Below are positions 1 to 64,000 of a DNA stretch of 64,000 bases, piece after piece. Under the pieces are notes generated by a model. It was not told the DNA's origin. It did no database searches and saw nothing but the letters and a program-made list of their open reading frames with translations. This DNA comes from Betaproteobacteria bacterium (GTDB lineage: Bacteria > Pseudomonadota > Gammaproteobacteria > Burkholderiales > Burkholderiaceae_D): the NCBI GenBank assembly GCA_025356395.1, contig JANXTA010000114.1, positions 1-64,000 of the forward strand. Direction: 5' to 3'. Every line of letters starts with the position of its first letter. The first letter of the stretch is position 1. Made by a program: the position numbers and the translations under genes.

Positions 1-146
1 CGATCAGCAACTTGCGTCCTTCATAAGTCGTTCTGGCATTCTTGTGGCTGTTCATCCGGTTGGTCTCCTGAGGTTGCTGGGGCGTCGAGAACTCCAGTCT
101 CCCAGAACCTTCCGGATGAACAACCTATTGCAACATCACAACTAGC
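1..146 (-). mobile_element. IS481-family insertion sequence, terminal part (5' end of transposase plus inverted repeat and target site)
   Basis: Reverse complement encodes MNSHKNARTTYEGRKLLI..., a typical IS481-family transposase N-terminus (ATG at 53-55). Terminal sequence TGTGATGTTGCAATAGGTTGTTCATCCGG resembles the remembered IS481 inverted repeat and abuts ACTAGC (141-146), matching the IS481 NCTAGN target. Confidence 0.8.
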
Positions 147-160
147 CCACCGGACTCCGC

Positions 161-2815
161 TTGACCCACCCGAACACCGAACGGCCCACCGCGGTCCCGG
201 GCGCGATGCGCCGCTGGATCGCCGCGTCCACAACGGTCAGCGCGACGCATCCGCTCGTCTGCGTCGTCATCTCCGTACTGCTCGCCATCGCGGCCGTGAC
301 CTTCGTCGTGCGCAACATCGCGATCGATACCGACAGCGCCAAGCTGATCTCGGCCGACGTGCCGTGGCGTCAGCGCAGCGCGGTCTTCGATGCGGCGTTC
401 CCGCAGAAGACCGACCTGATCGCGGTCGTCATCGACGGCGCGACCCCCGAGATCGCGGAGCGGGCGGCCGCCACGTTGTCGGAGCGGATCGCCGCCCGCA
501 CCGACTTGCTGCATCATGTGCGGCGCCCCGATGGCGGCGTGTTCTTCGATCGCAACGGACTGCTTTTCCTCAACAAGGACGAGGTCGCGAAGACCACCGA
601 ACAGCTGGTCGCGACGCAGCCCGTGATCGGCACGCTCGCGGTCGACCCGACCGTGCGCGGCCTGATGGACACCCTGCAGCTCGCGCTCGAAGGCGTGAAG
701 CAGGGCGAGACGACCCTCGACGTCCTCGCGCCGGGCCTGAGCGCGCTCGCGACAACGCTCGAAGGGGTCGAGGCCGACCAGCCGGTGCCGCTGTCGTGGC
801 GCACGATGCTGGGTAGTCGTGCGCCCGACCCCCGCGAGCTGCGGCGCTTCGTCCTCGCGCAACCGGTGCTCGATTTCTCCGCGTTGCAGCCGGGGGCCAC
901 CGCCACCGCGTTCATCCGCGAGACCGCGCAGGCCGCGGGACTCGATGCCGCCCACGGCGTGCGCGTGCGCCTGACCGGCAACGTCCCGATGGCCGACGAG
1001 GAGTTCGTCACGCTAGAGGAACATGCCGGCCGCAACGCGACCGTCGCCGTTGTCGCGCTGCTCGCGATGCTGTGGCTGGCGATCCGCTCGATCCGCGCGA
1101 TGCTCGCCATCGTCGTGAGCCTGGTCGTGGGGCTGGTGATCACGGCCGCGATCGGGCTGGCGATCTACGGTGCGCTGAACCTGATCTCGGTCGCGTTCGC
1201 GGTGCTGTTCGTCGGACTCGGCGTCGACTTCGGCATCCAGTACGCGGTCTCGTATCGCGCCAACGCGCATCAGGAAGTCGATGGGATAGCGGCCTTGCGT
1301 CGCGCGTCGCTGGAGGTCGGTTCGTCGCTGCTGCTGGCCGCCGTCGCCATCGCCGCGGGCTTCTTCGCGTTCGAGCCGACCGACTATCGCGGCGTGTCCG
1401 AGCTCGGCGTCATCGCTGGTATCGGAATGGTCATCGCCTTCGTCTCCAGCGTCACGCTGCTGCCCGCGTTGCTGAAGCTGATGCGGGTCGGCGGCTCTTC
1501 GGGCGAGATGGGCTTCAGGTCGCTGGCCGGCATCGATCGCTTCCTGTTGGCGCGCCGTCGCTTCGTGCTGACGGCGGCCGGTGCGGTGGCCATCGTCAGT
1601 CTCGCGCTGCTGCCCTGGGTACGCTTCGACTTCAATCCGCTGAACCTTCGCAGCCCGACCAGCGAAGCGGTCGCAACCATCCTCGACCTGTCGCGCAACC
1701 CGCAGACCACGCCGAACACGATCGATGTCCTCGCGCCGTCGCTCGACGCGGCGAAGACGCTCGCGACGAAGCTGTCCGCGCTGCCCGAAGTGTCGCAGGC
1801 GCTGACGCTCGCGAGCTTCATCCCGGACGACCAGGACGCGAAGCTGGCGATCATCGGCGACGCCGCGTCGTTGCTGGACCCGACGCTCAATCCGACGGCG
1901 GTCAAGCCGGTGCCGAGCGATGCCGCGACCGCACGGTCGATGCGCGATGGAGCAGCTGCTCTCGTGCAGGCCGCGGAAAAGGATCCCGGCAACGCGGCCG
2001 CCGCAAATGCGGCGCGGGTCGCGAAAGCGCTGGTGGCGATTGCAGACGGTCCGCCTGCAGGACGCGAGGCACTCGACGACGCGTTGATCCCAGGTCTGCG
2101 GACGACGCTGACGCAGCTGCGGGCCTTGCTGCTTGCGGCACCCGTTTCACTGGCCACGCTGCCCGCCGATTTCAAGGCCGACTGGCTCGCGAGCGACGGT
2201 CGTGCGCGCGTCGAGGTCTACCCGAAAGGAACATCGGAGAAGGCCGCCGACGAGGACGACCTGCTGAAAAGCTTCATCGCGGCGGTCCGTACCGTCGCGC
2301 CCGAGGCGACCGGCACGCCGGTCTCGATCCAGGAGTCGGCCGGGACCATCGTGCACGCCTTCATTCAGGCCGGCGTATGGGCCTTGATCGCCATCACGCT
2401 GCTGCTGGTCCTCGTGCTGAGACGCACGCGCGACGTGCTGATCACGCTGGCATCGCTGCTGCTCGGCGGCCTCGTCACCCTCGCCCTCTGTGTCCTGCTG
2501 CGCATCCCGCTCAACTACGAGAACATCATCGCGCTGCCGCTGCTGTTCGGCATCGGCGTCGCATTCAACATCTATTTCGTGATCGCGTGGCGGCAAGGCG
2601 TGGGCAACCTGCTGCAGACCAGTCTGGCGCGTGCCGTGATCTTCAGTGCGCTGACTACCGCGACGGCGTTCGGCAGCCTCTGGCTGTCGAGTCATCCGGG
2701 GACCGCGAGCATGGGCAAGCTGCTGGCGCTGTCGCTCGCCTGCACGCTGGCTGCGGCACTGCTCGTGCTGCCCGCGTTGCTCGGGCCCGTGCCGCGCGAG
2801 AAAAGCGCGCGATGA
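161..2815 (+). CDS. hpnN: HpnN-like MMPL/RND family lipid (hopanoid) transporter
   Basis: 884 aa ORF with two RND-type TM blocks. IDTDSAKLISADVPWRQR...DAAFPQKTDLIAVVIDGATPE and VRRPDGGVFFDRNGLLFL resemble the HpnN family. TTG at 161 or ATG at 206 are candidate starts. Confidence 0.8.
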   Translation: MTHPNTERPTAVPGAMRRWIAASTTVSATHPLVCVVISVLLAIAAVTFVVRNIAIDTDSAKLISADVPWRQRSAVFDAAFPQKTDLIAVVIDGATPEIAERAAATLSERIAARTDLLHHVRRPDGGVFFDRNGLLFLNKDEVAKTTEQLVATQPVIGTLAVDPTVRGLMDTLQLALEGVKQGETTLDVLAPGLSALATTLEGVEADQPVPLSWRTMLGSRAPDPRELRRFVLAQPVLDFSALQPGATATAFIRETAQAAGLDAAHGVRVRLTGNVPMADEEFVTLEEHAGRNATVAVVALLAMLWLAIRSIRAMLAIVVSLVVGLVITAAIGLAIYGALNLISVAFAVLFVGLGVDFGIQYAVSYRANAHQEVDGIAALRRASLEVGSSLLLAAVAIAAGFFAFEPTDYRGVSELGVIAGIGMVIAFVSSVTLLPALLKLMRVGGSSGEMGFRSLAGIDRFLLARRRFVLTAAGAVAIVSLALLPWVRFDFNPLNLRSPTSEAVATILDLSRNPQTTPNTIDVLAPSLDAAKTLATKLSALPEVSQALTLASFIPDDQDAKLAIIGDAASLLDPTLNPTAVKPVPSDAATARSMRDGAAALVQAAEKDPGNAAAANAARVAKALVAIADGPPAGREALDDALIPGLRTTLTQLRALLLAAPVSLATLPADFKADWLASDGRARVEVYPKGTSEKAADEDDLLKSFIAAVRTVAPEATGTPVSIQESAGTIVHAFIQAGVWALIAITLLLVLVLRRTRDVLITLASLLLGGLVTLALCVLLRIPLNYENIIALPLLFGIGVAFNIYFVIAWRQGVGNLLQTSLARAVIFSALTTATAFGSLWLSSHPGTASMGKLLALSLACTLAAALLVLPALLGPVPREKSAR

Positions 2816-2823
2816 CCGGGGAG

Positions 2824-2843
2824 CGCAAAATCTTGATTTTGCG
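2824..2843. terminator. Perfect 9-bp hairpin cgcaaaatc-tt-gattttgcg, possible terminator or attenuator
   Basis: Direct inverted repeat just after the hpnN stop. Confidence 0.4.
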
Positions 2844-2878
2844 GGTACGTTCCGGCCTGCCTGTCTTTTCATGACCCG

Positions 2879-3503
2879 ATGATTCTGTCCGCTGCCCCCG
2901 CACCTCCCCGCACGTGGGACGGGCGCCTCGCCTGATGGCTCGTCACGCCGCTGCGCGACACGGCGATCACGCCGAACCACCTGACCACGCTGCGACTCGC
3001 GATCGGCCTCGCAGGCGCGGCATGCCTCGCGCAAGGAGGTTATGCGGCCGCCAACGTCGGTGCGCTACCGATCGCGCTGTCGAACTTCGTCGATCACACC
3101 GATGGCGAGCTGGCTCGCATCAGCGGCAAGGCCAGCCGCTTCGGGCGCTCCTACGATCTGGCCTGCGATTCACTCGTCACGGTCCTGCTGTTCGCGTGCA
3201 TGGGCGCAGGCATCACCGCCACCACGCCCATCTCGCCGGTCGCGCTGGGACTGCTCGCAGGCATCGCCGTGGCGTTGATCTTCTTCCTGCGCATGCGCAT
3301 CGAGGCGATGGCAGGCAAGGTCGAGGTGACGCATTCGCTCGCAGCAGGCCGAGACCGAGGACGTGCTCTATCTGTTGCCGCTCGTGACCCTCTTCAGCGT
3401 CGAAGGACCGTTCCTGATCGTCGCGTCGATCGGGGCCCCGCTGTTCGCGCTGTGGGTGCTGTTCGACTATCGAAAGGTCGGCCTCGCCGAGACCACCCGA
3501 TGA
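2879..3503 (+). pseudogene. CDP-alcohol phosphatidyltransferase family protein, apparently disrupted
   Basis: DGELARISGKASRFGRSYDLACD fits the CDP-OH-P-transferase motif DGxxAR(x8)GxxxD(x3)D. In-frame TGA at 2933-2935 and a +1 shift near 3320-3345, after which ETEDVLYLLPLVTLF...FDYRKVGLAETTR* continues in the next frame. Confidence 0.8.
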
Positions 3504-4231
3504 CCACGGACACCGACGTGGAGTTTCCTCTCGAAGGCCTCGATCGCCAGGCGTTGCGGACCGACTTCGTCCGACAAGGTGCCTTCCTCGCGCTCGACGA
3601 TCTCCTGCCCGCGGATGTCACCGTGCAGCTCGCGCACAGTGCGCACGCCTTGCTCGGAGAGGTCAATCGCAACTACCTGCCGGGACACAAGAAGGGTGGC
3701 AGCGTCAGTCGCCACACCATCGACAAGCCCGCGCCGGGAATCGCGCGCCTGTATCGATCACAGGCATTGATCGGCTTGCTCGAAGAAGTCAGCGGCGACC
3801 GCCTGCTGCCGTGTCCACCCGACGATCTGCATGGGTACGCGCTGTACTACTACACCCGTCCTGGCGACCGCATCGGCTGGCACTACGACACGTCGTACTA
3901 CGACGGCCGCCGCTACACGCTGCTGCTCGGCGTGATGGACGAGTCGTCGTGCCGGCTGGACTACGAGCTGCACACGCGCGAACCCGGCGCGACCGTCGCC
4001 ACGGGCTCGCTGCAGATCAAGCCGGGTGGCATCGTGTTCTTCGACGGCGACAAGCTGCGTCATCGCATCACCCCGCTCGGCGAACACGAGATGCGCGTGT
4101 CGCTGACCTTCGAGTACGTCACCGATCCGGGCATGCGCCCATGGTTGCGGCTGTTCTCGAACCTGAAGGGCGCCTTCGGCTACTTCGGCTTCCAGCAGCT
4201 TTTCCGTGGTCGAGCGCAGAGCGACGCATGA
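3500..4231 (+). CDS. 2OG-Fe(II) dioxygenase superfamily protein
   Basis: ATGA overlap with the preceding gene. HxD (WHYDTS), distal His (KLRHRITPL) and Arg (MRVSLTFEY) in a DSBH-like arrangement. Confidence 0.75.
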   Translation: MTTDTDVEFPLEGLDRQALRTDFVRQGAFLALDDLLPADVTVQLAHSAHALLGEVNRNYLPGHKKGGSVSRHTIDKPAPGIARLYRSQALIGLLEEVSGDRLLPCPPDDLHGYALYYYTRPGDRIGWHYDTSYYDGRRYTLLLGVMDESSCRLDYELHTREPGATVATGSLQIKPGGIVFFDGDKLRHRITPLGEHEMRVSLTFEYVTDPGMRPWLRLFSNLKGAFGYFGFQQLFRGRAQSDA

Positions 4232-5220
4232 CTCGGGCCGCCCTGATCCTGCTGACGATCGGCATGGCGCTGTTCGTCGCGCTGCTCGCCTGGCACGGCT
4301 TCGGCTCGGTGGCCGCGACGCTGGCCGCAGCGGGCTGGGGTCTGGTCGTCGTGACGCTGTTCCATCTGTTGCCGCTGGGCATCGATGCCGCGGCGATCGC
4401 GGTGCTGTTCAAGCGGCCGACGAGAGAAGGCACGAGCCGCAACGTGCTGCTTGCCCGCTGGGCCGGCGAGTCGGTCAACAGCCTGGTGCCGGCCGGCCAG
4501 ATCGGCGGTCCGGTGCTGATGGCCCGCCATCTCGCACAACATGGCATGCCGATGCCCGAGGCCGCCGCCGCGATCACGGTCAGCACGACGATGCAGGCGC
4601 TCGCGCAGATCCTCTTCGCGCTGTTCGGCGTCGGCCTGTTCGCGTTCCACGCGGCCAGCGGCACGCTGACCGCGTTGCGCGTGCCGCTGCTGGCCGGCAC
4701 CGCGCTGCTATCGGTGATCGTCATCGCCTTCTATCGCACGCAGCGGCGCGGCATGTTCGCGAATGGTATGCGGCTGCTCGTGAAGGTCTTCGGCACGCAT
4801 CGTTCGTCGACCCTCGCATCGCAAGCCGAAGCGATCGATGCGGCGGTCCACGGTCTCTACGGTGCGTGTCGCAAGCTGCTCGCGACGCTCGGGCTCAGCC
4901 TGGTCGGCTGGCTGGTCGGCACCGGCGAGGTGTGGCTCGCGCTGCAGTTCCTCGGGCATCCGGTCGACTGGGTCGATGCGTTGCTGCTTGAGAGCGTGGG
5001 CCAGGCGATCCGCGGTGCGGCGTTCGCGATCCCCGGCTCGCTCGGCGTGCAGGAGAGTGGCTACCTGCTGCTCGCGCCGCTGGTCGGGCTGCCGCCCGAG
5101 ACCGCGCTGGCACTGTCGCTCGCCAAGCGGGCGCGCGAGATCGCCCTCGGCCTGCCAGGCATCGTCTACCTGCATTTCAGCGAACGAAGCTGGCTGCGTC
5201 GGCGTCCGGTGACCGTCTGA
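4228..5220 (+). CDS. HpnL-like / lysylphosphatidylglycerol synthase-TM (flippase-like) membrane protein
   Basis: Multi-TM protein with GESVNSLVPAGQIGGPVLMARHL; ATGA overlap with the upstream gene. Confidence 0.75.
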   Translation: MTRAALILLTIGMALFVALLAWHGFGSVAATLAAAGWGLVVVTLFHLLPLGIDAAAIAVLFKRPTREGTSRNVLLARWAGESVNSLVPAGQIGGPVLMARHLAQHGMPMPEAAAAITVSTTMQALAQILFALFGVGLFAFHAASGTLTALRVPLLAGTALLSVIVIAFYRTQRRGMFANGMRLLVKVFGTHRSSTLASQAEAIDAAVHGLYGACRKLLATLGLSLVGWLVGTGEVWLALQFLGHPVDWVDALLLESVGQAIRGAAFAIPGSLGVQESGYLLLAPLVGLPPETALALSLAKRAREIALGLPGIVYLHFSERSWLRRRPVTV

Positions 5221-5224
5221 TTCC

Positions 5225-5983
5225 ATGCGCGCGATCATCCTCGCCGCGGGTCGCGGCATGCGACTGCAACAGGGCGATGCCGAACGCTTCCCCAAGTGCC
5301 TGTTGCGCTTCGACGGCGTGACGCTGCTCGAACGTCATCTGCGACTGCTCGATGCGGTCGGCATCGACGAGGTCGTGCTCGCGCTCGGCTGGCAGCCCGG
5401 GCTGGTCGAAGCCGAACTGACCCGTATCGGAGCGCGCGTCGAGATCGTGGTCAATCCCGGCTACGACCTCGGCAGCGTGCTGACGGTGCACACGACGGCC
5501 GATGCGTTGACGCGAGGCGGAGACGTTCTGTTGATGGACGCCGACGTGCTCTACGACGAGCGCATCGTCGAAGCCCTGGTGGAGGGCAGGCATGCGGACC
5601 GCTTGCTGATCGATCGCGCCTTCGTCCCCGGCGACGAGCCGGTCAAGGTGTGCGTGAAGGACGGCGTCGCAGTCGAATTCCGCAAGCAGGTCGCACCCGG
5701 CCTCGACTACGACACGATCGGCGAGTCGGTCGGCTTCTTCCGCTTCACCGAAGGCACGGCGAGACGCTTCACCGAGATCGTCGCCGGCTACGTCGACAGC
5801 GGACGCGCGAATCAACCGCACGAAGAGGCGATCCGCGACCTGCTGCTCGAGGGCGACCATCCTCTCGAGATCGGCGACGTCACCGGCGCCCCCTGGATCG
5901 AGATCGATTTCCTGGGGGACATCGCCCTGGCCACCCATGAAATTCTGCCGCAGTTGCTGCGGCTCGCAGGAGCACTGCGATGA
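5225..5983 (+). CDS. Sugar/choline-phosphate-type nucleotidyltransferase (candidate phosphonate cytidylyltransferase, PntC-like)
   Basis: N-terminal MRAIILAAGRGMRLQ...FPKCLLRFDG signature of NTP transferases; position directly before PEP mutase. Confidence 0.75.
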   Translation: MRAIILAAGRGMRLQQGDAERFPKCLLRFDGVTLLERHLRLLDAVGIDEVVLALGWQPGLVEAELTRIGARVEIVVNPGYDLGSVLTVHTTADALTRGGDVLLMDADVLYDERIVEALVEGRHADRLLIDRAFVPGDEPVKVCVKDGVAVEFRKQVAPGLDYDTIGESVGFFRFTEGTARRFTEIVAGYVDSGRANQPHEEAIRDLLLEGDHPLEIGDVTGAPWIEIDFLGDIALATHEILPQLLRLAGALR

Positions 5984-7660
5984 ATGCAAGAGACCCTTCC
6001 TACGTGCCGCTGTCGCGCAGCGCGCAACTGCGGCAGATTGCTCAACGACCAGCTCGAGTTCGTGATGGAAGCGCACAACGGCCTGTCCGCGCGCCTCGTG
6101 CGCGAGGCCGGCTTCAAGGGCATCTGGGCCTCGGGCCTCGCGATCTCCGCGCAGTACGGCGTGCGCGACAACAACGAGGCGAGCTGGACCCAGATCGTCG
6201 ACACGCTCGAGTTCATGGCGGACGCGAGCGACCTGCCGATCCTGCTCGACGGCGACACCGGCTACGGCGACTTCAACAACCCGCGGCGCCTGGTACGGAA
6301 GCTCGAGCAGCGCGGCATCGCCGGCGTCTGCATCGAGGACAAGCAGTTTCCGAAGACCAACAGCTTCATCGGCGGCGAGCGCCAGCCGCTGGCGGACATC
6401 GACGAGTTCAGAGGCAAGATCAAGGCGGGCAAGGACTCGCAGCACGACGAGCACTTCTCGATCGTGGCGCGGGTCGAGGCGCTGATCGCCGGCTGGGGTA
6501 TGGACGAGGCGTTGAAGCGTGCCGAGGCCTATCGCCTCGCCGGCGCCGACGCGATCCTGATCCACAGCAAGCTGTCGAAGCCCGATGAGATCCTGACCTT
6601 CGCGCGCGAATGGGCCGGGCGCGGCCCGCTGGTGATCGTGCCGACCAAGTACTACAGCACGCCGACGGACGTGTTCCGCAAGGCCGGCATCAGCCTCGTG
6701 ATCTGGGCCAACCACCTGATCCGCGCGGCCGCGTCGTCGGTGCAGGCGGTGGCGAAGGAGATCCATGACAGCCAGACGCTGGTCGCGGTCGAGGACCGCA
6801 TCGCGCGGGTCGACGAGATCTTCCGGCTGCAGGATGCCGACGAGTATTCGGCCGCCGAAGAGATCTACCTGTCGACCTCCCGGTGGTCGAACGCCGCGGT
6901 GGTGCTCGCGGCCAGTCGCGGTGCGGGCCTCGAGGCCATCACCGCCGATCGCCCGAAGGTCATGCTGCCGATCGCCGGCAAGCCGTTGCTGCGCTGGCTC
7001 GTCGATGCGTTCAAGAAGCAGGGCATCAACGACACCGCCGTGGTCGGCGGCTACCGCGCAGACGCCATCGACACGGCGGGGATCAAGGTCGTTGTCAACC
7101 AGCGGCATGCCGAGACCGGCGAGCTGGCCTCGCTGGCTTGCGCGGTCGATGGCTTGCAGGGTGACACCGTGATCTCTTACGGCGACCTGCTGTTTCGCAA
7201 CTACATCCTGCGCGACCTGGTCGCGAGCGAAGCCGCGTTCAGCGTCGTGGTCGACGCGTCGCAGACGCAGCCGGTCAACGCGAGCGTCAGCGACTTCGCC
7301 TGGTGTTCGGGCGCGGACGATCGCGACCTGTTCGGCCGCAAGGTCGTGCTGCGGCGGGTCTCGAACGACTCTGCGCATGAAGACCACGCGCCGCAAGGCC
7401 GATGGATCGGTCTCCTCAACGTGCGTGGCGCCGGTCGAGAGCGGTTGCAGAAGATGGTGGCCACCCTTCGTATGCGTCCCGACTTCGACGCGCTCGGTCT
7501 GCCGGCGCTGCTCAACGCGCTGATCGACGCCGGGGAAGAGATCGAGGTGCAGTACGTGTACGGCCACTGGCGCGGCGTCAACGACCTCGAGGACTTCCGT
7601 CGCGCCGGCGACTTCGCGCATGCGCAGGCGCCGTTCGCAATCCGCACCGTGGCCGGCTGA
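5980..7660 (+). CDS. Phosphoenolpyruvate mutase fused to a nucleotidyltransferase domain
   Basis: [12 protein letters not shown] carries the EDKx(5)NS PEP-mutase motif; C-terminal [22 protein letters not shown] nucleotidyltransferase domain. ATGA start at 5980 reads [19 protein letters not shown], then the reading frame shifts near 6039. The continuous ORF starts at 5984. Confidence 0.85.
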
Positions 7661-8820
7661 TGATCGAGGCAGCCCAGTTCGTCGAGGCCGCACGCGCGCG
7701 CGGCTTCGACTGGTACGCAGGCGTTCCCTGCTCGTACCTCACGCCGTTCATCAACTACCTCGTGCAGGATCCGACGCTGCACTATGTGTCCGCGGCGAAC
7801 GAAGGCGGTGCCGTCGCGCTGATCGCCGGCGTCACGCTCGGGGGTCGACGCGGCATCGCGATGATGCAGAACTCGGGCCTCGGGAATGCCGTGAGCCCCC
7901 TCACGTCGCTGACCTGGACCTTCCGCCTGCCGCAACTGCTGATCGTCACGTGGCGCGGCCAACCCGGCGTGCCCGACGAACCGCAACACGCGCTGATGGG
8001 CCCGATCACGCCGGCGATGCTGGACACGATGGAGATCCCGTGGGAGATGTTTCCCACGGATGCCGATGCGATCGGTCCGGCCCTCGATCGTGCGACGGCA
8101 CACATTGAGGCGACCGGTCGACCGTATGCGCTCGTGATGCAGAAGGGCAGCGTTGCCTCGTATGCATTGAAGGACGGCGCCGGCCGGCTGTCGCCGGTAT
8201 CGCGCCCGGCGCCGTCGAGCCCTATCGAGGCCGATACACGACCTTCGCGTCACGAGGCGCTGCTGCGCGTGGTGACGAATACACCGGTCGACTCCACGGT
8301 CGTGTTCGCTTCGACCGGCTTCTGCGGTCGCGAGCTGTATGCGATCGATGACCGGCCCGACCAGCTCTACATGGTCGGCTCGATGGGTTGCGTCACGCCG
8401 TTCGCGCTCGGCTTCGCTCTCGCGCGGCCCGATCTGCAGGTCCTCACCATCGACGGCGATGGCGCCGCGCTGATGCGCATGGGCGCCTTCGCAACGCTGG
8501 GGGCCTACGGTCCTCCGAACCTCACGCACGTGCTGCTCGACAACGGCGCGCACGAGTCGACCGGTGGCCAGGCGACGGTCTCGCGCGGCGTGTCGTTCGC
8601 GGCCGTCGCGTCGGCGTGCGGCTATGCGGCGGCCGTGGAAGTCGTCACGCTCGAGATGCTCGACGACTTCCTCGTCGGCAAGACTTCCACGGGCGTGCGC
8701 TTCGCACGCGTGTCGATCCGCACCGGAACGCCGGACGACCTGCCTCGGCCCACCATGCCGCCGGTCGACGTGAAGCTTCGCTTGATGACGCGCATCAGTT
8801 CGCCACGGAGCGCTGCCTGA
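7660..8820 (+). CDS. Phosphonopyruvate decarboxylase (ThDP-dependent)
   Basis: FDWYAGVPCSYLTPFINYL, NEGGAVALIAG, MMQNSGLGNAVSPLTSL, TIDGDGAALMRMGAFATLG; ATGA overlaps on both sides. Confidence 0.92.
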   Translation: MIEAAQFVEAARARGFDWYAGVPCSYLTPFINYLVQDPTLHYVSAANEGGAVALIAGVTLGGRRGIAMMQNSGLGNAVSPLTSLTWTFRLPQLLIVTWRGQPGVPDEPQHALMGPITPAMLDTMEIPWEMFPTDADAIGPALDRATAHIEATGRPYALVMQKGSVASYALKDGAGRLSPVSRPAPSSPIEADTRPSRHEALLRVVTNTPVDSTVVFASTGFCGRELYAIDDRPDQLYMVGSMGCVTPFALGFALARPDLQVLTIDGDGAALMRMGAFATLGAYGPPNLTHVLLDNGAHESTGGQATVSRGVSFAAVASACGYAAAVEVVTLEMLDDFLVGKTSTGVRFARVSIRTGTPDDLPRPTMPPVDVKLRLMTRISSPRSAA

Positions 8821-9905
8821 TGCTGCTGCTCAATCCCGGCCCCGTGACCCTGACGGAACGCGTGCGTCACAGCCTGCTGCAGCCCGATCTCTGTGATTGC
8901 GAGAGCGAGTTCTACGACCTGCAGGACGAAGCGAGAGAGCGCCTGCTCGAGGTGTATGCGCTCGATCCGACCCAGTGGTCCGCGGTATTGATCACCGGCT
9001 CGGGCACGGCCGCGGTCGAAAGCATGATCGCGGCGCTGGTGCCCGACGGCGGCAAGCTGCTGATCGTCGAAAACGGCATGTATGGCGAACGCATCGCGCA
9101 GATCGCCGGCCAGTACCGCATCGCGCACGAGGGCGCGCGCCACGATTGGATGGATGCCGTCGATCTGCAACGCATCGCCGCCCTGCTGGATGCGGACGGG
9201 ACCTTCACGCATGTCGCGGTGATCCATCACGAGACCACGACCGGTCGGCTCAACGACCTCGAGGGACTGGCCGCGATCTGTCGCGAGCGCGGCGTGCGCC
9301 TGCTGATCAATAGTGTGAGCAGCTTCGGGGCGGAGGCGATCGCGTTCGATGACGACTGCGTCGACGCGGTGGCGGGCGCGGCCAACAAGTGCCTGCACGG
9401 CGTGCCGGGCGCCTCGTTCGTCATCGTCCGGCGTTCGGCACTCCCGCAGGCGACGAGCCGCACCTACTACCTCGACCTCGTGCGTCTCGCGCGCCTGCAG
9501 GACCAGCGCAATACGCCGTTCACGGCTGCGGTCCACGTGTATTACGCGATGGTCGAGGCGCTGCGCGAGTTCGAGGAAGAGGGCGGTCGTGAAGCTCGGC
9601 ATGCGCGCTATGCAGCATTGGCAGAGCAGGCGCGGGCCGGTCTTGCAGAGCGTGGCATCCACGGCGTCTTGCCCGCCGGGCAGTCATCGGTGGTGCTGCG
9701 CGCGTACTCTCTGCCTCCGGGTCTAGCCTATCTGCGACTGCATGACGGCCTCAAGTCGCGTGGCTTCGTGATTTACGCAGGGCAGGGCGGCCTCTCCGCC
9801 ACGCTGTTCCGCATCTCGACGATGGACGCCGTGACCGGCGCCGACGTCGAGCGACTGCTGCAGGGCTTCACCGAGCTGCTGCCGGCCGAATCCGCACATC
9901 CATGA
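8820..9905 (+). CDS. 2-aminoethylphosphonate aminotransferase (class V PLP)
   Basis: LLLNPGPVTLTERVRHSLLQPDLCDCESEF; AANKCLHGVPGASFVIV around the PLP lysine. Confidence 0.92.
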   Translation: MLLLNPGPVTLTERVRHSLLQPDLCDCESEFYDLQDEARERLLEVYALDPTQWSAVLITGSGTAAVESMIAALVPDGGKLLIVENGMYGERIAQIAGQYRIAHEGARHDWMDAVDLQRIAALLDADGTFTHVAVIHHETTTGRLNDLEGLAAICRERGVRLLINSVSSFGAEAIAFDDDCVDAVAGAANKCLHGVPGASFVIVRRSALPQATSRTYYLDLVRLARLQDQRNTPFTAAVHVYYAMVEALREFEEEGGREARHARYAALAEQARAGLAERGIHGVLPAGQSSVVLRAYSLPPGLAYLRLHDGLKSRGFVIYAGQGGLSATLFRISTMDAVTGADVERLLQGFTELLPAESAHP

Positions 9906-9948
9906 CATCCCGGTCGACCGTCCGTCGGCCTTCATCGAAAGCAACCCT

Positions 9949-10716
9949 ATGTTCGTTCGAGGCCTGACGCTGTTCGCCCTGTTCGCGGCACTCGCCATCG
10001 GCGGCTGTGCGACCGTTCCGTCGGGGAGCGCTGCCGATCCGTCGGAGAACGATCCCTTCGAGTCCTTCAACCGCGGCGTCTTCGCGGTCAACCAGTCGGT
10101 CGATCGCGCGGTCATCAAGCCGGTCGCCGAGACCTATCGCTCGACGCTGCCGGAGGGCGTGCGCGACGGCATCCGTTCATTCGTCGACAACCTGACGGAG
10201 CCGCTAGTCTTTGCCAACGACCTGCTGCAGGGCCGCGGTGAGGCCGCCGGCATCACGGGGCGCCGCTTCCTGATCAACTCCACCTGGGGCATCGGCGGAC
10301 TGTTCGACAAGGCGGGCGAACTCGGCATGCCGCGCCAGTCGGGCGACTTCGGACAGACGCTGTTTTCGTGGGGCGTCGTCGATGGGCCTTACCTGATGCT
10401 GCCGTTGTTCGGTCCCTCCAACATCCGCGATGCGATCGGCATGGGTGTGGACTCGTATGCGTCCCCGATCGGCCACGTCGGGTCTGAATCGACCCGCGGG
10501 AAGGTCACGGTATCGGTGGGTGTCTCGGGTGGCATCGACGAGCGGTCGCGCAACATCGAGACGCTGGAGGGCATCGAGGCAAGTTCGATCGACTTCTATG
10601 CCTACCTGCGCAGTGTCTGGCGCCAGAACCGCCAGGCGACCTTGCGCGAAGCGCGCGAGAGCGCGCCGGACGATGACCTCAGCGACCCGGGCGCGGCGAA
10701 GGCGCCCAAGCCCTAG
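9949..10716 (+). CDS. mlaA: MlaA/VacJ family outer-membrane lipoprotein
   Basis: Lipobox ...AIGGCATV; DPFESFNRGVFAVNQSVDRAVIKPVAETYRSTLP. Confidence 0.9.
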   Translation: MFVRGLTLFALFAALAIGGCATVPSGSAADPSENDPFESFNRGVFAVNQSVDRAVIKPVAETYRSTLPEGVRDGIRSFVDNLTEPLVFANDLLQGRGEAAGITGRRFLINSTWGIGGLFDKAGELGMPRQSGDFGQTLFSWGVVDGPYLMLPLFGPSNIRDAIGMGVDSYASPIGHVGSESTRGKVTVSVGVSGGIDERSRNIETLEGIEASSIDFYAYLRSVWRQNRQATLREARESAPDDDLSDPGAAKAPKP

Positions 10717-11357
10717 GAAACCAGCAGCTTGTCGGCGCGCTGACGGAGGCTGTCGATCAGCGCGGCCGGACCACCGCTGCGGAGCAGGGCGCCGAACTCC
10801 GAGCGCCGCGTCGCAAGTTCGCTGATCGTGCCCTTCAGGTACACGTCAATCGCCTTCCAGCCGTCGTCGACGGGGTGGACCAGATAGTTGAGCGCGATGG
10901 GTTCGCCCTTCGGCCGCACCAGAGTGCTGTGCACGACGCGATTGGGCCCGCGCTCCTCGGCGGCAGGCTCGACCTCGAAGTGCTCGCCCGAATAGCCGTC
11001 GAAACGGTTGGCATAGGTCGCGACGGTGAGACGGCCGAACTGTTCGAGCAACGCCTTCTGGTCATCCACCGCGATCGTCGTCCAGCTCGGGCCGACCGCG
11101 ATCCGCGTCATCGCCGGCAGGTCGAAGGTCGCGCGTACCACGGGCTCGAGCTTCTCGTAGCGCGCACGGACCGGCATCGATTTCGCCTGCTTCATCGTGT
11201 CGAGCAGCACATCGTAGAAACCACGGATGCGCGTGACGGCCGGATCGGCTTCGGCTGCCGTAGCCGAACCGATCGCGGCAGACACGATGCCGAGCAAGAA
11301 CCACAGCATCAGTGCACGACGTCGGGTACCGGAAACCATCATCTTGTGTCCTTGCAT
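10713..11357 (-). CDS. MlaC/HpnM (toluene tolerance Ttg2D) family phospholipid-binding protein
   Basis: Signal peptide; ATFDLPAMTRIAVG, RFDGYSGEHFEV, DDGWKAIDVYLKG... Confidence 0.85.
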   Translation of the reverse strand: MQGHKMMVSGTRRRALMLWFLLGIVSAAIGSATAAEADPAVTRIRGFYDVLLDTMKQAKSMPVRARYEKLEPVVRATFDLPAMTRIAVGPSWTTIAVDDQKALLEQFGRLTVATYANRFDGYSGEHFEVEPAAEERGPNRVVHSTLVRPKGEPIALNYLVHPVDDGWKAIDVYLKGTISELATRRSEFGALLRSGGPAALIDSLRQRADKLLVS

Positions 11358-11398
11358 TCTGGGGGCCTGTGAGAGGCGGCCCGCTGTTGATCGTTCCT

Positions 11399-11902
11399 TC
11401 AATAGCGCACCACGCTGCGTGCGCGAACATCCTTCCACGCGAAGTCCGGAACGAACTTCAGGTCGATCAGGACCAGCATCGCATCGACCGTGTAGCCGGC
11501 CTGTTCGCAGAGGCCTGCCGATGCGAGCAGCGTGCCGCCGGTGGCGAGCACGTCGTCCACCAGCAACGCTCGTCCCGAACCGGACTGCATCTCGAGGACG
11601 CCCGTGCCGTACTCGAGTTGATAGGCTTGTGCCACGACCGGCGGCGGCAGCTTGCCCTGCTTCCTGACCAGGGCGAAGGCCTTGCCGTGACGGTCGGCCA
11701 GGGCAGCGCCGAGTACGAAGCCACGCGATTCGATGCCGACGACCACGTCAATCCCCGACCATTCGCCGGTACTCAACTGATCGCCCATCGCCGTGATGGT
11801 CGGGCCGAAGTGCCGCCTCAGCAAAGGCGCGATATCACGGAACAGGATGCCGGGCTTGGGAAAGTCCGGCACGGCGACGATCTGCGAAGCGAGGTCGATC
11901 AA
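11399..11902 (-). CDS. apt: Adenine phosphoribosyltransferase
   Basis: VPDFPKPGILFRDIAPLL and PRPP motif RALLVDDVLATGGTLLAS. Start codon uncertain. Confidence 0.92.
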   Translation of the reverse strand: MIDLASQIVAVPDFPKPGILFRDIAPLLRRHFGPTITAMGDQLSTGEWSGIDVVVGIESRGFVLGAALADRHGKAFALVRKQGKLPPPVVAQAYQLEYGTGVLEMQSGSGRALLVDDVLATGGTLLASAGLCEQAGYTVDAMLVLIDLKFVPDFAWKDVRARSVVRY

Positions 11903-12111
11903 GGGTATGGCTCCGATTACTGGAATTTCGACATCGTAAAGGCATGGATTGTGTTTGCTGCCGCACCCGGGGGGATGGTGCAATCCCCACCGTACACATA
12001 TCATTCGTTATGTCGAATGAAACCGACGCGGCACCGTGCGATCAGTGATTGTTCTGGATGCTTGGTCCCTCGATCGCATCGGGGCATCGCTCTCATCATC
12101 GAAGGAATGTC

Positions 12112-12750
12112 TTGACGGTCCGGAAAATCATGCTGGTCGACGATCATTACATCGCGCGAGCCGGACTGAGACAGATTTTCACCGATGTCGAGGACATCGA
12201 CGTCGATGCCGAAGCAGCGACGGGTGGCGAGGCACTCGAGCTTGTCCGGGCACGCCATTTCGACGCGATCCTGCTCGACCTGTCGCTGCCCGACCGCAGC
12301 GGCCTCGACGTGTTGCGCCGCATGCGCGGCGATCGTCCCGACCTGCCGGTGCTGATCGTTTCGATGCATTCGGAAGAGCAGTACGCGATGCCGGTCCTGA
12401 AGGCCGGCGCCAACGGCTATGTCACCAAGGGCAGTTCGTCGGAAGAGATCCTGAAGGCGACGCGGATGGTCCTCAACGGCGAGAAGTACGTCAGTCCCTC
12501 CCTCAAGCGGCAGCACGCGCTGGCCCATACCAGCGACGCGGGACCGTCGCCGCACGAGAGGCTCTCGACCCGCGAGTTCGAGGTCTTCAAGAAACTGTCG
12601 GAAGGTCGCAGCGTCTCGCAGATCGCCGAGGAGTTCTTCGTGTCGGTGAAGACCATCAGCACGCATCGTGGCCACATCCTGATCAAGATGGGCCTGAAGA
12701 ACAACGGCGACCTGACCCTCTACGCAATCAAGAACGACTTGATGGCATAG
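12112..12750 (+). CDS. NarL/FixJ-type response regulator
   Basis: Receiver DD...LLDLSLPDRSG...K and LuxR HTH STREFEVFKKLSEGRSVSQIAEEFFVSVKTISTHRGHILIKMG. Confidence 0.9.
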   Translation: MTVRKIMLVDDHYIARAGLRQIFTDVEDIDVDAEAATGGEALELVRARHFDAILLDLSLPDRSGLDVLRRMRGDRPDLPVLIVSMHSEEQYAMPVLKAGANGYVTKGSSSEEILKATRMVLNGEKYVSPSLKRQHALAHTSDAGPSPHERLSTREFEVFKKLSEGRSVSQIAEEFFVSVKTISTHRGHILIKMGLKNNGDLTLYAIKNDLMA

Positions 12751-12751
12751 G

Positions 12752-14182
12752 CTACCTGCCCAGCGCGATGGGCTGCGTCGGATCGGACCATCCTCCGCCG
12801 AGTGCACGGATCAATTGCACGCTCGCCCGACGCTGCAGCGTGTCGAGGTTCAATGCGCTGCGCTGCGACTGCAACGTCGCCGTCTGCGCGATCACCACCT
12901 CGAGATAGTTGACCGCCCCCTCGCGATAGCGAAGCGTCGCGAAGTCGAGTGAGCGCTGGCCAGCGGCGACCGCCGAACGCTCCGAGTCGGCCGCGGTGCG
13001 GTAGTGGTTCAGCAACGCGAGGTTGTCCTCGACCTGCTGGAAGGCACCGAGCACAACGCTGCGATACCGCGCGCTGCTCTCCTCGAGGAGGGCGCGCGTG
13101 CGATCGACCTCGGCCTGCCTGCGACCCGCATCGAACAGCGCGACGAACAGCGACGGCCCGATCGCCCAGAAGGTGCTGGGGGCGCCGATGAAGTTGCCGA
13201 TGTCGCTGGTCTGGTAGCCGCCCAGTCCGCTCAACGTCACCGAGGGATAGAACGCCGCGCGGGCGACGCCGATGCTGGCGTTGGCCGCCTCGATGCGACG
13301 CTCGGCGGCAGCGATGTCGGGTCGCCTCTGCAGCAGCAGCGACGGCACGCCCGAAGGGACCTGCGGCAGCGCGAGGTCGGCCAGGCGCGGCACGATCGTG
13401 AAGGTGGAAGGAGACTCGCCGACCAGCGCGGCAATGGCGTGCTCGAGCAGCGCGCGTTGCGCCAGCGACTGCTCGGCCTGCGACTTCGTGGTGTCGAGCT
13501 GCGTCTGCGCACGCGCGACATCGAGACCCGAAGCGACCCCGCCGTCGTGACGCGTCGTCGTCAGGTCCAGTGCCTTCGCGTACGCCGTGACGGCATCGTC
13601 GAGCAAGGCCTTCTCGCGATCGAGACCCCGCAACGCGATGTAGCTGTCGGCGAGCTGTGCCTGCAGGCTGAGGCGTGCCGATTCGAGGTCGCCCTGCGCC
13701 GCCTGCTCGGAGGCCTTGCCGGCCGCCACCAGGTTGCGAACGCGGCCCCACAGATCGAACTCGTAGTCGAGCTGCAGCCCCAGCGTCGCCGAGGTGTACT
13801 GGTCGGGCGAGGTCGGTCCCAGCACGCGCAACGGACGCAGGTCGGACTGTCGATCGCGCTGGACGTTGGCGTTCGCCGAGATCGCGGGGAAGAGGCTGGA
13901 GCGGGTCTGGTCGCTCAAGGCCCGCGCCTGCTGATAGCGCGCGAGCGCCGCCGCGATGTCGGGGCTGTTTTTCACGAGCGTGACCTGCAAGGCATCCAGT
14001 TCGGCGTCGCCGTACTGCGTCCACCAGTTCTCGCGGGGCATCGCGTCCGCGGGCTGCGCCGGGGTCCACGGTGCCTTCTCCTTGTAGCCGGACGAGAGCG
14101 GGACGTCGGGGATCTTCAGCGGCGGCGCGAACGAGCAGGCGGCCAGCACGACGCAAAGCGCGGCAGTCGAGGTGACGCGCAC
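12752..14182 (-). CDS. RND efflux outer-membrane factor (NodT/OprM-type)
   Basis: Lipobox VVLAACSF; WWTQYGDAELDAL; RRPDIAAAERRIEAANASIGVARAAFYPSVTLSG. Confidence 0.92.
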   Translation of the reverse strand: MRVTSTAALCVVLAACSFAPPLKIPDVPLSSGYKEKAPWTPAQPADAMPRENWWTQYGDAELDALQVTLVKNSPDIAAALARYQQARALSDQTRSSLFPAISANANVQRDRQSDLRPLRVLGPTSPDQYTSATLGLQLDYEFDLWGRVRNLVAAGKASEQAAQGDLESARLSLQAQLADSYIALRGLDREKALLDDAVTAYAKALDLTTTRHDGGVASGLDVARAQTQLDTTKSQAEQSLAQRALLEHAIAALVGESPSTFTIVPRLADLALPQVPSGVPSLLLQRRPDIAAAERRIEAANASIGVARAAFYPSVTLSGLGGYQTSDIGNFIGAPSTFWAIGPSLFVALFDAGRRQAEVDRTRALLEESSARYRSVVLGAFQQVEDNLALLNHYRTAADSERSAVAAGQRSLDFATLRYREGAVNYLEVVIAQTATLQSQRSALNLDTLQRRASVQLIRALGGGWSDPTQPIALGR

Positions 14183-14183
14183 G

Positions 14184-15369
14184 CTACTTGCCGCCACGTT
14201 CGCCCGACGCCGCTGGCGCTTCTGCTTTGGCCACGCGCACCACGTCACCGTTGGCGATGCTGTCGGGCGGGCTCTCGACGACGCGGTCGCCGGCCACGAT
14301 GCCCGAGGACAGCTCGATCACCTTGCCGAGGTCGCGGGCGATCGTCACGGGCTTGAGCACGACCTTGTTGTCGGTGCCCACCGTCGCGACACGCAGGCCG
14401 CTCTTGCCCACGATCAACGCACCCGGTGGGATGCTCAGCGCCCCGGCGTTGGCAGGCAGGTCGAGACTGACGTTCGCGAAGCTGCCGGGCAGCAACTCGG
14501 ACTCGGCGTTGTCGACGGCGAGCTGCACCAGCATGGTCCCGGACGCGGCGTTGACCGCCTGCGCAGAAGACTCGACGGTCGCGGCGTAGGTCTTGCCCGG
14601 ATGCTCGGGCACGGTGAGACGCGCCTTGGTGCCGCGCCTGATCACCGACGCATAGTTCTGCGGCACGCCGACATACACCCGCAGCTTGCGCACGTCGGAG
14701 ACGACGAACAGCTCCTGTCCCGCGCCGCCGCCCGCGTTGATCAGCGCACCCACATCGGTGGAGCGCGCGGTGACGATGCCGTCAAACGGCGCGACGATGC
14801 GCGTGAAGGCCTTCATCGCCACGTAGCGATCGACGTTGGCCTGCGACGCATTGACCACCGACTGCTTGGTGACGAGGTCGCCGGCCTTCTCGTCGGCCTC
14901 CTGGCGCGACACCGCATCGGCCGCGACCAGCGATTGCCAGCGCTTGGCGGTCGTGCCCGCCAGACTCGCGTTGGCCTTCGAGCTCGCGAGGTCAGCGCGG
15001 GCCTGCAACAGTTGCTGATCGAGATCGGGCGTCTCGATCTCGGCGAGCAGCTGACCGGCCTTGACCGGCGCGCCGATGTCGACCTTCCAGCTCTTCAGGT
15101 AGCCGCTGATGCGGGCGTAGATCGGCGCGCGTGAATAAGCCTCGAGGCGGGCAGGAAGATCGAGCGTCGCGGCCGCGGCGGCATTGCCGGGCGAGATCAG
15201 CACCACGGTCGGCACCGACTGCTGATCGGCGCGATCGATGAGGCGCGCTGCGTCCGACGTGCGCATCGCGATGCCGGCGCTGACGACGACCAGCGCGACG
15301 ATCAGGATCGTGAGGCCGCCGAGGCGCAGCGTGCGTCGGGAGAAAGTCGACGGGGCCGGGTGGGTGGGA

Positions 15370-15380
<11 letters not shown>
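14184..15380 (-). CDS. RND efflux periplasmic adaptor (MFP)
   Basis: ARISGYLKSWKVDIGAPVKAGQLLAEIETPDLDQQL; RIVAPFDGIVTARSTDVGALI. Confidence 0.92.
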
Positions 15381-18576
<3,196 letters not shown>

Positions 18577-18954
18577 GCGGAGAGCTCGTCGGACGGACGG
18601 ATTGCGGGCATGACCATGAATGACTTCTCGAACGGACGGATGCGAGGCCACGCGCTGGCCAATCGCTTCGACCCGACACGCCCGGGGCGTGCGTGATCGA
18701 GACGACCGGGCCGACACGCCTCGGTAATGCGCTGGCGGTGGCTCGCACAACGACTGCCAGTGGAGGTGAGGCCGCGAAGCCGCTGTCTCGGAAGATAATA
18801 TCAACGGATCTGTTTCGCCCCGGCCACAGCAGAAGAAATTCGTCGCAAAACCCCACAGAAGCGTCACGAACAACGAGAGGGGCCTGATCACGCCGCAAGT
18901 AGAAGGCGTGCTGACAACGGCTGGGACACGTTGGCCCTAAGCTTCGGTCCACTC

Positions 18955-18970
18955 TGGTACGCCGCTTGCG
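18955..18970 (+). promoter_or_regulatory. Candidate sigma-54 (-24/-12) promoter
   Basis: TGGTACGCCGCTTGCG: GG-N10-GC geometry and close match to TGGCACGNNNNTTGCW, about 27 bp upstream of the ATG at 18997. Confidence 0.45.
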
Positions 18971-18996
18971 TGCAATTTAGGATTCAAGGAGACGGC

Positions 18997-19836
18997 ATGC
19001 AATTACGCGTTGGTTTTGAGATGGTCTATCAATGTCCGCAGGAGATTCCGATGCTCCTCGCGCTGAACATCCACGAGTCGCGAACAGGCGATCTGGTTCA
19101 GCCGGATACGCTAACGATCGACCCGCCGGTCCCGGCGACCACCTACCGCGATCTGTTCGGCAACCAGTGCACGCGACTGGTCGCGCCCCCCGGTCGTTTC
19201 ACGCTGAAGACCGACGCGATCGTCGAGGACGATGGACTGCCCGACGAATACGCACCGGATGCCCGACAGATCCCGGTGGACGAATTGCCGGACGACACGC
19301 TCGTCTATCTGCTCGGCAGCCGGTATTGCGAGACGGATCAATTGTCGGTCGCTGCCTGGGAGCACTTCGGCTCGACGCCGCGCGGGTGGGCGCGCGTGCA
19401 GGCGATCTGCGATTTCGTGCACCAGCACATCACGTTCGGCTACCAGTTCGCCCGCCGCACGAGAACGGCCTGGGAGGCCTACAACGAACAGCGGGGCGTG
19501 TGTCGCGACTACGCGCACCTCGGCGTCGCGCTGTGCCGCTGCATGAACATCCCTGCGCGCTACTGCACCGGCTACATCACCGACCTCGGCATCTACCCGG
19601 TGCCCACCGCGCCGATGGACTTCGCCGGCTGGTTCGAAGCCTATCTGGGCGATCGCTGGTACACGTTCGACCCCCGCAACAACGCACCGCGGCTCGGTCG
19701 CATCCTGATGGCGCGCGGACGCGACGCGTGCGACGTGGCCCTGGCCAATACCTTCGGGCCGAACTACCTCGAAAGCTTCGACGTGTGGGCAGACGAATAC
19801 CCGTCCGCGACGGCGGAATGGGCTTCGCCGCGTTGA
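18997..19836 (+). CDS. Transglutaminase-like cysteine protease family protein
   Basis: QRGVCRDYAHLGVALCRCMNIPARY...GWFEAYLGDRWYTFDPRNN: Cys-His-Asp triad context. RBS aaggaga before ATG. Confidence 0.9.
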   Translation: MQLRVGFEMVYQCPQEIPMLLALNIHESRTGDLVQPDTLTIDPPVPATTYRDLFGNQCTRLVAPPGRFTLKTDAIVEDDGLPDEYAPDARQIPVDELPDDTLVYLLGSRYCETDQLSVAAWEHFGSTPRGWARVQAICDFVHQHITFGYQFARRTRTAWEAYNEQRGVCRDYAHLGVALCRCMNIPARYCTGYITDLGIYPVPTAPMDFAGWFEAYLGDRWYTFDPRNNAPRLGRILMARGRDACDVALANTFGPNYLESFDVWADEYPSATAEWASPR

Positions 19837-20109
19837 TCCGCGTTCCATGAAAGTGGAGCGCGATCTTCGGGCAACATCGTCTATTCTTGCGCTTCGGACT
19901 TTAAATCGATGGATCGGTGCGTGAAAGTTGTTCAAAACGTTGCTTGCGTGGATGCTCCCCATCTAGCTTCGCAGGCGTGTCAATCCCATTTTCCATGTCT
20001 CTTGCCGAAGGGCGTTTTCGGCGACCATGGAGCGTCGTCCGCGTAACGCGATTTCCCATCGGGAACCGCCCCATCCCGACCACGCGGACGTTCGGCGAAA
20101 GACCCGTCC

Positions 20110-20724
20110 ATGAGCGAAATCGATCTGAAAAGTCACCTGCTGAAGACGGCAGCCCGACTCTTCCAGAGGCAGGGCTATGCCGCCGTTTCGCTGCGCAAGA
20201 TCGCCGCCGAAGCGGGCGTGACGACGGGCAGTCTCTATTACTACTTCAACGACAAGGATGAGGTCGTCCACGAGATCCTCGACACCGGGCATCGGCGCGC
20301 GCTGGTGGATGTCCGTCGAGCGGTCCAGGCCGTGGGCCTTGCGGCGGACCGACGCGCGATGCTCCGCGCCGCCGTCCTCGCGCACCTCGAAGCCATCTTC
20401 GAGGACAGCAGCTTCCCGGCGGCAAGCATCCGCATCTTCCCGCATGTGCCGCCGCACCTGCGGGCGGCCGTTCGGCCCGGTCGCATTGCGTACGTGCAGT
20501 TCTGGACCGACCTGGTGACGCTCGGCGATCCTTCGAGGCAGCCGCTGGTGGCGCCGCGTCATATGGCGATGTACCTGCTCGGTGCAGCGAACGGGACGCT
20601 GGAGTGGTACAAGGCGAATCGCCAGACGCTTGAGGAAGTGGCGGACGACCTGACGTTCGTGTTCTTCGAGGTGGTTGCGTCCGCCCGCGCTGCACGACCC
20701 GCGGCCCGAAAGACTGCAGCCTAG
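20110..20724 (+). CDS. TetR/AcrR family transcriptional regulator
   Basis: LLKTAARLFQRQGYAAVSLRKIAAEAGVTTGSLYYYFNDKDEVVHEIL. Confidence 0.92.
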   Translation: MSEIDLKSHLLKTAARLFQRQGYAAVSLRKIAAEAGVTTGSLYYYFNDKDEVVHEILDTGHRRALVDVRRAVQAVGLAADRRAMLRAAVLAHLEAIFEDSSFPAASIRIFPHVPPHLRAAVRPGRIAYVQFWTDLVTLGDPSRQPLVAPRHMAMYLLGAANGTLEWYKANRQTLEEVADDLTFVFFEVVASARAARPAARKTAA

Positions 20725-20778
20725 AGTCCGTCGTTCGACGGCGAGCCGTCAACGCGGTCGAAGGGCACGAGCCCCGCC

Positions 20779-22029
20779 ATGTCGCACTTCCTCTTGAGCG
20801 CTCTCGGAAGTGCCGGCGACGTCCATCCTTTCATCGCGGTAGCGCAAGGCCTTCGTGCCCGCGGGCACAGCGTGCAGATCCTCGCGTCGCCGCACTTCGA
20901 GGCGCGCGTCCGGCGGGCGGGCGTGTCGTTCGCGCCGCTCGGCGAGCCGGGTGACTACGAGCGTCTGTTGCAACGTCCCGAACTCTGGCAGCCGCGCGGC
21001 GGTGCCCGCTTTATCCTCGACGAACTCCTGCGGCGGTTGCCCGAGTCGTATGCCGCCACGGCCGCTCTGGCGAAGGGCCCGGACACGGTGCTGGTGGGCA
21101 GCACGCTGTCTTGGGGAACGCGCCTCGTCCAGGAGGTCACGGGCCTGCCCGCGGCGACCATTCACCTGTCACCGGTGTGCGTGCCCTCGGCGATCCGGCC
21201 CCCGATCCTGCCGGGCGTCGGCGATCTGTCGTGGATGCCCGCTTGGGCAGTTCGGTCGCTGCAATGGGCCGCCGAGCGCGGGCTTGTCGACCGCTGGATC
21301 GGACCGCGCCTCAATGCCTTCCGATCCACCCTCGGCCTGCCTCCGGTCGAGCGCATCTGGAGCCGATGGATGCATGCGCCGCGGCTCATCGTCTGCGCCT
21401 GGCCGGCCTGGTTCGCGGCGCCACAAACGGACTGGCCGCCGCACGCCGTGACGACCGGCTTCCCGCTCTTCGACGAAGGCGCAGCGGCGCTCGATCCGGC
21501 GCTGCAGGCGTTCCTGGACGAGGGCACCGCACCGATCGGCATCACGCCGGGTTCTGCGATGGCGCATGGCGGGCTGTTCTTCGCGCGGGCGCTCGAGGCC
21601 TGCCATGTGATCGGCTGTCGGGTCGTGCTGATCACCGCCTATCGCGATCAGCTTCCGGAAAACTTGCCGGACTGGGCGCATCACGTCGCCTATGCGCCGT
21701 TCAGCGCGCTGGTGCCACGACTGTCGGCGCTGATCCATCACGGCGGCATCGGCACCAGTGCACAGGCCCTTGCCGCCGGCATTCCGCAGGGCATCGTGCC
21801 CTTCGCACACGACCAGTTCGACAACGCCGCCCGCCTGCGACGACTGGGCGTGTCAAGATCGCTTGACCTTTCGATCCCCGTCGACGCCTGGGTGGCTGCA
21901 TTGCACGGATTGCTGGAGGAGGGCGAGTTGCACGAAGCGGCCCGTCACCATGCGGATTGTATGGCGACCGACCCGCCGGCCGCAGAGTGCATCGCCCGCG
22001 AGCTCGAAGCTCTCGCGGCGCAGCGCTAG
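20779..22029 (+). CDS. GT1/UGT-type glycosyltransferase (rhamnosyltransferase-like)
   Basis: SALGSAGDVHPFIAVAQGLRARGH; C-terminal HHGGIGTSAQALAAGIPQGIVPFAHDQFDNAARL. Confidence 0.88.
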   Translation: MSHFLLSALGSAGDVHPFIAVAQGLRARGHSVQILASPHFEARVRRAGVSFAPLGEPGDYERLLQRPELWQPRGGARFILDELLRRLPESYAATAALAKGPDTVLVGSTLSWGTRLVQEVTGLPAATIHLSPVCVPSAIRPPILPGVGDLSWMPAWAVRSLQWAAERGLVDRWIGPRLNAFRSTLGLPPVERIWSRWMHAPRLIVCAWPAWFAAPQTDWPPHAVTTGFPLFDEGAAALDPALQAFLDEGTAPIGITPGSAMAHGGLFFARALEACHVIGCRVVLITAYRDQLPENLPDWAHHVAYAPFSALVPRLSALIHHGGIGTSAQALAAGIPQGIVPFAHDQFDNAARLRRLGVSRSLDLSIPVDAWVAALHGLLEEGELHEAARHHADCMATDPPAAECIARELEALAAQR

Positions 22030-22103
22030 GGCGATTCCTGCAACGCGTCGCGGGTTTTGCTAGACTCCGTTCCGCACCACAGAGTTAGGCGTTTGGATCG
22101 TTC

Positions 22104-22544
22104 ATGGCGACGCCCACATCACCCGCAAAGATGACCATCGGCCGGCTCGCCAGAGCCGCGGACGTGGGCATCGAGACGATCCGCTACTACCAGCGTCTGG
22201 CGCTGTTGCCCACGCCTGAGCCGACGGAAGGCGGCGCCTTCCGGCACTACCCGCTGGCGCTGGTCGACCGGATCCGCTTCATCAAGCGCTCGCAGGACTT
22301 GGGGTTTTCGCTGGGTCAGATTTCGGCGTTGCTCAAGCTCGAAGATGGAAGCAACCGCAAGGCCATCCGCTCCGTCGCGAATGCCCATCTCGCCCAGATC
22401 GCCACGCGCATCGAAGACCTGCAACGCCTACAGCGCGTGCTGACGCATCTCGTGCACGAGTGCGAAGCGACGGGACGCACGAAGCCTTGCCCGATCATCG
22501 CGGCCCTGTCCGGTGAGCACGACGCTTGCCATCCGCATCAATGA
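22104..22544 (+). CDS. MerR family regulator (mercury-type scaffold)
   Basis: MTIGRLARAADVGIETIRYYQRLALL...GFSLGQISALLKLEDG...CEATGRTKPCPIIAAL. Confidence 0.88.
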   Translation: MATPTSPAKMTIGRLARAADVGIETIRYYQRLALLPTPEPTEGGAFRHYPLALVDRIRFIKRSQDLGFSLGQISALLKLEDGSNRKAIRSVANAHLAQIATRIEDLQRLQRVLTHLVHECEATGRTKPCPIIAALSGEHDACHPHQ

Positions 22545-22936
22545 CTTTCGTGCTGCGTCGCTGGTCGACTTTCCTGTTGCTGCTTGCGATCCCGCTGCGC
22601 GTCTACGCGGCAGCGGCGATGATGTTCTGCGGCCAGCCGGGTGAAGCGACACCGCCCCCGCAGACCTCGATGCATGAACAGATGCAGAGTCATCCCGATC
22701 CGGTCGGCGGGATGGAGCATGCCGAGCATCATCAAGGCCACGGCACCGGCTCGGAGCACGGACAGGATCACGGCTCATGCTCCGCGTGCTGTTGCGCCGG
22801 CATGATCGCCACTGCGACCCACGACTGGCAGGCACAGCCGTTCGCCAGACCTGCGCCGCCTCGTTTCGTCGCCATGGTGGTACCCCCCACGGTACCGCGG
22901 CGCCTCGAGCGACCTCCTCGAATCTTCCTCGCCTGA
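22541..22936 (+). CDS. Small His/Met/Cys-rich putative periplasmic metal-associated protein
   Basis: Signal-like N-terminus; HEQMQSHPDPVGGMEHAEHHQGHGTGSEHGQDHGSCSACCCAGMI; ATGA overlap with merR; start of copper operon. Confidence 0.65.
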   Translation: MTFVLRRWSTFLLLLAIPLRVYAAAAMMFCGQPGEATPPPQTSMHEQMQSHPDPVGGMEHAEHHQGHGTGSEHGQDHGSCSACCCAGMIATATHDWQAQPFARPAPPRFVAMVVPPTVPRRLERPPRIFLA

Positions 22937-23068
22937 GCAGCCCGGCCGTCCATCGGCTGCGGTCTGTCATATCGAGCCGCGCTCCTGCGCGGCGCGTGGG
23001 CACTCGCCGCCGTCTTACTGCAAGCCGGTGCGTGGCCGCGACTTCGAAATACCTTTTGCGAGGACTTC

Positions 23069-24478
23069 ATGGTTCTGCATTCTTCGAGACCGTCACGGCG
23101 CTGGGCGCTGGGCGCGGTCGTATTGAGTTCCCTGTTCAGCGGTTGCGCGACCGTAGCGACGGACCAGGGTGGCCGCAAGGTGGCCGACCTGACTCGGCAG
23201 CGTACCCAAGTCGACACGGCATCGAGCCAGGGCCGCTGGCCCCGCGATGCGGAGGACGAGTCGGTGGTGCGGAAGTCGGTCGACGCTGCGCTCGACCAGG
23301 CCCTGGGCGCGGACGACGCCGTGCGCATCGCGTTGATGAACAACCCGGGTCTCCAGGCCGAGTACGCGCAGCTCGGGTTCGCCGTGGCCGACCTGATCGC
23401 CGCGGGTCTTCCCGCCAATCCCGGATTCAGCTTCGCGAAGCTGCGCTACGGCAGTGAACGAGAGATCGATCGCACCTTCACGTTCGACGTGATCGGCCTG
23501 ATCACGGCGCCGTTGCGCTACCGCGTCGCTTCCCGGCAATTCGAATCGACGCAATACGCGGTCGCGGAGCGGGCCGTGCGGGTGGCCGGCGACACGCGAA
23601 AGACTTGGGTGAGGGCGGTCGCCGCACAGCAATCGCTGCTGTACTTCGTGCAGGCACGCGAAGCCGCGGAGGCCGGCGCCGAGCTCGGGCAGCGCATGCA
23701 GAAGGCGGGCAACTGGCCGCGGCTGACCGCGTTGCGCGAGCAGGCGTTCCATAGCGACGCGCTCAACGGTTTCGCACGGGCACGCAGCACGGCGCTGTCG
23801 ACGCGTGAAGAACTGGCACGACTGATGGGCATCGACGATCCGTCGCGCATACAGTTGCCCGAGCGACTGCCCGATCTTCCGGCGGCCCTTCGCGACACGA
23901 CGGAGGCCGAGCGCGTGGCGCTCGACGAACGCCTCGACGTGCGGTCCGCGAGGCTGCGCCTGGACGCGACGGCGCGGGACCTCGGGCTCACGCAGGTCAC
24001 GCGCTTCGTCAATGTGCTCGACCTCGGATACCAGAACAACTCGTTCACCGAGAACGGCGTCGGCGGCCCCAAGCAGCAGGGGTTCCAGGTTTCCGTCGAG
24101 ATCCCGCTGTTCGATTTCGGCACGGCCCGCGTGACCCGCGCCGAAGCCATCTATCGACAGTCGGCGGCGTTGCTGCAGCAGACCGTGATCGGTGCCAGGT
24201 CCGACGTGCGCCTGCGGGCTGCAGCGGCGCGCGACTCGCTGGAGATCGCGCGTCACTACCGAACGGAAGTCGTTCCGCTGCGTAAGGCGATCAGCGACGA
24301 GATGACCCTTCGCTACAACGGCATGCTCAATTCGGTATTCGAGTTGCTGGCCGATTCGCGCGAGCAGATGAACGCGGTCGCGGCCACGATCGATGCGGAG
24401 CGCGACTACTGGCTGGCGGATGCCGACCTGCAGTTCGCCCTGACCACGGGTTCGACCTTGAAGGAGAACGCACGATGA
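23069..24478 (+). CDS. TolC-family outer-membrane protein of copper operon
   Basis: Lipobox LFSGCATV; TolC-like coiled-coil repeats; overlaps MCO start (ATGA). Confidence 0.8.
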   Translation: MVLHSSRPSRRWALGAVVLSSLFSGCATVATDQGGRKVADLTRQRTQVDTASSQGRWPRDAEDESVVRKSVDAALDQALGADDAVRIALMNNPGLQAEYAQLGFAVADLIAAGLPANPGFSFAKLRYGSEREIDRTFTFDVIGLITAPLRYRVASRQFESTQYAVAERAVRVAGDTRKTWVRAVAAQQSLLYFVQAREAAEAGAELGQRMQKAGNWPRLTALREQAFHSDALNGFARARSTALSTREELARLMGIDDPSRIQLPERLPDLPAALRDTTEAERVALDERLDVRSARLRLDATARDLGLTQVTRFVNVLDLGYQNNSFTENGVGGPKQQGFQVSVEIPLFDFGTARVTRAEAIYRQSAALLQQTVIGARSDVRLRAAAARDSLEIARHYRTEVVPLRKAISDEMTLRYNGMLNSVFELLADSREQMNAVAATIDAERDYWLADADLQFALTTGSTLKENAR

Positions 24479-25905
24479 ACCGCCGCCGTTTCATTTCTCG
24501 CGCGGCCATGGGTGGCCTCGCGGTGACAGCGGTCAGTGCGGCCCAGATCTCGCGCGCCGCGCAGGCCGGGGTCCCTGAAGCCGCGACGCAATCGTCGCCG
24601 CTCACGCAAGGGCCGGTCGGCCCTTCAAGCGGACGGCCCTACGACCCGGTCGTGACGCTCAACGGCTGGACCGCGCCCTTCCGCATGAAGGACGGCGTCA
24701 AGGAATTCCATCTCGTCGCCGAGCCGGTCGTCCGTGAGTTCGCGCCGGGCATGAAGGCGCGCCTGTGGGGCTACAACGGCCAGAGCCCCGGACCCACCAT
24801 CGAGGTGGTCGAAGGCGACCGCGTGCGGCTCTTCGTGACCAACAAGCTGCCCGAATACACGACGATCCACTGGCACGGCCAGCGGCTACCCAATGGCATG
24901 GACGGGGTGGGCGGTCTCAATCAGCTGCACATCCAGCCGGGCCAGACCTACGTCTACGAGTTCGTTGCGCAGCGGCCCGGCACCTTCATGTATCACCCGC
25001 ACGCCGACGAGATGACGCAAATGGCGATGGGGATGATGGGCTTCTGGGTCACGCATCCAAAGAATCCGCGAGCGACGCCCGGCTACGCATCGGTCGACCG
25101 TGACTTCGTCTTCCTCCTCAACGCATACGACATCGACCCGGGCAGCATGGTGCCGAAGGTCAGCACGATGCTCGACTTCAACCTGTGGAACTTCAACAGC
25201 CGCGTGTGGCCGGGCATCGATCCGATGGTGGTGCGCAGGAATGACCGCGTACGGATCCGCATCGGCAACCTGACGATGACCAACCATCCGATCCATATCC
25301 ACGGACACGAGTTCCACGTGGCCGGGACGGACGGCGGCTGGACCAACCCGTCGTCGCGCTGGCCGGAAGTGTCCGTCGACATCGCGGTGGGACAGATGCG
25401 CGCACTCGAGTTCGTGGCCGACGCGCCGGGCGACTGGGCGTTTCATTGCCACAAGGCGCACCACACCATGAATGCGATGGGGCATACGGTGCCGACCATG
25501 ATCGGCGTCGATCAGCGTGGCGTCGTGGAGAAGATCGCCAAGCTCGTTCCCGACTACATGGTGATGGGCGAAAACGGCGGGGCCATGGTGATGTCTCTGG
25601 GTGGTCAGTCGATGCAGATGGAGATGCCTCTGCCCGACAACACGTTGCCGATGATGACCGGCAACGGGCCGTTCGGCCCGATCGAGATGGGCGGCATGTT
25701 CACCACCGTCAAGGTCCGCGACGGCCTGGCGCGCAACGACTATCGAGACCCAGGCTGGTACCAGCATCCGCCGGGAACGGTCGCGCACCTCGTGACCGGG
25801 TCCGAGATGGCGGACATGCCGATGGCGACCGAAGCCCGCGACCCGTCACCGCCCGGCGGCATGGACATGAAGGTCAGGAAGCCCACCGATCATGGCGGCC
25901 ACTGA
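24475..25905 (+). CDS. Multicopper oxidase (copper resistance)
   Basis: Tat signal NRRRFISRAAMGGLAV; TTIHWHGQRLPNGMDG, HPHADEMTQM, HPIHIHGHEFHV, WAFHCHKAHHTMNAMGHTVPTM. Confidence 0.93.
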   Translation: MNRRRFISRAAMGGLAVTAVSAAQISRAAQAGVPEAATQSSPLTQGPVGPSSGRPYDPVVTLNGWTAPFRMKDGVKEFHLVAEPVVREFAPGMKARLWGYNGQSPGPTIEVVEGDRVRLFVTNKLPEYTTIHWHGQRLPNGMDGVGGLNQLHIQPGQTYVYEFVAQRPGTFMYHPHADEMTQMAMGMMGFWVTHPKNPRATPGYASVDRDFVFLLNAYDIDPGSMVPKVSTMLDFNLWNFNSRVWPGIDPMVVRRNDRVRIRIGNLTMTNHPIHIHGHEFHVAGTDGGWTNPSSRWPEVSVDIAVGQMRALEFVADAPGDWAFHCHKAHHTMNAMGHTVPTMIGVDQRGVVEKIAKLVPDYMVMGENGGAMVMSLGGQSMQMEMPLPDNTLPMMTGNGPFGPIEMGGMFTTVKVRDGLARNDYRDPGWYQHPPGTVAHLVTGSEMADMPMATEARDPSPPGGMDMKVRKPTDHGGH

Positions 25906-25950
25906 ACGGATCGTCCGCGACAAACTCGATTTCTTTGACTGGAAAAAATT

Positions 25951-26322
25951 ATGCAAACAAGGACCTCGGTGATCACCGTTTTCGTACTGCTCGTCTCGAG
26001 CGGTGCTGGCGCTCAAGGCACGGCCGGCCCCTCGCCGATGGAAGGCATGGACATGTCCATGCCGGGCGCCTTGAAGATGGAGCAGGAGGGGACAACGGTC
26101 GAGATGACCGAGGGCGAAGTCCGCAAGCTCGACAAGGAGCAGGGCTTGGTGACCCTCAGGCACGGCGACATCAGGATCCTCGGGCTGCCGGGGATGACGA
26201 TGGTCTTTCACACGACCGACAAGGCGATGCTCGACCCGGTGAAGCAGGGCGACAAGGTCAGATTCACCGCCGACATGATGAACAACGAAGTCATGGTGAC
26301 CCGGATCGAAGTGACGCAATAG
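25951..26322 (+). CDS. CusF-like periplasmic copper-binding protein
   Basis: EGEVRKLDKEQGLVTLRHGDIRILGLPGMTMVFHTTDKAML...GDKVRFTAD. Confidence 0.88.
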   Translation: MQTRTSVITVFVLLVSSGAGAQGTAGPSPMEGMDMSMPGALKMEQEGTTVEMTEGEVRKLDKEQGLVTLRHGDIRILGLPGMTMVFHTTDKAMLDPVKQGDKVRFTADMMNNEVMVTRIEVTQ

Positions 26323-26372
26323 CGTGCGCGACGACCTCTCGATCGTCGACTTATCAATAAAAGGGAAACCCC

Positions 26373-26732
26373 ATGAATCTGCTGATTCGCACTGCAGCCG
26401 CTTTCGTCTTCGTGGTCGCTGCCGGCGCTGCCCATGCCCATGGCAAGCTGGTCACTTCAGAGCCGGCCAACGGCGCAAGCCTCGAGCGCCCACCGGCCGA
26501 AGTGCGCCTGCAGTTCAACGAACCCGTCGAGGCGGCATTCACGACTATCAGGCTGATCGGCCCGGCCGCCAAGGAAGTGTCGGCAGGGCCGACGACGGTC
26601 GACAAGACCGACGGGAAGACGGTCGTGCTGGCCTTGCCTTCGCTGACTTCGGGCGCTTACCGGGCCAAATGGACGATGGTCGGTCCCGATGGGCACAAGG
26701 TCAAAGGCACCGTCCCATTCTCCATCAAGTGA
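26373..26732 (+). CDS. copC: CopC-domain copper resistance protein
   Basis: AHAHGKLVTSEPANGASLERPPAEVRLQFNEPVE...YRAKWTMVGPDGHKVKGTVPFSI. Confidence 0.9.
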   Translation: MNLLIRTAAAFVFVVAAGAAHAHGKLVTSEPANGASLERPPAEVRLQFNEPVEAAFTTIRLIGPAAKEVSAGPTTVDKTDGKTVVLALPSLTSGAYRAKWTMVGPDGHKVKGTVPFSIK

Positions 26733-27676
26733 TGGGCCGTGACCCCGGCGTGCCGTGGGCGCTGGCGGCCGACTTCTTCGTCAACGCGGGGCTCGCCGTG
26801 CTGGTCGGCGCGATCGTATCGCTGGTCTGGTCCCGGCGGTACCGCTCGGCCTGGTCGTCGGGACTTCGATCGCAGTCGTCGAACTGCGCCGGCATCGGTG
26901 CGGCCGTTGCCTTGTCGGCGAACGTGGTCGACCTCTGGTCGAGATCCGCGACGGCAGCAGACGTCCCGCTCATGCAGGCGTGGCCTGCCGTTCACAGCAT
27001 GCTGATCGGGTCGCACTACGGACGCGCGTGGGCGGTCGGCACGATCGCGCTGATGACGGTCATCCCGACGGCGGGCTTCGGCCTCGTACGGCAGGACCGT
27101 CGGCGATCGTTCATGTTGGCGGTCACGACGGTTTGCGTTGCCATCTTCGTCCATGCGAGGAGCGTGGTGTCCCATGCTTCGGCAGATGGCGATCTCTCGG
27201 TCGCCGTCGCCGTCGACTGGTCCCATCTCGTGCTGATCGCGCTGTGGGTCGGCATGGTGTTCGTCGCGAGCATCGTGGACTTTCGACAGCTCGGACAAGC
27301 CGTCCACGACCGGCGCGACGCGGCTGCGTGGATACGCTCGCTTTCACGAACGGCAACGGTCGCGTTGGTCGGCATCGGCGCCACCGGCGCGTTCAACACG
27401 TGGAGAGCGACCGGAGGATCGCTGGGGAAGCTGGCAGGTTCGGAATACGGAACGATCCTGTTCATCAAACTGCTTCTCGTCGCCATCTCGATCGGTCTTG
27501 GCGCCCACAACCGCTTTCGGCGACTGCCTGCGCTTCTGGCCGAGCTCGAAGGCGAAGGTACCGATGTCGGCAGACTGAGATCGTTCGTCGCGGTCGTTCG
27601 CGTGGAGGCGCTGACGTTGGCGGCCGCATTGGCGACGGCCGCGGTGCTCAGCAGTGCGGAGCCGCCGATAGCGTGA
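26732..27676 (+). CDS. copD: CopD family copper resistance membrane protein
   Basis: Multi-TM; SHYGRAWAVG, DWSHLVLIALWVGMVF; ATGA overlap with copC. Confidence 0.85.
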   Translation: MGRDPGVPWALAADFFVNAGLAVLVGAIVSLVWSRRYRSAWSSGLRSQSSNCAGIGAAVALSANVVDLWSRSATAADVPLMQAWPAVHSMLIGSHYGRAWAVGTIALMTVIPTAGFGLVRQDRRRSFMLAVTTVCVAIFVHARSVVSHASADGDLSVAVAVDWSHLVLIALWVGMVFVASIVDFRQLGQAVHDRRDAAAWIRSLSRTATVALVGIGATGAFNTWRATGGSLGKLAGSEYGTILFIKLLLVAISIGLGAHNRFRRLPALLAELEGEGTDVGRLRSFVAVVRVEALTLAAALATAAVLSSAEPPIA

Positions 27677-27709
27677 GGTGTGCCGTTGCAGCCAACGCTT
27701 CCGCAGGCC

Positions 27710-27985
27710 TCACTTCATGTACGAACGGAGAGCCGAGACCACCTCGTCGAGATCGTCGACCCGCTGTCTCGCGGATACGTGATCCCGCCCCAGATGCTCG
27801 CGAAGGTGGCCCTCGAGAACTTCGACCATCAGGCCGTTGATCGCCCCACGGATGGCGGCGATCTGCTGCAGGACCGACGAGCATTCGCTGCCTTCATCGA
27901 GTGCCTTCTCGAGTGCCGCTGCCTGACCTCGGATGCGCCTCACGCGTGTCAGCAGAGGCTTCTTGTTCTCGATCGTATGGGCCAT
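27710..27985 (-). CDS. RcnR/FrmR/CsoR-type metal-sensing repressor (DmeR-like)
   Basis: RVRRIRGQAAALEKALDEGSECSSVLQQIAAIRGAINGLMVEVLEGHLREH; divergent from dmeF remnant. Confidence 0.88.
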   Translation of the reverse strand: MAHTIENKKPLLTRVRRIRGQAAALEKALDEGSECSSVLQQIAAIRGAINGLMVEVLEGHLREHLGRDHVSARQRVDDLDEVVSALRSYMK

Positions 27986-28008
27986 GGAACATCCTCGGAG
28001 CAGGTCTG

Positions 28009-28032
28009 GATACTATAGGTGGGTATGGTACC
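28009..28032. promoter_or_regulatory. Candidate RcnR/FrmR-type operator (AT-arms flanking G/C tract)
   Basis: atactataggtgggtatggtacc in the divergent intergenic region, resembling ATACC-C/G-tract-TATAGTAT operators. Confidence 0.5.
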
Positions 28033-28056
28033 TTACAGTCAAAAAAAGAATGCCGA

Positions 28057-28949
28057 ATGACGATCTTGAACGCAACCGTGCACGCTTGGCGACACGATCA
28101 CGTATTCGACGAGGGCAATCCGCTGGCCGAACGCAACACGCGCTGGGTCGTGATCCTCACGGCCGCCATGATGGTGGTCGAGATCATCGACGGCTGGGTA
28201 TTCAACTCGATGGCGTTGCTCGCCGACGGTTGGCACATGAGTTCGCACGCGCTTGCGCTGGGCCTTTCGGTCATGGCCTACGGCGCCGCACGACGCTTCT
28301 CGAAGGACACGCGCTTCGCCTTCGGGACCCGGAAGATCGAAGTCCTGGGCGGTTACACGAGCGCGATGCTGTTGGTTGGCGTGGCGGGGCTGATGCTCTT
28401 TCAGTCGGTCGAGCGGTTGCTATCTCCGACGGAAATCCACTACGAGCAGGCGATCGGCATCGCCATGGTGGGTCTGGCCGTCAATCTCCTCTGTGCGTGG
28501 CTGCTGCGGGGCGAGGGACATGGCCACGACCACGGCGGGCATGTCCATCACGGCGTGCACGAAGGTCATGAGCATGGCCACGATCTCAATCTCCGATCGG
28601 CCTACGTCCACGTCCTTGCCGACGCCGCGACCTCGGTATTAGCGATCGTCGCGTTGATCGGAGGCATGTGGGGGGAGCAAGCTGGCTGGACTCGATCATG
28701 GGCATCGTCGGAGCGGGGATGGATGTCCCGGTGACCGAGGAAATCCGCGACATCATCGCGACGCTACCCACCAACGCGGAACTTACGGACCTGCATGTCT
28801 GGCAGGTCGGCAAAAGCAAATTCTCCTGCATCGTCTCAGTGGCGACCGCCGGCGACTTGACGCCCGACGCCGTCAGGAAACTGCTCGGCGTCCACGAGGA
28901 ACTCGCGCACATCACGGTCGAGGTGAACAAGGTCGCCAGGGAGGGTTGA
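28057..28949 (+). pseudogene. dmeF: CDF-family Co/Zn/Cd exporter DmeF, disrupted
   Basis: Starts MTILNATVHAWRHDHVFDEGNPLAERNTRWV; His-rich loop. One G appears missing in the run at about 28668-28675 (IGGMWG|GASWLDSIMGIVGA). The family segment between MGIVGA and MDVPVTEEIRD appears deleted. Confidence 0.8.
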
Positions 28950-29039
28950 AGGGAGCGGCGGTTCAAAACTAGGTGCATTCGTCGAGGGTTAACATAATAC
29001 AAATTATGCGCAATCTTTCTGGCCTCGAATCACTTCATT

Positions 29040-29920
29040 CATGGTTCGCCGCGGGCCTGTTCCTGAAAATCGTTGGCCGGCTACACAGTCGGGCCGGACT
29101 ACAACCGGACTCCGCGACCTTCCGGGAAACACTGCCGGTCGACGGCGCCGGGAAAAGCGCGCGCCCCATGTTCGTCGACGCATCCGCCACCTTCTGGGGT
29201 TCCTTCGGCGACGCGACGCTCGACGAACGGATCGCGCTGTCCACCACGGCCAACCAGAGCGTTGCCCGGGCCGACGCGAACTATCGGGCGGCGCAGGCCA
29301 CCGTACGGGTGTCGCGCTCCGCCCTCTTTTCGACCTTCGGCGTCTCCGCCGGCGAAAGTCGCTCGCGCAGCGCGCAGTCGGGCACGCGGGCCGCGAGCGT
29401 CGAGAACGGCCACTCGGTGCAGCTCGAGAGCAGCTGGGAACCGGACCTGCGGGGCAACGTACGACGCTCGATCGAAGCGGCCGACGCCACCGCCCAGTCG
29501 AGCGCGGCAAACCTGGCCGCGGTGCGGCTGCTGATCCAGTCCGAGATCGCTACCGACTACCTTGCCCTGCGCAGCGCTGACGAAACCAGCGATCTGCTCG
29601 CCCGCAGCGTCGCGTCCCATGAAACCGCGCTCAGGCTGACACAGAGCCAATTCAAGGCGGGTACGGTATCGCGCAGCGACGTGGCGCTCGCCACCGCCCA
29701 ATTGAAGTCGATCCAGACCCAACCGACCGACGTCGTCGCGACACGCGCCCAGCTCAAGCACGCGATCGCCGTCCTGGCCGGCAAGACGCCTGCGGCATAC
29801 ACGCTGGCCAAGGCGACGCTGAACGTGACACTGCCGGCGCCGCCGTTCGGCTTGCCTTCGCAACTCCTCGAACGCAGCCCGGACATCGCGCCTGCGTCGC
29901 AGTCCGGCGAAGTGCAGTAG
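29040..29920 (+). pseudogene. Truncated/frameshifted NodT-type RND outer-membrane factor
   Basis: TVGPDYN (one frame) then PDSATFRETLPVDG...FWGSFGDATLDERIALSTTANQSVARADANYRAAQ (another); stops after ERSPDIAPAS, where families continue for over 100 aa. Confidence 0.8.
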
Positions 29921-29923
29921 ACC

Positions 29924-30205
29924 GTGGAGTTCCTCGACCTGATCACCGACGAGATCGTCGTGCGCGTGACCGAGACCGACACGGATGTCTGCATCGCGAT
30001 CTCGAACCCGGGACCCGAGATCTCGCACGAACACATCGGACGCATCTTCGACCGCTTCTATCGCATCGACTCGTCGCGCCCGAACAGCGGCAAGAACCAC
30101 GGGCGGGGCGTGTCGATCGTCAAGGCCGTGGCCTCGATGCATGCGGGAACGGTCTTCGCGTCCAGCCACGACGGCGTGACCACCGTGGGCTTCAGCGTGG
30201 CGTGA
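29924..30205 (+). pseudogene. C-terminal fragment of sensor histidine kinase (HATPase)
   Basis: ISNPGPEISHEHIGRIFDRFYRIDSSRPNSGKNHGRGVSIVKAVASMHAGTVFASSHDG. N-terminal domains absent; G-box altered (HGRGVSIV). Confidence 0.75.
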
Positions 30206-30229
30206 GGAGTGGTCGCGGACCGCTGAGGA

Positions 30230-30445
30230 TCAGTGGCTCAGCCTGCGACCGATCAGGTACAGAGCGACCGCGATCGCTGCGGCGATGAACAGCGCACGCG
30301 GGTTCGCCATCGGCACGCCGAGCGCGTGCGACTGCGTGACGAAACGCGCCAAGTGGCGGTCGTCGTTCGCCGAAGCCGTCGATCGACGGGAAGCGCCGTC
30401 GACCAGGATGCCGGGCGCCAGGTTGAAGTGGTGTCGATAGATCAT
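30230..30445 (-). CDS. Small hypothetical protein with C-terminal TM segment
   Basis: 71 aa ORF ending PRALFIAAAIAVALYLIGRRLSH. Weak support. Confidence 0.35.
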   Translation of the reverse strand: MIYRHHFNLAPGILVDGASRRSTASANDDRHLARFVTQSHALGVPMANPRALFIAAAIAVALYLIGRRLSH

Positions 30446-30458
30446 GGATGGTTCAGGT

Positions 30459-31151
30459 TCAGTGAGGCGCGCCGGCAGGACGAGTCGCCGAAGTGCCGTA
30501 CTTCGTGCGCCATGTCCCTGCCTGAGCGTCCAGCCATTGCGCCAGTTCCCCGTTGTTCGCCCTTTTCGCGAAATCCGCAGCCGTCAGGTCGCGCTGATTG
30601 ATCGGCGTCGGGTCCGCACCCGCCTCGACCAGCTGATGACACAGTGCGTCGAACCCGCCACGCGCCGCCATCATCAGCGGCGTGGTCTTGTTCGGCGACT
30701 CGGCATCGACATAGGCCGCGTGCTCCAGCAACATGCCGACGATGTCACGCGCATCGACCGATGCTGCGTAATGCAACGCCGTCCAGCCGGTCCGGTTGAC
30801 CTCGGCCCCGCGCGCGATCAGTTTCTCGACGACTTCCCTTTTGTTGCGATAGGCCGCGATCATCATCGCGGTCTCGTTCGAGACGTTGGTCGCATCGACG
30901 TCGGTGGACTTGTCGGCGATCAGGAAGTCGATGACGCGCGTCGCGTCGTTGCGGATGGCGACGATCAGCACCGTGTCGCCGCGCAGATCGGTGACCTTCG
31001 GGTCGATCACGTGGTCCTGGATCACGCGCCGCACGTCACGCAGGTTGTCGATTGACGCGGCGCTGAACAGGTCGTCCACCGTCGTCGCGGCACCCGGCTG
31101 CGTCGCGAAGACCGCCAGCAGCAGCCCGATCGTCGTCATCCTGATGTTCAT
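30459..31151 (-). CDS. Ankyrin-repeat protein with signal peptide
   Basis: GWTALHYAASVDARDIVGMLLEHAAYVDAESPNKTTPLMMAARGGF; ATGA coupling with tatD. Confidence 0.88.
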   Translation of the reverse strand: MNIRMTTIGLLLAVFATQPGAATTVDDLFSAASIDNLRDVRRVIQDHVIDPKVTDLRGDTVLIVAIRNDATRVIDFLIADKSTDVDATNVSNETAMMIAAYRNKREVVEKLIARGAEVNRTGWTALHYAASVDARDIVGMLLEHAAYVDAESPNKTTPLMMAARGGFDALCHQLVEAGADPTPINQRDLTAADFAKRANNGELAQWLDAQAGTWRTKYGTSATRPAGAPH

Positions 31152-31921
31152 GTGCGCCTCGCCGTGTCGAACAGCCGGAAGAAATTGTCGGTCGTCGCCT
31201 CGCCGATCTCCTCGACCGTGACGCCGCGCAGCTCGGCCACCCGCGCCGCGACGTGCGACACGAAGGCCGGCTCGTTGGTCTTGCCGCGAAACGGAACCGG
31301 TGCCAGATACGGCGAATCGGTCTCGATCAGCAGGCGATCGAGCGGGACGCGTTGCGCCACGTCGTGCAACACCTTGGCGTTCTTGAAGGTCACGATGCCC
31401 GACATCGAGATGTAGAAGCCGAGGTCGATGGCCTCGGCCGCGACCTCCCAGGTCTCGGTGAAGCAGTGCATGACCCCACGTGCCTCCCCTGCCCGCTCCT
31501 CGCGCATCACGCGCAGCGTGTCCTCGGCGGCCGAGCGCGTGTGGATCACGAGCGGCTTGCACGCCTCGCGCGCGGCGCGGATGTGCACGCGGAAGCGCTC
31601 GCGCTGCCACTCGAGATCGCCGGTGAGGCGGTAGTAGTCGAGGCCGGTCTCGCCGATGGCGACCACCTTCGGGTGGTCGGCGCGCGCGACCAGTCCTTCG
31701 ACCGTCGGCTCCTCGGTTTCCTCGTAGTCGGGATGCGTGCCGGTCGAGGCGAACAGGTACGGCGCGCTCTCGGCGACGGCGAGCACCTTCGGAAAGTCCG
31801 CGAGGTCGACTGAAATGCAGAGCGCGTGCGTGACCCCGTGCTCGGCCATGCGGTCGAGTACTTCGGGCATGCGCGCCGTGAAGTCGGGGAAATCGAGATG
31901 GCAGTGCGAGTCGACGAACAT
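31148..31921 (-). CDS. tatD: TatD family DNase/hydrolase
   Basis: MFVDSHCHLDFPDF; VAIGETGLDYYR; LIETDSPYLAPVPFRGKTNEP. Confidence 0.93.
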   Translation of the reverse strand: MFVDSHCHLDFPDFTARMPEVLDRMAEHGVTHALCISVDLADFPKVLAVAESAPYLFASTGTHPDYEETEEPTVEGLVARADHPKVVAIGETGLDYYRLTGDLEWQRERFRVHIRAAREACKPLVIHTRSAAEDTLRVMREERAGEARGVMHCFTETWEVAAEAIDLGFYISMSGIVTFKNAKVLHDVAQRVPLDRLLIETDSPYLAPVPFRGKTNEPAFVSHVAARVAELRGVTVEEIGEATTDNFFRLFDTARRT

Positions 31922-31946
31922 GAGGGAAGGCGGCGAAACCGTGACG

Positions 31947-32480
31947 TCAGGCCGCTCCGACCACAACACGGACGTGGGGTTCACCGAGCCGCAGGCCGAC
32001 GATGACGAGATCGCGTTCGATATCGTCCATCGAGGCGACGCGTGGCAGGGTTCCCCAGCGGGTGAAACCATGTCGTTCGAAGAGTTGCAGGCTAGGTTCG
32101 TTGTGGCCGAAGATGAAGCCCAGCAGCGTCTTGATGCCGAAGCCGGGTGCGAGCGCGATGGCGCGTTCCAGCAGCGTCCGGCCGAGGCCCTGGCGTCGCA
32201 CGGATTCGGCCAGATAAACGCTGACTTCGACGCTCGCACCGTAGGCGGGCCGACCGTAGAAGTCCGAGAAGCTGAGCCAGCCGACGATCTGCGACGCCGA
32301 CTCGGCGACCCACAACGGCCTGCGTTCGGCGTTGTGCGCGTGGAACCAGGCCAGCCGGCTCTCGACGCTGACCGACTCGAGGTCGGCCGTCACGCCCCGT
32401 CCGGGAATAGTCGCGTTGTAGATCGCCACGATCACCGGCAGGTCGGCTTCGACCGCGTCGCGGAAAACGATGTCGTTCAT
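31947..32480 (-). CDS. GNAT N-acetyltransferase (phosphinothricin acetyltransferase-like)
   Basis: RDAVEADLPVIVAIYNATIPGR; VYLAESVRRQGLGRTLLERAI. Confidence 0.88.
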   Translation of the reverse strand: MNDIVFRDAVEADLPVIVAIYNATIPGRGVTADLESVSVESRLAWFHAHNAERRPLWVAESASQIVGWLSFSDFYGRPAYGASVEVSVYLAESVRRQGLGRTLLERAIALAPGFGIKTLLGFIFGHNEPSLQLFERHGFTRWGTLPRVASMDDIERDLVIVGLRLGEPHVRVVVGAA

Positions 32481-32506
32481 CGGTGGTGGGTCGGCGGGGC
32501 CGACCC

Positions 32507-32878
32507 TCAGACAGTGTGGGTCGTCCGCGAGGACTTGATCGCTGCGCCGAGGATGTCCTCGATGCGCTTGCGGGCCACGCGACCGCCATCGTCGTCGGCG
32601 AAGTGCACGCCGATGCCCTGGGCCTTGTTGTTGTGCGCGCCCTGCGGCGTCACCCAGGCGACCTTGCCCGCCACCGGAAACTTGGCCGGGTCGTCCATCA
32701 GTGCCAGCAGCAGATAGACGTCGTCACCGATCGAGTACGGCCGACCGGTGGGCACGAAGATGCCGCCGTGCTTGAGGTAAGGCATCCAGGCCGCGTAGAG
32801 CGCGGCCTTTTCCTTGATGTTGAGCGACAGGACGCTCGGCCGGGCGACCGGCGTCTGGGGTTTCGAGTCCTCACTCAT
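32507..32878 (-). CDS. PilZ domain protein
   Basis: Between holB and tatD; GGIFVPTGRPYSIGDDVYLLLALMDDPAKFPVAGKVAWVTPQG. Confidence 0.85.
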   Translation of the reverse strand: MSEDSKPQTPVARPSVLSLNIKEKAALYAAWMPYLKHGGIFVPTGRPYSIGDDVYLLLALMDDPAKFPVAGKVAWVTPQGAHNNKAQGIGVHFADDDGGRVARKRIEDILGAAIKSSRTTHTV

Positions 32879-32918
32879 CGCGGCATCGGGTCGGGGCGTG
32901 AACAAAGAAGTATCGGGA

Positions 32919-33995
32919 TCAGGCCTTGGTCGGCGCCATCGCGTCCGCGTAGGCGGTCAGCAGGCTTTCTAGCACCAACCTCGTGTTCAACGGATGATCG
33001 ATCGTCCTGCGGACCGCATCGAGGCGCTGCCTGAGCCGCATCAACGCGTCGAGTCTTGCCGCTCCTGCGAGCTGCGCCAGCACTTTCGACTGCGCAGGAT
33101 GATAGCGTATCCGCCCTGCGAGACGCACCGTTATGCAGTCCGCCACCCACTGCTGCAGCCAGCGCAACAACGGTCCCGGCGGGGTCTTGCCGAATGCCTC
33201 GGCCATCGCCAGTGCCGCCTCGATGCCAGGCCGGGCCAGGAAGCCCAGGAACTCCCGGTGCGAAGCCAGAGCCTGTTCGTCTTCGGCGAAGACGAGCGCC
33301 GCGAGCGGGGCACCACCGGAAAGCGCCAGTGCCGCTTCAGGATCCGCCACCCCGCGTTCGGCGAGCCAACCCGCCGCGACCGGCAGGGCCGGCGTTGCCA
33401 CGAAGACCTTCTGGCAGCGCGAGAGCACGGTGGCGGGGATGCGGCCGAGGTGATCGGCGATCAGGATGAAGACCGTGTTCGGCGGCGGTTCCTCAAGCAT
33501 CTTCAGCAACGCGTTGGCCCCGATGTCGTTCACGGTCTCGAGCGGATACATCAGCACGACGCGCGCCCGGCCGCGATGGGTCGCGACCGACATGAAGCCA
33601 TGCAGCGCCCGGATCTGATCGACCCGGATCTCCTTGCTCGGTACCTTTTTCGATCGAGAACCCGTCCCTTCGGCGGGCTCGCCGGGTTCCGCCGCGTCAT
33701 CCGCCAGCTCAGCGCCTTCCGCGACCGCGAGGGCCTCGGGGATCACCTTGCGGAAGTCGGGATGGTTGCCCTGGTCGAACCACAGGCACGCCGAGCATTC
33801 GCCGCATCCGCCATGCGCCCGCAAGGCGGCGTCGGTCGATTCGCAGAGCAGGGCGCGGGCGTAGGCGACCCCGAGAGCGCGCTTGCCGATGCCCGCCTGG
33901 CCGTGCACGAGGATCGCGTGCGCCAAGTGAGCAGGATTGGCCATCAGCCGCAGCAGCTGCTCGATTAGCCAAGGAAAAAGAACTGTCAACTGCAT
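32919..33995 (-). CDS. holB: DNA polymerase III subunit delta'
   Basis: HAILVHGQAGIGKRALG; zinc cysteines CGECSACLWFDQGNHPDF; ANALLKMLEEPPPNTVFIL. Confidence 0.92.
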   Translation of the reverse strand: MQLTVLFPWLIEQLLRLMANPAHLAHAILVHGQAGIGKRALGVAYARALLCESTDAALRAHGGCGECSACLWFDQGNHPDFRKVIPEALAVAEGAELADDAAEPGEPAEGTGSRSKKVPSKEIRVDQIRALHGFMSVATHRGRARVVLMYPLETVNDIGANALLKMLEEPPPNTVFILIADHLGRIPATVLSRCQKVFVATPALPVAAGWLAERGVADPEAALALSGGAPLAALVFAEDEQALASHREFLGFLARPGIEAALAMAEAFGKTPPGPLLRWLQQWVADCITVRLAGRIRYHPAQSKVLAQLAGAARLDALMRLRQRLDAVRRTIDHPLNTRLVLESLLTAYADAMAPTKA

Positions 33996-34079
33996 AAGAA
34001 TCAATGATTTACAACATGATTTTGAGAATCGATGAGAAAACACCCCAGAATCAGTGTGAATTCAAGTAAATACCTCGTT

Positions 34080-34703
34080 TTAACAGATACTTGCAACTAT
34101 TTTCTCAAGCTCTTTACGAATTTCTGCAATACTTTTCACACTGTCGATAATCCGGAACCGATGCGGCTCGGCGCCCGCCATCCGCAGGTAGGCCGACCGC
34201 ACCCGCACGAAGAAGTCCCGAGCTTCACTTTCGAAGCGGTCCTTGTCCCGGGTGGCGTCCAGCCGCTGCTGCGCGATCTCCGGCGCGAGGTCGAAAAGCA
34301 CCGTCATCGACGGCTCCAGGTGGGGATGCACCCACGCCCGCAACGCCTCGATTTTCGCCGTCGCCAGTCCCCTGCCGCCGCCCTGATACGCGAAGGTCGC
34401 GTCGGTGAAACGATCGCAGACCACCCAGGCGCCTCGCGCCAAAGCGGGCTCGATGACCTCCGCCAGATGCTGTCGACGAACCGCGAACATCAGCAACGCT
34501 TCGGTTTCGAGATCCATCGGCTGGTGCAGGACCAACGCCCGCAGCGCTTCGCCGAGCGGCGTGCCGCCGGGCTCGCGGGTCAGCACGACCTCACCTCCGC
34601 AACGTTCGGCGAGCGTGGTCGCGAACCATTCCAGGTGCGTGCTCTTGCCGGCTCCGTCCACGCCCTCGAAGGTGATGAAGCGCGTCCCTGGCGCGGCTGT
34701 CAT
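34080..34703 (-). CDS. tmk: Thymidylate kinase
   Basis: [37 protein letters not shown]. Confidence 0.93.
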
Positions 34704-35719
34704 GGTCGGTTCCGCGGCGCGAGGCCCCGCTGGTAGCGTTCGACCGCACGATTGTGGTCGCCAAGCTTGTCCGAAAACTGGCTGCTGCCGTCGCCCCGCG
34801 CGACGAAGTACAGCGCGTCGCTGCGCGGCGGGTTGACCACGGCCGCCAGCGCGGCGACGCCGACCAGCGCGATCGGCGTCGGGGGCAGGCCCGGCCGGAC
34901 GTAGGTGTTGTACGGCGTGTCGGCGGTGAGATCCGTCTTGCGAAGGTTGCCGTCGAAGCGCGTGCCCAGGCCGTAGATCACCGTCGGGTCGGTCTGCAGC
35001 AGCATCCCGCGCCGCAGCCGGTTGATGAACACCGCCGCCACCTGCGGCCGGTCCTCCGGTCGCCCCGTCTCCTTCTCGACCACCGAAGCCAGCGTCAACG
35101 CCTCGTAGGGCGTGGCCAGCGGCAGGTCGGGTGCCCGCGAGGCCCAGGCGTCAGCCAGGCGCTTCTGCATCGCGCGGTAGGCGCGCTTGTAGACCTCTAG
35201 GTCGGTGGTGCCGCGCGTGAACAGATAGGTATCGGGGAAGAAGCGGCCTTCGGGCAGGCCCGGCTCGGCGCCGACGGCAGCCATCAACTGCGTGTCGCCG
35301 AGCGCCTGGACCGTCTGCTTCAGGCCCGGTTGATTCGCGATTGCGCCGCGCATCTGCGCAAAGGTCCAGCCTTCGGGGATCACGAGCGCGATCCGCACCA
35401 CGTCGCCGGACTCCATCTTGTCGAGCAGCGTCTCGGGCGTGAGCGATGGGGCCAACGCGTAGGTTCCGGCCTGCAGGCGCGTGGACCGGCGCTCGATCCG
35501 CGCGAGCGCGGCGAACAGCATCGGCTGCAGCGGGATGCCCGCGGCCTCGACCTGCGCGCCGATCGAACGGACGGACGACCCGGGTGCGATGGTCACCTCG
35601 ATGGGAACACTCCGGGTGGCGTCGGGACCGAGGGTCCGGTGCGCCCACCAGTACAGTCCGTACCCGGAAACCGCGCCGACGAGCAGCAGCAGGACGAACA
35701 GGCGTGCGATGGATTTCAA
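34700..35719 (-). CDS. mltG: Endolytic transglycosylase MltG
   Basis: [57 protein letters not shown]. Start uncertain. Confidence 0.92.
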
Positions 35720-35810
35720 CGGCGAACGGGGACGGATCTGGAGGGCGTTTATGATAACCGTCGCCCTGCCCCCTTCAGCGACCGCGACCCGTACGCTCGC
35801 CACCCTCCCC

Positions 35811-36719
35811 ATGAACAAAACGCCCACCCTCGCGTTGCAAACGCTCGATCACCTGTCGCTGCTGATCGTGAGCGGCCCCGACGCGCGCACCTTCCTCAAC
35901 AGCCAGCTGACGCGCAACGTGCCGACGGATGCGACGGCCTCGCTGTACGGCTACTGCTCGCCCAAGGGCCGGCTGCTCGCTGACGGCGTGCTCTGGGCCC
36001 ATGGCGATGCGGTCTCGCTGGTCCTCGCGCGCGACCTCGCTGCGGCCATCGCCAAGCGCCTGCGGATGTACGTGCTGCGCGCGAAGGTCACGATCGAGGA
36101 CGTCTCCGCATCGCAGCCGCTCGCAGGCCTAGTCGATCCGGCATCGGCGCCGGCGATGGAATCGTGGACCGCCCAGCACATCGACGCCGTGACGTGGGTC
36201 CGCTATCCCGATGTCGGCACGCGCCGACGTTACCTGCGCATCGGTGCCGGCGAGGGGGGCATCGAGGCGACGACGTGGCGCTGGCTCGACCTGCAGGCCG
36301 GCCTGCCGCGCATCGAGGTCGCGACGCAGGACCGCTTCGTGCCCCAGATGCTCAATCTCGAAGCGCTGGGCGCGGTGGACTTCAGGAAGGGATGCTTTCC
36401 CGGCCAGGAGATCGTCGCGCGCAGCCAATACCTGGGCAAGCTGAAACGCCGCATGACACTGGCCTCGCTCGATGCCTTGGCCGCGGTGCCCCTGCCGGGC
36501 ACCGACGTGTGGTTGCCGGGCGAGCGTGAAGCGTCCGGCCTCGTGGTCAACGCGGAACGCGGTCCGGATGGCCGGATCGCGCTGCTTGCCGAGTTGCCGC
36601 TGGCATTGTTCGCATCGACCGCGCTGCGGGTCGGTTCGGCGGATGGACCGCTGCTCACGATCGAGCCGCTGCCCTACGACCTGCCCGACAACGAGGTGTT
36701 CGTCCGACCGAAGCTGTGA
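35811..36719 (+). CDS. ygfZ: YgfZ/GcvT folate-binding protein
   Basis: FLNSQLTRNVPTD; signature DFRKGCFPGQEIVARSQYLGKLKRR. Confidence 0.92.
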   Translation: MNKTPTLALQTLDHLSLLIVSGPDARTFLNSQLTRNVPTDATASLYGYCSPKGRLLADGVLWAHGDAVSLVLARDLAAAIAKRLRMYVLRAKVTIEDVSASQPLAGLVDPASAPAMESWTAQHIDAVTWVRYPDVGTRRRYLRIGAGEGGIEATTWRWLDLQAGLPRIEVATQDRFVPQMLNLEALGAVDFRKGCFPGQEIVARSQYLGKLKRRMTLASLDALAAVPLPGTDVWLPGEREASGLVVNAERGPDGRIALLAELPLALFASTALRVGSADGPLLTIEPLPYDLPDNEVFVRPKL

Positions 36720-36988
36720 ACGTGTACGTCTACTACGACGTGCCGCCGGCATCGACCGAGGTCACGGCCCAGCGGGTCCGCGCCATGCAGGCGACGCTGG
36801 GCGATATGGCGACGCGCATCGACCTGCTGCGACGACCCGAGGCCAAGCCGGACGCGCAGACCTGGATGGAGGTCTACGAAGACGTCACGACGGACTTCGA
36901 GCAGCGACTCGTCGAAGCCGTCGCAGCACACGGCCTCGCGGCGCTGTGCGGTCCCCGACACATCGAACGGTTCGTCCCTTGTGTCTGA
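36716..36988 (+). CDS. DUF4936 family protein
   Basis: NVYVYYDVPPASTEVTAQRVRAMQ...RRPEAKPDAQTWMEVYEDV. Confidence 0.8.
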   Translation: MNVYVYYDVPPASTEVTAQRVRAMQATLGDMATRIDLLRRPEAKPDAQTWMEVYEDVTTDFEQRLVEAVAAHGLAALCGPRHIERFVPCV

Positions 36989-37749
36989 TCGCGTTCGCCT
37001 GGCAGGCCCATGCCGACTACCCGCTCGTGGTGGCCGGCAATCGCGACGAGTTCTTCGCGCGACCGACCGCTCCCGCCGACTGGTGGGCCGACGCGCCGAT
37101 GCTCGCGGGACGCGACCTTCGCGCCGGCGGCACCTGGATGGGCGTCACGCGCGCCGGGCGATTCGCGGCGCTGACCAACTACCGCGACCCCGCGTCCCAA
37201 CGCGCCGATGCGCCGTCTCGTGGCTCGCTGGTCGGCGACTTCCTGACCCGCGCGGCGACGCCGTCGGTGGCACTCGAGAGCCTCGCGTCCGATGCCCCAC
37301 GCTTCAATGGCTTCAACCTGATGGCTGCCCAATGGACCGGCGAGAAGACCGGCCTGTGGATCGTGTCGGGATCCGAGGTGAACGCGATCGAGCCCGGCGT
37401 GCACGCGTTGTCGAATGCGCGACTCGACACGCCGTGGCCGAAGGTCGACTTCGCGATCGAGCGCACGCGTGTGGCGCTGGCTTCCACGACCGATCGCGAC
37501 GGGTTGATCGATCGGCTGTCCGCGATGCTCGACGACCGCACCATCGCGGCCGACGCGCTGCTGCCGCGCACCGGCATCGCGCTCGACACGGAACGCGCGC
37601 TCTCCGCGCCGTTCATCCGCATGCCCGGCTACGGCACCCGGGCATCGACGGTGCTGATCGTCGATCGCACGGGCCATGCGACCTTCATCGAGCGACGCTG
37701 CGAACCGGACGAGCCGATCGACGAGCGTCGCTTCGACTTCAACACCTAG
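36979..37749 (+). CDS. NRDE (TANGO2-like) family protein
   Basis: MCLIAFAW...PLVVAGNRDEFFARPTAPADWWADAPMLAGRDLRAGGTWMGVTRAGRFAALTNYRDP; TTG start. Confidence 0.9.
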   Translation: MCLIAFAWQAHADYPLVVAGNRDEFFARPTAPADWWADAPMLAGRDLRAGGTWMGVTRAGRFAALTNYRDPASQRADAPSRGSLVGDFLTRAATPSVALESLASDAPRFNGFNLMAAQWTGEKTGLWIVSGSEVNAIEPGVHALSNARLDTPWPKVDFAIERTRVALASTTDRDGLIDRLSAMLDDRTIAADALLPRTGIALDTERALSAPFIRMPGYGTRASTVLIVDRTGHATFIERRCEPDEPIDERRFDFNT

Positions 37750-39905
37750 CGCAGCTCACGACCCATGAAGGTGAACTCCAGCGCCTGCATGCGGGCCTGC
37801 TGGATGTTGTTCGCCGCGCCGGCATGGCCGCCTTCGGTGTTCTCGTAGTACAGCAGGTCGTGCTTCTGCTCGAGCATCTTCGCCGCCATCTTGCGGGCGT
37901 GTCCGGGATGGACACGGTCGTCGCGCGTCGACGTCGTGAACAAGAAGCGCGGGTACTTCTTGTCCGCGAACACATTCTGGTACGGCGAATACTTCGAGAT
38001 GTAGGCCCACTCTTCCGCGATGTCGGGGTTGCCGTATTCGCCCATCCACGACGCGCCGGCCAGCAGCTTGTTGTAGCGGCGCATGTCGAGCAGCGGCACC
38101 TGGCAGACCACGGCCTTGAACAGGTCGGGCCGCTGCATCGCGACCGCACCGACCAGCAGGCCGCCGTTGCTGCCGCCCATGATGCCGAGGTGCGCGGGTG
38201 ACGTGATGCGCTGCTTGATCAGGTCCTGCGCGACCGCGATGAAATCGTCGAACGCGCGTTGATGGTTCACCTTCAGCGCGGCGTTGTGCCACTCGGCGCC
38301 GAACTCGCCCCCGCCACGAATGCCGGCCACGACGTACACGCCGCCACGCTCGATCCACGCCGCGCCGCTGCCCGCGCTGTAGGCCCGTGGCAGCAGCGAG
38401 ATCTCGAAACCGCCGTAGCCGTAGAGGATGGTCGGCGCGCGACCGTCGGGCTGGTACCCCTTTGGCATGACGACGACATAAGGAACGCGCGTCCCGTCGG
38501 CGGAGATCGCTTCGCGCTGGTCGACCGTCATGCCGCTCGCATCGAAGAACGACGGCAGAGCCTTCAGCGCCTCGCGCTGGTCGGAGCCCACGCTGGCCAG
38601 TGCGAGCGTGGTCGGCTGCAATGCATTGCTGAGCGACACGAAATAATCGTCGCTGGCGTCGCTGTCGACCGCGCCGAGCCCGATGGTGCCGTCGCGCGGC
38701 AGGTCGACCGGACGGCTGGCCCATCGGCCGTCGCGCAGCGTCCACTCGGCGACGTGGTTCTGCACCTCGAACATCTCGTTGATGAGCAGATGATTCAGCG
38801 TGCCGGCCGACTGCCCGAGCGACTTCCGCGGGCCCGGCGTGTACAGCATCGTGAAGTCGCGAGCACCCGCGAGGAATCGCGTGAAGTCGATCGCGAGCAT
38901 CGCACCGGCACCGTAGGCCGTCGTCGTGCCGCGCGATCCGGCCGGCCAGTCCTTGCGCAGCGTGACCAGCAACTGGTCGCGCCAGAGGCTCACCTCCACG
39001 TCCTCGGGCAGGTCGAGTTTCACGAGTTGGTCGCGCCCGTCCTTCGTCGTCAGGTAGAAAGTTTCGCTGGTGTAGAAGGTCAGGCCGCGACGAATCAGCG
39101 CGCGATTGACGACGGTGTCGCCGATGTGCAGAGGACGCTGGCTCGCCTCGATGCTGATGTCGGTCTTCTGACCCGCCAGGATCTCCTCGGCCGCCGACAG
39201 CGGCGTGCCGCGAGTCCAGCGCTTGACGATGCGCGGATAGCCCGAGTCGGTCAGCGTGTCCGGGCCGAAGTCGGTCCGCACGAAGACGTGGTCGGCGTCG
39301 ATCCACGACAGGCTGCCCTTCGCTTCGGGCAGATAGAAGCCGCCGTCAGCGGGTGCGACGAAGGTCCGTTTCGGTAGGTCGAACTCACGCGACACGGTCG
39401 CATCGCCACCGCCTCGCGAGAGGTACACGATGCAGCGCGCGTAGTCGGGATAACGGCAGGTCCAGCCTTTCCAGACCCAGTTCTCCTGATCGGCAGCCGC
39501 CAGCGCGTCGACGTCGATCACGGTCTCCCACGCTGGCGCGGGCTTGCGGTACTCGTCGAGTGTCGTGCGCCGCATGATGCCGCGCACGTGTTCGGCGTCG
39601 CGCCAGAAGTTGTAGTACCAGTCGCCGACTTTCTGCACGGCGGGGATGCGCTGATTCGAGTCGAGGATGCCGAGCAGACGCTGATACAGCGGGTCGTAGC
39701 CGGCGTCGCCCTGCAGTTCCTTCTTCGACACCGCGTTGCGGGCCTCGACCCAGGCAGTCGACTTCGCGCCGTCGACGTCTTCCAGATAGAGATAGGGGTC
39801 GTCTGCGACTGCGCTGGTTTCTGCGGCCATGGCGGGGATCGGAAGGCTGGTGAATGAAAGGACGAGCAACAGCGAAGGCAAGGCCGCGAAGCGGTGGAGG
39901 CTCAT
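37746..39905 (-). CDS. Prolyl oligopeptidase family serine peptidase
   Basis: DDPYLYLEDVDGAKSTAWVEARNAVS; GIMGGSNGGLLVGAVAMQRPDLFKAVV; ENTEGGHAGAANN. Confidence 0.93.
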   Translation of the reverse strand: MSLHRFAALPSLLLVLSFTSLPIPAMAAETSAVADDPYLYLEDVDGAKSTAWVEARNAVSKKELQGDAGYDPLYQRLLGILDSNQRIPAVQKVGDWYYNFWRDAEHVRGIMRRTTLDEYRKPAPAWETVIDVDALAAADQENWVWKGWTCRYPDYARCIVYLSRGGGDATVSREFDLPKRTFVAPADGGFYLPEAKGSLSWIDADHVFVRTDFGPDTLTDSGYPRIVKRWTRGTPLSAAEEILAGQKTDISIEASQRPLHIGDTVVNRALIRRGLTFYTSETFYLTTKDGRDQLVKLDLPEDVEVSLWRDQLLVTLRKDWPAGSRGTTTAYGAGAMLAIDFTRFLAGARDFTMLYTPGPRKSLGQSAGTLNHLLINEMFEVQNHVAEWTLRDGRWASRPVDLPRDGTIGLGAVDSDASDDYFVSLSNALQPTTLALASVGSDQREALKALPSFFDASGMTVDQREAISADGTRVPYVVVMPKGYQPDGRAPTILYGYGGFEISLLPRAYSAGSGAAWIERGGVYVVAGIRGGGEFGAEWHNAALKVNHQRAFDDFIAVAQDLIKQRITSPAHLGIMGGSNGGLLVGAVAMQRPDLFKAVVCQVPLLDMRRYNKLLAGASWMGEYGNPDIAEEWAYISKYSPYQNVFADKKYPRFLFTTSTRDDRVHPGHARKMAAKMLEQKHDLLYYENTEGGHAGAANNIQQARMQALEFTFMGRELR

Positions 39906-40665
39906 GAAGTCTTCTCGAGGGTTCGATCGTTGAGAGGGGAGCTGGTGGCCGGTCCTGCGAAGGCGGACCGCAGCATATCGGCAAGATCTCGATGTGCGTC
40001 GCGGTCGGCTCGATGCGGGACGTACTGGTCGAAGAACCAGGCGATGGTCGTGGCGTCGAGCAGGTAGCCCTCGGTGACGGCGTGTCGTCGTCGCGCTTCG
40101 TGCCCGGATAGAGCAGCAGTTGCAGGACGCAGGCGATGCCTTCGTCGCGCGCACGGATCGCCGTGACCGCGGCCAGCGTGCCGCCCGCGCTGTCGCCGCC
40201 GATCGCGAGGCGCGCCCGGTCGACCCCGAGCGCGTCGGCATGTTCGACGAGCCAGCGCAGCGCGTCGTGGGCATCGTCGGCGACTGTGGCGAAGCGATGC
40301 TCGGGTGCGAGTCGAAAGTCGACCGACGCCACGAGGCAGGGCATGTCGTGCGCGAGCATCCGACAGACCGGATCGTGCGTGTCGATGCTGCCGATCGTGA
40401 AGCCGCCGCCATAGAAATACAGCAGCGTCGGCAGCGGCTCGTCGTCGATCGTGGCCGCGTAGAGGCGGACGCGCACGTCCGCCTGGTCGCGGGTCCGGCA
40501 GGCATGCTCGGTGACCCGCGCGAGGACCTGTGGCGCGATCTCGAGGACGCAAGAAGCCTTGCGATAGTCGAGTCGCACCTGGGCGGGCGACATCGATTGG
40601 AACGGCGGCCGGTCGGCGCGACGGACACGGTCGAGCAGGGTCGCGATTTCGGGATCGAGCGGCAT
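39902..40665 (-). pseudogene. HSL-type alpha/beta hydrolase (esterase), frameshifted and internally shortened
   Basis: YFYGGGFTIGS, RLAPEHRF, GGDSAGGTLAAV present. One-nt shift near 40083 (GTKRDDDTP|VTEGYLLDATTIAWFFDQYVPHRADRD). C-terminal catalytic Asp/His region missing before AHRDLADMLRSAF. Confidence 0.75.
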
Positions 40666-40746
40666 GGTCGGGTCGGCGAGAAGCGGCGGAGTCTAGCACC
40701 GGCCCTCGCGGCCATCGGCCCGCGCGCAGCGGGCGCGATTCACGAC

Positions 40747-40763
40747 GGGCATGCCTCTTGCAA
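40747..40763 (+). promoter_or_regulatory. Candidate sigma-54 promoter for cyanate operon
   Basis: gGGCATGCCTCTTGCAa: GG(40748-9)-N10-GC(40760-1), near TGGCACGNNNNTTGCW. Confidence 0.45.
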
Positions 40764-40870
40764 TAACGGGACAGTCGACACGGTCGACGATGATGGGCTG
40801 TGGTCCGGGACCCCGTGCGCACCTCGCGCCGGCTCCGCACCACCGCCCCCATCGAACCCGCGCCGCCCCG

Positions 40871-40904
40871 ATGTCGACACTGGGTTGCGACCCTTTGTCG
40901 ACAT
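40871..40904. promoter_or_regulatory. Perfect 9-bp inverted repeat ATGTCGACA-N16-TGTCGACAT, possible operator
   Basis: Direct reading, 53 bp upstream of the transporter start. Two further GTCGAC sites at 40774 and 40783. Confidence 0.5.
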
Positions 40905-40956
40905 TTTGGTGCACGACGATCCACGCCGACCTTCCCAACCTCTTTCCGGAGATTTC

Positions 40957-42363
40957 ATGTTCAAGCGCCCGCATTCGCTCTACGACCCCTACAACGCCGA
41001 TCGGCCGTTGTTGTCGGGTTGCTCTTGCGGACGCCACGCCGACACGGCCGCCCACGACGCCGACCAGGCGAGCGCCATCGCCGAACTCCGGGCAAGGGCT
41101 TCGGATCCGGAGATGCTGTCGAACGACTTCGTCGAAGCTGCACTGGTCAAGGCGATCCTGCCCAACGAGAGCGTGAGGCGCCGCTTCATCAAGGCCGTGG
41201 GCATGGGCACCGCGATCTCTGCGGTCCAGAGCGTCCTGCCGTTTGGCGCGATGCAGGCGATGGCGCAGGAGAAAGGCGGCTCGATCGAGAAGCCCGACCT
41301 CAAGATCGGCTTCATCGCGATCACCTGCGCGACGCCGCTGATCATGGCCGACCCGCTGGGCTTCTACAAGAAACAGGGCCTCAACGTCACCTTGATGAAG
41401 ACCGCGGGATGGGCGCTGATCCGCGACCGCATGCTCAACAAGGAACTCGACGCCACGCATTTCCTGTCGCCGATGCCGCTGGCGATCTCGATGGGCGCCG
41501 GCTCGGTCGCGCAGCCGATGCGCGTGGCCACGATCCAGAACATCAACGGGCAGGCGATCACGCTGGCCCTCAAGCACAAGAACAACCGCGACCCCAAGAA
41601 CTGGAAAGGCTTCAAGTTCGCGATCCCGTTCGAGTACTCGATGCACAACTTCCTGCTGCGCTATTACCTGGCAGAGGCCGGCCTCAATCCCGACACCGAC
41701 GTGCAGTTGCGGGTCGTGCCGCCGCCCGAAATGGTGGCCAACCTGCGCGCCGGCAACATCGACGGCTTCCTCGGACCGGACCCGATCAACCAGCGCGCCG
41801 TGTACGACGAGGTCGGCTTCATCCACATCCTGTCGAAGGACATCTGGGACGGCCATCCGTGCTGCGCGTTCGGCGTCTCGGAAGACTTCGTCAAGCAGAA
41901 CCCCAACACCTTCGCCGCGCTCTATCGCTCGGTCCTCACCGCGTCGGCGATGGCGCATGAAGCCAAGAACCGCGAGTTGATCGCCAAGGTGATCTCGCCG
42001 GCGGCCTACCTCAACCAGCCCGAGGCGGTGGTCACGCAGGTGCTGACCGGCAAGTTCGCCGACGGCCTCGGCAACATCCAGAACGTGCCCGAGCGCGCCG
42101 ACTTCGATCCGGTGCCGTGGTACTCGATGGCCGTGTGGATGCTCACGCAGATGAAGCGCTGGGGCTACATCAAGGGCGACGTGCAATACAAGGACATCGC
42201 CGAGCGCGTGTTCCTGCTGACCGATGCGCGCAAGCGCATGAAGGAGCTGGGCGAGACCGCACCGGACAACGGTTACATGAAGTTCAAGGTCATGGGCAAG
42301 GAGTTCGACGCGATGAAGGCCGACGCCTACGTCGACAGCTTCGCCATCAAGAAGCTGGCCTGA
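40957..42363 (+). CDS. ABC transporter substrate-binding protein, CmpA/NrtA family (nitrate/bicarbonate/cyanate)
   Basis: CSCGRHAD N-terminal motif, RRRFIKAVGMGTAISAVQ Tat-like segment, DLKIGFIAITCATPLIMADPLGFYKKQGLNV. Confidence 0.88.
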   Translation: MFKRPHSLYDPYNADRPLLSGCSCGRHADTAAHDADQASAIAELRARASDPEMLSNDFVEAALVKAILPNESVRRRFIKAVGMGTAISAVQSVLPFGAMQAMAQEKGGSIEKPDLKIGFIAITCATPLIMADPLGFYKKQGLNVTLMKTAGWALIRDRMLNKELDATHFLSPMPLAISMGAGSVAQPMRVATIQNINGQAITLALKHKNNRDPKNWKGFKFAIPFEYSMHNFLLRYYLAEAGLNPDTDVQLRVVPPPEMVANLRAGNIDGFLGPDPINQRAVYDEVGFIHILSKDIWDGHPCCAFGVSEDFVKQNPNTFAALYRSVLTASAMAHEAKNRELIAKVISPAAYLNQPEAVVTQVLTGKFADGLGNIQNVPERADFDPVPWYSMAVWMLTQMKRWGYIKGDVQYKDIAERVFLLTDARKRMKELGETAPDNGYMKFKVMGKEFDAMKADAYVDSFAIKKLA

Positions 42364-42370
42364 GACCGCG

Positions 42371-43231
42371 ATGCACGCTTCCCTCAATGTCCGTGCCGGC
42401 GTGGTGTCGGCGCTGATCCTGCTCGCGATCCTCTTCGTCTGGCACTTCGCGACGGTGTCGGTCAAGGCCGACACCAGCACGGCCGGCATGACGCCCGAGC
42501 AGATCGAGTACCAAAAAATGATGGGCAAGGACGTGTCGTCGACCAAGACCACCGGCTTCCCGACGCCGCTGGACATCGGCGCGACGATCGTCAAGCAGCT
42601 CTCCGATCCGTTCTACGACCGCGGCCCGAACGACAAGGGCATCGCGTTGCAGCTCGCGTACTCACTCGCTCGCGTCGCGCTGGGCTTCGGCATCGCGATG
42701 CTTGTCGCGATCCCGCTCGGCTTCCTGATCGGCATGTCGCCGCTATTCCGTAAAGCGCTCGATCCATTCATCCAGGTGCTGAAGCCGATCTCGCCGCTCG
42801 CGTGGATGCCGCTCGCGCTGTACACCATCAAGGACTCGGCGATCTCGGGCATCTTCGTGATCTTCATCTGCTCGATCTGGCCGATGCTGATCAACACGGC
42901 GTTCGGCGTGGCGGCCGTGCGACGCGACTGGCTCAACGTCGCGAAGACGCTCGAAGTCCGGCCGCTGAGGCGCGCCTTCCAGGTGATCCTTCCCGCGGCG
43001 GCACCGACCATCGTGACCGGCATGCGCATCTCGATGGGCATCGCGTGGCTGGTGATCGTGGCCGCGGAGATGCTGGTCGGCGGAACGGGCATCGGCTACT
43101 TCGTGTGGAACGAATGGAACAACCTGTCGCTGACCAACGTAATTTTCGCGGTGCTGCTGATCGGGGTGTTCGGGATGCTGCTGGACCTGATGTTCGCGCG
43201 GTTCCAGAAGTGGGTGACCTATGTGGAGTGA
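42371..43231 (+). CDS. ABC transporter permease (NrtB/CynB-type)
   Basis: LIGMSPLFRKALDPFIQVLKPISPLAWMPLALY; GMRISMGIAWLVIVAAEMLVGGTGIGYFVWNEWN. Confidence 0.9.
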   Translation: MHASLNVRAGVVSALILLAILFVWHFATVSVKADTSTAGMTPEQIEYQKMMGKDVSSTKTTGFPTPLDIGATIVKQLSDPFYDRGPNDKGIALQLAYSLARVALGFGIAMLVAIPLGFLIGMSPLFRKALDPFIQVLKPISPLAWMPLALYTIKDSAISGIFVIFICSIWPMLINTAFGVAAVRRDWLNVAKTLEVRPLRRAFQVILPAAAPTIVTGMRISMGIAWLVIVAAEMLVGGTGIGYFVWNEWNNLSLTNVIFAVLLIGVFGMLLDLMFARFQKWVTYVE

Positions 43232-43249
43232 TCGCGTGAAGGCGACGTC

Positions 43250-44125
43250 GTGAGCTTCCTGAAAATCGAGAACCTCTCCAAGCGCTATGCCCCTGCCCTT
43301 CCACCCGTCTTCGAGAAGGTCAACTTCGCCGTCGAGCGCGGCGAGTTCGTCTGCATCGTCGGGCACTCGGGCTGCGGCAAGTCGACCATCCTCAACGTTC
43401 TCGCGGGCCTCGAGTCGCCGACCTCCGGCTATGCCTACATGGACGGCAAGGAGATCACGGGACCCAGCCTCGATCGTGGCGTGGTTTTCCAGAGCCACGC
43501 GCTGATGCCGTGGCTCACGGTCCGCAGGAACGTCGGCTTTGCGGTGCGTTCACGCTGGCCGGCATGGAGCGCGGCACAGTTGAACCAGCACGTCGAACGC
43601 TTCGTCGCGATGGTCGGACTCACGCATGCCCTCGACAAGAAACCATCGGAGCTGTCGGGGGGCATGAAGCAGCGCGTGGGCATCGCCCGCGCCTTCGCGA
43701 TCCAGCCCAAGATGCTGCTCCTCGACGAGCCTTTCGGCGCGCTCGACGCCCTCACGCGCGGCACGATCCAGGACGAACTGCTGAGCATCGTGCAGGCCGC
43801 GCACCAGACCGTGTTCATGATCACGCACGATGTCGACGAGGCGATCCTGCTCGCTGACAAGATCCTGCTGATGAGCAACGGTCCGCATGCCCGCGTCGCC
43901 GAGATCGTCCGCAACACGATGCCACGCGATCGGGTGCGTGCCACCGTCCACCATGACCCGCAGTACTACCTGATCCGCAACCACCTCGTCGACTTCCTCG
44001 TCAATCGCTCGAAGCTGATCCAGGCCGGTGCCAGCGACAGCGTCGGCGAGGTGCCGGTCGTCGTCGAACCCGGCCTCGCAGCGAGCGACGCCGAACTTGC
44101 CATCGCACAAGCGGCCGCTGCCTGA
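43250..44125 (+). CDS. ABC transporter ATP-binding protein (NrtD/CynD-type)
   Basis: Walker A GHSGCGKST, signature LSGGMKQRVGIARAF, Walker B LLLDEPFGALD. Confidence 0.93.
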   Translation: MSFLKIENLSKRYAPALPPVFEKVNFAVERGEFVCIVGHSGCGKSTILNVLAGLESPTSGYAYMDGKEITGPSLDRGVVFQSHALMPWLTVRRNVGFAVRSRWPAWSAAQLNQHVERFVAMVGLTHALDKKPSELSGGMKQRVGIARAFAIQPKMLLLDEPFGALDALTRGTIQDELLSIVQAAHQTVFMITHDVDEAILLADKILLMSNGPHARVAEIVRNTMPRDRVRATVHHDPQYYLIRNHLVDFLVNRSKLIQAGASDSVGEVPVVVEPGLAASDAELAIAQAAAA

Positions 44126-44162
44126 CGCGGCCACCCATCCTTCATCCACAGGAGACACCAGC

Positions 44163-44618
44163 ATGACCACGATCACCGACCGCACGCAGGTCACCGGAAT
44201 GATCCTCGCCGCCAAGGTCACCAAAGGCATCAAGTGGGCCGACGTGGCCACGAAAATCGGCCTCAGCAAGGAATGGACGACGGCAGCCTGCCTGGGCCAG
44301 ATGACATTCACCAAGCCACAGGCCGAGACCATCGGCACACTGTTCGGGCTGAGCGACGAGGCAATCGCGTGGTTGCAGATCGTTCCGTACAAGGGTTCGC
44401 TGCCGACGGCGGTGCCGACCGACCCGCTGATCTATCGCTGGTACGAGATGGTCAACGTCTACGGCACGACCATCAAGGCGCTGATCCACGAGGAGTTCGG
44501 CGACGGCATCATGAGCGCGATCGACTTCTCGATGGATATCCAGCGCGAGCCGGATCCGAAGGGCGACCGCGTGCACGTCGTGCTGTCCGGCAAGTTCCTG
44601 CCTTACAAGACCTACTGA
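44163..44618 (+). CDS. cynS: Cyanate hydratase (cyanase)
   Basis: KGIKWADVATKIGLSKEWTTAACLGQM; IYRWYEMVNVYGTTIKALIHEEFGDGIMSAIDFSM. Confidence 0.95.
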   Translation: MTTITDRTQVTGMILAAKVTKGIKWADVATKIGLSKEWTTAACLGQMTFTKPQAETIGTLFGLSDEAIAWLQIVPYKGSLPTAVPTDPLIYRWYEMVNVYGTTIKALIHEEFGDGIMSAIDFSMDIQREPDPKGDRVHVVLSGKFLPYKTY

Positions 44619-44620
44619 TC

Positions 44621-44644
44621 GACAAGGCCTGCCGAGGCCTTGTC
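44621..44644. terminator. Bidirectional hairpin gacaaggcct-gccg-aggccttgtc
   Basis: Perfect 10-bp stem with 4-nt loop between convergent genes (cynS + and lipoprotein -). Confidence 0.7.
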
Positions 44645-44652
44645 AATCCGCA

Positions 44653-45003
44653 TCACTTGACCTTGGTGGGTTCGGTCGTGTTGGTGGTGTTGGGCTGACC
44701 CGACTTGTCGGGATCGGAGGTCGCCGGGTTCGGCGCCGTGCCGCTGGGCGGTGTCGTGGGCGAATTCGTCGTATCGGTCGTGCCGGCCGGCGGGGTCGCG
44801 TTGTCGGGCGCCGTGGTCGCGGTAGCGCCTCTGCCCATCGAGCTCGATGCCGGGGGAGAAGTCGGCGACGTCACCGGGTTGCCGCTCGGCTGGGTCGACG
44901 GCCCGGACATCGCGCCGCCAGGGGCAGGCTGGTCGGACTTGGTGCACGCGCCGAGTGCGGCGACGGTGGCGGCGATCGCCAGCCATTGGATCGAACGGTT
45001 CAT
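44653..45003 (-). CDS. Pro/Thr-rich low-complexity putative lipoprotein
   Basis: Lipobox ALGACTKSDQ followed by Pro/Thr/Ser/Asn-rich sequence. Confidence 0.65.
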   Translation of the reverse strand: MNRSIQWLAIAATVAALGACTKSDQPAPGGAMSGPSTQPSGNPVTSPTSPPASSSMGRGATATTAPDNATPPAGTTDTTNSPTTPPSGTAPNPATSDPDKSGQPNTTNTTEPTKVK

Positions 45004-45135
45004 GGGTGTGTCTCCTTCGAGTGGGTGTGCCCAAAGGGTGCGCCGCGCCCGACGGCGCTCTTCGTCGGCTGATGCCGCATCGAACCGTCGGCAAGGGTGG
45101 GAGGCCGTCGCCGGACTCCCCCCCGCTTCAGGCGC

Positions 45136-46083
45136 TCACGAGGTCAGGAAGCCGCGAATCAGTCCGTTGACCCGGTCGGGCTGCTCATGGACGACCCAGT
45201 GCGATCCCTCGCGGATGCGCTCGATCTTCAGGTCGCCGCAGACCTGATCGAGTCCGTCGATCAGGCCGGTCGTCAACGCGCGATCGGTCTCGCCCCAGAT
45301 CACGCGGGTCGGCACCTTGACCTGCCACTCCGCGGCCGGCGGCAGAGAGCGTGCCGGATCGTCTCTGGTCGGCGGGTGCAGCGGCGTCGCGCGATAGAAG
45401 TTGCAGCCGCCGGTCATCGCATGCGACGACGTCCCGTCCGGCTTCGCCGCGCCGGGCACCGACCACATCGCGTGATAGCGCGCCCGCACCTCGGGCGTGT
45501 ACCAGGCCGGTTTGACGCCCGCCTCGTCGTCGAGGAAGCGTTCGACGACCTCGAAGTCGTTGGCCACCAGGCCTTCTTCGGAGCCTGGCCCGCGCAACCA
45601 GTTCATGTAGGCCGAAGCGGCCTGCTGCACCGGGTTGGTCGCGAGTTCGCGCATGAACAGCCAGGGGTGCGGCGAGTTGACGACGACCAGTCGTTCGACC
45701 ATCTCTGGATGAAAGATGCCGAGATGCCAGCCGACCGCGCCGCCCCAGTCGTGGCAGGCGACGATGGCGGACGTGTAGCCGAGGAATTCGATCAACAGCC
45801 GGATGTCCTCGGCGATGTGCTTGATGTGGTACGCCTCGACAGCGACCGGCTTTGCCGAGAGGTTGAAGCCGCGCAGGTCGGGCGCGACGGCGAAATGATC
45901 GTTACCGAACTCGGCGAGTTGCGCCTCCCACGTGAACCAGGCTTCGGGAAAGCCGTGCAGGAAGATCATCAACGGCCGGCCGGCTGCCACACCCGCACTC
46001 GCGTAGTGCAGGCGCGTGCCGTTCGCGAGATCGGCGTACTGGCCGTCCTCGATGCGTGCCTTGCCCGCAGCCGGCGCGTTCAT
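45136..46083 (-). CDS. Alpha/beta hydrolase (epoxide-hydrolase-like)
   Basis: FLHGFPEAWFTWEAQL, ACHDWGGAVGWHLG, EGSHWVVHEQPDRV. Confidence 0.9.
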   Translation of the reverse strand: MNAPAAGKARIEDGQYADLANGTRLHYASAGVAAGRPLMIFLHGFPEAWFTWEAQLAEFGNDHFAVAPDLRGFNLSAKPVAVEAYHIKHIAEDIRLLIEFLGYTSAIVACHDWGGAVGWHLGIFHPEMVERLVVVNSPHPWLFMRELATNPVQQAASAYMNWLRGPGSEEGLVANDFEVVERFLDDEAGVKPAWYTPEVRARYHAMWSVPGAAKPDGTSSHAMTGGCNFYRATPLHPPTRDDPARSLPPAAEWQVKVPTRVIWGETDRALTTGLIDGLDQVCGDLKIERIREGSHWVVHEQPDRVNGLIRGFLTS

Positions 46084-47009
46084 GCGTTGCCGCCCGCGAC
46101 CTGCGCCGCGATCGTGGACATCGCCTCGCGCAGGCGCGTGCGCACATCGGGTCGTGCGGCGAACGGATCGCTCGGGTTGTGCATGCCGACGATGTCCTTC
46201 ATGCGCGTCTCGACGTTGCCGAGCGCGTGCGGGTGCGAGAACACGTAGAACTGGTCATCCTTGATGGCCTCGAACACGGTGGCCGCGAAGTCCGCAGCCG
46301 TGACCTTGCCCGACCCCACGGCCTTGGCCGACATCATTTGCTGCGCGCGCTTCGATGCACTCGACGCCTCGCCGCTGACGTCGGCCGGTGCGTTGCGATG
46401 CGACTGGCTGATGCCGGTGGGCACGAAATAAGGACAGGCAACCGTCGTGCCGATCGGTGCCTCGATCAGCGCGAGGTCCTGGAACAGCGTCTCGGCGATC
46501 GAGACCACCGCGTGCTTCGAGACGTTGTAGATGCCCATGTTGGGCGCGTTGAGCAGGCCGGCCATCGACGCCGTGTTGACGATGTGGCCGGTGAAGGCCG
46601 GATCGGCCTTTGCGCTGGCCAGCATGCGCGGTACAAACGAGCGCAGGCCGTGGATCACGCCCCACAGGTTGACCCCGAGCACCCATTCCCAGTCGCGGAT
46701 GGTGTTCTCCCAGATCAGGCCGCCCGATCCGACACCCGCGTTGTTGAACAGCAGGTGCGTCGCACCGAAGGTCGCCTCGGTCTCGACCGCGAGCGCTTCG
46801 ATCTGCTCTGCCTTCGACACGTCGACTTGGCGGGCGAGGACCTTCGCGCCCCTCGCTTCGAGCTCGGCACGCACCGTGTCGAGCGCGTCCTGCTGGACGT
46901 CCGCGATGACGACGTTCATGTCGAGTCCCGCCGCGAGGTGCGCGAACTCGCGGCCGAAGCCGCTGCCGCCACCGGTGATGACCGCGGTGCGGCCTGCGAA
47001 GTCCTTCAT
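46080..47009 (-). CDS. SDR family oxidoreductase
   Basis: AVITGGGSGFGREFA; LFNNAGVGSGG; YNVSKHAVV. Confidence 0.92.
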   Translation of the reverse strand: MKDFAGRTAVITGGGSGFGREFAHLAAGLDMNVVIADVQQDALDTVRAELEARGAKVLARQVDVSKAEQIEALAVETEATFGATHLLFNNAGVGSGGLIWENTIRDWEWVLGVNLWGVIHGLRSFVPRMLASAKADPAFTGHIVNTASMAGLLNAPNMGIYNVSKHAVVSIAETLFQDLALIEAPIGTTVACPYFVPTGISQSHRNAPADVSGEASSASKRAQQMMSAKAVGSGKVTAADFAATVFEAIKDDQFYVFSHPHALGNVETRMKDIVGMHNPSDPFAARPDVRTRLREAMSTIAAQVAGGNA

Positions 47010-47046
47010 CGTGTTCTCCTGTTTTCTTCTGGGTGTCGATCGGTGC

Positions 47047-47526
47047 TTACCTGGACGGGAGGCGCATCTGGACGTGGTCGATGTCGTCCTCGACGTAGGG
47101 CTCGCCTTCGGTCCGAAACTGCAGCGAGCGATAGAAAGGTTCGAGCCGGAGTTGCGCGTTGATGACGAGGTCCGCACCGGGCCATTCATCCTGCGAGCGG
47201 ACGATGCCTTCGTCCATCAGGGCACGCCCTATGCCCCGGCGCCGCAGCGTGGGCGCCGTGACGACCCGGCCGATCGACGGCTCGGGATATTTCACATCGG
47301 GATCGAGGCAACGCAGATAGGCCGCAAGCAACGGACGGCCTTCGTAGGTCGTGTGGCCCAGCAGGTGCCATGACGAACCATCGCAACCGTCGGCATCGAG
47401 GAAGACGCACTGCTGCTCGACCACGAAGACTTCGCTGCGCAGGGCAAGCAGGTCGTAGACCTCGACGCCCGACAACGCGGCGAACCGCTTCCAGCTCCAG
47501 ACCAGTGCTGCCACCGCAGCGGTCAT
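47047..47526 (-). CDS. ElaA-like GNAT acetyltransferase
   Basis: YDLLALRSEVFVVEQQCVFLDADGCD...GRVVTAPTLRRRGIGRALM. Confidence 0.88.
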   Translation of the reverse strand: MTAAVAALVWSWKRFAALSGVEVYDLLALRSEVFVVEQQCVFLDADGCDGSSWHLLGHTTYEGRPLLAAYLRCLDPDVKYPEPSIGRVVTAPTLRRRGIGRALMDEGIVRSQDEWPGADLVINAQLRLEPFYRSLQFRTEGEPYVEDDIDHVQMRLPSR

Positions 47527-48491
47527 GCTGCTTTCTTCAACTCGAATCCGAGCCGCGGGAAATGCACGATCAGTTCGCCGACGCGATCGTCGAAGCGGCG
47601 GATGGCGAGCTCGTCGCGCAACGCCATCACGAGTTCGCCCTGGCTCGGGTCGCATCCCGTGTCGGTCGGCGTGACGACGACCTGCTGGCCGAGCGCGATG
47701 CCATGCGTGTCGCTGTAGAACTCGGCTTCGATCTCCTGCGGCTCTTCATCGGACGCATGGCGCAGCGCGGCTTCGCTGGTCATGTCGGCATGCGGCGGCT
47801 GCACCAGCCGACGCATCCGCTCGTACCAGCTCACCACGTGCGGAAAGTCGTCGATGATCGAACCGAGCGGACCGGCACGACGGATGAACCACAAGCAGTG
47901 ATAGATCGAGAAGTCCGCGATCGAGGCGGCGAAGCCGAGCAGCCACACGCGGTCGTCGATCAGCATCGTCTCGAAACGTCGCAGGTAGATCAGCAGCGCC
48001 GCGGTTGCGTCGGCGGCGCGCATGCGATGCATCTGGCCGCGGAACAGCGCGCGGTCTTCCGCGAACGCCTTGCGTTCTTCGGGAGACTTGGTGGCGAGGA
48101 ACACCGCAGCGCCTTCGGGCTGGAAGACGTAGGCCGCCACGGTCCAGAACAGCGTCGAATCGGCCCACTGCGCGAGGAAGCGAGCGGTGCCGACGGTCTC
48201 GGGCGGGAAGATCGCGGGCGTCGGCACGAGGCGTTCGAGCACCTCGGAAATCAGCGCGGTGTCGCAGTAGATGTGCGCGCCGATCTGCAGCACCGGCGTC
48301 TTGCGATAGCCACCGGTCAGCGCGACCAGGTCGGGCTTGGGTAACACTTCGGGAATCTCGACCGAGGTCCACGGCACGTCCTTGAAGCTCAGGATCGCCC
48401 TGATCTTTTCCGAGAAGGGCGACGTCGAGTAGTGATGGAGGATCAACTGATCGACATGCACGATCTGACTGTCGGAAAAGGAAGGATTCAT
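47523..48491 (-). CDS. Glutathione S-transferase family protein
   Basis: LILHHYSTSPFSEKIRAILSFKDVPWTSVEIP...TPVLQIGAHIYCDTALISEVLE. Confidence 0.85.
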   Translation of the reverse strand: MNPSFSDSQIVHVDQLILHHYSTSPFSEKIRAILSFKDVPWTSVEIPEVLPKPDLVALTGGYRKTPVLQIGAHIYCDTALISEVLERLVPTPAIFPPETVGTARFLAQWADSTLFWTVAAYVFQPEGAAVFLATKSPEERKAFAEDRALFRGQMHRMRAADATAALLIYLRRFETMLIDDRVWLLGFAASIADFSIYHCLWFIRRAGPLGSIIDDFPHVVSWYERMRRLVQPPHADMTSEAALRHASDEEPQEIEAEFYSDTHGIALGQQVVVTPTDTGCDPSQGELVMALRDELAIRRFDDRVGELIVHFPRLGFELKKAA

Positions 48492-48552
48492 TGGTGCTTG
48501 ATGGCCGATCGGGGTTGAAGGAAAGAAGTCCGGCTGCCTGGATCGAGGAGAG

Positions 48553-49395
48553 TCAGTCGAGCAGGTCCGGCTGTTCCTTGACGATGCGCGCGTATAGCGG
48601 CTGGAACTGGAACCAGCCCGCGAACGGACTGCCGACGATGCCGAAGGACTGACGCGCGGAAGCCTCGCTGATCTGCTTCGGAGCGACGCCGCTGCGCGCC
48701 GCGGCCGCCTCGGCCAGCAGCTGCACCTGACACGAGCGCTCCATCGTGATGAACCACCACACCGCCTCGTCGACCGTCTTGCCGACGGTGATCAGGCCAT
48801 GGTTGGCGAGGATCGCGGCCTTGCCCTGGCCGAGCGCTGTCGCGATGCGTTCGCCTTCGTCGAGGTCGACCGCCACGCCGCCGAAGTCGTCGTACACCGC
48901 ATGGTCGTTGTAGAAGGCACAGGCGTCCTGCGTCAGCGGCGCGAGCGTCGTGCCGAGCGTCGAGAACGCGCGTCCGTAGGTGGAGTGCGAATGCGCCGCA
49001 CCGATCACGTCGGGACGCGCGCCATGGACACGCGAGTGGATCACGAAAGCCGCGGTGTTGACCGGATGGTGGCCCTCGACGACGTTGCCGTCGTGGTCGC
49101 AGCGGATCAGGTTGGAGACGTTGACCTGGCTGAAGTGGACGCCGAAGGGATTGACCCAGAACGTGTCGGTGAACTCGGGGTCGCGCGCTGTGATGTGCCC
49201 GGCCACGCCTTCGTCGAAGCCGAACTTCGAGAACAGTCGGAAGCCCGCTGCGAGGCGCTGCTTGCGATGCAGACGTTCCTCGGCGGTGGTCGCGAAGACC
49301 GGCGGCATCGGCAGGACGCCGCGGCCGGCCATCCCCTTGACGGGTGCGGGTGGGACGTCGTCGGCGCGCGGGGCAAGGCGTTCGGGTGCGTTCAT
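48553..49395 (-). CDS. Class II aldolase/adducin family protein
   Basis: GVAGHITARDPEFTDTFWVNPFG; AAHSHSTYGRAFSTLG; ILANHGLITVGKTVDEA. Confidence 0.9.
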   Translation of the reverse strand: MNAPERLAPRADDVPPAPVKGMAGRGVLPMPPVFATTAEERLHRKQRLAAGFRLFSKFGFDEGVAGHITARDPEFTDTFWVNPFGVHFSQVNVSNLIRCDHDGNVVEGHHPVNTAAFVIHSRVHGARPDVIGAAHSHSTYGRAFSTLGTTLAPLTQDACAFYNDHAVYDDFGGVAVDLDEGERIATALGQGKAAILANHGLITVGKTVDEAVWWFITMERSCQVQLLAEAAAARSGVAPKQISEASARQSFGIVGSPFAGWFQFQPLYARIVKEQPDLLD

Positions 49396-49548
49396 GAAAA
49401 TCTCCTGGTGCGCTGGTTGGAGGCCGCGTTCGTCACTGCATTTGAAACGGTCCTGGCGTCCGAACCGGCATAGTGGCCGAGCGTGCCGTAGGTTGGCATC
49501 GAAGACCAGCATCCCATGCGATCGCGGCCTTCCTGCATCATGCGGGCG

Positions 49549-50565
49549 TCAGAACAACTTGACGAGCTGCTTTCCGAAGTTGCGCCCCTTGAGCAAACCC
49601 ATGAACGCTTCGGGTGCCGCTTCGACTCCATCGGCGATGGACTCGCGATACTTGAGCCGTCCCGTCGCGACCAGGATGCCGAGTTCCTTCAGGCCCTGCG
49701 GCCACAGGGGCAGATGGTCCGAGACGATGAATCCCTGCATCTTGAAGCGCGCGACCAGGAACATCGCCGGGTTCTCGATCGGCACCTGGCCATCCGCATC
49801 GTCGTAGCCGGAGATCAGGCCGCACATCGCGACGCGCGCGAACGGGTTGAGGCGCGCGAGGACGGTGTTCATCACGACCCCGCCCACGTTCTCGAAATAG
49901 CCGTCGACCCCCGCGGGCGTCGCCTCGGCGAGCATCTTCGCCAGCATCTTGCGATCGGGAGCGGCCTTGTAGTCGATGCACGCATCGAAGCCGAGTTCCT
50001 CGACGACGTAGCGACACTTCTCCACGCCGCCCGCGATGCCGACCGTGCGGCATCCGCCCAGGCGCGCGAGCTGACCAACGACGCTGCCGACCGCGCCGCT
50101 GGCCGCGCTGACGACGATGGTCTCGCCGGCTTTCGGCTCGATCACCTTGTTGAGGCCGTACCACGCGGTCATGCCGGGCATGCCCACCGATCCGAGATAG
50201 GCCGACTCCGGGACGTGCGAAGTGTCGACGCGCATCAGGCCGGCGCCGTCGGAGCAACCGTACTCGGACCAGCCGTACATGCCGACGACGGTCTCGCCCG
50301 CGATGAACTTGGGGTTGTGGGATTCGACCACGACCCCGACGGTCGCACCGATCATGGTGTCGCCGATCGGCTGCGGGATCGCATACGACTTGGACTCGTT
50401 CATCCGTCCGCGCATGTACGGATCGAGCGACAGGTAATGGTTACGGACCAGCACCTGGCCCTCGCCCGCCTTCGGCACGGGCTGGGTATCGAGACGAAAG
50501 TGCTGCAGCATCACGGCGCCTTCGGGACGGGCTGCCAGCACGATGCGGCGATAGGTTTCGGTCAT
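49549..50565 (-). CDS. NADP-dependent oxidoreductase (MDR, leukotriene B4 reductase-like)
   Basis: VRNHYLSLDPYMRGRM; VSAASGAVGSVVGQLARLGGCRTVGIAGG; YFENVGG. Confidence 0.92.
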   Translation of the reverse strand: MTETYRRIVLAARPEGAVMLQHFRLDTQPVPKAGEGQVLVRNHYLSLDPYMRGRMNESKSYAIPQPIGDTMIGATVGVVVESHNPKFIAGETVVGMYGWSEYGCSDGAGLMRVDTSHVPESAYLGSVGMPGMTAWYGLNKVIEPKAGETIVVSAASGAVGSVVGQLARLGGCRTVGIAGGVEKCRYVVEELGFDACIDYKAAPDRKMLAKMLAEATPAGVDGYFENVGGVVMNTVLARLNPFARVAMCGLISGYDDADGQVPIENPAMFLVARFKMQGFIVSDHLPLWPQGLKELGILVATGRLKYRESIADGVEAAPEAFMGLLKGRNFGKQLVKLF

Positions 50566-50634
50566 GCGGTCTCCTGGAATTCCTTGGATGGATGCGATCG
50601 ATCGAGGGCCGACCGCCTGAGGCTTTTCACGGGT

Positions 50635-51090
50635 TCAGCCGCCGTCGCCGCCCCCAGCCTGCGGCGCCGTCGACAGTCGACGACTGGCGCCTTCAAGTCG
50701 CTTCAAAGTCTTGAAAGTGCCCATCGCCTTCGCGATCAGGCGCTCGTCCGAGTCGCGGACCTCGCCTTCGCAGAACGTCATCGTCGTCGAACGATGGAAG
50801 GCACGGCCGGTGGCCGTCAGCGTCGTGCCGGCCGGGCCGGGTTGCAGGAAGCTGGTCTTCATCTCGACGGTGACGCCACCGCGCGCGTCGGGGTCGAGCG
50901 AGCGGCCCGAGATCGCCATCGCGATGTCCAGCATCGTCATGATCACGCCGCCGTGCGCGACGTTCCAGCTGTTGAGATGCCGGCGCAAGAGGACGAGCTG
51001 GACCCGGCTCTCGCCGCGCGGGGCATCGAGGATGTCGATGCCGAGATCGTCGATGAAGGGAACGTCGACGCGGGTCAGCGGAGTGGACAT
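50635..51090 (-). CDS. PaaI-type hotdog thioesterase
   Basis: LNSWNVAHGGVIMTMLDIAMAISGR...VTVEMKTSFLQPGPAGTTLTATGRAFHR. Confidence 0.85.
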   Translation of the reverse strand: MSTPLTRVDVPFIDDLGIDILDAPRGESRVQLVLLRRHLNSWNVAHGGVIMTMLDIAMAISGRSLDPDARGGVTVEMKTSFLQPGPAGTTLTATGRAFHRSTTMTFCEGEVRDSDERLIAKAMGTFKTLKRLEGASRRLSTAPQAGGGDGG

Positions 51091-51192
51091 GAAGCGGTTC
51101 GGTGAGGCATGACGCGAACGGACGCGGCACGAAATAGAACGGTCATGCTTAAAGTATCGACTGATTCTACCGCAGGGCCCAATGGCGATCGT

Positions 51193-51960
51193 TCAGGGTG
51201 TGGCATCGATCAGAGCGCTATCGTCCTTCAACGCGACGCCGCTGAGCGACAGGCGCAGCGAAGCCCGGATGAGCCACGCCAGCTTCGTCGCGGCGGCCTG
51301 TGGCGGCAGTCCTCGGGGCCGCACGTTGGAGATGCAGTTGCGCTCCGCGTCGTGACGTCCGACCTGCGGTTCGAAGGTCAGGTAGAGGCCGATGCTGTCG
51401 GGCGACGTCAGGCCCGGCCGCTCGCCGATGACCATCACGACCGAGCGCGCCTTCAGCAACGCGCCGACTTCGTCGCCGAGCGCGACACGGGCTTGCTCGG
51501 CGATGACCACCGGCCCGATCGAGAGGCCGTCGAGCATCGGCAGGACGGCGGCCAACAGCGCGGGCGCGTGCGACTGCACCCCGAGGGCGGACAGGCCGTC
51601 GGCGATGACGAACAGCACGTCGAAGCCTGCAGGCTTCGAAACCGACAGCACCTCGCGGCTCGCGTCCGCGAGTCGTCGACCGAGATCGGGTCGCAGCAGG
51701 TAGGTGGCGCGATCGGTGGCCGCGCTCGCGACGTGAATCGTCGTCGCCGTGCTCGACTGCAGGTCGCGATCGAGCTGCTCGAGATCCAGCGCGCGATGCA
51801 CGGCATCCCGCGCGCGCGCGTGGTCGAGCTCGAAGGCGAGCAACGCGGCGGTGGGCAACGCCGAGCCGGCGCGGCCGAGCGCGATGCGCGCCGCGGTCCT
51901 GCGACGCAAGGCCTCCCACGGATCGTCGACGGAGACCTTCGACAGGGACCGCGCGCTCAT
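51193..51960 (-). CDS. eutC: Ethanolamine ammonia-lyase small subunit
   Basis: ATTIHVASAATDRATYLLRPDLGRRL; VIGERPGLTSPDSIGLYLTFEPQVGRHDAERNCISNVRP. Confidence 0.95.
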   Translation of the reverse strand: MSARSLSKVSVDDPWEALRRRTAARIALGRAGSALPTAALLAFELDHARARDAVHRALDLEQLDRDLQSSTATTIHVASAATDRATYLLRPDLGRRLADASREVLSVSKPAGFDVLFVIADGLSALGVQSHAPALLAAVLPMLDGLSIGPVVIAEQARVALGDEVGALLKARSVVMVIGERPGLTSPDSIGLYLTFEPQVGRHDAERNCISNVRPRGLPPQAAATKLAWLIRASLRLSLSGVALKDDSALIDATP

Positions 51961-53360
51961 GACGGCCAGCGCGACGCGAAGTCCAGCAGCAAGGGATTGC
52001 GGACCGCGGCATCGACCAGTCGACCCGCGTCGTCGGCGAGGCCCATCTTCGCGAGCCACACCTCGAACTCGGGTGCGCGCTTCAGGCCGAGCAGCGAGCG
52101 CAGGTACAGCGCATCGTGGAACGACGTGCTCTGGTAGCCGAGCATGACGTCGTCGGCACCGGGCACGCCCATCAGGAAGGTCACGCCGGCATTGCCGAGC
52201 AGCGTCATCAGCGTGTCCATGTCGTCGGAGTCGGCCTCGGCGTGGTTGGTGTAGCAGACGTCGCAGCCGAGCGGCACGCCCATCAACTTGCCGCAGAAGT
52301 GGTCCTCGAGTCCGGCGCGGATGATCTGCTTGCCGTCGTGGAGATATTCGGGGCCGATGAAGCCGACGACCGAGTTGGTCAAGAGGGGACGGAAAGCTCT
52401 GGCCACCGCGTAGGCACGGGCTTCGCAGGTCTGCTGGTCGACGCCGTGATGCGCGTTGGCCGACAACGCACTGCCCTGCCCGGTCTCGAAATACATCACG
52501 TTCGCGCTGGCCGCATCGCCGACGGTCGCGCGCCGCATCGAGAGAGCCGCGTCGCGGGCCTCGCCCAGCATCGCGAGCGTGATGCCGAAGCTCGCGTTGG
52601 CCTTCTGCGTGCCGGCCACCGACTGGAACACGAGGTCGATCGGCGCGCCGCGTTCGATCGCCGCGATCTGGCTCGTCACATGCGTCAGGACGCAGGTCTG
52701 CGTGGGGATCTCGAAGCGCTCGCGCACCTCGTCGAGCGCATGCCACAGCCGGATCAGCGCCTGCACGTCGTCGCTCGCCGGATTGATGCCGATCACCGCA
52801 TCGCCCGCGCCGTACATCAGCCCGTCCAGCATCGACAGCGCGATGCCCATCGGGTCGTCGGTCGGGTGATTGGGTTGCAGCCGGATCGACAAGCGACCCG
52901 GCAACCCGATAGTGTTGCGGAAGACCGTGACGACGGTGCACTTGCGAGCGACAGCGATCAGGTCCTGGTTGCGCATCAGCTTCGACACGGCCGCCGCCAG
53001 CTCCGGCATCACGCCCGCCGCGACTCGGCTCAGAGTCGCGGTGTCGGTGGCGTCGAGCAACAGCCAGTCGCGGAAGTCGCCGACGGTGAGATGCGCGATC
53101 TCGGCGAAGGCCGCGGCGTCGTGAAGGCCGACGATCAGGCGCGTGACGTCGTCGTCCTCGTAAGGGATGACCGCGTGATCGACGAAGGTCGACAACGGCA
53201 ACGCGGCGAGGCACATGCGGGCGGCGACGCGCTCTTCGGACGACGTCGCGGCGATGCCAGCGAGCACGTCGCCGGAGCGCAGCGGCGAGGCCTTCGCGAG
53301 GACGTCCTTAAGGTCGCGGAAGGACCAGACGGTGTCGGCGACAGAGTGCGAGAGGTGCAT
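51957..53360 (-). CDS. eutB: Ethanolamine ammonia-lyase large subunit
   Basis: PNHPTDDPMGIALSMLDGLMYGAGDAVIGINPASD; FETGQGSALSANAHHGVDQQTCEARAYAVAR. Confidence 0.95.
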   Translation of the reverse strand: MHLSHSVADTVWSFRDLKDVLAKASPLRSGDVLAGIAATSSEERVAARMCLAALPLSTFVDHAVIPYEDDDVTRLIVGLHDAAAFAEIAHLTVGDFRDWLLLDATDTATLSRVAAGVMPELAAAVSKLMRNQDLIAVARKCTVVTVFRNTIGLPGRLSIRLQPNHPTDDPMGIALSMLDGLMYGAGDAVIGINPASDDVQALIRLWHALDEVRERFEIPTQTCVLTHVTSQIAAIERGAPIDLVFQSVAGTQKANASFGITLAMLGEARDAALSMRRATVGDAASANVMYFETGQGSALSANAHHGVDQQTCEARAYAVARAFRPLLTNSVVGFIGPEYLHDGKQIIRAGLEDHFCGKLMGVPLGCDVCYTNHAEADSDDMDTLMTLLGNAGVTFLMGVPGADDVMLGYQSTSFHDALYLRSLLGLKRAPEFEVWLAKMGLADDAGRLVDAAVRNPLLLDFASRWPS

Positions 53361-53492
53361 GAGATGACCTTAACCGATATGGGCCCGCGTTTGAAATCGT
53401 GGACCGGGAAGCCGGCATTCTTCAGGTCGACTTCATCCGGCCTTCGCACCGCGCCTTCATCGTGCCGGCTCCTCCCGAGCACAAGGTCGACC

Positions 53493-54175
53493 ATGCGCAC
53501 GATCGCGGCATTCACCCTCTTCATTCTGATGTCCGCCGCGTCCCGTGCGGCCGAGCCTTACCTCTGTCGCAACGGATACTTCCCTGCCGCAGCGGGACAG
53601 ATCCGGCTCGCCACCGTGACCACGCCCACCGCGCAGCCCCTTTCCTTCACGCAGGACTGGATAACCTGTCCCGGGGACGGCACCGTGCATCGTGGCGACC
53701 GACTGCTAGTTGCCGAGTCGCATGACGGGAAGTCCTGCGCATGGCATCCCCGTCGATTCAGCGACGACCTCGGCTGGTTGCCGTCGGTCTCGATGACGAT
53801 GTCGGCGACCTGATCACCGGTTTGCCAGCACTGGATCGGCTCGTGGACCCCAGTGAATGGCGGCACGACCATCCGCATTCGGCGCGCCGCCGACGGCACG
53901 TCGCTTCGTGTCACCGGGAATGCTCGCTGGTACGGCGACCGCATCGCCGTCGACGGCGGCGAACGGCTCGTGCACTTCGGATCGTTCGACGGTGAGGCAG
54001 CACCGGAAGATGCATGGTTGACGATCGTCGACGAGTCCGCCTGTGAAGTCCGCATGCAATGGATCGCAGCTATCTGGTGGCCGCCGACAACAGCCGCTGT
54101 GGCGGGATCAACTTGCGTTTCGATGATGTGTATCGGCGGAGCCGTCGCCGAAGTCACGGCCCGCCCCAACGTTGA
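53493..54175 (+). pseudogene. Conserved secreted hypothetical protein, disrupted
   Basis: Signal plus PYLCRNGYFPAAAGQIRLA; in-frame TGA 53811-53813; resumes QHWIGSWTPVNGGTTIRIRRAADGTSLRVTGNARWYG; +1/-2 type shift near 54060 before YLVAADNSRCGGINLRFDDVYRR. Confidence 0.7.
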
Positions 54176-54209
54176 TACGCTTCGCATCCGCTCACGAACC
54201 CGTACCGTC

Positions 54210-55313
54210 ATGTCGAACACCCAAGAACAACGCGACTTTTTGCGCAAGCGCTGCTCGCTGATCCTGCCCGGCTTCAGGCCGATCAGTCCCGCCGAGGAGT
54301 TTCGGCGACTGGCGGACTGGTGCGAAGCCAACCACGTCGATCATGATCACTACGGCGTCGGCGCTTCGGTCGAAGGATTCGAACAGAAGATCGCGACGTT
54401 GCTCGGCAAGCCGGCCGCCGTCTTCATGCCCAGCGGCGTGATGGCCCAGCTCGCGGCCGTGCGGATCCACACCCAGTCCGCGAGGCTGGACCGGTTCGGC
54501 ATCCACCCGACGTCGCATCTCGCCTCGCACGAGGAGGAAGCCTACGCGGCGCTGTTCCGATGGCATGCGGTCCCGATCGGCGATCGTCTGCGACCGATGG
54601 TGGCGAGCGACCTTGAGGCCATCCGGCAGCCGCTCGCCTGCGCGATCGTCGAGCTGCCGATCCGCGAGGCCGGCGGGCAACTGCCGACGTGGGCCGAGCT
54701 CGAGGCGCTCAAGGCCGCGGCTAGCGATCGTGACATGCCGCTGCACATGGATGGCGCGCGCCTGTGGGAAAGCGCCGCGTACTACGACCGCAGTCATGTG
54801 GACATCGCCAGCGGATTCGAATCGGTCTATGTCTCGCTGTACAAGGGCATCGGCGCGGTCTCCGGCGCCATGCTCGCGGGGACCGACGCTTTCATCGCCG
54901 AAGCCCGCCTGTGGCGGCGACGGCTGGGCGGCACGCTCTATCACTTCGGTCCAATGGTGGCGTCGGCGGCGATGCGCTTCGATGCGAGGCTCGCGTCGAT
55001 GCCGGCGCTGTATCGACGCACGCTCGCGCTGGCCACCGCATTGCGGTCACTGGGCGGGCTGCGGGTCAATCCCGCCGTGCCCCACACCAACATGCTGCAT
55101 CTCTGGTTCGATGCCCCCGCCGATGCCGTGATGGAAGCGCGGGACCGGATCGCCGAAGAGTCGGGCCAGTGGTTGATCAATGCGGTCAGGCCGGCGGAGG
55201 TACCGCGCTGGAGCATGACGGAAATGTACGTGGGTGACGCCTTGCTCGGCGCGGACGACGACCGGGTGTTGCCTTTCTTCACGCGACTCTGCGAGCAAAT
55301 GAAGCGTCGCTGA
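54210..55313 (+). CDS. Threonine aldolase-like beta-eliminating lyase (PLP)
   Basis: DHDHYGVGASVEGFEQKIATLLGKPAAVFMPSG; HMDGARLWE; VSLYKGIGAVSGAMLAG. Confidence 0.9.
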   Translation: MSNTQEQRDFLRKRCSLILPGFRPISPAEEFRRLADWCEANHVDHDHYGVGASVEGFEQKIATLLGKPAAVFMPSGVMAQLAAVRIHTQSARLDRFGIHPTSHLASHEEEAYAALFRWHAVPIGDRLRPMVASDLEAIRQPLACAIVELPIREAGGQLPTWAELEALKAAASDRDMPLHMDGARLWESAAYYDRSHVDIASGFESVYVSLYKGIGAVSGAMLAGTDAFIAEARLWRRRLGGTLYHFGPMVASAAMRFDARLASMPALYRRTLALATALRSLGGLRVNPAVPHTNMLHLWFDAPADAVMEARDRIAEESGQWLINAVRPAEVPRWSMTEMYVGDALLGADDDRVLPFFTRLCEQMKRR

Positions 55314-55326
55314 GGGACGTCTCCGG

Positions 55327-55962
55327 TCAGAGGCCCACGAGGTACTGCGCGAGGTGCTCGATGTCGTCCGCATTCAGGGTGCCGGCGACGCTGGTCATGC
55401 TGCCTGCGTCGTTGGTCCGGCGGCGCGCCTTGAAGTCGTTCAACTGCTTGACGATGTAGTCGTAGTTCTGCCCCGCGACGCGCGGAACCTCGTTCTGCCC
55501 GAGGAAGCCGCCGAGGTGGCACATCGTGCAGAGGGTCTCGTCGGCCTTCTGCTTACCGTGCTGCGCCTTGGCTTCGTCGACGACGAAAGTCTGCCGTCTC
55601 GGCTTCTGCCGGCCGTAGTAGTCGGCGAGTTCGCGCATCTCGTCGCGCGTCATGCCCACGAGGACCGGCGCCATCAGTTCGTTGATGCGACGGCCTTCCT
55701 GGAAGTCGCGCAACTGCAGATAGAGATAGCGCGGCGTCTGGGCAGCCAGGTCCGGAAACATCGGGGTCGGGGCCTGCCCCGTCGGACCGTGGCACGGCGC
55801 GCAGCTCGCGGCCTTCGCCGGCACCGTCTCCGGCGTCTGTGCGCCCGCAGGACCGCTCGTCCACATCGCCGCGATCAACAACACGCGCAGAGCCGCGACC
55901 CCGATGCCGTGGGTCTGGCGGCGCCCACGAGCAGGTGATTCGAAGTGATTCGTGGCGAGCAT
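55327..55962 (-). CDS. Diheme c-type cytochrome (c4-like)
   Basis: Two CxxCH motifs: CAPCH and CTMCH; signal peptide. Confidence 0.9.
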   Translation of the reverse strand: MLATNHFESPARGRRQTHGIGVAALRVLLIAAMWTSGPAGAQTPETVPAKAASCAPCHGPTGQAPTPMFPDLAAQTPRYLYLQLRDFQEGRRINELMAPVLVGMTRDEMRELADYYGRQKPRRQTFVVDEAKAQHGKQKADETLCTMCHLGGFLGQNEVPRVAGQNYDYIVKQLNDFKARRRTNDAGSMTSVAGTLNADDIEHLAQYLVGL

Positions 55963-55968
55963 GGCGCG

Positions 55969-57702
55969 TCAAGGCAACGCGAACACGACGACCGTGTTGC
56001 CGCGCTTGAAGTCGATCTGCGTGTTGCCACCGGCCGCCACGGCCACGTACTGGCGACCGCCGACGACATACGACGTCGCGGGTGCGTTGACGCCGGCGCC
56101 GCACTGGTACTCCCACAGCTTCTTCCCGGTCTTCGCGTCGAAGGCACGGAACAGGCCGTTGCCTTCGCCGTTGAAGACCAGGTTGCCGGCGGTGGCCAGG
56201 ACGCCGCCGATAAGCGGCTCGTCGGTGTCGAACTTCCAGGCGAGCTTGCCGGTATCGAGATTCACCGCGGCCAGCCGCCCCCACTGCTTCTCGCCGGGAA
56301 TCACCTTGAACGCGCCGCCCAACCACAGCTTGCCGCCCGGGTACTTCGATCCATCGACGTGATAGGTCATCGGCTGGTGCAGGTTCGCCGCGTAGGCCAG
56401 ATGCAGCTTGGGATTGACCGCCATCGGGCTCCATTCCACGCCGCCGTTGGCGCCTGGCAGCATGCGCTTGCCTTCGGGAGTCGGCAGCGCCCACATGTTC
56501 TCCTGGGGAACCATGGCTTCGCTGTAGCGGATCAGCTCGCCGGTCGCCCGGTCATGAACGTAGACATGACCCGTCTTGCCGCCGTGGATGGCGACCTTGC
56601 GCATCTTGCCGTCCTTGCCCAACGCTTCCGTCAGGATCACCGGCGACACCGCATCGAGGTCCCACACGTCGTGGGGGATGTACTGGTAGTGCCACTTGTA
56701 GGCACCGGTGTCGAGATCGATCGCGACGATCGAGTTGGTATAGAGGTTGTCGCCCGGTCGTTCCGCGCCGTACAGATCGGGACTGGGGTTGCCCGCGACA
56801 AAGAAGACCGTGTTGGTCTCGCGATCGACGGCCGGCGCCATCCACACACCGCCACCGAGCTTCTTGGCGAAGTCACCACCCTTGGCGAGCTGCGTCTTCT
56901 CGGCGGCGATGTCGCGATGCAGGTCGCGATCGGTCGCGTCCTTCGTGGCCCAGACGCCTTCCTGGCCCGAGTCGGGGATCGTGTAGAAAGTCCACAGCAG
57001 CTTGCCGTCGTTGGCGTCGAACGCCTTCACGAAGCCGCGCACGCCGTACTCGCCACCGTTGGTTCCGATCAGGATTTTGCCGTTGACGGCCACCGGCGCC
57101 ATGGTTTCCGAATAGCCCTCTTCCGGATCGGCGATCTGCGTCGACCACAGTAGCTTGCCGGTCTTCGCGTCGAGCGAGACCAGCTTGGCGTCGAGGGTCC
57201 CCATGAACAGGCGGTCACCCATGATTGCGACGCCCCGGTTGTTCGGCCCGCAGCAGAAGGTCGTCACCGGATCGAGCTTCTGCTTGTAGTGCCAGAACTG
57301 CTTGCCCGTCACGGCGTCGAGCGCGTAGACGTGGTTGAACGACGTCGTGATGTACATCACGCCATCGACGACGATGGGCGCCGTCTCCATCGATTCGACG
57401 ACTTCGGTCTGGAACTGGAAGGCCGGGCGCAGCTTGGCGACGTTGCCGCTGTTGATCTGCGTCGCAGGGTAGTAACGCGTCTGCGCGTAGTTCATGTTCG
57501 AGTGCAGGAAGTTCGACCCGTCCTTCTCGGCGGCATCGAGCTGCTTCTGCTGCACCGAGATCGACCTGGGCACGGTGTTGGCCGCGACGCCGGCCTGCCC
57601 TGCGATCTCGGACTGCGCGAACGAGGCGACGCTCAGCAACGCGCTGGCGATGCCCGCGGTCCCCTGTCCGACGCGTATCCACTGCAATCCGTTTCGAAGC
57701 AT
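55969..57702 (-). CDS. PQQ-dependent alcohol dehydrogenase (quinoprotein), likely lanthanide-type
   Basis: Vicinal Cys [40 protein letters not shown]; repeated beta-propeller W-motifs. Confidence 0.9.
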
Positions 57703-57891
57703 ATCGATCCCCTGGTGAGTTTGGCTGTCGATCGTTCCCGAGGCGCGATGGCCCAAAAGACGATTCTTGTGAAGCACGGGGATCGTAACGAGGTTTTTCC
57801 ACCAGCGCATCATTTTGCAACGCGTAGCAGGAAGCGGGTCGTCCTCGGCGTCGGGTCCCGACGAGGTGCCGTACGAATAGCGATCGCTCGA

Positions 57892-58671
57892 TCAGACCGC
57901 CAGCACGCCTCCGTCCACCGCCAGGATCTGCCCCGTGATGTGGCGACCCGCATCGCTCGCGAACAACAGCGCGATGCCCTTCAGGTCTTCGTCGCCACCG
58001 ATGCGGCCGAGCGGCGCGTGCTGCGCCAGCTTCTCCTCGCCCAGCTTGGCGAGGATGCCCTTCGTCATCTTCGACGGGAAGAAACCCGGCGCGATGGCGT
58101 TGACGTTGATGTTGTAAGGACCCCATTCGCCGGCCAGCGCGCGCGTGAAGTTCACGACCGCGCCCTTGCTGGTGTTGTACGCGATGGTCTGCATCGTGCC
58201 CGGCGCGTTACCCTTGAAACCGGCGATCGACGCGACGCTGATGATGCGACCCGACTTGCGCGGGATCATGCTGGCCTTGCCGACCGCCTGGCTGGTCAGG
58301 AAGATGCCGCGCACGTTGAGGTTCATGACCTTCTCCCAGGCTTCGAGCGGGTGATCCTCGGCCGGCGCGCCCCAGCTCGCACCCGCGTTGTTGACCAGGA
58401 TGTCGATATGGCCGAGATGCTTCATCGCGGCGGCCACCAGCGGCTGCGCGCCGTCGGTGGTGCCGAGGTCCGCGGCGACGGCATGCGCCTCGATGCCCAT
58501 CTTCTTCAGGTGCTCGACGGCCTCGTCGAGTTCGCCCTGCTTGCGCGACGACAACACCAGCTTCGCGCCCTGCTCGCCGAGCGCCTCGGCAATCTGCAGG
58601 CCGAGCCCGCGCGAGCCGCCCGTGATCAGGGCAGTGCGGCCGCTCAGGTCGAACAGTTTCTTGATGCTCAT
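57892..58671 (-). CDS. SDR family oxidoreductase (3-oxoacyl reductase-like)
   Basis: ALITGGSRGLGLQIAEALGEQGA; YNTSKGAVVNFTRALAGEWGPYNINVNAIAPGFF. Confidence 0.92.
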   Translation of the reverse strand: MSIKKLFDLSGRTALITGGSRGLGLQIAEALGEQGAKLVLSSRKQGELDEAVEHLKKMGIEAHAVAADLGTTDGAQPLVAAAMKHLGHIDILVNNAGASWGAPAEDHPLEAWEKVMNLNVRGIFLTSQAVGKASMIPRKSGRIISVASIAGFKGNAPGTMQTIAYNTSKGAVVNFTRALAGEWGPYNINVNAIAPGFFPSKMTKGILAKLGEEKLAQHAPLGRIGGDEDLKGIALLFASDAGRHITGQILAVDGGVLAV

Positions 58672-58735
58672 TCCCAGTCTCCTTGTGATGGCCTGGCCGC
58701 GTCGGAACCACTCGCGTACCTGCCGAATCGAACGT

Positions 58736-60562
58736 TCAGAACCACGCGTCCTGCATCGTCAGCGTAGTGTCGTCGAGCGAGGCCAGCAGGTCGAGCATCG
58801 GCCCGACCTTTGGCAGTTCGAACGCGAAGAAATAGCGACAGGCCGCGAGCTTGCCCTGATAGAAATCGTGATCGCTGCCACCGCCCATCGAACGACCCGC
58901 GACCAGCGCCTGTTCGAGCCACATCCACGCGATGACGATGTGGCCGAAGGCCTCGAGATAGACGCTGGCGTTGGCGAGCGTGCGGTTGGTGTCGCCAGCG
59001 CCGTGCACGATGGCGGTCACCTGCTCAAGTCGATCCCACTGCGTTTCGAGCTGGCCGGCAAGACGTTGCGAACTCGCTTCGCGCACCGATTTGCATCGGG
59101 CGATCGTCGTGCGGACACGCTCAGCCAACGCCTGCAGCGCCGCCCCGCCTTGCATCACGACCTTGCGGCCGAGCAGGTCAAGGCCCTGGATGCCGTGCGT
59201 GCCTTCGTGGATCGGGTTGAGGCGGTTGTCGCGATAGAACTGCTCGACGTTGTAGTCGCGCGTGTAGCCGTAGCCACCGTGGACCTGGATCGCGAGGTTG
59301 TTGGCTTCGAGGCACCATTGCGACGGCCAGCTTTTGGCGATCGGCGTGAGGATGTCGAGGAGCAGCTTTGCCTCACGTCGCACGGCTTCGTCGTCGGCCG
59401 TGTGCTCGTCGTCGACCAGCTTCGCGCAGAACAGGTTGAGCGCGAGCCCGCCTTCGACGTAGGACTTCTGCGCGAGCAACATGCGCTTCACGTCCGCGTG
59501 CGCGACGATCGGCACCTGCGCCTGAGCCGGATCCTTGCCCACTGGCGGCCGACCCTGCGGACGGTTGCGCGCGTAGTCGAGCGAATGGAGATAGCCCGTG
59601 TAGCCGAGTGCGACGGCGCCGAGGCCGACGCCGATACGGGCCTCGTTCATCATGTGGAACATCTGCGCAAGGCCCTTCCCCGGCTCGCCGACTAGGTAGC
59701 CGACCGCACCGGCAGCGCCACCCGGCCGGTACTTGCCTTCGCCGAAATTGAGCAGGCAGTTGGTGGTGCCGCGATAGCCCATCTTGTGATTGAGGCCGGC
59801 GAGGACTACGTCATTGCGTTCACCCAGGCTGCCATCGTCTTCCACGAGGAACTTCGGCACGATGAACAGCGAGATGCCTTTCACGCCCACCGGCAACGAG
59901 CCGTCCGCCTCGGGGATCTTCGCGAGAACCAGATGGACGATGTTCTCCGACAGTTCGTGTTCGCCGGCCGAGATCCACATCTTGTTGCCGAAGAGGCGAT
60001 AGCCGCCGTCCGCCTGCACGACCGCACGCGTCCTGATGTCCGACAGCGACGATCCGGCCTGCGTCTCCGAAAGGCACATCGTGCCGAAGAAGCGCCCCGT
60101 CATCATCGGCTTCACGAAGCGTTCGATCTGGTCTGGCGAGCCGTGGGCGAGCAGCAGGTTGGAGTTGCCGATGGTGAGGAACGGGTACGACGACGTGCCG
60201 ACGTTGGCGGCCTTGAACCATGCAAACCCGGCCTTCTCGACGACGGCCGGCAACTGCGATCCGCCCAGGTCGTAGTCGCGTCCCGCCGCCATCAGACCCG
60301 CGTCGCAGAAGGCTGCGAGTGCCTTGCCGACCTCGGGAATCATCGTCACGCGTTCACCGTCGAAGTGCGGCTCGTTGGCGTCGCTCTTCTTGTTGTGCGG
60401 CTCGAACAGGTCGGTGGCGATCTGCTCGCAGGTCAGCATCGCGGCATCGAAGGTCTCGCGACTGTGGTCGGCGAAGCGCTCGCGCCGGGTCAGCGACTCG
60501 ACGTCCAGCCATTCGTAGAGCAGGAAGGCGATGTCGCGGCGGGAAAGGATCTTGGAGGGCAT
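58736..60562 (-). CDS. Acyl-CoA dehydrogenase (C-terminal extended type)
   Basis: MCLSETQAGSSLSDIRTRA; IQVHGGYGYTRDYNVEQFYRDNRLNPIHEGTHGIQGLDLLGRK. Confidence 0.93.
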   Translation of the reverse strand: MPSKILSRRDIAFLLYEWLDVESLTRRERFADHSRETFDAAMLTCEQIATDLFEPHNKKSDANEPHFDGERVTMIPEVGKALAAFCDAGLMAAGRDYDLGGSQLPAVVEKAGFAWFKAANVGTSSYPFLTIGNSNLLLAHGSPDQIERFVKPMMTGRFFGTMCLSETQAGSSLSDIRTRAVVQADGGYRLFGNKMWISAGEHELSENIVHLVLAKIPEADGSLPVGVKGISLFIVPKFLVEDDGSLGERNDVVLAGLNHKMGYRGTTNCLLNFGEGKYRPGGAAGAVGYLVGEPGKGLAQMFHMMNEARIGVGLGAVALGYTGYLHSLDYARNRPQGRPPVGKDPAQAQVPIVAHADVKRMLLAQKSYVEGGLALNLFCAKLVDDEHTADDEAVRREAKLLLDILTPIAKSWPSQWCLEANNLAIQVHGGYGYTRDYNVEQFYRDNRLNPIHEGTHGIQGLDLLGRKVVMQGGAALQALAERVRTTIARCKSVREASSQRLAGQLETQWDRLEQVTAIVHGAGDTNRTLANASVYLEAFGHIVIAWMWLEQALVAGRSMGGGSDHDFYQGKLAACRYFFAFELPKVGPMLDLLASLDDTTLTMQDAWF

Positions 60563-60604
60563 CAGCAGTGGATTGTCGTCTTGTTATGGGAGTCGCCAGG
60601 CGAC

Positions 60605-61093
60605 CTACTTGAACTGGAAAGTCCAGGGCACCTCGTAGATCAGGTCCCGGTCGGGCAGTCCGACGTGCGCGGCATCCGCGGGCAACGGGCCGCTGCGACC
60701 GTACGAAAAGGACCGATGGGCTGCCCGAACATCTTGCGGAATCGCCGCGCCGAGCCCGTGCATCACGCCGAGGAACGCCCGCGCTTCGACGTCGCCGAGA
60801 TCGATGGCGCGCTGGTAGTAGCGAGCTGCACGGGTAGGGTCAGGCTCCACGCAGCCGGTTGCCGCGTAGAGGTAGCCGGCGAGCATGTAGGCCTTGGCCT
60901 CCTTGCGGGCAATACCTTCGTTGATCGCATCGCCTGCCCGCGTGCAGCTGCCGGACTGGATCCATCGAATGGCGTCGTCACCATCGGCCCGCGCAACGGA
61001 ATCGACGCCGAAAAGCGCGGGAGCGACCATCAGCGCAAACCACGCGCGTCTCGCTCGAGACGAAGCATCGCATCGTTGCGGTGAAGTCCTCAT
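60605..61093 (-). CDS. Sel1-like repeat secreted protein (short paralog)
   Basis: DPTRAARYYQRAIDLGDVEARAFLGVMHGLG; lacks the C-terminal TonB-like domain of its neighbours. Confidence 0.75.
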   Translation of the reverse strand: MRTSPQRCDASSRARRAWFALMVAPALFGVDSVARADGDDAIRWIQSGSCTRAGDAINEGIARKEAKAYMLAGYLYAATGCVEPDPTRAARYYQRAIDLGDVEARAFLGVMHGLGAAIPQDVRAAHRSFSYGRSGPLPADAAHVGLPDRDLIYEVPWTFQFK

Positions 61094-61905
61094 CGCGGCA
61101 ACGCCCACAGCCCGATCGGCTGGTTCGCAGCGACAACGACCTTGCGATTGAAGATCACCGTCTGCTCGACCGAGTTGTCCACGTTGGGCGACATCGACGG
61201 CCTGGCCAGGATGCGGATCGCATCGCCGTAGGCGGTGAGCAATGTGCGCTCGAAGTCGTGGCGGTTGGGTTCTGCGGCCACGTTGGTGCCGAGGCTGTCC
61301 GTGCTGCTAAGCAGCGTCACGCGCGCGACCCGCGGGTCGAAACGCACCTTGACCGTTCCGGTCACACCCTTCTCGACCGCGTCCTTCGGATAGACGATCG
61401 ACATGAACGCGAGGTCCTTGACGGCTTCGATGTAGGTGGTGATCAGCACGTCGGGGCTGGAAAAGGACTCGGGCGCCGGTTCCGGCTCACCGGAACTGTG
61501 GCGCATCACCGCGTACCAGCGCCCCGCCTCCCGATAGCTCTGCAACACGCCGTCCCCTCGCGCGTGGATCAAGGCCAGCGTGCGCGCCGATTCACGATCG
61601 CCGAGCAGCGCACCGCGCTCGTAGAGCCGCAAGGCGCGCGGCACGTTCTGCTGCAGGCAGAAGCCATTTTGGAACAGCTGCCCCGCAATGTAGAACGCCT
61701 TGGGCTCCTGCTCGCGCATACCCTGGTTGATCGTGTCGATGGCCGGTTCGCACTGGTTGTCGTCGATCTGCTTCAGTGCGGCATCGGCCTTCGACGAGGA
61801 CTGTGCGTGGATCGACCACGGGACCATGACGACCAGGGCCGCCACGAGGACGCGCTGCCATCGATGCTCGAACCTTGCCCACTTCATCGCATCTTTTAGG
61901 GACAT
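61090..61905 (-). CDS. Sel1-like repeat protein with TonB-C-like domain
   Basis: NVPRALRLYERGALLGDRESARTLALIHARGDGV; YPKDAVEKGVTGTVKVRFDP. Confidence 0.8.
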   Translation of the reverse strand: MSLKDAMKWARFEHRWQRVLVAALVVMVPWSIHAQSSSKADAALKQIDDNQCEPAIDTINQGMREQEPKAFYIAGQLFQNGFCLQQNVPRALRLYERGALLGDRESARTLALIHARGDGVLQSYREAGRWYAVMRHSSGEPEPAPESFSSPDVLITTYIEAVKDLAFMSIVYPKDAVEKGVTGTVKVRFDPRVARVTLLSSTDSLGTNVAAEPNRHDFERTLLTAYGDAIRILARPSMSPNVDNSVEQTVIFNRKVVVAANQPIGLWALPR

Positions 61906-61954
61906 GGCAGTCGTTTGAATCCGTATTCGATCAGATGGACGCGGCCACCGAAAA

Positions 61955-62743
61955 TCAGCGATGCAGTCCCTGGTAGCCGTAAGGTCCGTCGCTGCCATTA
62001 CGATCGCGACTGAAGCGCACTTCATGGTCGGTCGCGAAGTCGCCCGAGACGGGCAGCTCGGGCTTCGGCAAGGCCTTGATCGCTGCCTCGTAACTGGTCG
62101 CCAACGCCCTTTCGAACAAATGCTTGCCCGGGCCCAGGTGATTGGTCGCGGCACCCTGGTTGTCGACGCTGCTGACCAGGCTCGTGGTCATCGACCGCGG
62201 ATCGAACCGCATCACGACGCGTCCCCGAACACCTTGCATGGCGGCTTGTGGTGGATAGACCATGGTGTCCTCCGCGAGATCGTGGACCGCCTCGACATAA
62301 GCCTTCTCGATGGCGTTCGCGGTCGAGAAGGACTCCAGGCCAGCCGCATCGGCCGCAGGCCTCTGGCCCCGGGTAACCGCAGACCAGTAAGCTGCCTTCG
62401 CATAGCTCTGCGGGACTCCGGCACCACGGGCATGGAGCAGCGCGAGGGACCGCGCCGACCCGGTATCGCCGAGCTTCGCGGCCTGCTCGTAGATGGCTGC
62501 CGCTCGCGCCAGGTCGACCTTCAGGCAGATCCCGCTTTCGAACATCTGCCCGACGAGATACATCGATTGCACTTCGCCAGCAGCCATGCCGACGTTCAAC
62601 GCGTCGATCGCGGCCTCGCAATCCTTCTGGTCGAGCGCGATGATCGCGTGGTCGGCTTGCGCGTAGGCGACGCCAGGCAAAACCAGCAGGAGCGCCGGCC
62701 CGACCATTCGCCGGACGACCCTGCCGAGGTTCCATCCGTCCAT
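61955..62743 (-). CDS. Sel1-like repeat protein with TonB-C-like domain (paralog)
   Basis: DLARAAAIYEQAAKLGDTGSARSLALLHARGAGV; YPPQAAMQGVRGRVVMRFDP. Confidence 0.8.
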   Translation of the reverse strand: MDGWNLGRVVRRMVGPALLLVLPGVAYAQADHAIIALDQKDCEAAIDALNVGMAAGEVQSMYLVGQMFESGICLKVDLARAAAIYEQAAKLGDTGSARSLALLHARGAGVPQSYAKAAYWSAVTRGQRPAADAAGLESFSTANAIEKAYVEAVHDLAEDTMVYPPQAAMQGVRGRVVMRFDPRSMTTSLVSSVDNQGAATNHLGPGKHLFERALATSYEAAIKALPKPELPVSGDFATDHEVRFSRDRNGSDGPYGYQGLHR

Positions 62744-62795
62744 CGTGTCTCCCGACGAATAGTCCGACGCTCGGACGCGGTCTGTCCTTGACGGA

Positions 62796-63980
62796 TCAGA
62801 CGACCTCGAACAATCCAGCAGCGCCCATCCCACCGCCGATGCACATCGTGACCACGACGAACTTTTCGCCGCGGCGCTTCCCCTCGATCAGCGCGTGGCC
62901 GACCAGGCGCGCACCCGTCACGCCGTAGGGATGACCGACCGCGATCGCGCCGCCGTCGACGTTGAGGCGATCGTTGGGAATGCCCAGCTTGTCGCGGCAG
63001 TAGATCACCTGCACGGCGAACGCTGTGTTGAGCTCCCAGAGGCCGATGTCGGCAACCGTCATGCCGGCCTTCTTCAGCAGCTTGGGGATCGCGAAGACCG
63101 GGCCGATGCCCATCTCGTCGGGCTCGCAACCCGCGACCGCGAAGCCGCGGAAGATGCCGATCGGCGTCAGGCCCTTCTGCTCAGCGGTCTTGCCGTTCAT
63201 GATCACCACGGCCGACGCGCCGTCCGAAAACTGGCTGGCGTTGCCGGCCGCGATCAGCCCGCCGGGCATGGCCGGCTTGATCTTGGCGACCCCTTCGTAG
63301 GTCGTGTCCGAACGGATGCCTTCGTCCTCGCTGATCGTCACTTCCTTGATGCCGAGCATGCCGCTCGTCTTGTCGGCGACGCCCATCATCGTCGTCATCG
63401 GGACGATCTCTTCCTTGAAGCGGCCAAGCTCGCGGGAGGCCGATGCGCGACGCTGGCTCTCGACGCCGTATTCGTCCTGCGCCTCGCGCGAGATGTGGTA
63501 GCGCTTGGCGACCGTCTCGGCCGTCTGCAGCATGTTCCAGTAGATCTCAGGCTTGGCCTTCAACAGGTTGGGATCGCGCAGCATGTGCATGTTCATCTCG
63601 GCCTGCACGCACGAGATGGACTCGACGCCGCCGGCGACGTAGATGTCGCCTTCGCCTGCAATGACGCGCTGCGCAGCCGTCGCGATGGTCTGCAGACCCG
63701 ACGAGCAGAAGCGGTTGATGGTCATGCCCGAGGTCGTGACCGGACAGCCGGCCGACAGCGCGATCTGGCGCGCGATGTTGGAGCCGGTGGCGCCTTCGGG
63801 ATTGGCGCAGCCCATCACGACGTCGTCAACTTCGGCCGGATCGATCTTCGCGCGCTCCATCGCGTGTCTGACGGCGTGGCCGCCCATCGACGCGCCGTGC
63901 GTCATGTTGAAGGCGCCCTTCCAGGACTTGGCGAGGGCGGTGCGTGCGGTGGAAACGATGACTGCATCGATAGAAGACAT
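62796..63980 (-). CDS. Acetyl-CoA C-acyltransferase (thiolase)
   Basis: [61 protein letters not shown]. Confidence 0.94.
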
Positions 63981-64000
63981 TGAAAAGTCCTTCAAGTGAC

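What the first reader, a model, noticed from the sequence alone, without database searches (positions are those of the whole stretch)
161..11357. Candidate phosphonolipid synthesis-and-trafficking locus: 2-AEP pathway fused into a hopanoid/Mla-type transport neighbourhood
Seen: seven genes from 2879 to 9905, most with ATGA stop/start overlaps (3500, 4228, 5980, 7660, 8820). They encode CDP-alcohol phosphotransferase, 2OG-Fe(II) oxygenase, HpnL-like flippase, nucleotidyltransferase, PEP mutase/nucleotidyltransferase fusion, phosphonopyruvate decarboxylase and AEP transaminase. They are flanked by an HpnN-like RND, MlaA and MlaC/HpnM. Known: PEP mutase, Ppd and AEP transaminase make 2-aminoethylphosphonate; PntC-type enzymes make CMP-phosphonates; CDP-alcohol phosphotransferases transfer headgroups from CDP/CMP-alcohols to lipids; HpnN and Mla proteins move lipids between membranes. 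Inference: the locus makes a phosphonate-headgroup lipid (possibly hydroxylated by the oxygenase) and delivers it to the outer membrane.
Basis: partly seen in the sequence, partly recalled or inferred. Interest (0 to 1): 0.85.

Follow-up and report, generated by a model that had tools for sequence, protein, structure and literature searches.

The report
Phosphonate-lipid gene cassette in hopanoid locus
A conserved set of seven bacterial genes looks built to make membrane lipids with a carbon-phosphorus head group and flip them across the membrane; in this bacterium it sits inside the genes for hopanoids (bacterial sterol-like lipids), and every genome checked that carries it also has the gene for making hopanoids.

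Summary
The gene content is real. HMM scans confirm HpnN, CDP-alcohol phosphotransferase (CDPPT), 2OG-Fe oxygenase, HpnL, nucleotidyltransferase (NTP2), PEP mutase-NTP fusion, phosphonopyruvate decarboxylase, AEP transaminase, MlaA and HpnM. The seven-gene core is conserved in Burkholderia, Cupriavidus, Trinickia and Mycetohabitans, splits into two modules in two Paraburkholderia genomes, and recurs rearranged in two more lineages. NTP2 matches the solved AEP cytidylyltransferase PntC. CDPPT catalytic residues are invariant. The oxygenase keeps a hydroxylase triad. Cassette HpnL is a dedicated paralogue (100/100 support) whose model matches MprF flippases. Best reading: an AEP (probably hydroxy-AEP) phosphonolipid synthesis-and-flipping cassette. 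The HpnN/MlaA/HpnM delivery step is unproven: those genes flank the core only in this genus, although Mycetohabitans rhizoxinica also has the core beside its hopanoid locus. All 8 cassette genera tested carry squalene-hopene cyclase, against 4 of 30 non-cassette relatives: a hopanoid link is likely but unexplained. No chemistry has been shown. New variant of a known kind (Pnt-type phosphonolipid clusters).

The parts
161..2815 (+). HpnN, RND-type hopanoid transporter; the only over-cut-off HpnN of this genome
   Evidence: NF052374 1103.5 bits, TIGR03480 1001 bits; single copy; 73% identical in G001
2879..3503 (+). CDP-alcohol phosphotransferase, first gene of the core cassette; interrupted here (stop 2933-2935, frameshift about 3351-3355)
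   Evidence: PF01066 8e-12; lesions; DxxDGxxAR(8x)GxxxDxxxD invariant in 13 relatives
3500..4231 (+). 2OG-Fe(II) oxygenase, BesD/HalD fold with hydroxylase-type HxD...H triad (H128, D130, H188)
   Evidence: PF23169, conservation, PDB by sequence and by fold
4228..5220 (+). HpnL-family flippase-like membrane protein, cassette-specific paralogue
   Evidence: TIGR03476 334.6 bits, tree, MprF as best fold match
5225..5983 (+). NTP2, PntC-like AEP cytidylyltransferase
   Evidence: best PDB match Tde-PntC 6pd1/6pd2 over full length; GxGxR and PK motifs kept
5980..7660 (+). PEP mutase fused to an NTP-transferase-like domain lacking the signature Arg; frameshift near 6039-6045, long ORF 5984-7660
   Evidence: TIGR02320 381 bits, [10 protein letters not shown] motif, lesion, motif survey, LicC alignment
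7660..8820 (+). phosphonopyruvate decarboxylase
   Evidence: TIGR03297 443.9 bits
8820..9905 (+). 2-aminoethylphosphonate aminotransferase
   Evidence: TIGR03301 381.6 bits
9949..10716 (+). MlaA lipoprotein, flanking the core only in this genus
   Evidence: PF04333 2e-67; 68% identical in G001
10713..11372 (-). HpnM (MlaC-like), divergent from other HpnM (median 28% identity)
   Evidence: TIGR03481 181 bits

Best explanation
A phosphonolipid synthesis-and-flipping cassette. PEP mutase makes phosphonopyruvate, Ppd decarboxylates it, and AEPT aminates the aldehyde to 2-aminoethylphosphonate (AEP). The oxygenase probably hydroxylates AEP to 1-hydroxy-AEP. NTP2 (PntC-like) activates the phosphonate with CTP to CMP-AEP or CMP-hydroxy-AEP. 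The CDP-alcohol phosphotransferase moves the phosphonyl head group onto a lipid alcohol (most likely diacylglycerol) and releases CMP. The HpnL paralogue flips the aminophosphonolipid to the outer leaflet of the inner membrane, as the MprF flippase domain does with lysyl-phosphatidylglycerol. In this genus the cassette sits inside the hopanoid locus between hpnN and mlaA. Shown by sequence: gene content, motifs, conservation, paralogy, linkage. Inferred: every reaction, the head group, the acceptor, the flipping and any outer-membrane delivery.
For: Curated cut-offs passed by PEP mutase, Ppd and AEPT. The core is one unit in 21 of 80 loci and in the annotated M. rhizoxinica plasmid. P. xenovorans and P. 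diazotrophica split it into AEP synthesis (L046, L050) and CDPPT-oxygenase-HpnL-NTP2 (L167, L166), the division expected for making and using the phosphonate. Two divergent rearranged versions keep CDPPT, NTP2 and an HpnL-family gene with the AEP genes (L150, L241). NTP2's best PDB match is T. denticola PntC, whose AEP cytidylyltransferase activity was shown in PMC6697681. The CDPPT motif is invariant and its PDB hits include choline/ethanolamine phosphotransferases. HpnL model: MprF entries at ranks 1, 2 and 4. Hydroxylase triad invariant. HpnL with CDPPT in 8/8 genera vs 1/12 PEP-mutase genera without CDPPT, p=7e-5.
Against: No lipid chemistry. CDPPT is broken and PEP mutase frameshifted in the window itself. 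Closest NCBIfam models for CDPPT are inositol-phosphate lipid synthases that use CDP-lipid donors, all far below cut-off. The MprF fold match is modest (E 0.016-0.15, TMq 0.49-0.57, model pLDDT 72). The oxygenase's nearest solved relatives act on lysine or ornithine, not on phosphonates.
Confidence: 0.68

Rival explanations
1. The AEP head group goes onto a hopanoid (for example bacteriohopanepolyol) or another isoprenoid alcohol, and HpnL, HpnN, HpnM and MlaA then handle that lipid: a phosphono-hopanoid system.
For: Cassette embedded in the hopanoid locus in the window's genus (G001 on one contig; own genome and G002 across contig ends) and next to it in M. rhizoxinica. Squalene-hopene cyclase in 8/8 cassette genera vs 4/30 non-cassette members of the window's family, p=1e-5, or 4/4 lineages, p=0.0015. 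The cassette flippase is a paralogue of hopanoid-locus HpnL. Flanking HpnM and MlaA are unusually divergent.
Against: In most cassette genomes the unit is far from the hopanoid genes. No phosphonohopanoid was found in the papers searched. CDP-alcohol phosphotransferases of this fold are known to use glycerolipid or inositol alcohols. Co-occurrence counts are confounded by phylogeny.
Confidence: 0.14
2. The phosphonate decorates a glycan (LPS or capsule) rather than a lipid.
For: Pnt clusters in T. denticola and A. rimae neighbour LicD or glycosyltransferases and are thought to act on cell-wall glycans (PMC6697681).
Against: The HMM scans of the core found no LicD or glycosyltransferase (annotated genes); a CDP-alcohol phosphotransferase and a flippase-family protein are constant instead.
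Confidence: 0.08
3. The CDP-alcohol phosphotransferase uses CDP-diacylglycerol and attaches a hydroxylated phosphonate or inositol-like alcohol, so NTP2 does not supply its donor.
For: Best NCBIfam hits are archaetidylinositol-phosphate and PI-phosphate synthases.
Against: All such hits are far below cut-off; NTP2 is always present and matches PntC; CEPT1-type enzymes also score; the G060 version lacks the oxygenase that would supply a hydroxyl.
Confidence: 0.06
4. In this strain the cassette is decaying and non-functional (compatible with any of the functional readings above for its relatives).
For: Two lesions in CDPPT and one in PEP mutase.
Against: No lesion seen in the other genes; protein identity of the broken gene to congeners equals that of its neighbours (68-74%), so constraint was not relaxed for long; draft assembly.
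Confidence: 0.3

Closest known systems
Phosphonyl tailoring (Pnt) clusters with PntC cytidylyltransferase (PMC6697681)
   Same: PEP mutase with a fused NTP domain plus a separate PntC-like enzyme, Ppd and AEPT; CMP-phosphonate activation logic
   Different: LicD/glycosyltransferase genes replaced by CDP-alcohol phosphotransferase, HpnL-family flippase and a BesD-like hydroxylase; PntC not fused to AEPT as in T. denticola
1-hydroxy-AEP sphingophosphonolipid of Bdellovibrio (Bacteriovorax) stolpii (Watanabe 2001, cited in PMC8154272 and PMC6148460)
   Same: a hydroxylated AEP lipid head group, the product expected here
Hopanoid locus genes hpnH-ispH-shc-hpnL-hpnM-hpnN-mlaA
   Same: HpnN, HpnM and MlaA around the cassette correspond to the transport genes of such loci
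   Different: cassette lies between hpnN and mlaA; cassette HpnL is a separate paralogue
MprF lysyl-PG synthase/flippase
   Same: LPG_synthase_TM fold, proposed flipping of an amine-bearing lipid
   Different: no synthase domain; about 14-18% identity, modest TM-score
BesD/HalD halogenases and lysine hydroxylases
   Same: same fold family
   Different: HxD triad kept, so a hydroxylase rather than a halogenase; substrate probably a phosphonate
Flavophos cluster of Burkholderia (PMC12871164)
   Same: PEP-mutase-dependent phosphonate cluster in Burkholderia
   Different: no Ppd, different intermediates, soluble antimicrobial product

Membership tests
PEP mutase | EDKxxxxxNS motif and TIGR02320 cut-off | tested here: met
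   [10 protein letters not shown]; 381 bits vs 319.6
AEP pathway | Ppd and AEP transaminase over equivalog cut-offs next to PEP mutase | tested here: met
PntC (AEP cytidylyltransferase) | LicC-like NTP transferase with GxGxR and PK motifs, closest to PntC | tested here: met
   NTP2:
PntC (AEP cytidylyltransferase) | CTP:AEP activity, AEP preferred over phosphocholine | not testable with these tools
   needs enzyme assay
PntC (AEP cytidylyltransferase) | signature Arg in the PEP-mutase-fused NTP domain | tested here: not met
   Arg replaced by G/E/D/A/Q or another residue in every fused domain in which the motif was found, including the window's
CDP-alcohol phosphotransferase | DxxDGxxARx8GxxxDxxxD motif | tested here: met
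   invariant in 13 relatives; present in the window although the frame is interrupted
CDP-alcohol phosphotransferase | intact reading frame in the window | tested here: not met
   stop 2933-2935 and frameshift
2OG-Fe(II) hydroxylase vs BesD-type halogenase | HxD...H facial triad (halogenases lack the Asp) | tested here: met
   H128-Y-D130...H188 invariant
HpnL (TIGR03476) | over family cut-off | tested here: met
   334.6 vs 195.7 bits
HpnL (TIGR03476) | orthologous to hopanoid-locus HpnL | tested here: not met
   cassette copies form one separate group, 100/100
MprF-type flippase | shared transmembrane fold | tested here: inconclusive
   MprF ranks 1, 2 and 4, probability 0.99-1.00, but E 0.016-0.15 and TMq 0.49-0.57
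Hopanoid producer | squalene-hopene cyclase in the genome | tested here: met
   764.5 bits on contig C166

The most novel reading that the evidence does not exclude
The cassette makes a phosphonate-bearing lipid that functions with hopanoids, either with AEP carried on a hopanoid itself or as an obligate partner lipid, so that HpnL paralogues are head-group-specific flippases and, in this genus, HpnN/HpnM/MlaA have been turned to export it. This would give the HpnL family a first function.
Probability: 0.2. Interest if true: 0.85.

Novelty: new variant of a known kind. Interest (0 to 1): 0.6.

Why it matters
Most bacterial phosphonate clusters are predicted to decorate cell surfaces, but the transfer step is largely uncharacterised (PMC6697681), and HpnL has no established function (PMC12583986). 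This cassette names a complete candidate set for synthesis, activation, transfer and flipping, present in culturable laboratory strains such as Paraburkholderia xenovorans LB400 and Mycetohabitans rhizoxinica HKI 454, so a phosphonolipid, the role of an HpnL homologue and the link to hopanoids can all be tested directly.

Tried and rejected
(1) HpnN as a cassette-specific transporter: rejected in the simple form, because each cassette genome tested has one over-cut-off HpnN. (2) Cassette HpnL as the displaced hopanoid HpnL: rejected by the tree and by a second HpnL in the genome. (3) Oxygenase as a halogenase (Pfam HalD name): rejected, Asp of HxD kept. (4) PEP-mutase-fused domain as the active cytidylyltransferase: disfavoured, signature Arg missing. 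(5) First neighbour survey gave 0/80 with HpnN; M. rhizoxinica later showed linkage, missed because its relative's draft contig ends near the cassette, so that zero is a lower bound. (6) Accelerated evolution of HpnN/HpnM/MlaA: the window genus is also more divergent in biosynthetic genes, so only weak support. (7) Compositional evidence for an island: GC is uniform. (8) Rfam: no match in the window. (9) First alignment A1 used wrong frames and was discarded. (10) Paper searches for a Burkholderia phosphonolipid found none; Yu et al. 2013 was not readable.
Full report
OBSERVATION. The window is the first 64 kb of a 106-kb contig of a 4.47-Mb draft genome in 175 contigs. The CDP-alcohol phosphotransferase has an in-frame TGA at 2933-2935 and a frameshift near 3351-3355, while congeners G001 and G002 have one open frame. 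PEP mutase changes frame near 6039-6045, so its conserved N-terminus (from 5980) and its body (ORF 5984-7660) lie in different frames. Identity of the broken CDPPT to its congener (68-74%) is like that of its neighbours, so the lesions are recent or are assembly errors.

WHAT IS CONSERVED. In G001 the order HpnM, MlaA, AEPT, Ppd, PEPM, NTP2, HpnL, oxygenase, CDPPT, HpnN continues into ispH, hpnH and squalene-hopene cyclase. In the window's genome ispH, hpnH and the cyclase begin contig C166 and HpnN begins contig C152, which fits the same layout broken at a contig end. Ordinary hopanoid loci in the same family run HpnL, HpnM, HpnN, MlaA with no cassette, so in this genus the cassette lies between HpnN and MlaA. 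A scan of 84,980 genomes with PEP mutase kept the 80 best loci, all Burkholderiaceae. Of these, 21 (Burkholderia, Cupriavidus, Trinickia, Mycetohabitans, two named Paraburkholderia) carry the seven-gene core in the same order; the other 59 carry PEPM-Ppd-AEPT (one cut before AEPT), 8 of them with NTP2, and none has HpnN or MlaA nearby (one weak HpnM-like hit at 28%). In two of the latter that were followed up (P. xenovorans LB400, P. diazotrophica) the missing CDPPT-oxygenase-HpnL-NTP2 block is a separate module elsewhere in the genome. G060 (same family, other genus) has HpnL-CDPPT-PEPM-Ppd-AEPT-NTP2 without oxygenase, and G337 (another family of the order) has oxygenase-NTP2-PEPM-Ppd-AEPT-CDPPT with a convergent HpnL-like gene. 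Across a phylum sample, PEP-mutase loci without a strong CDPPT match lack HpnL, except G1018, which has MlaA and an HpnL nearby (one locus, L276, has a weak 46-bit CDPPT hit and no HpnL). HpnL goes with CDPPT in 8/8 genera against 1/12 (p=7e-5), or 3/3 architectures (p=0.009).

ROLES. NTP2's best solved relative is T. denticola PntC over its full length, an enzyme shown to activate AEP with CTP (PMC6697681). The PEP-mutase-fused NTP domain lacks the GxGxR arginine in every fused domain in which the motif was found, so NTP2 is the likelier cytidylyltransferase. CDPPT keeps the full catalytic motif in 13 relatives and matches AF2299, a CDP-inositol enzyme and choline/ethanolamine phosphotransferases. 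The oxygenase has the BesD/HalD fold but a hydroxylase-type HxD...H triad. [quoted passage not shown] HpnL's AlphaFold model (pLDDT 72) has MprF as its best match (ranks 1, 2 and 4); the statistics are modest.

HPNL IS A DEDICATED PARALOGUE. Twenty-six cassette HpnL sequences form one group at 100/100, apart from hopanoid-locus HpnL. Most cassette genomes carry a second HpnL; the window's own second copy is on contig C99 beside genes that by eye resemble hpnI/hpnK. A 2025 survey states that HpnL's function is not established (PMC12583986).

THE HOPANOID LINK. HpnN is single above cut-off in every cassette genome tested, apart from G002 where it is split over two contigs, and is usually far from the cassette. 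Yet M. rhizoxinica plasmid pBRH01 holds hpnD, shc, hpnA, hpnH, ispH, HpnM and HpnN followed after two hypothetical genes by dxs and the cassette. Squalene-hopene cyclase is present in all cassette genomes tested: 8/8 genera against 4/30 non-cassette members of the window's family (p=1e-5), 4/4 lineages (p=0.0015), within the family alone 2/2 against 4/30 (p=0.03). These tests do not correct for phylogeny, and the large Burkholderiaceae genomes examined all carry the cyclase. In the window's genus HpnM and MlaA are notably divergent from other loci (28% and 36% against 50% and 56% among references), more than SHC (61 against 67) or HpnH (66 against 78), which would fit a changed cargo but is weak evidence.

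ORIGIN. Cassette proteins are about 57-88% identical between the window's genus and Burkholderiaceae, mostly 61-82%, whereas HpnN is about 45% and SHC about 61%; the concatenated tree puts the two sets next to each other on short branches with weak basal support. Horizontal transfer between families is likely; its direction is open. GC content gives no sign of it.

VERDICT. Core reading supported as a prediction: an AEP or hydroxy-AEP phosphonolipid cassette with its own flippase-family protein, a new variant of the Pnt-type cluster. Outer-membrane delivery by HpnN/Mla is unproven. The hopanoid co-occurrence is the most interesting open point.

Noticed in passing
window 6881-7657; L037-L293 PEP-mutase fusions: The NTP-transferase domain fused to PEP mutase lacks the catalytic-signature Arg (LAASRGxGL instead of LAAGxGxRL) in every fused domain with a recognisable motif, in several families; the commonest PEP-mutase fusion domain may therefore not be an active cytidylyltransferase.
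   Followed up: partly
L224 and L222 (NC_014718.1 585000-618000): Mycetohabitans rhizoxinica HKI 454 megaplasmid pBRH01 carries a hopanoid locus, dxs and the phosphonate cassette side by side.
   Followed up: partly
L167 and L046 (P. xenovorans LB400 chromosome 2): Cassette split into two modules about 1.8 Mb apart: AEP synthesis, and activation/transfer/flipping.
   Followed up: yes
L244 (G1018 contig C34 64000-83000): In a distant member of the phylum, PEPM, Ppd and NTP2 lie beside an MlaA gene, with an HpnL-family gene about 4 kb beyond MlaA; no CDP-alcohol phosphotransferase seen there.
   Followed up: partly
L241 9000-9720: The oxygenase of G337's cassette is split over two frames, again a possible lesion or draft error.
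   Followed up: no
window 22104-26322: Run of genes that by eye looks like a copper-resistance cluster (MerR-like regulator, outer-membrane efflux protein, multicopper-oxidase-like proteins); not scanned.
   Followed up: no
window 42371-44125: ABC-type transporter genes of the nitrate/sulfonate/taurine kind by appearance; not scanned.
   Followed up: no
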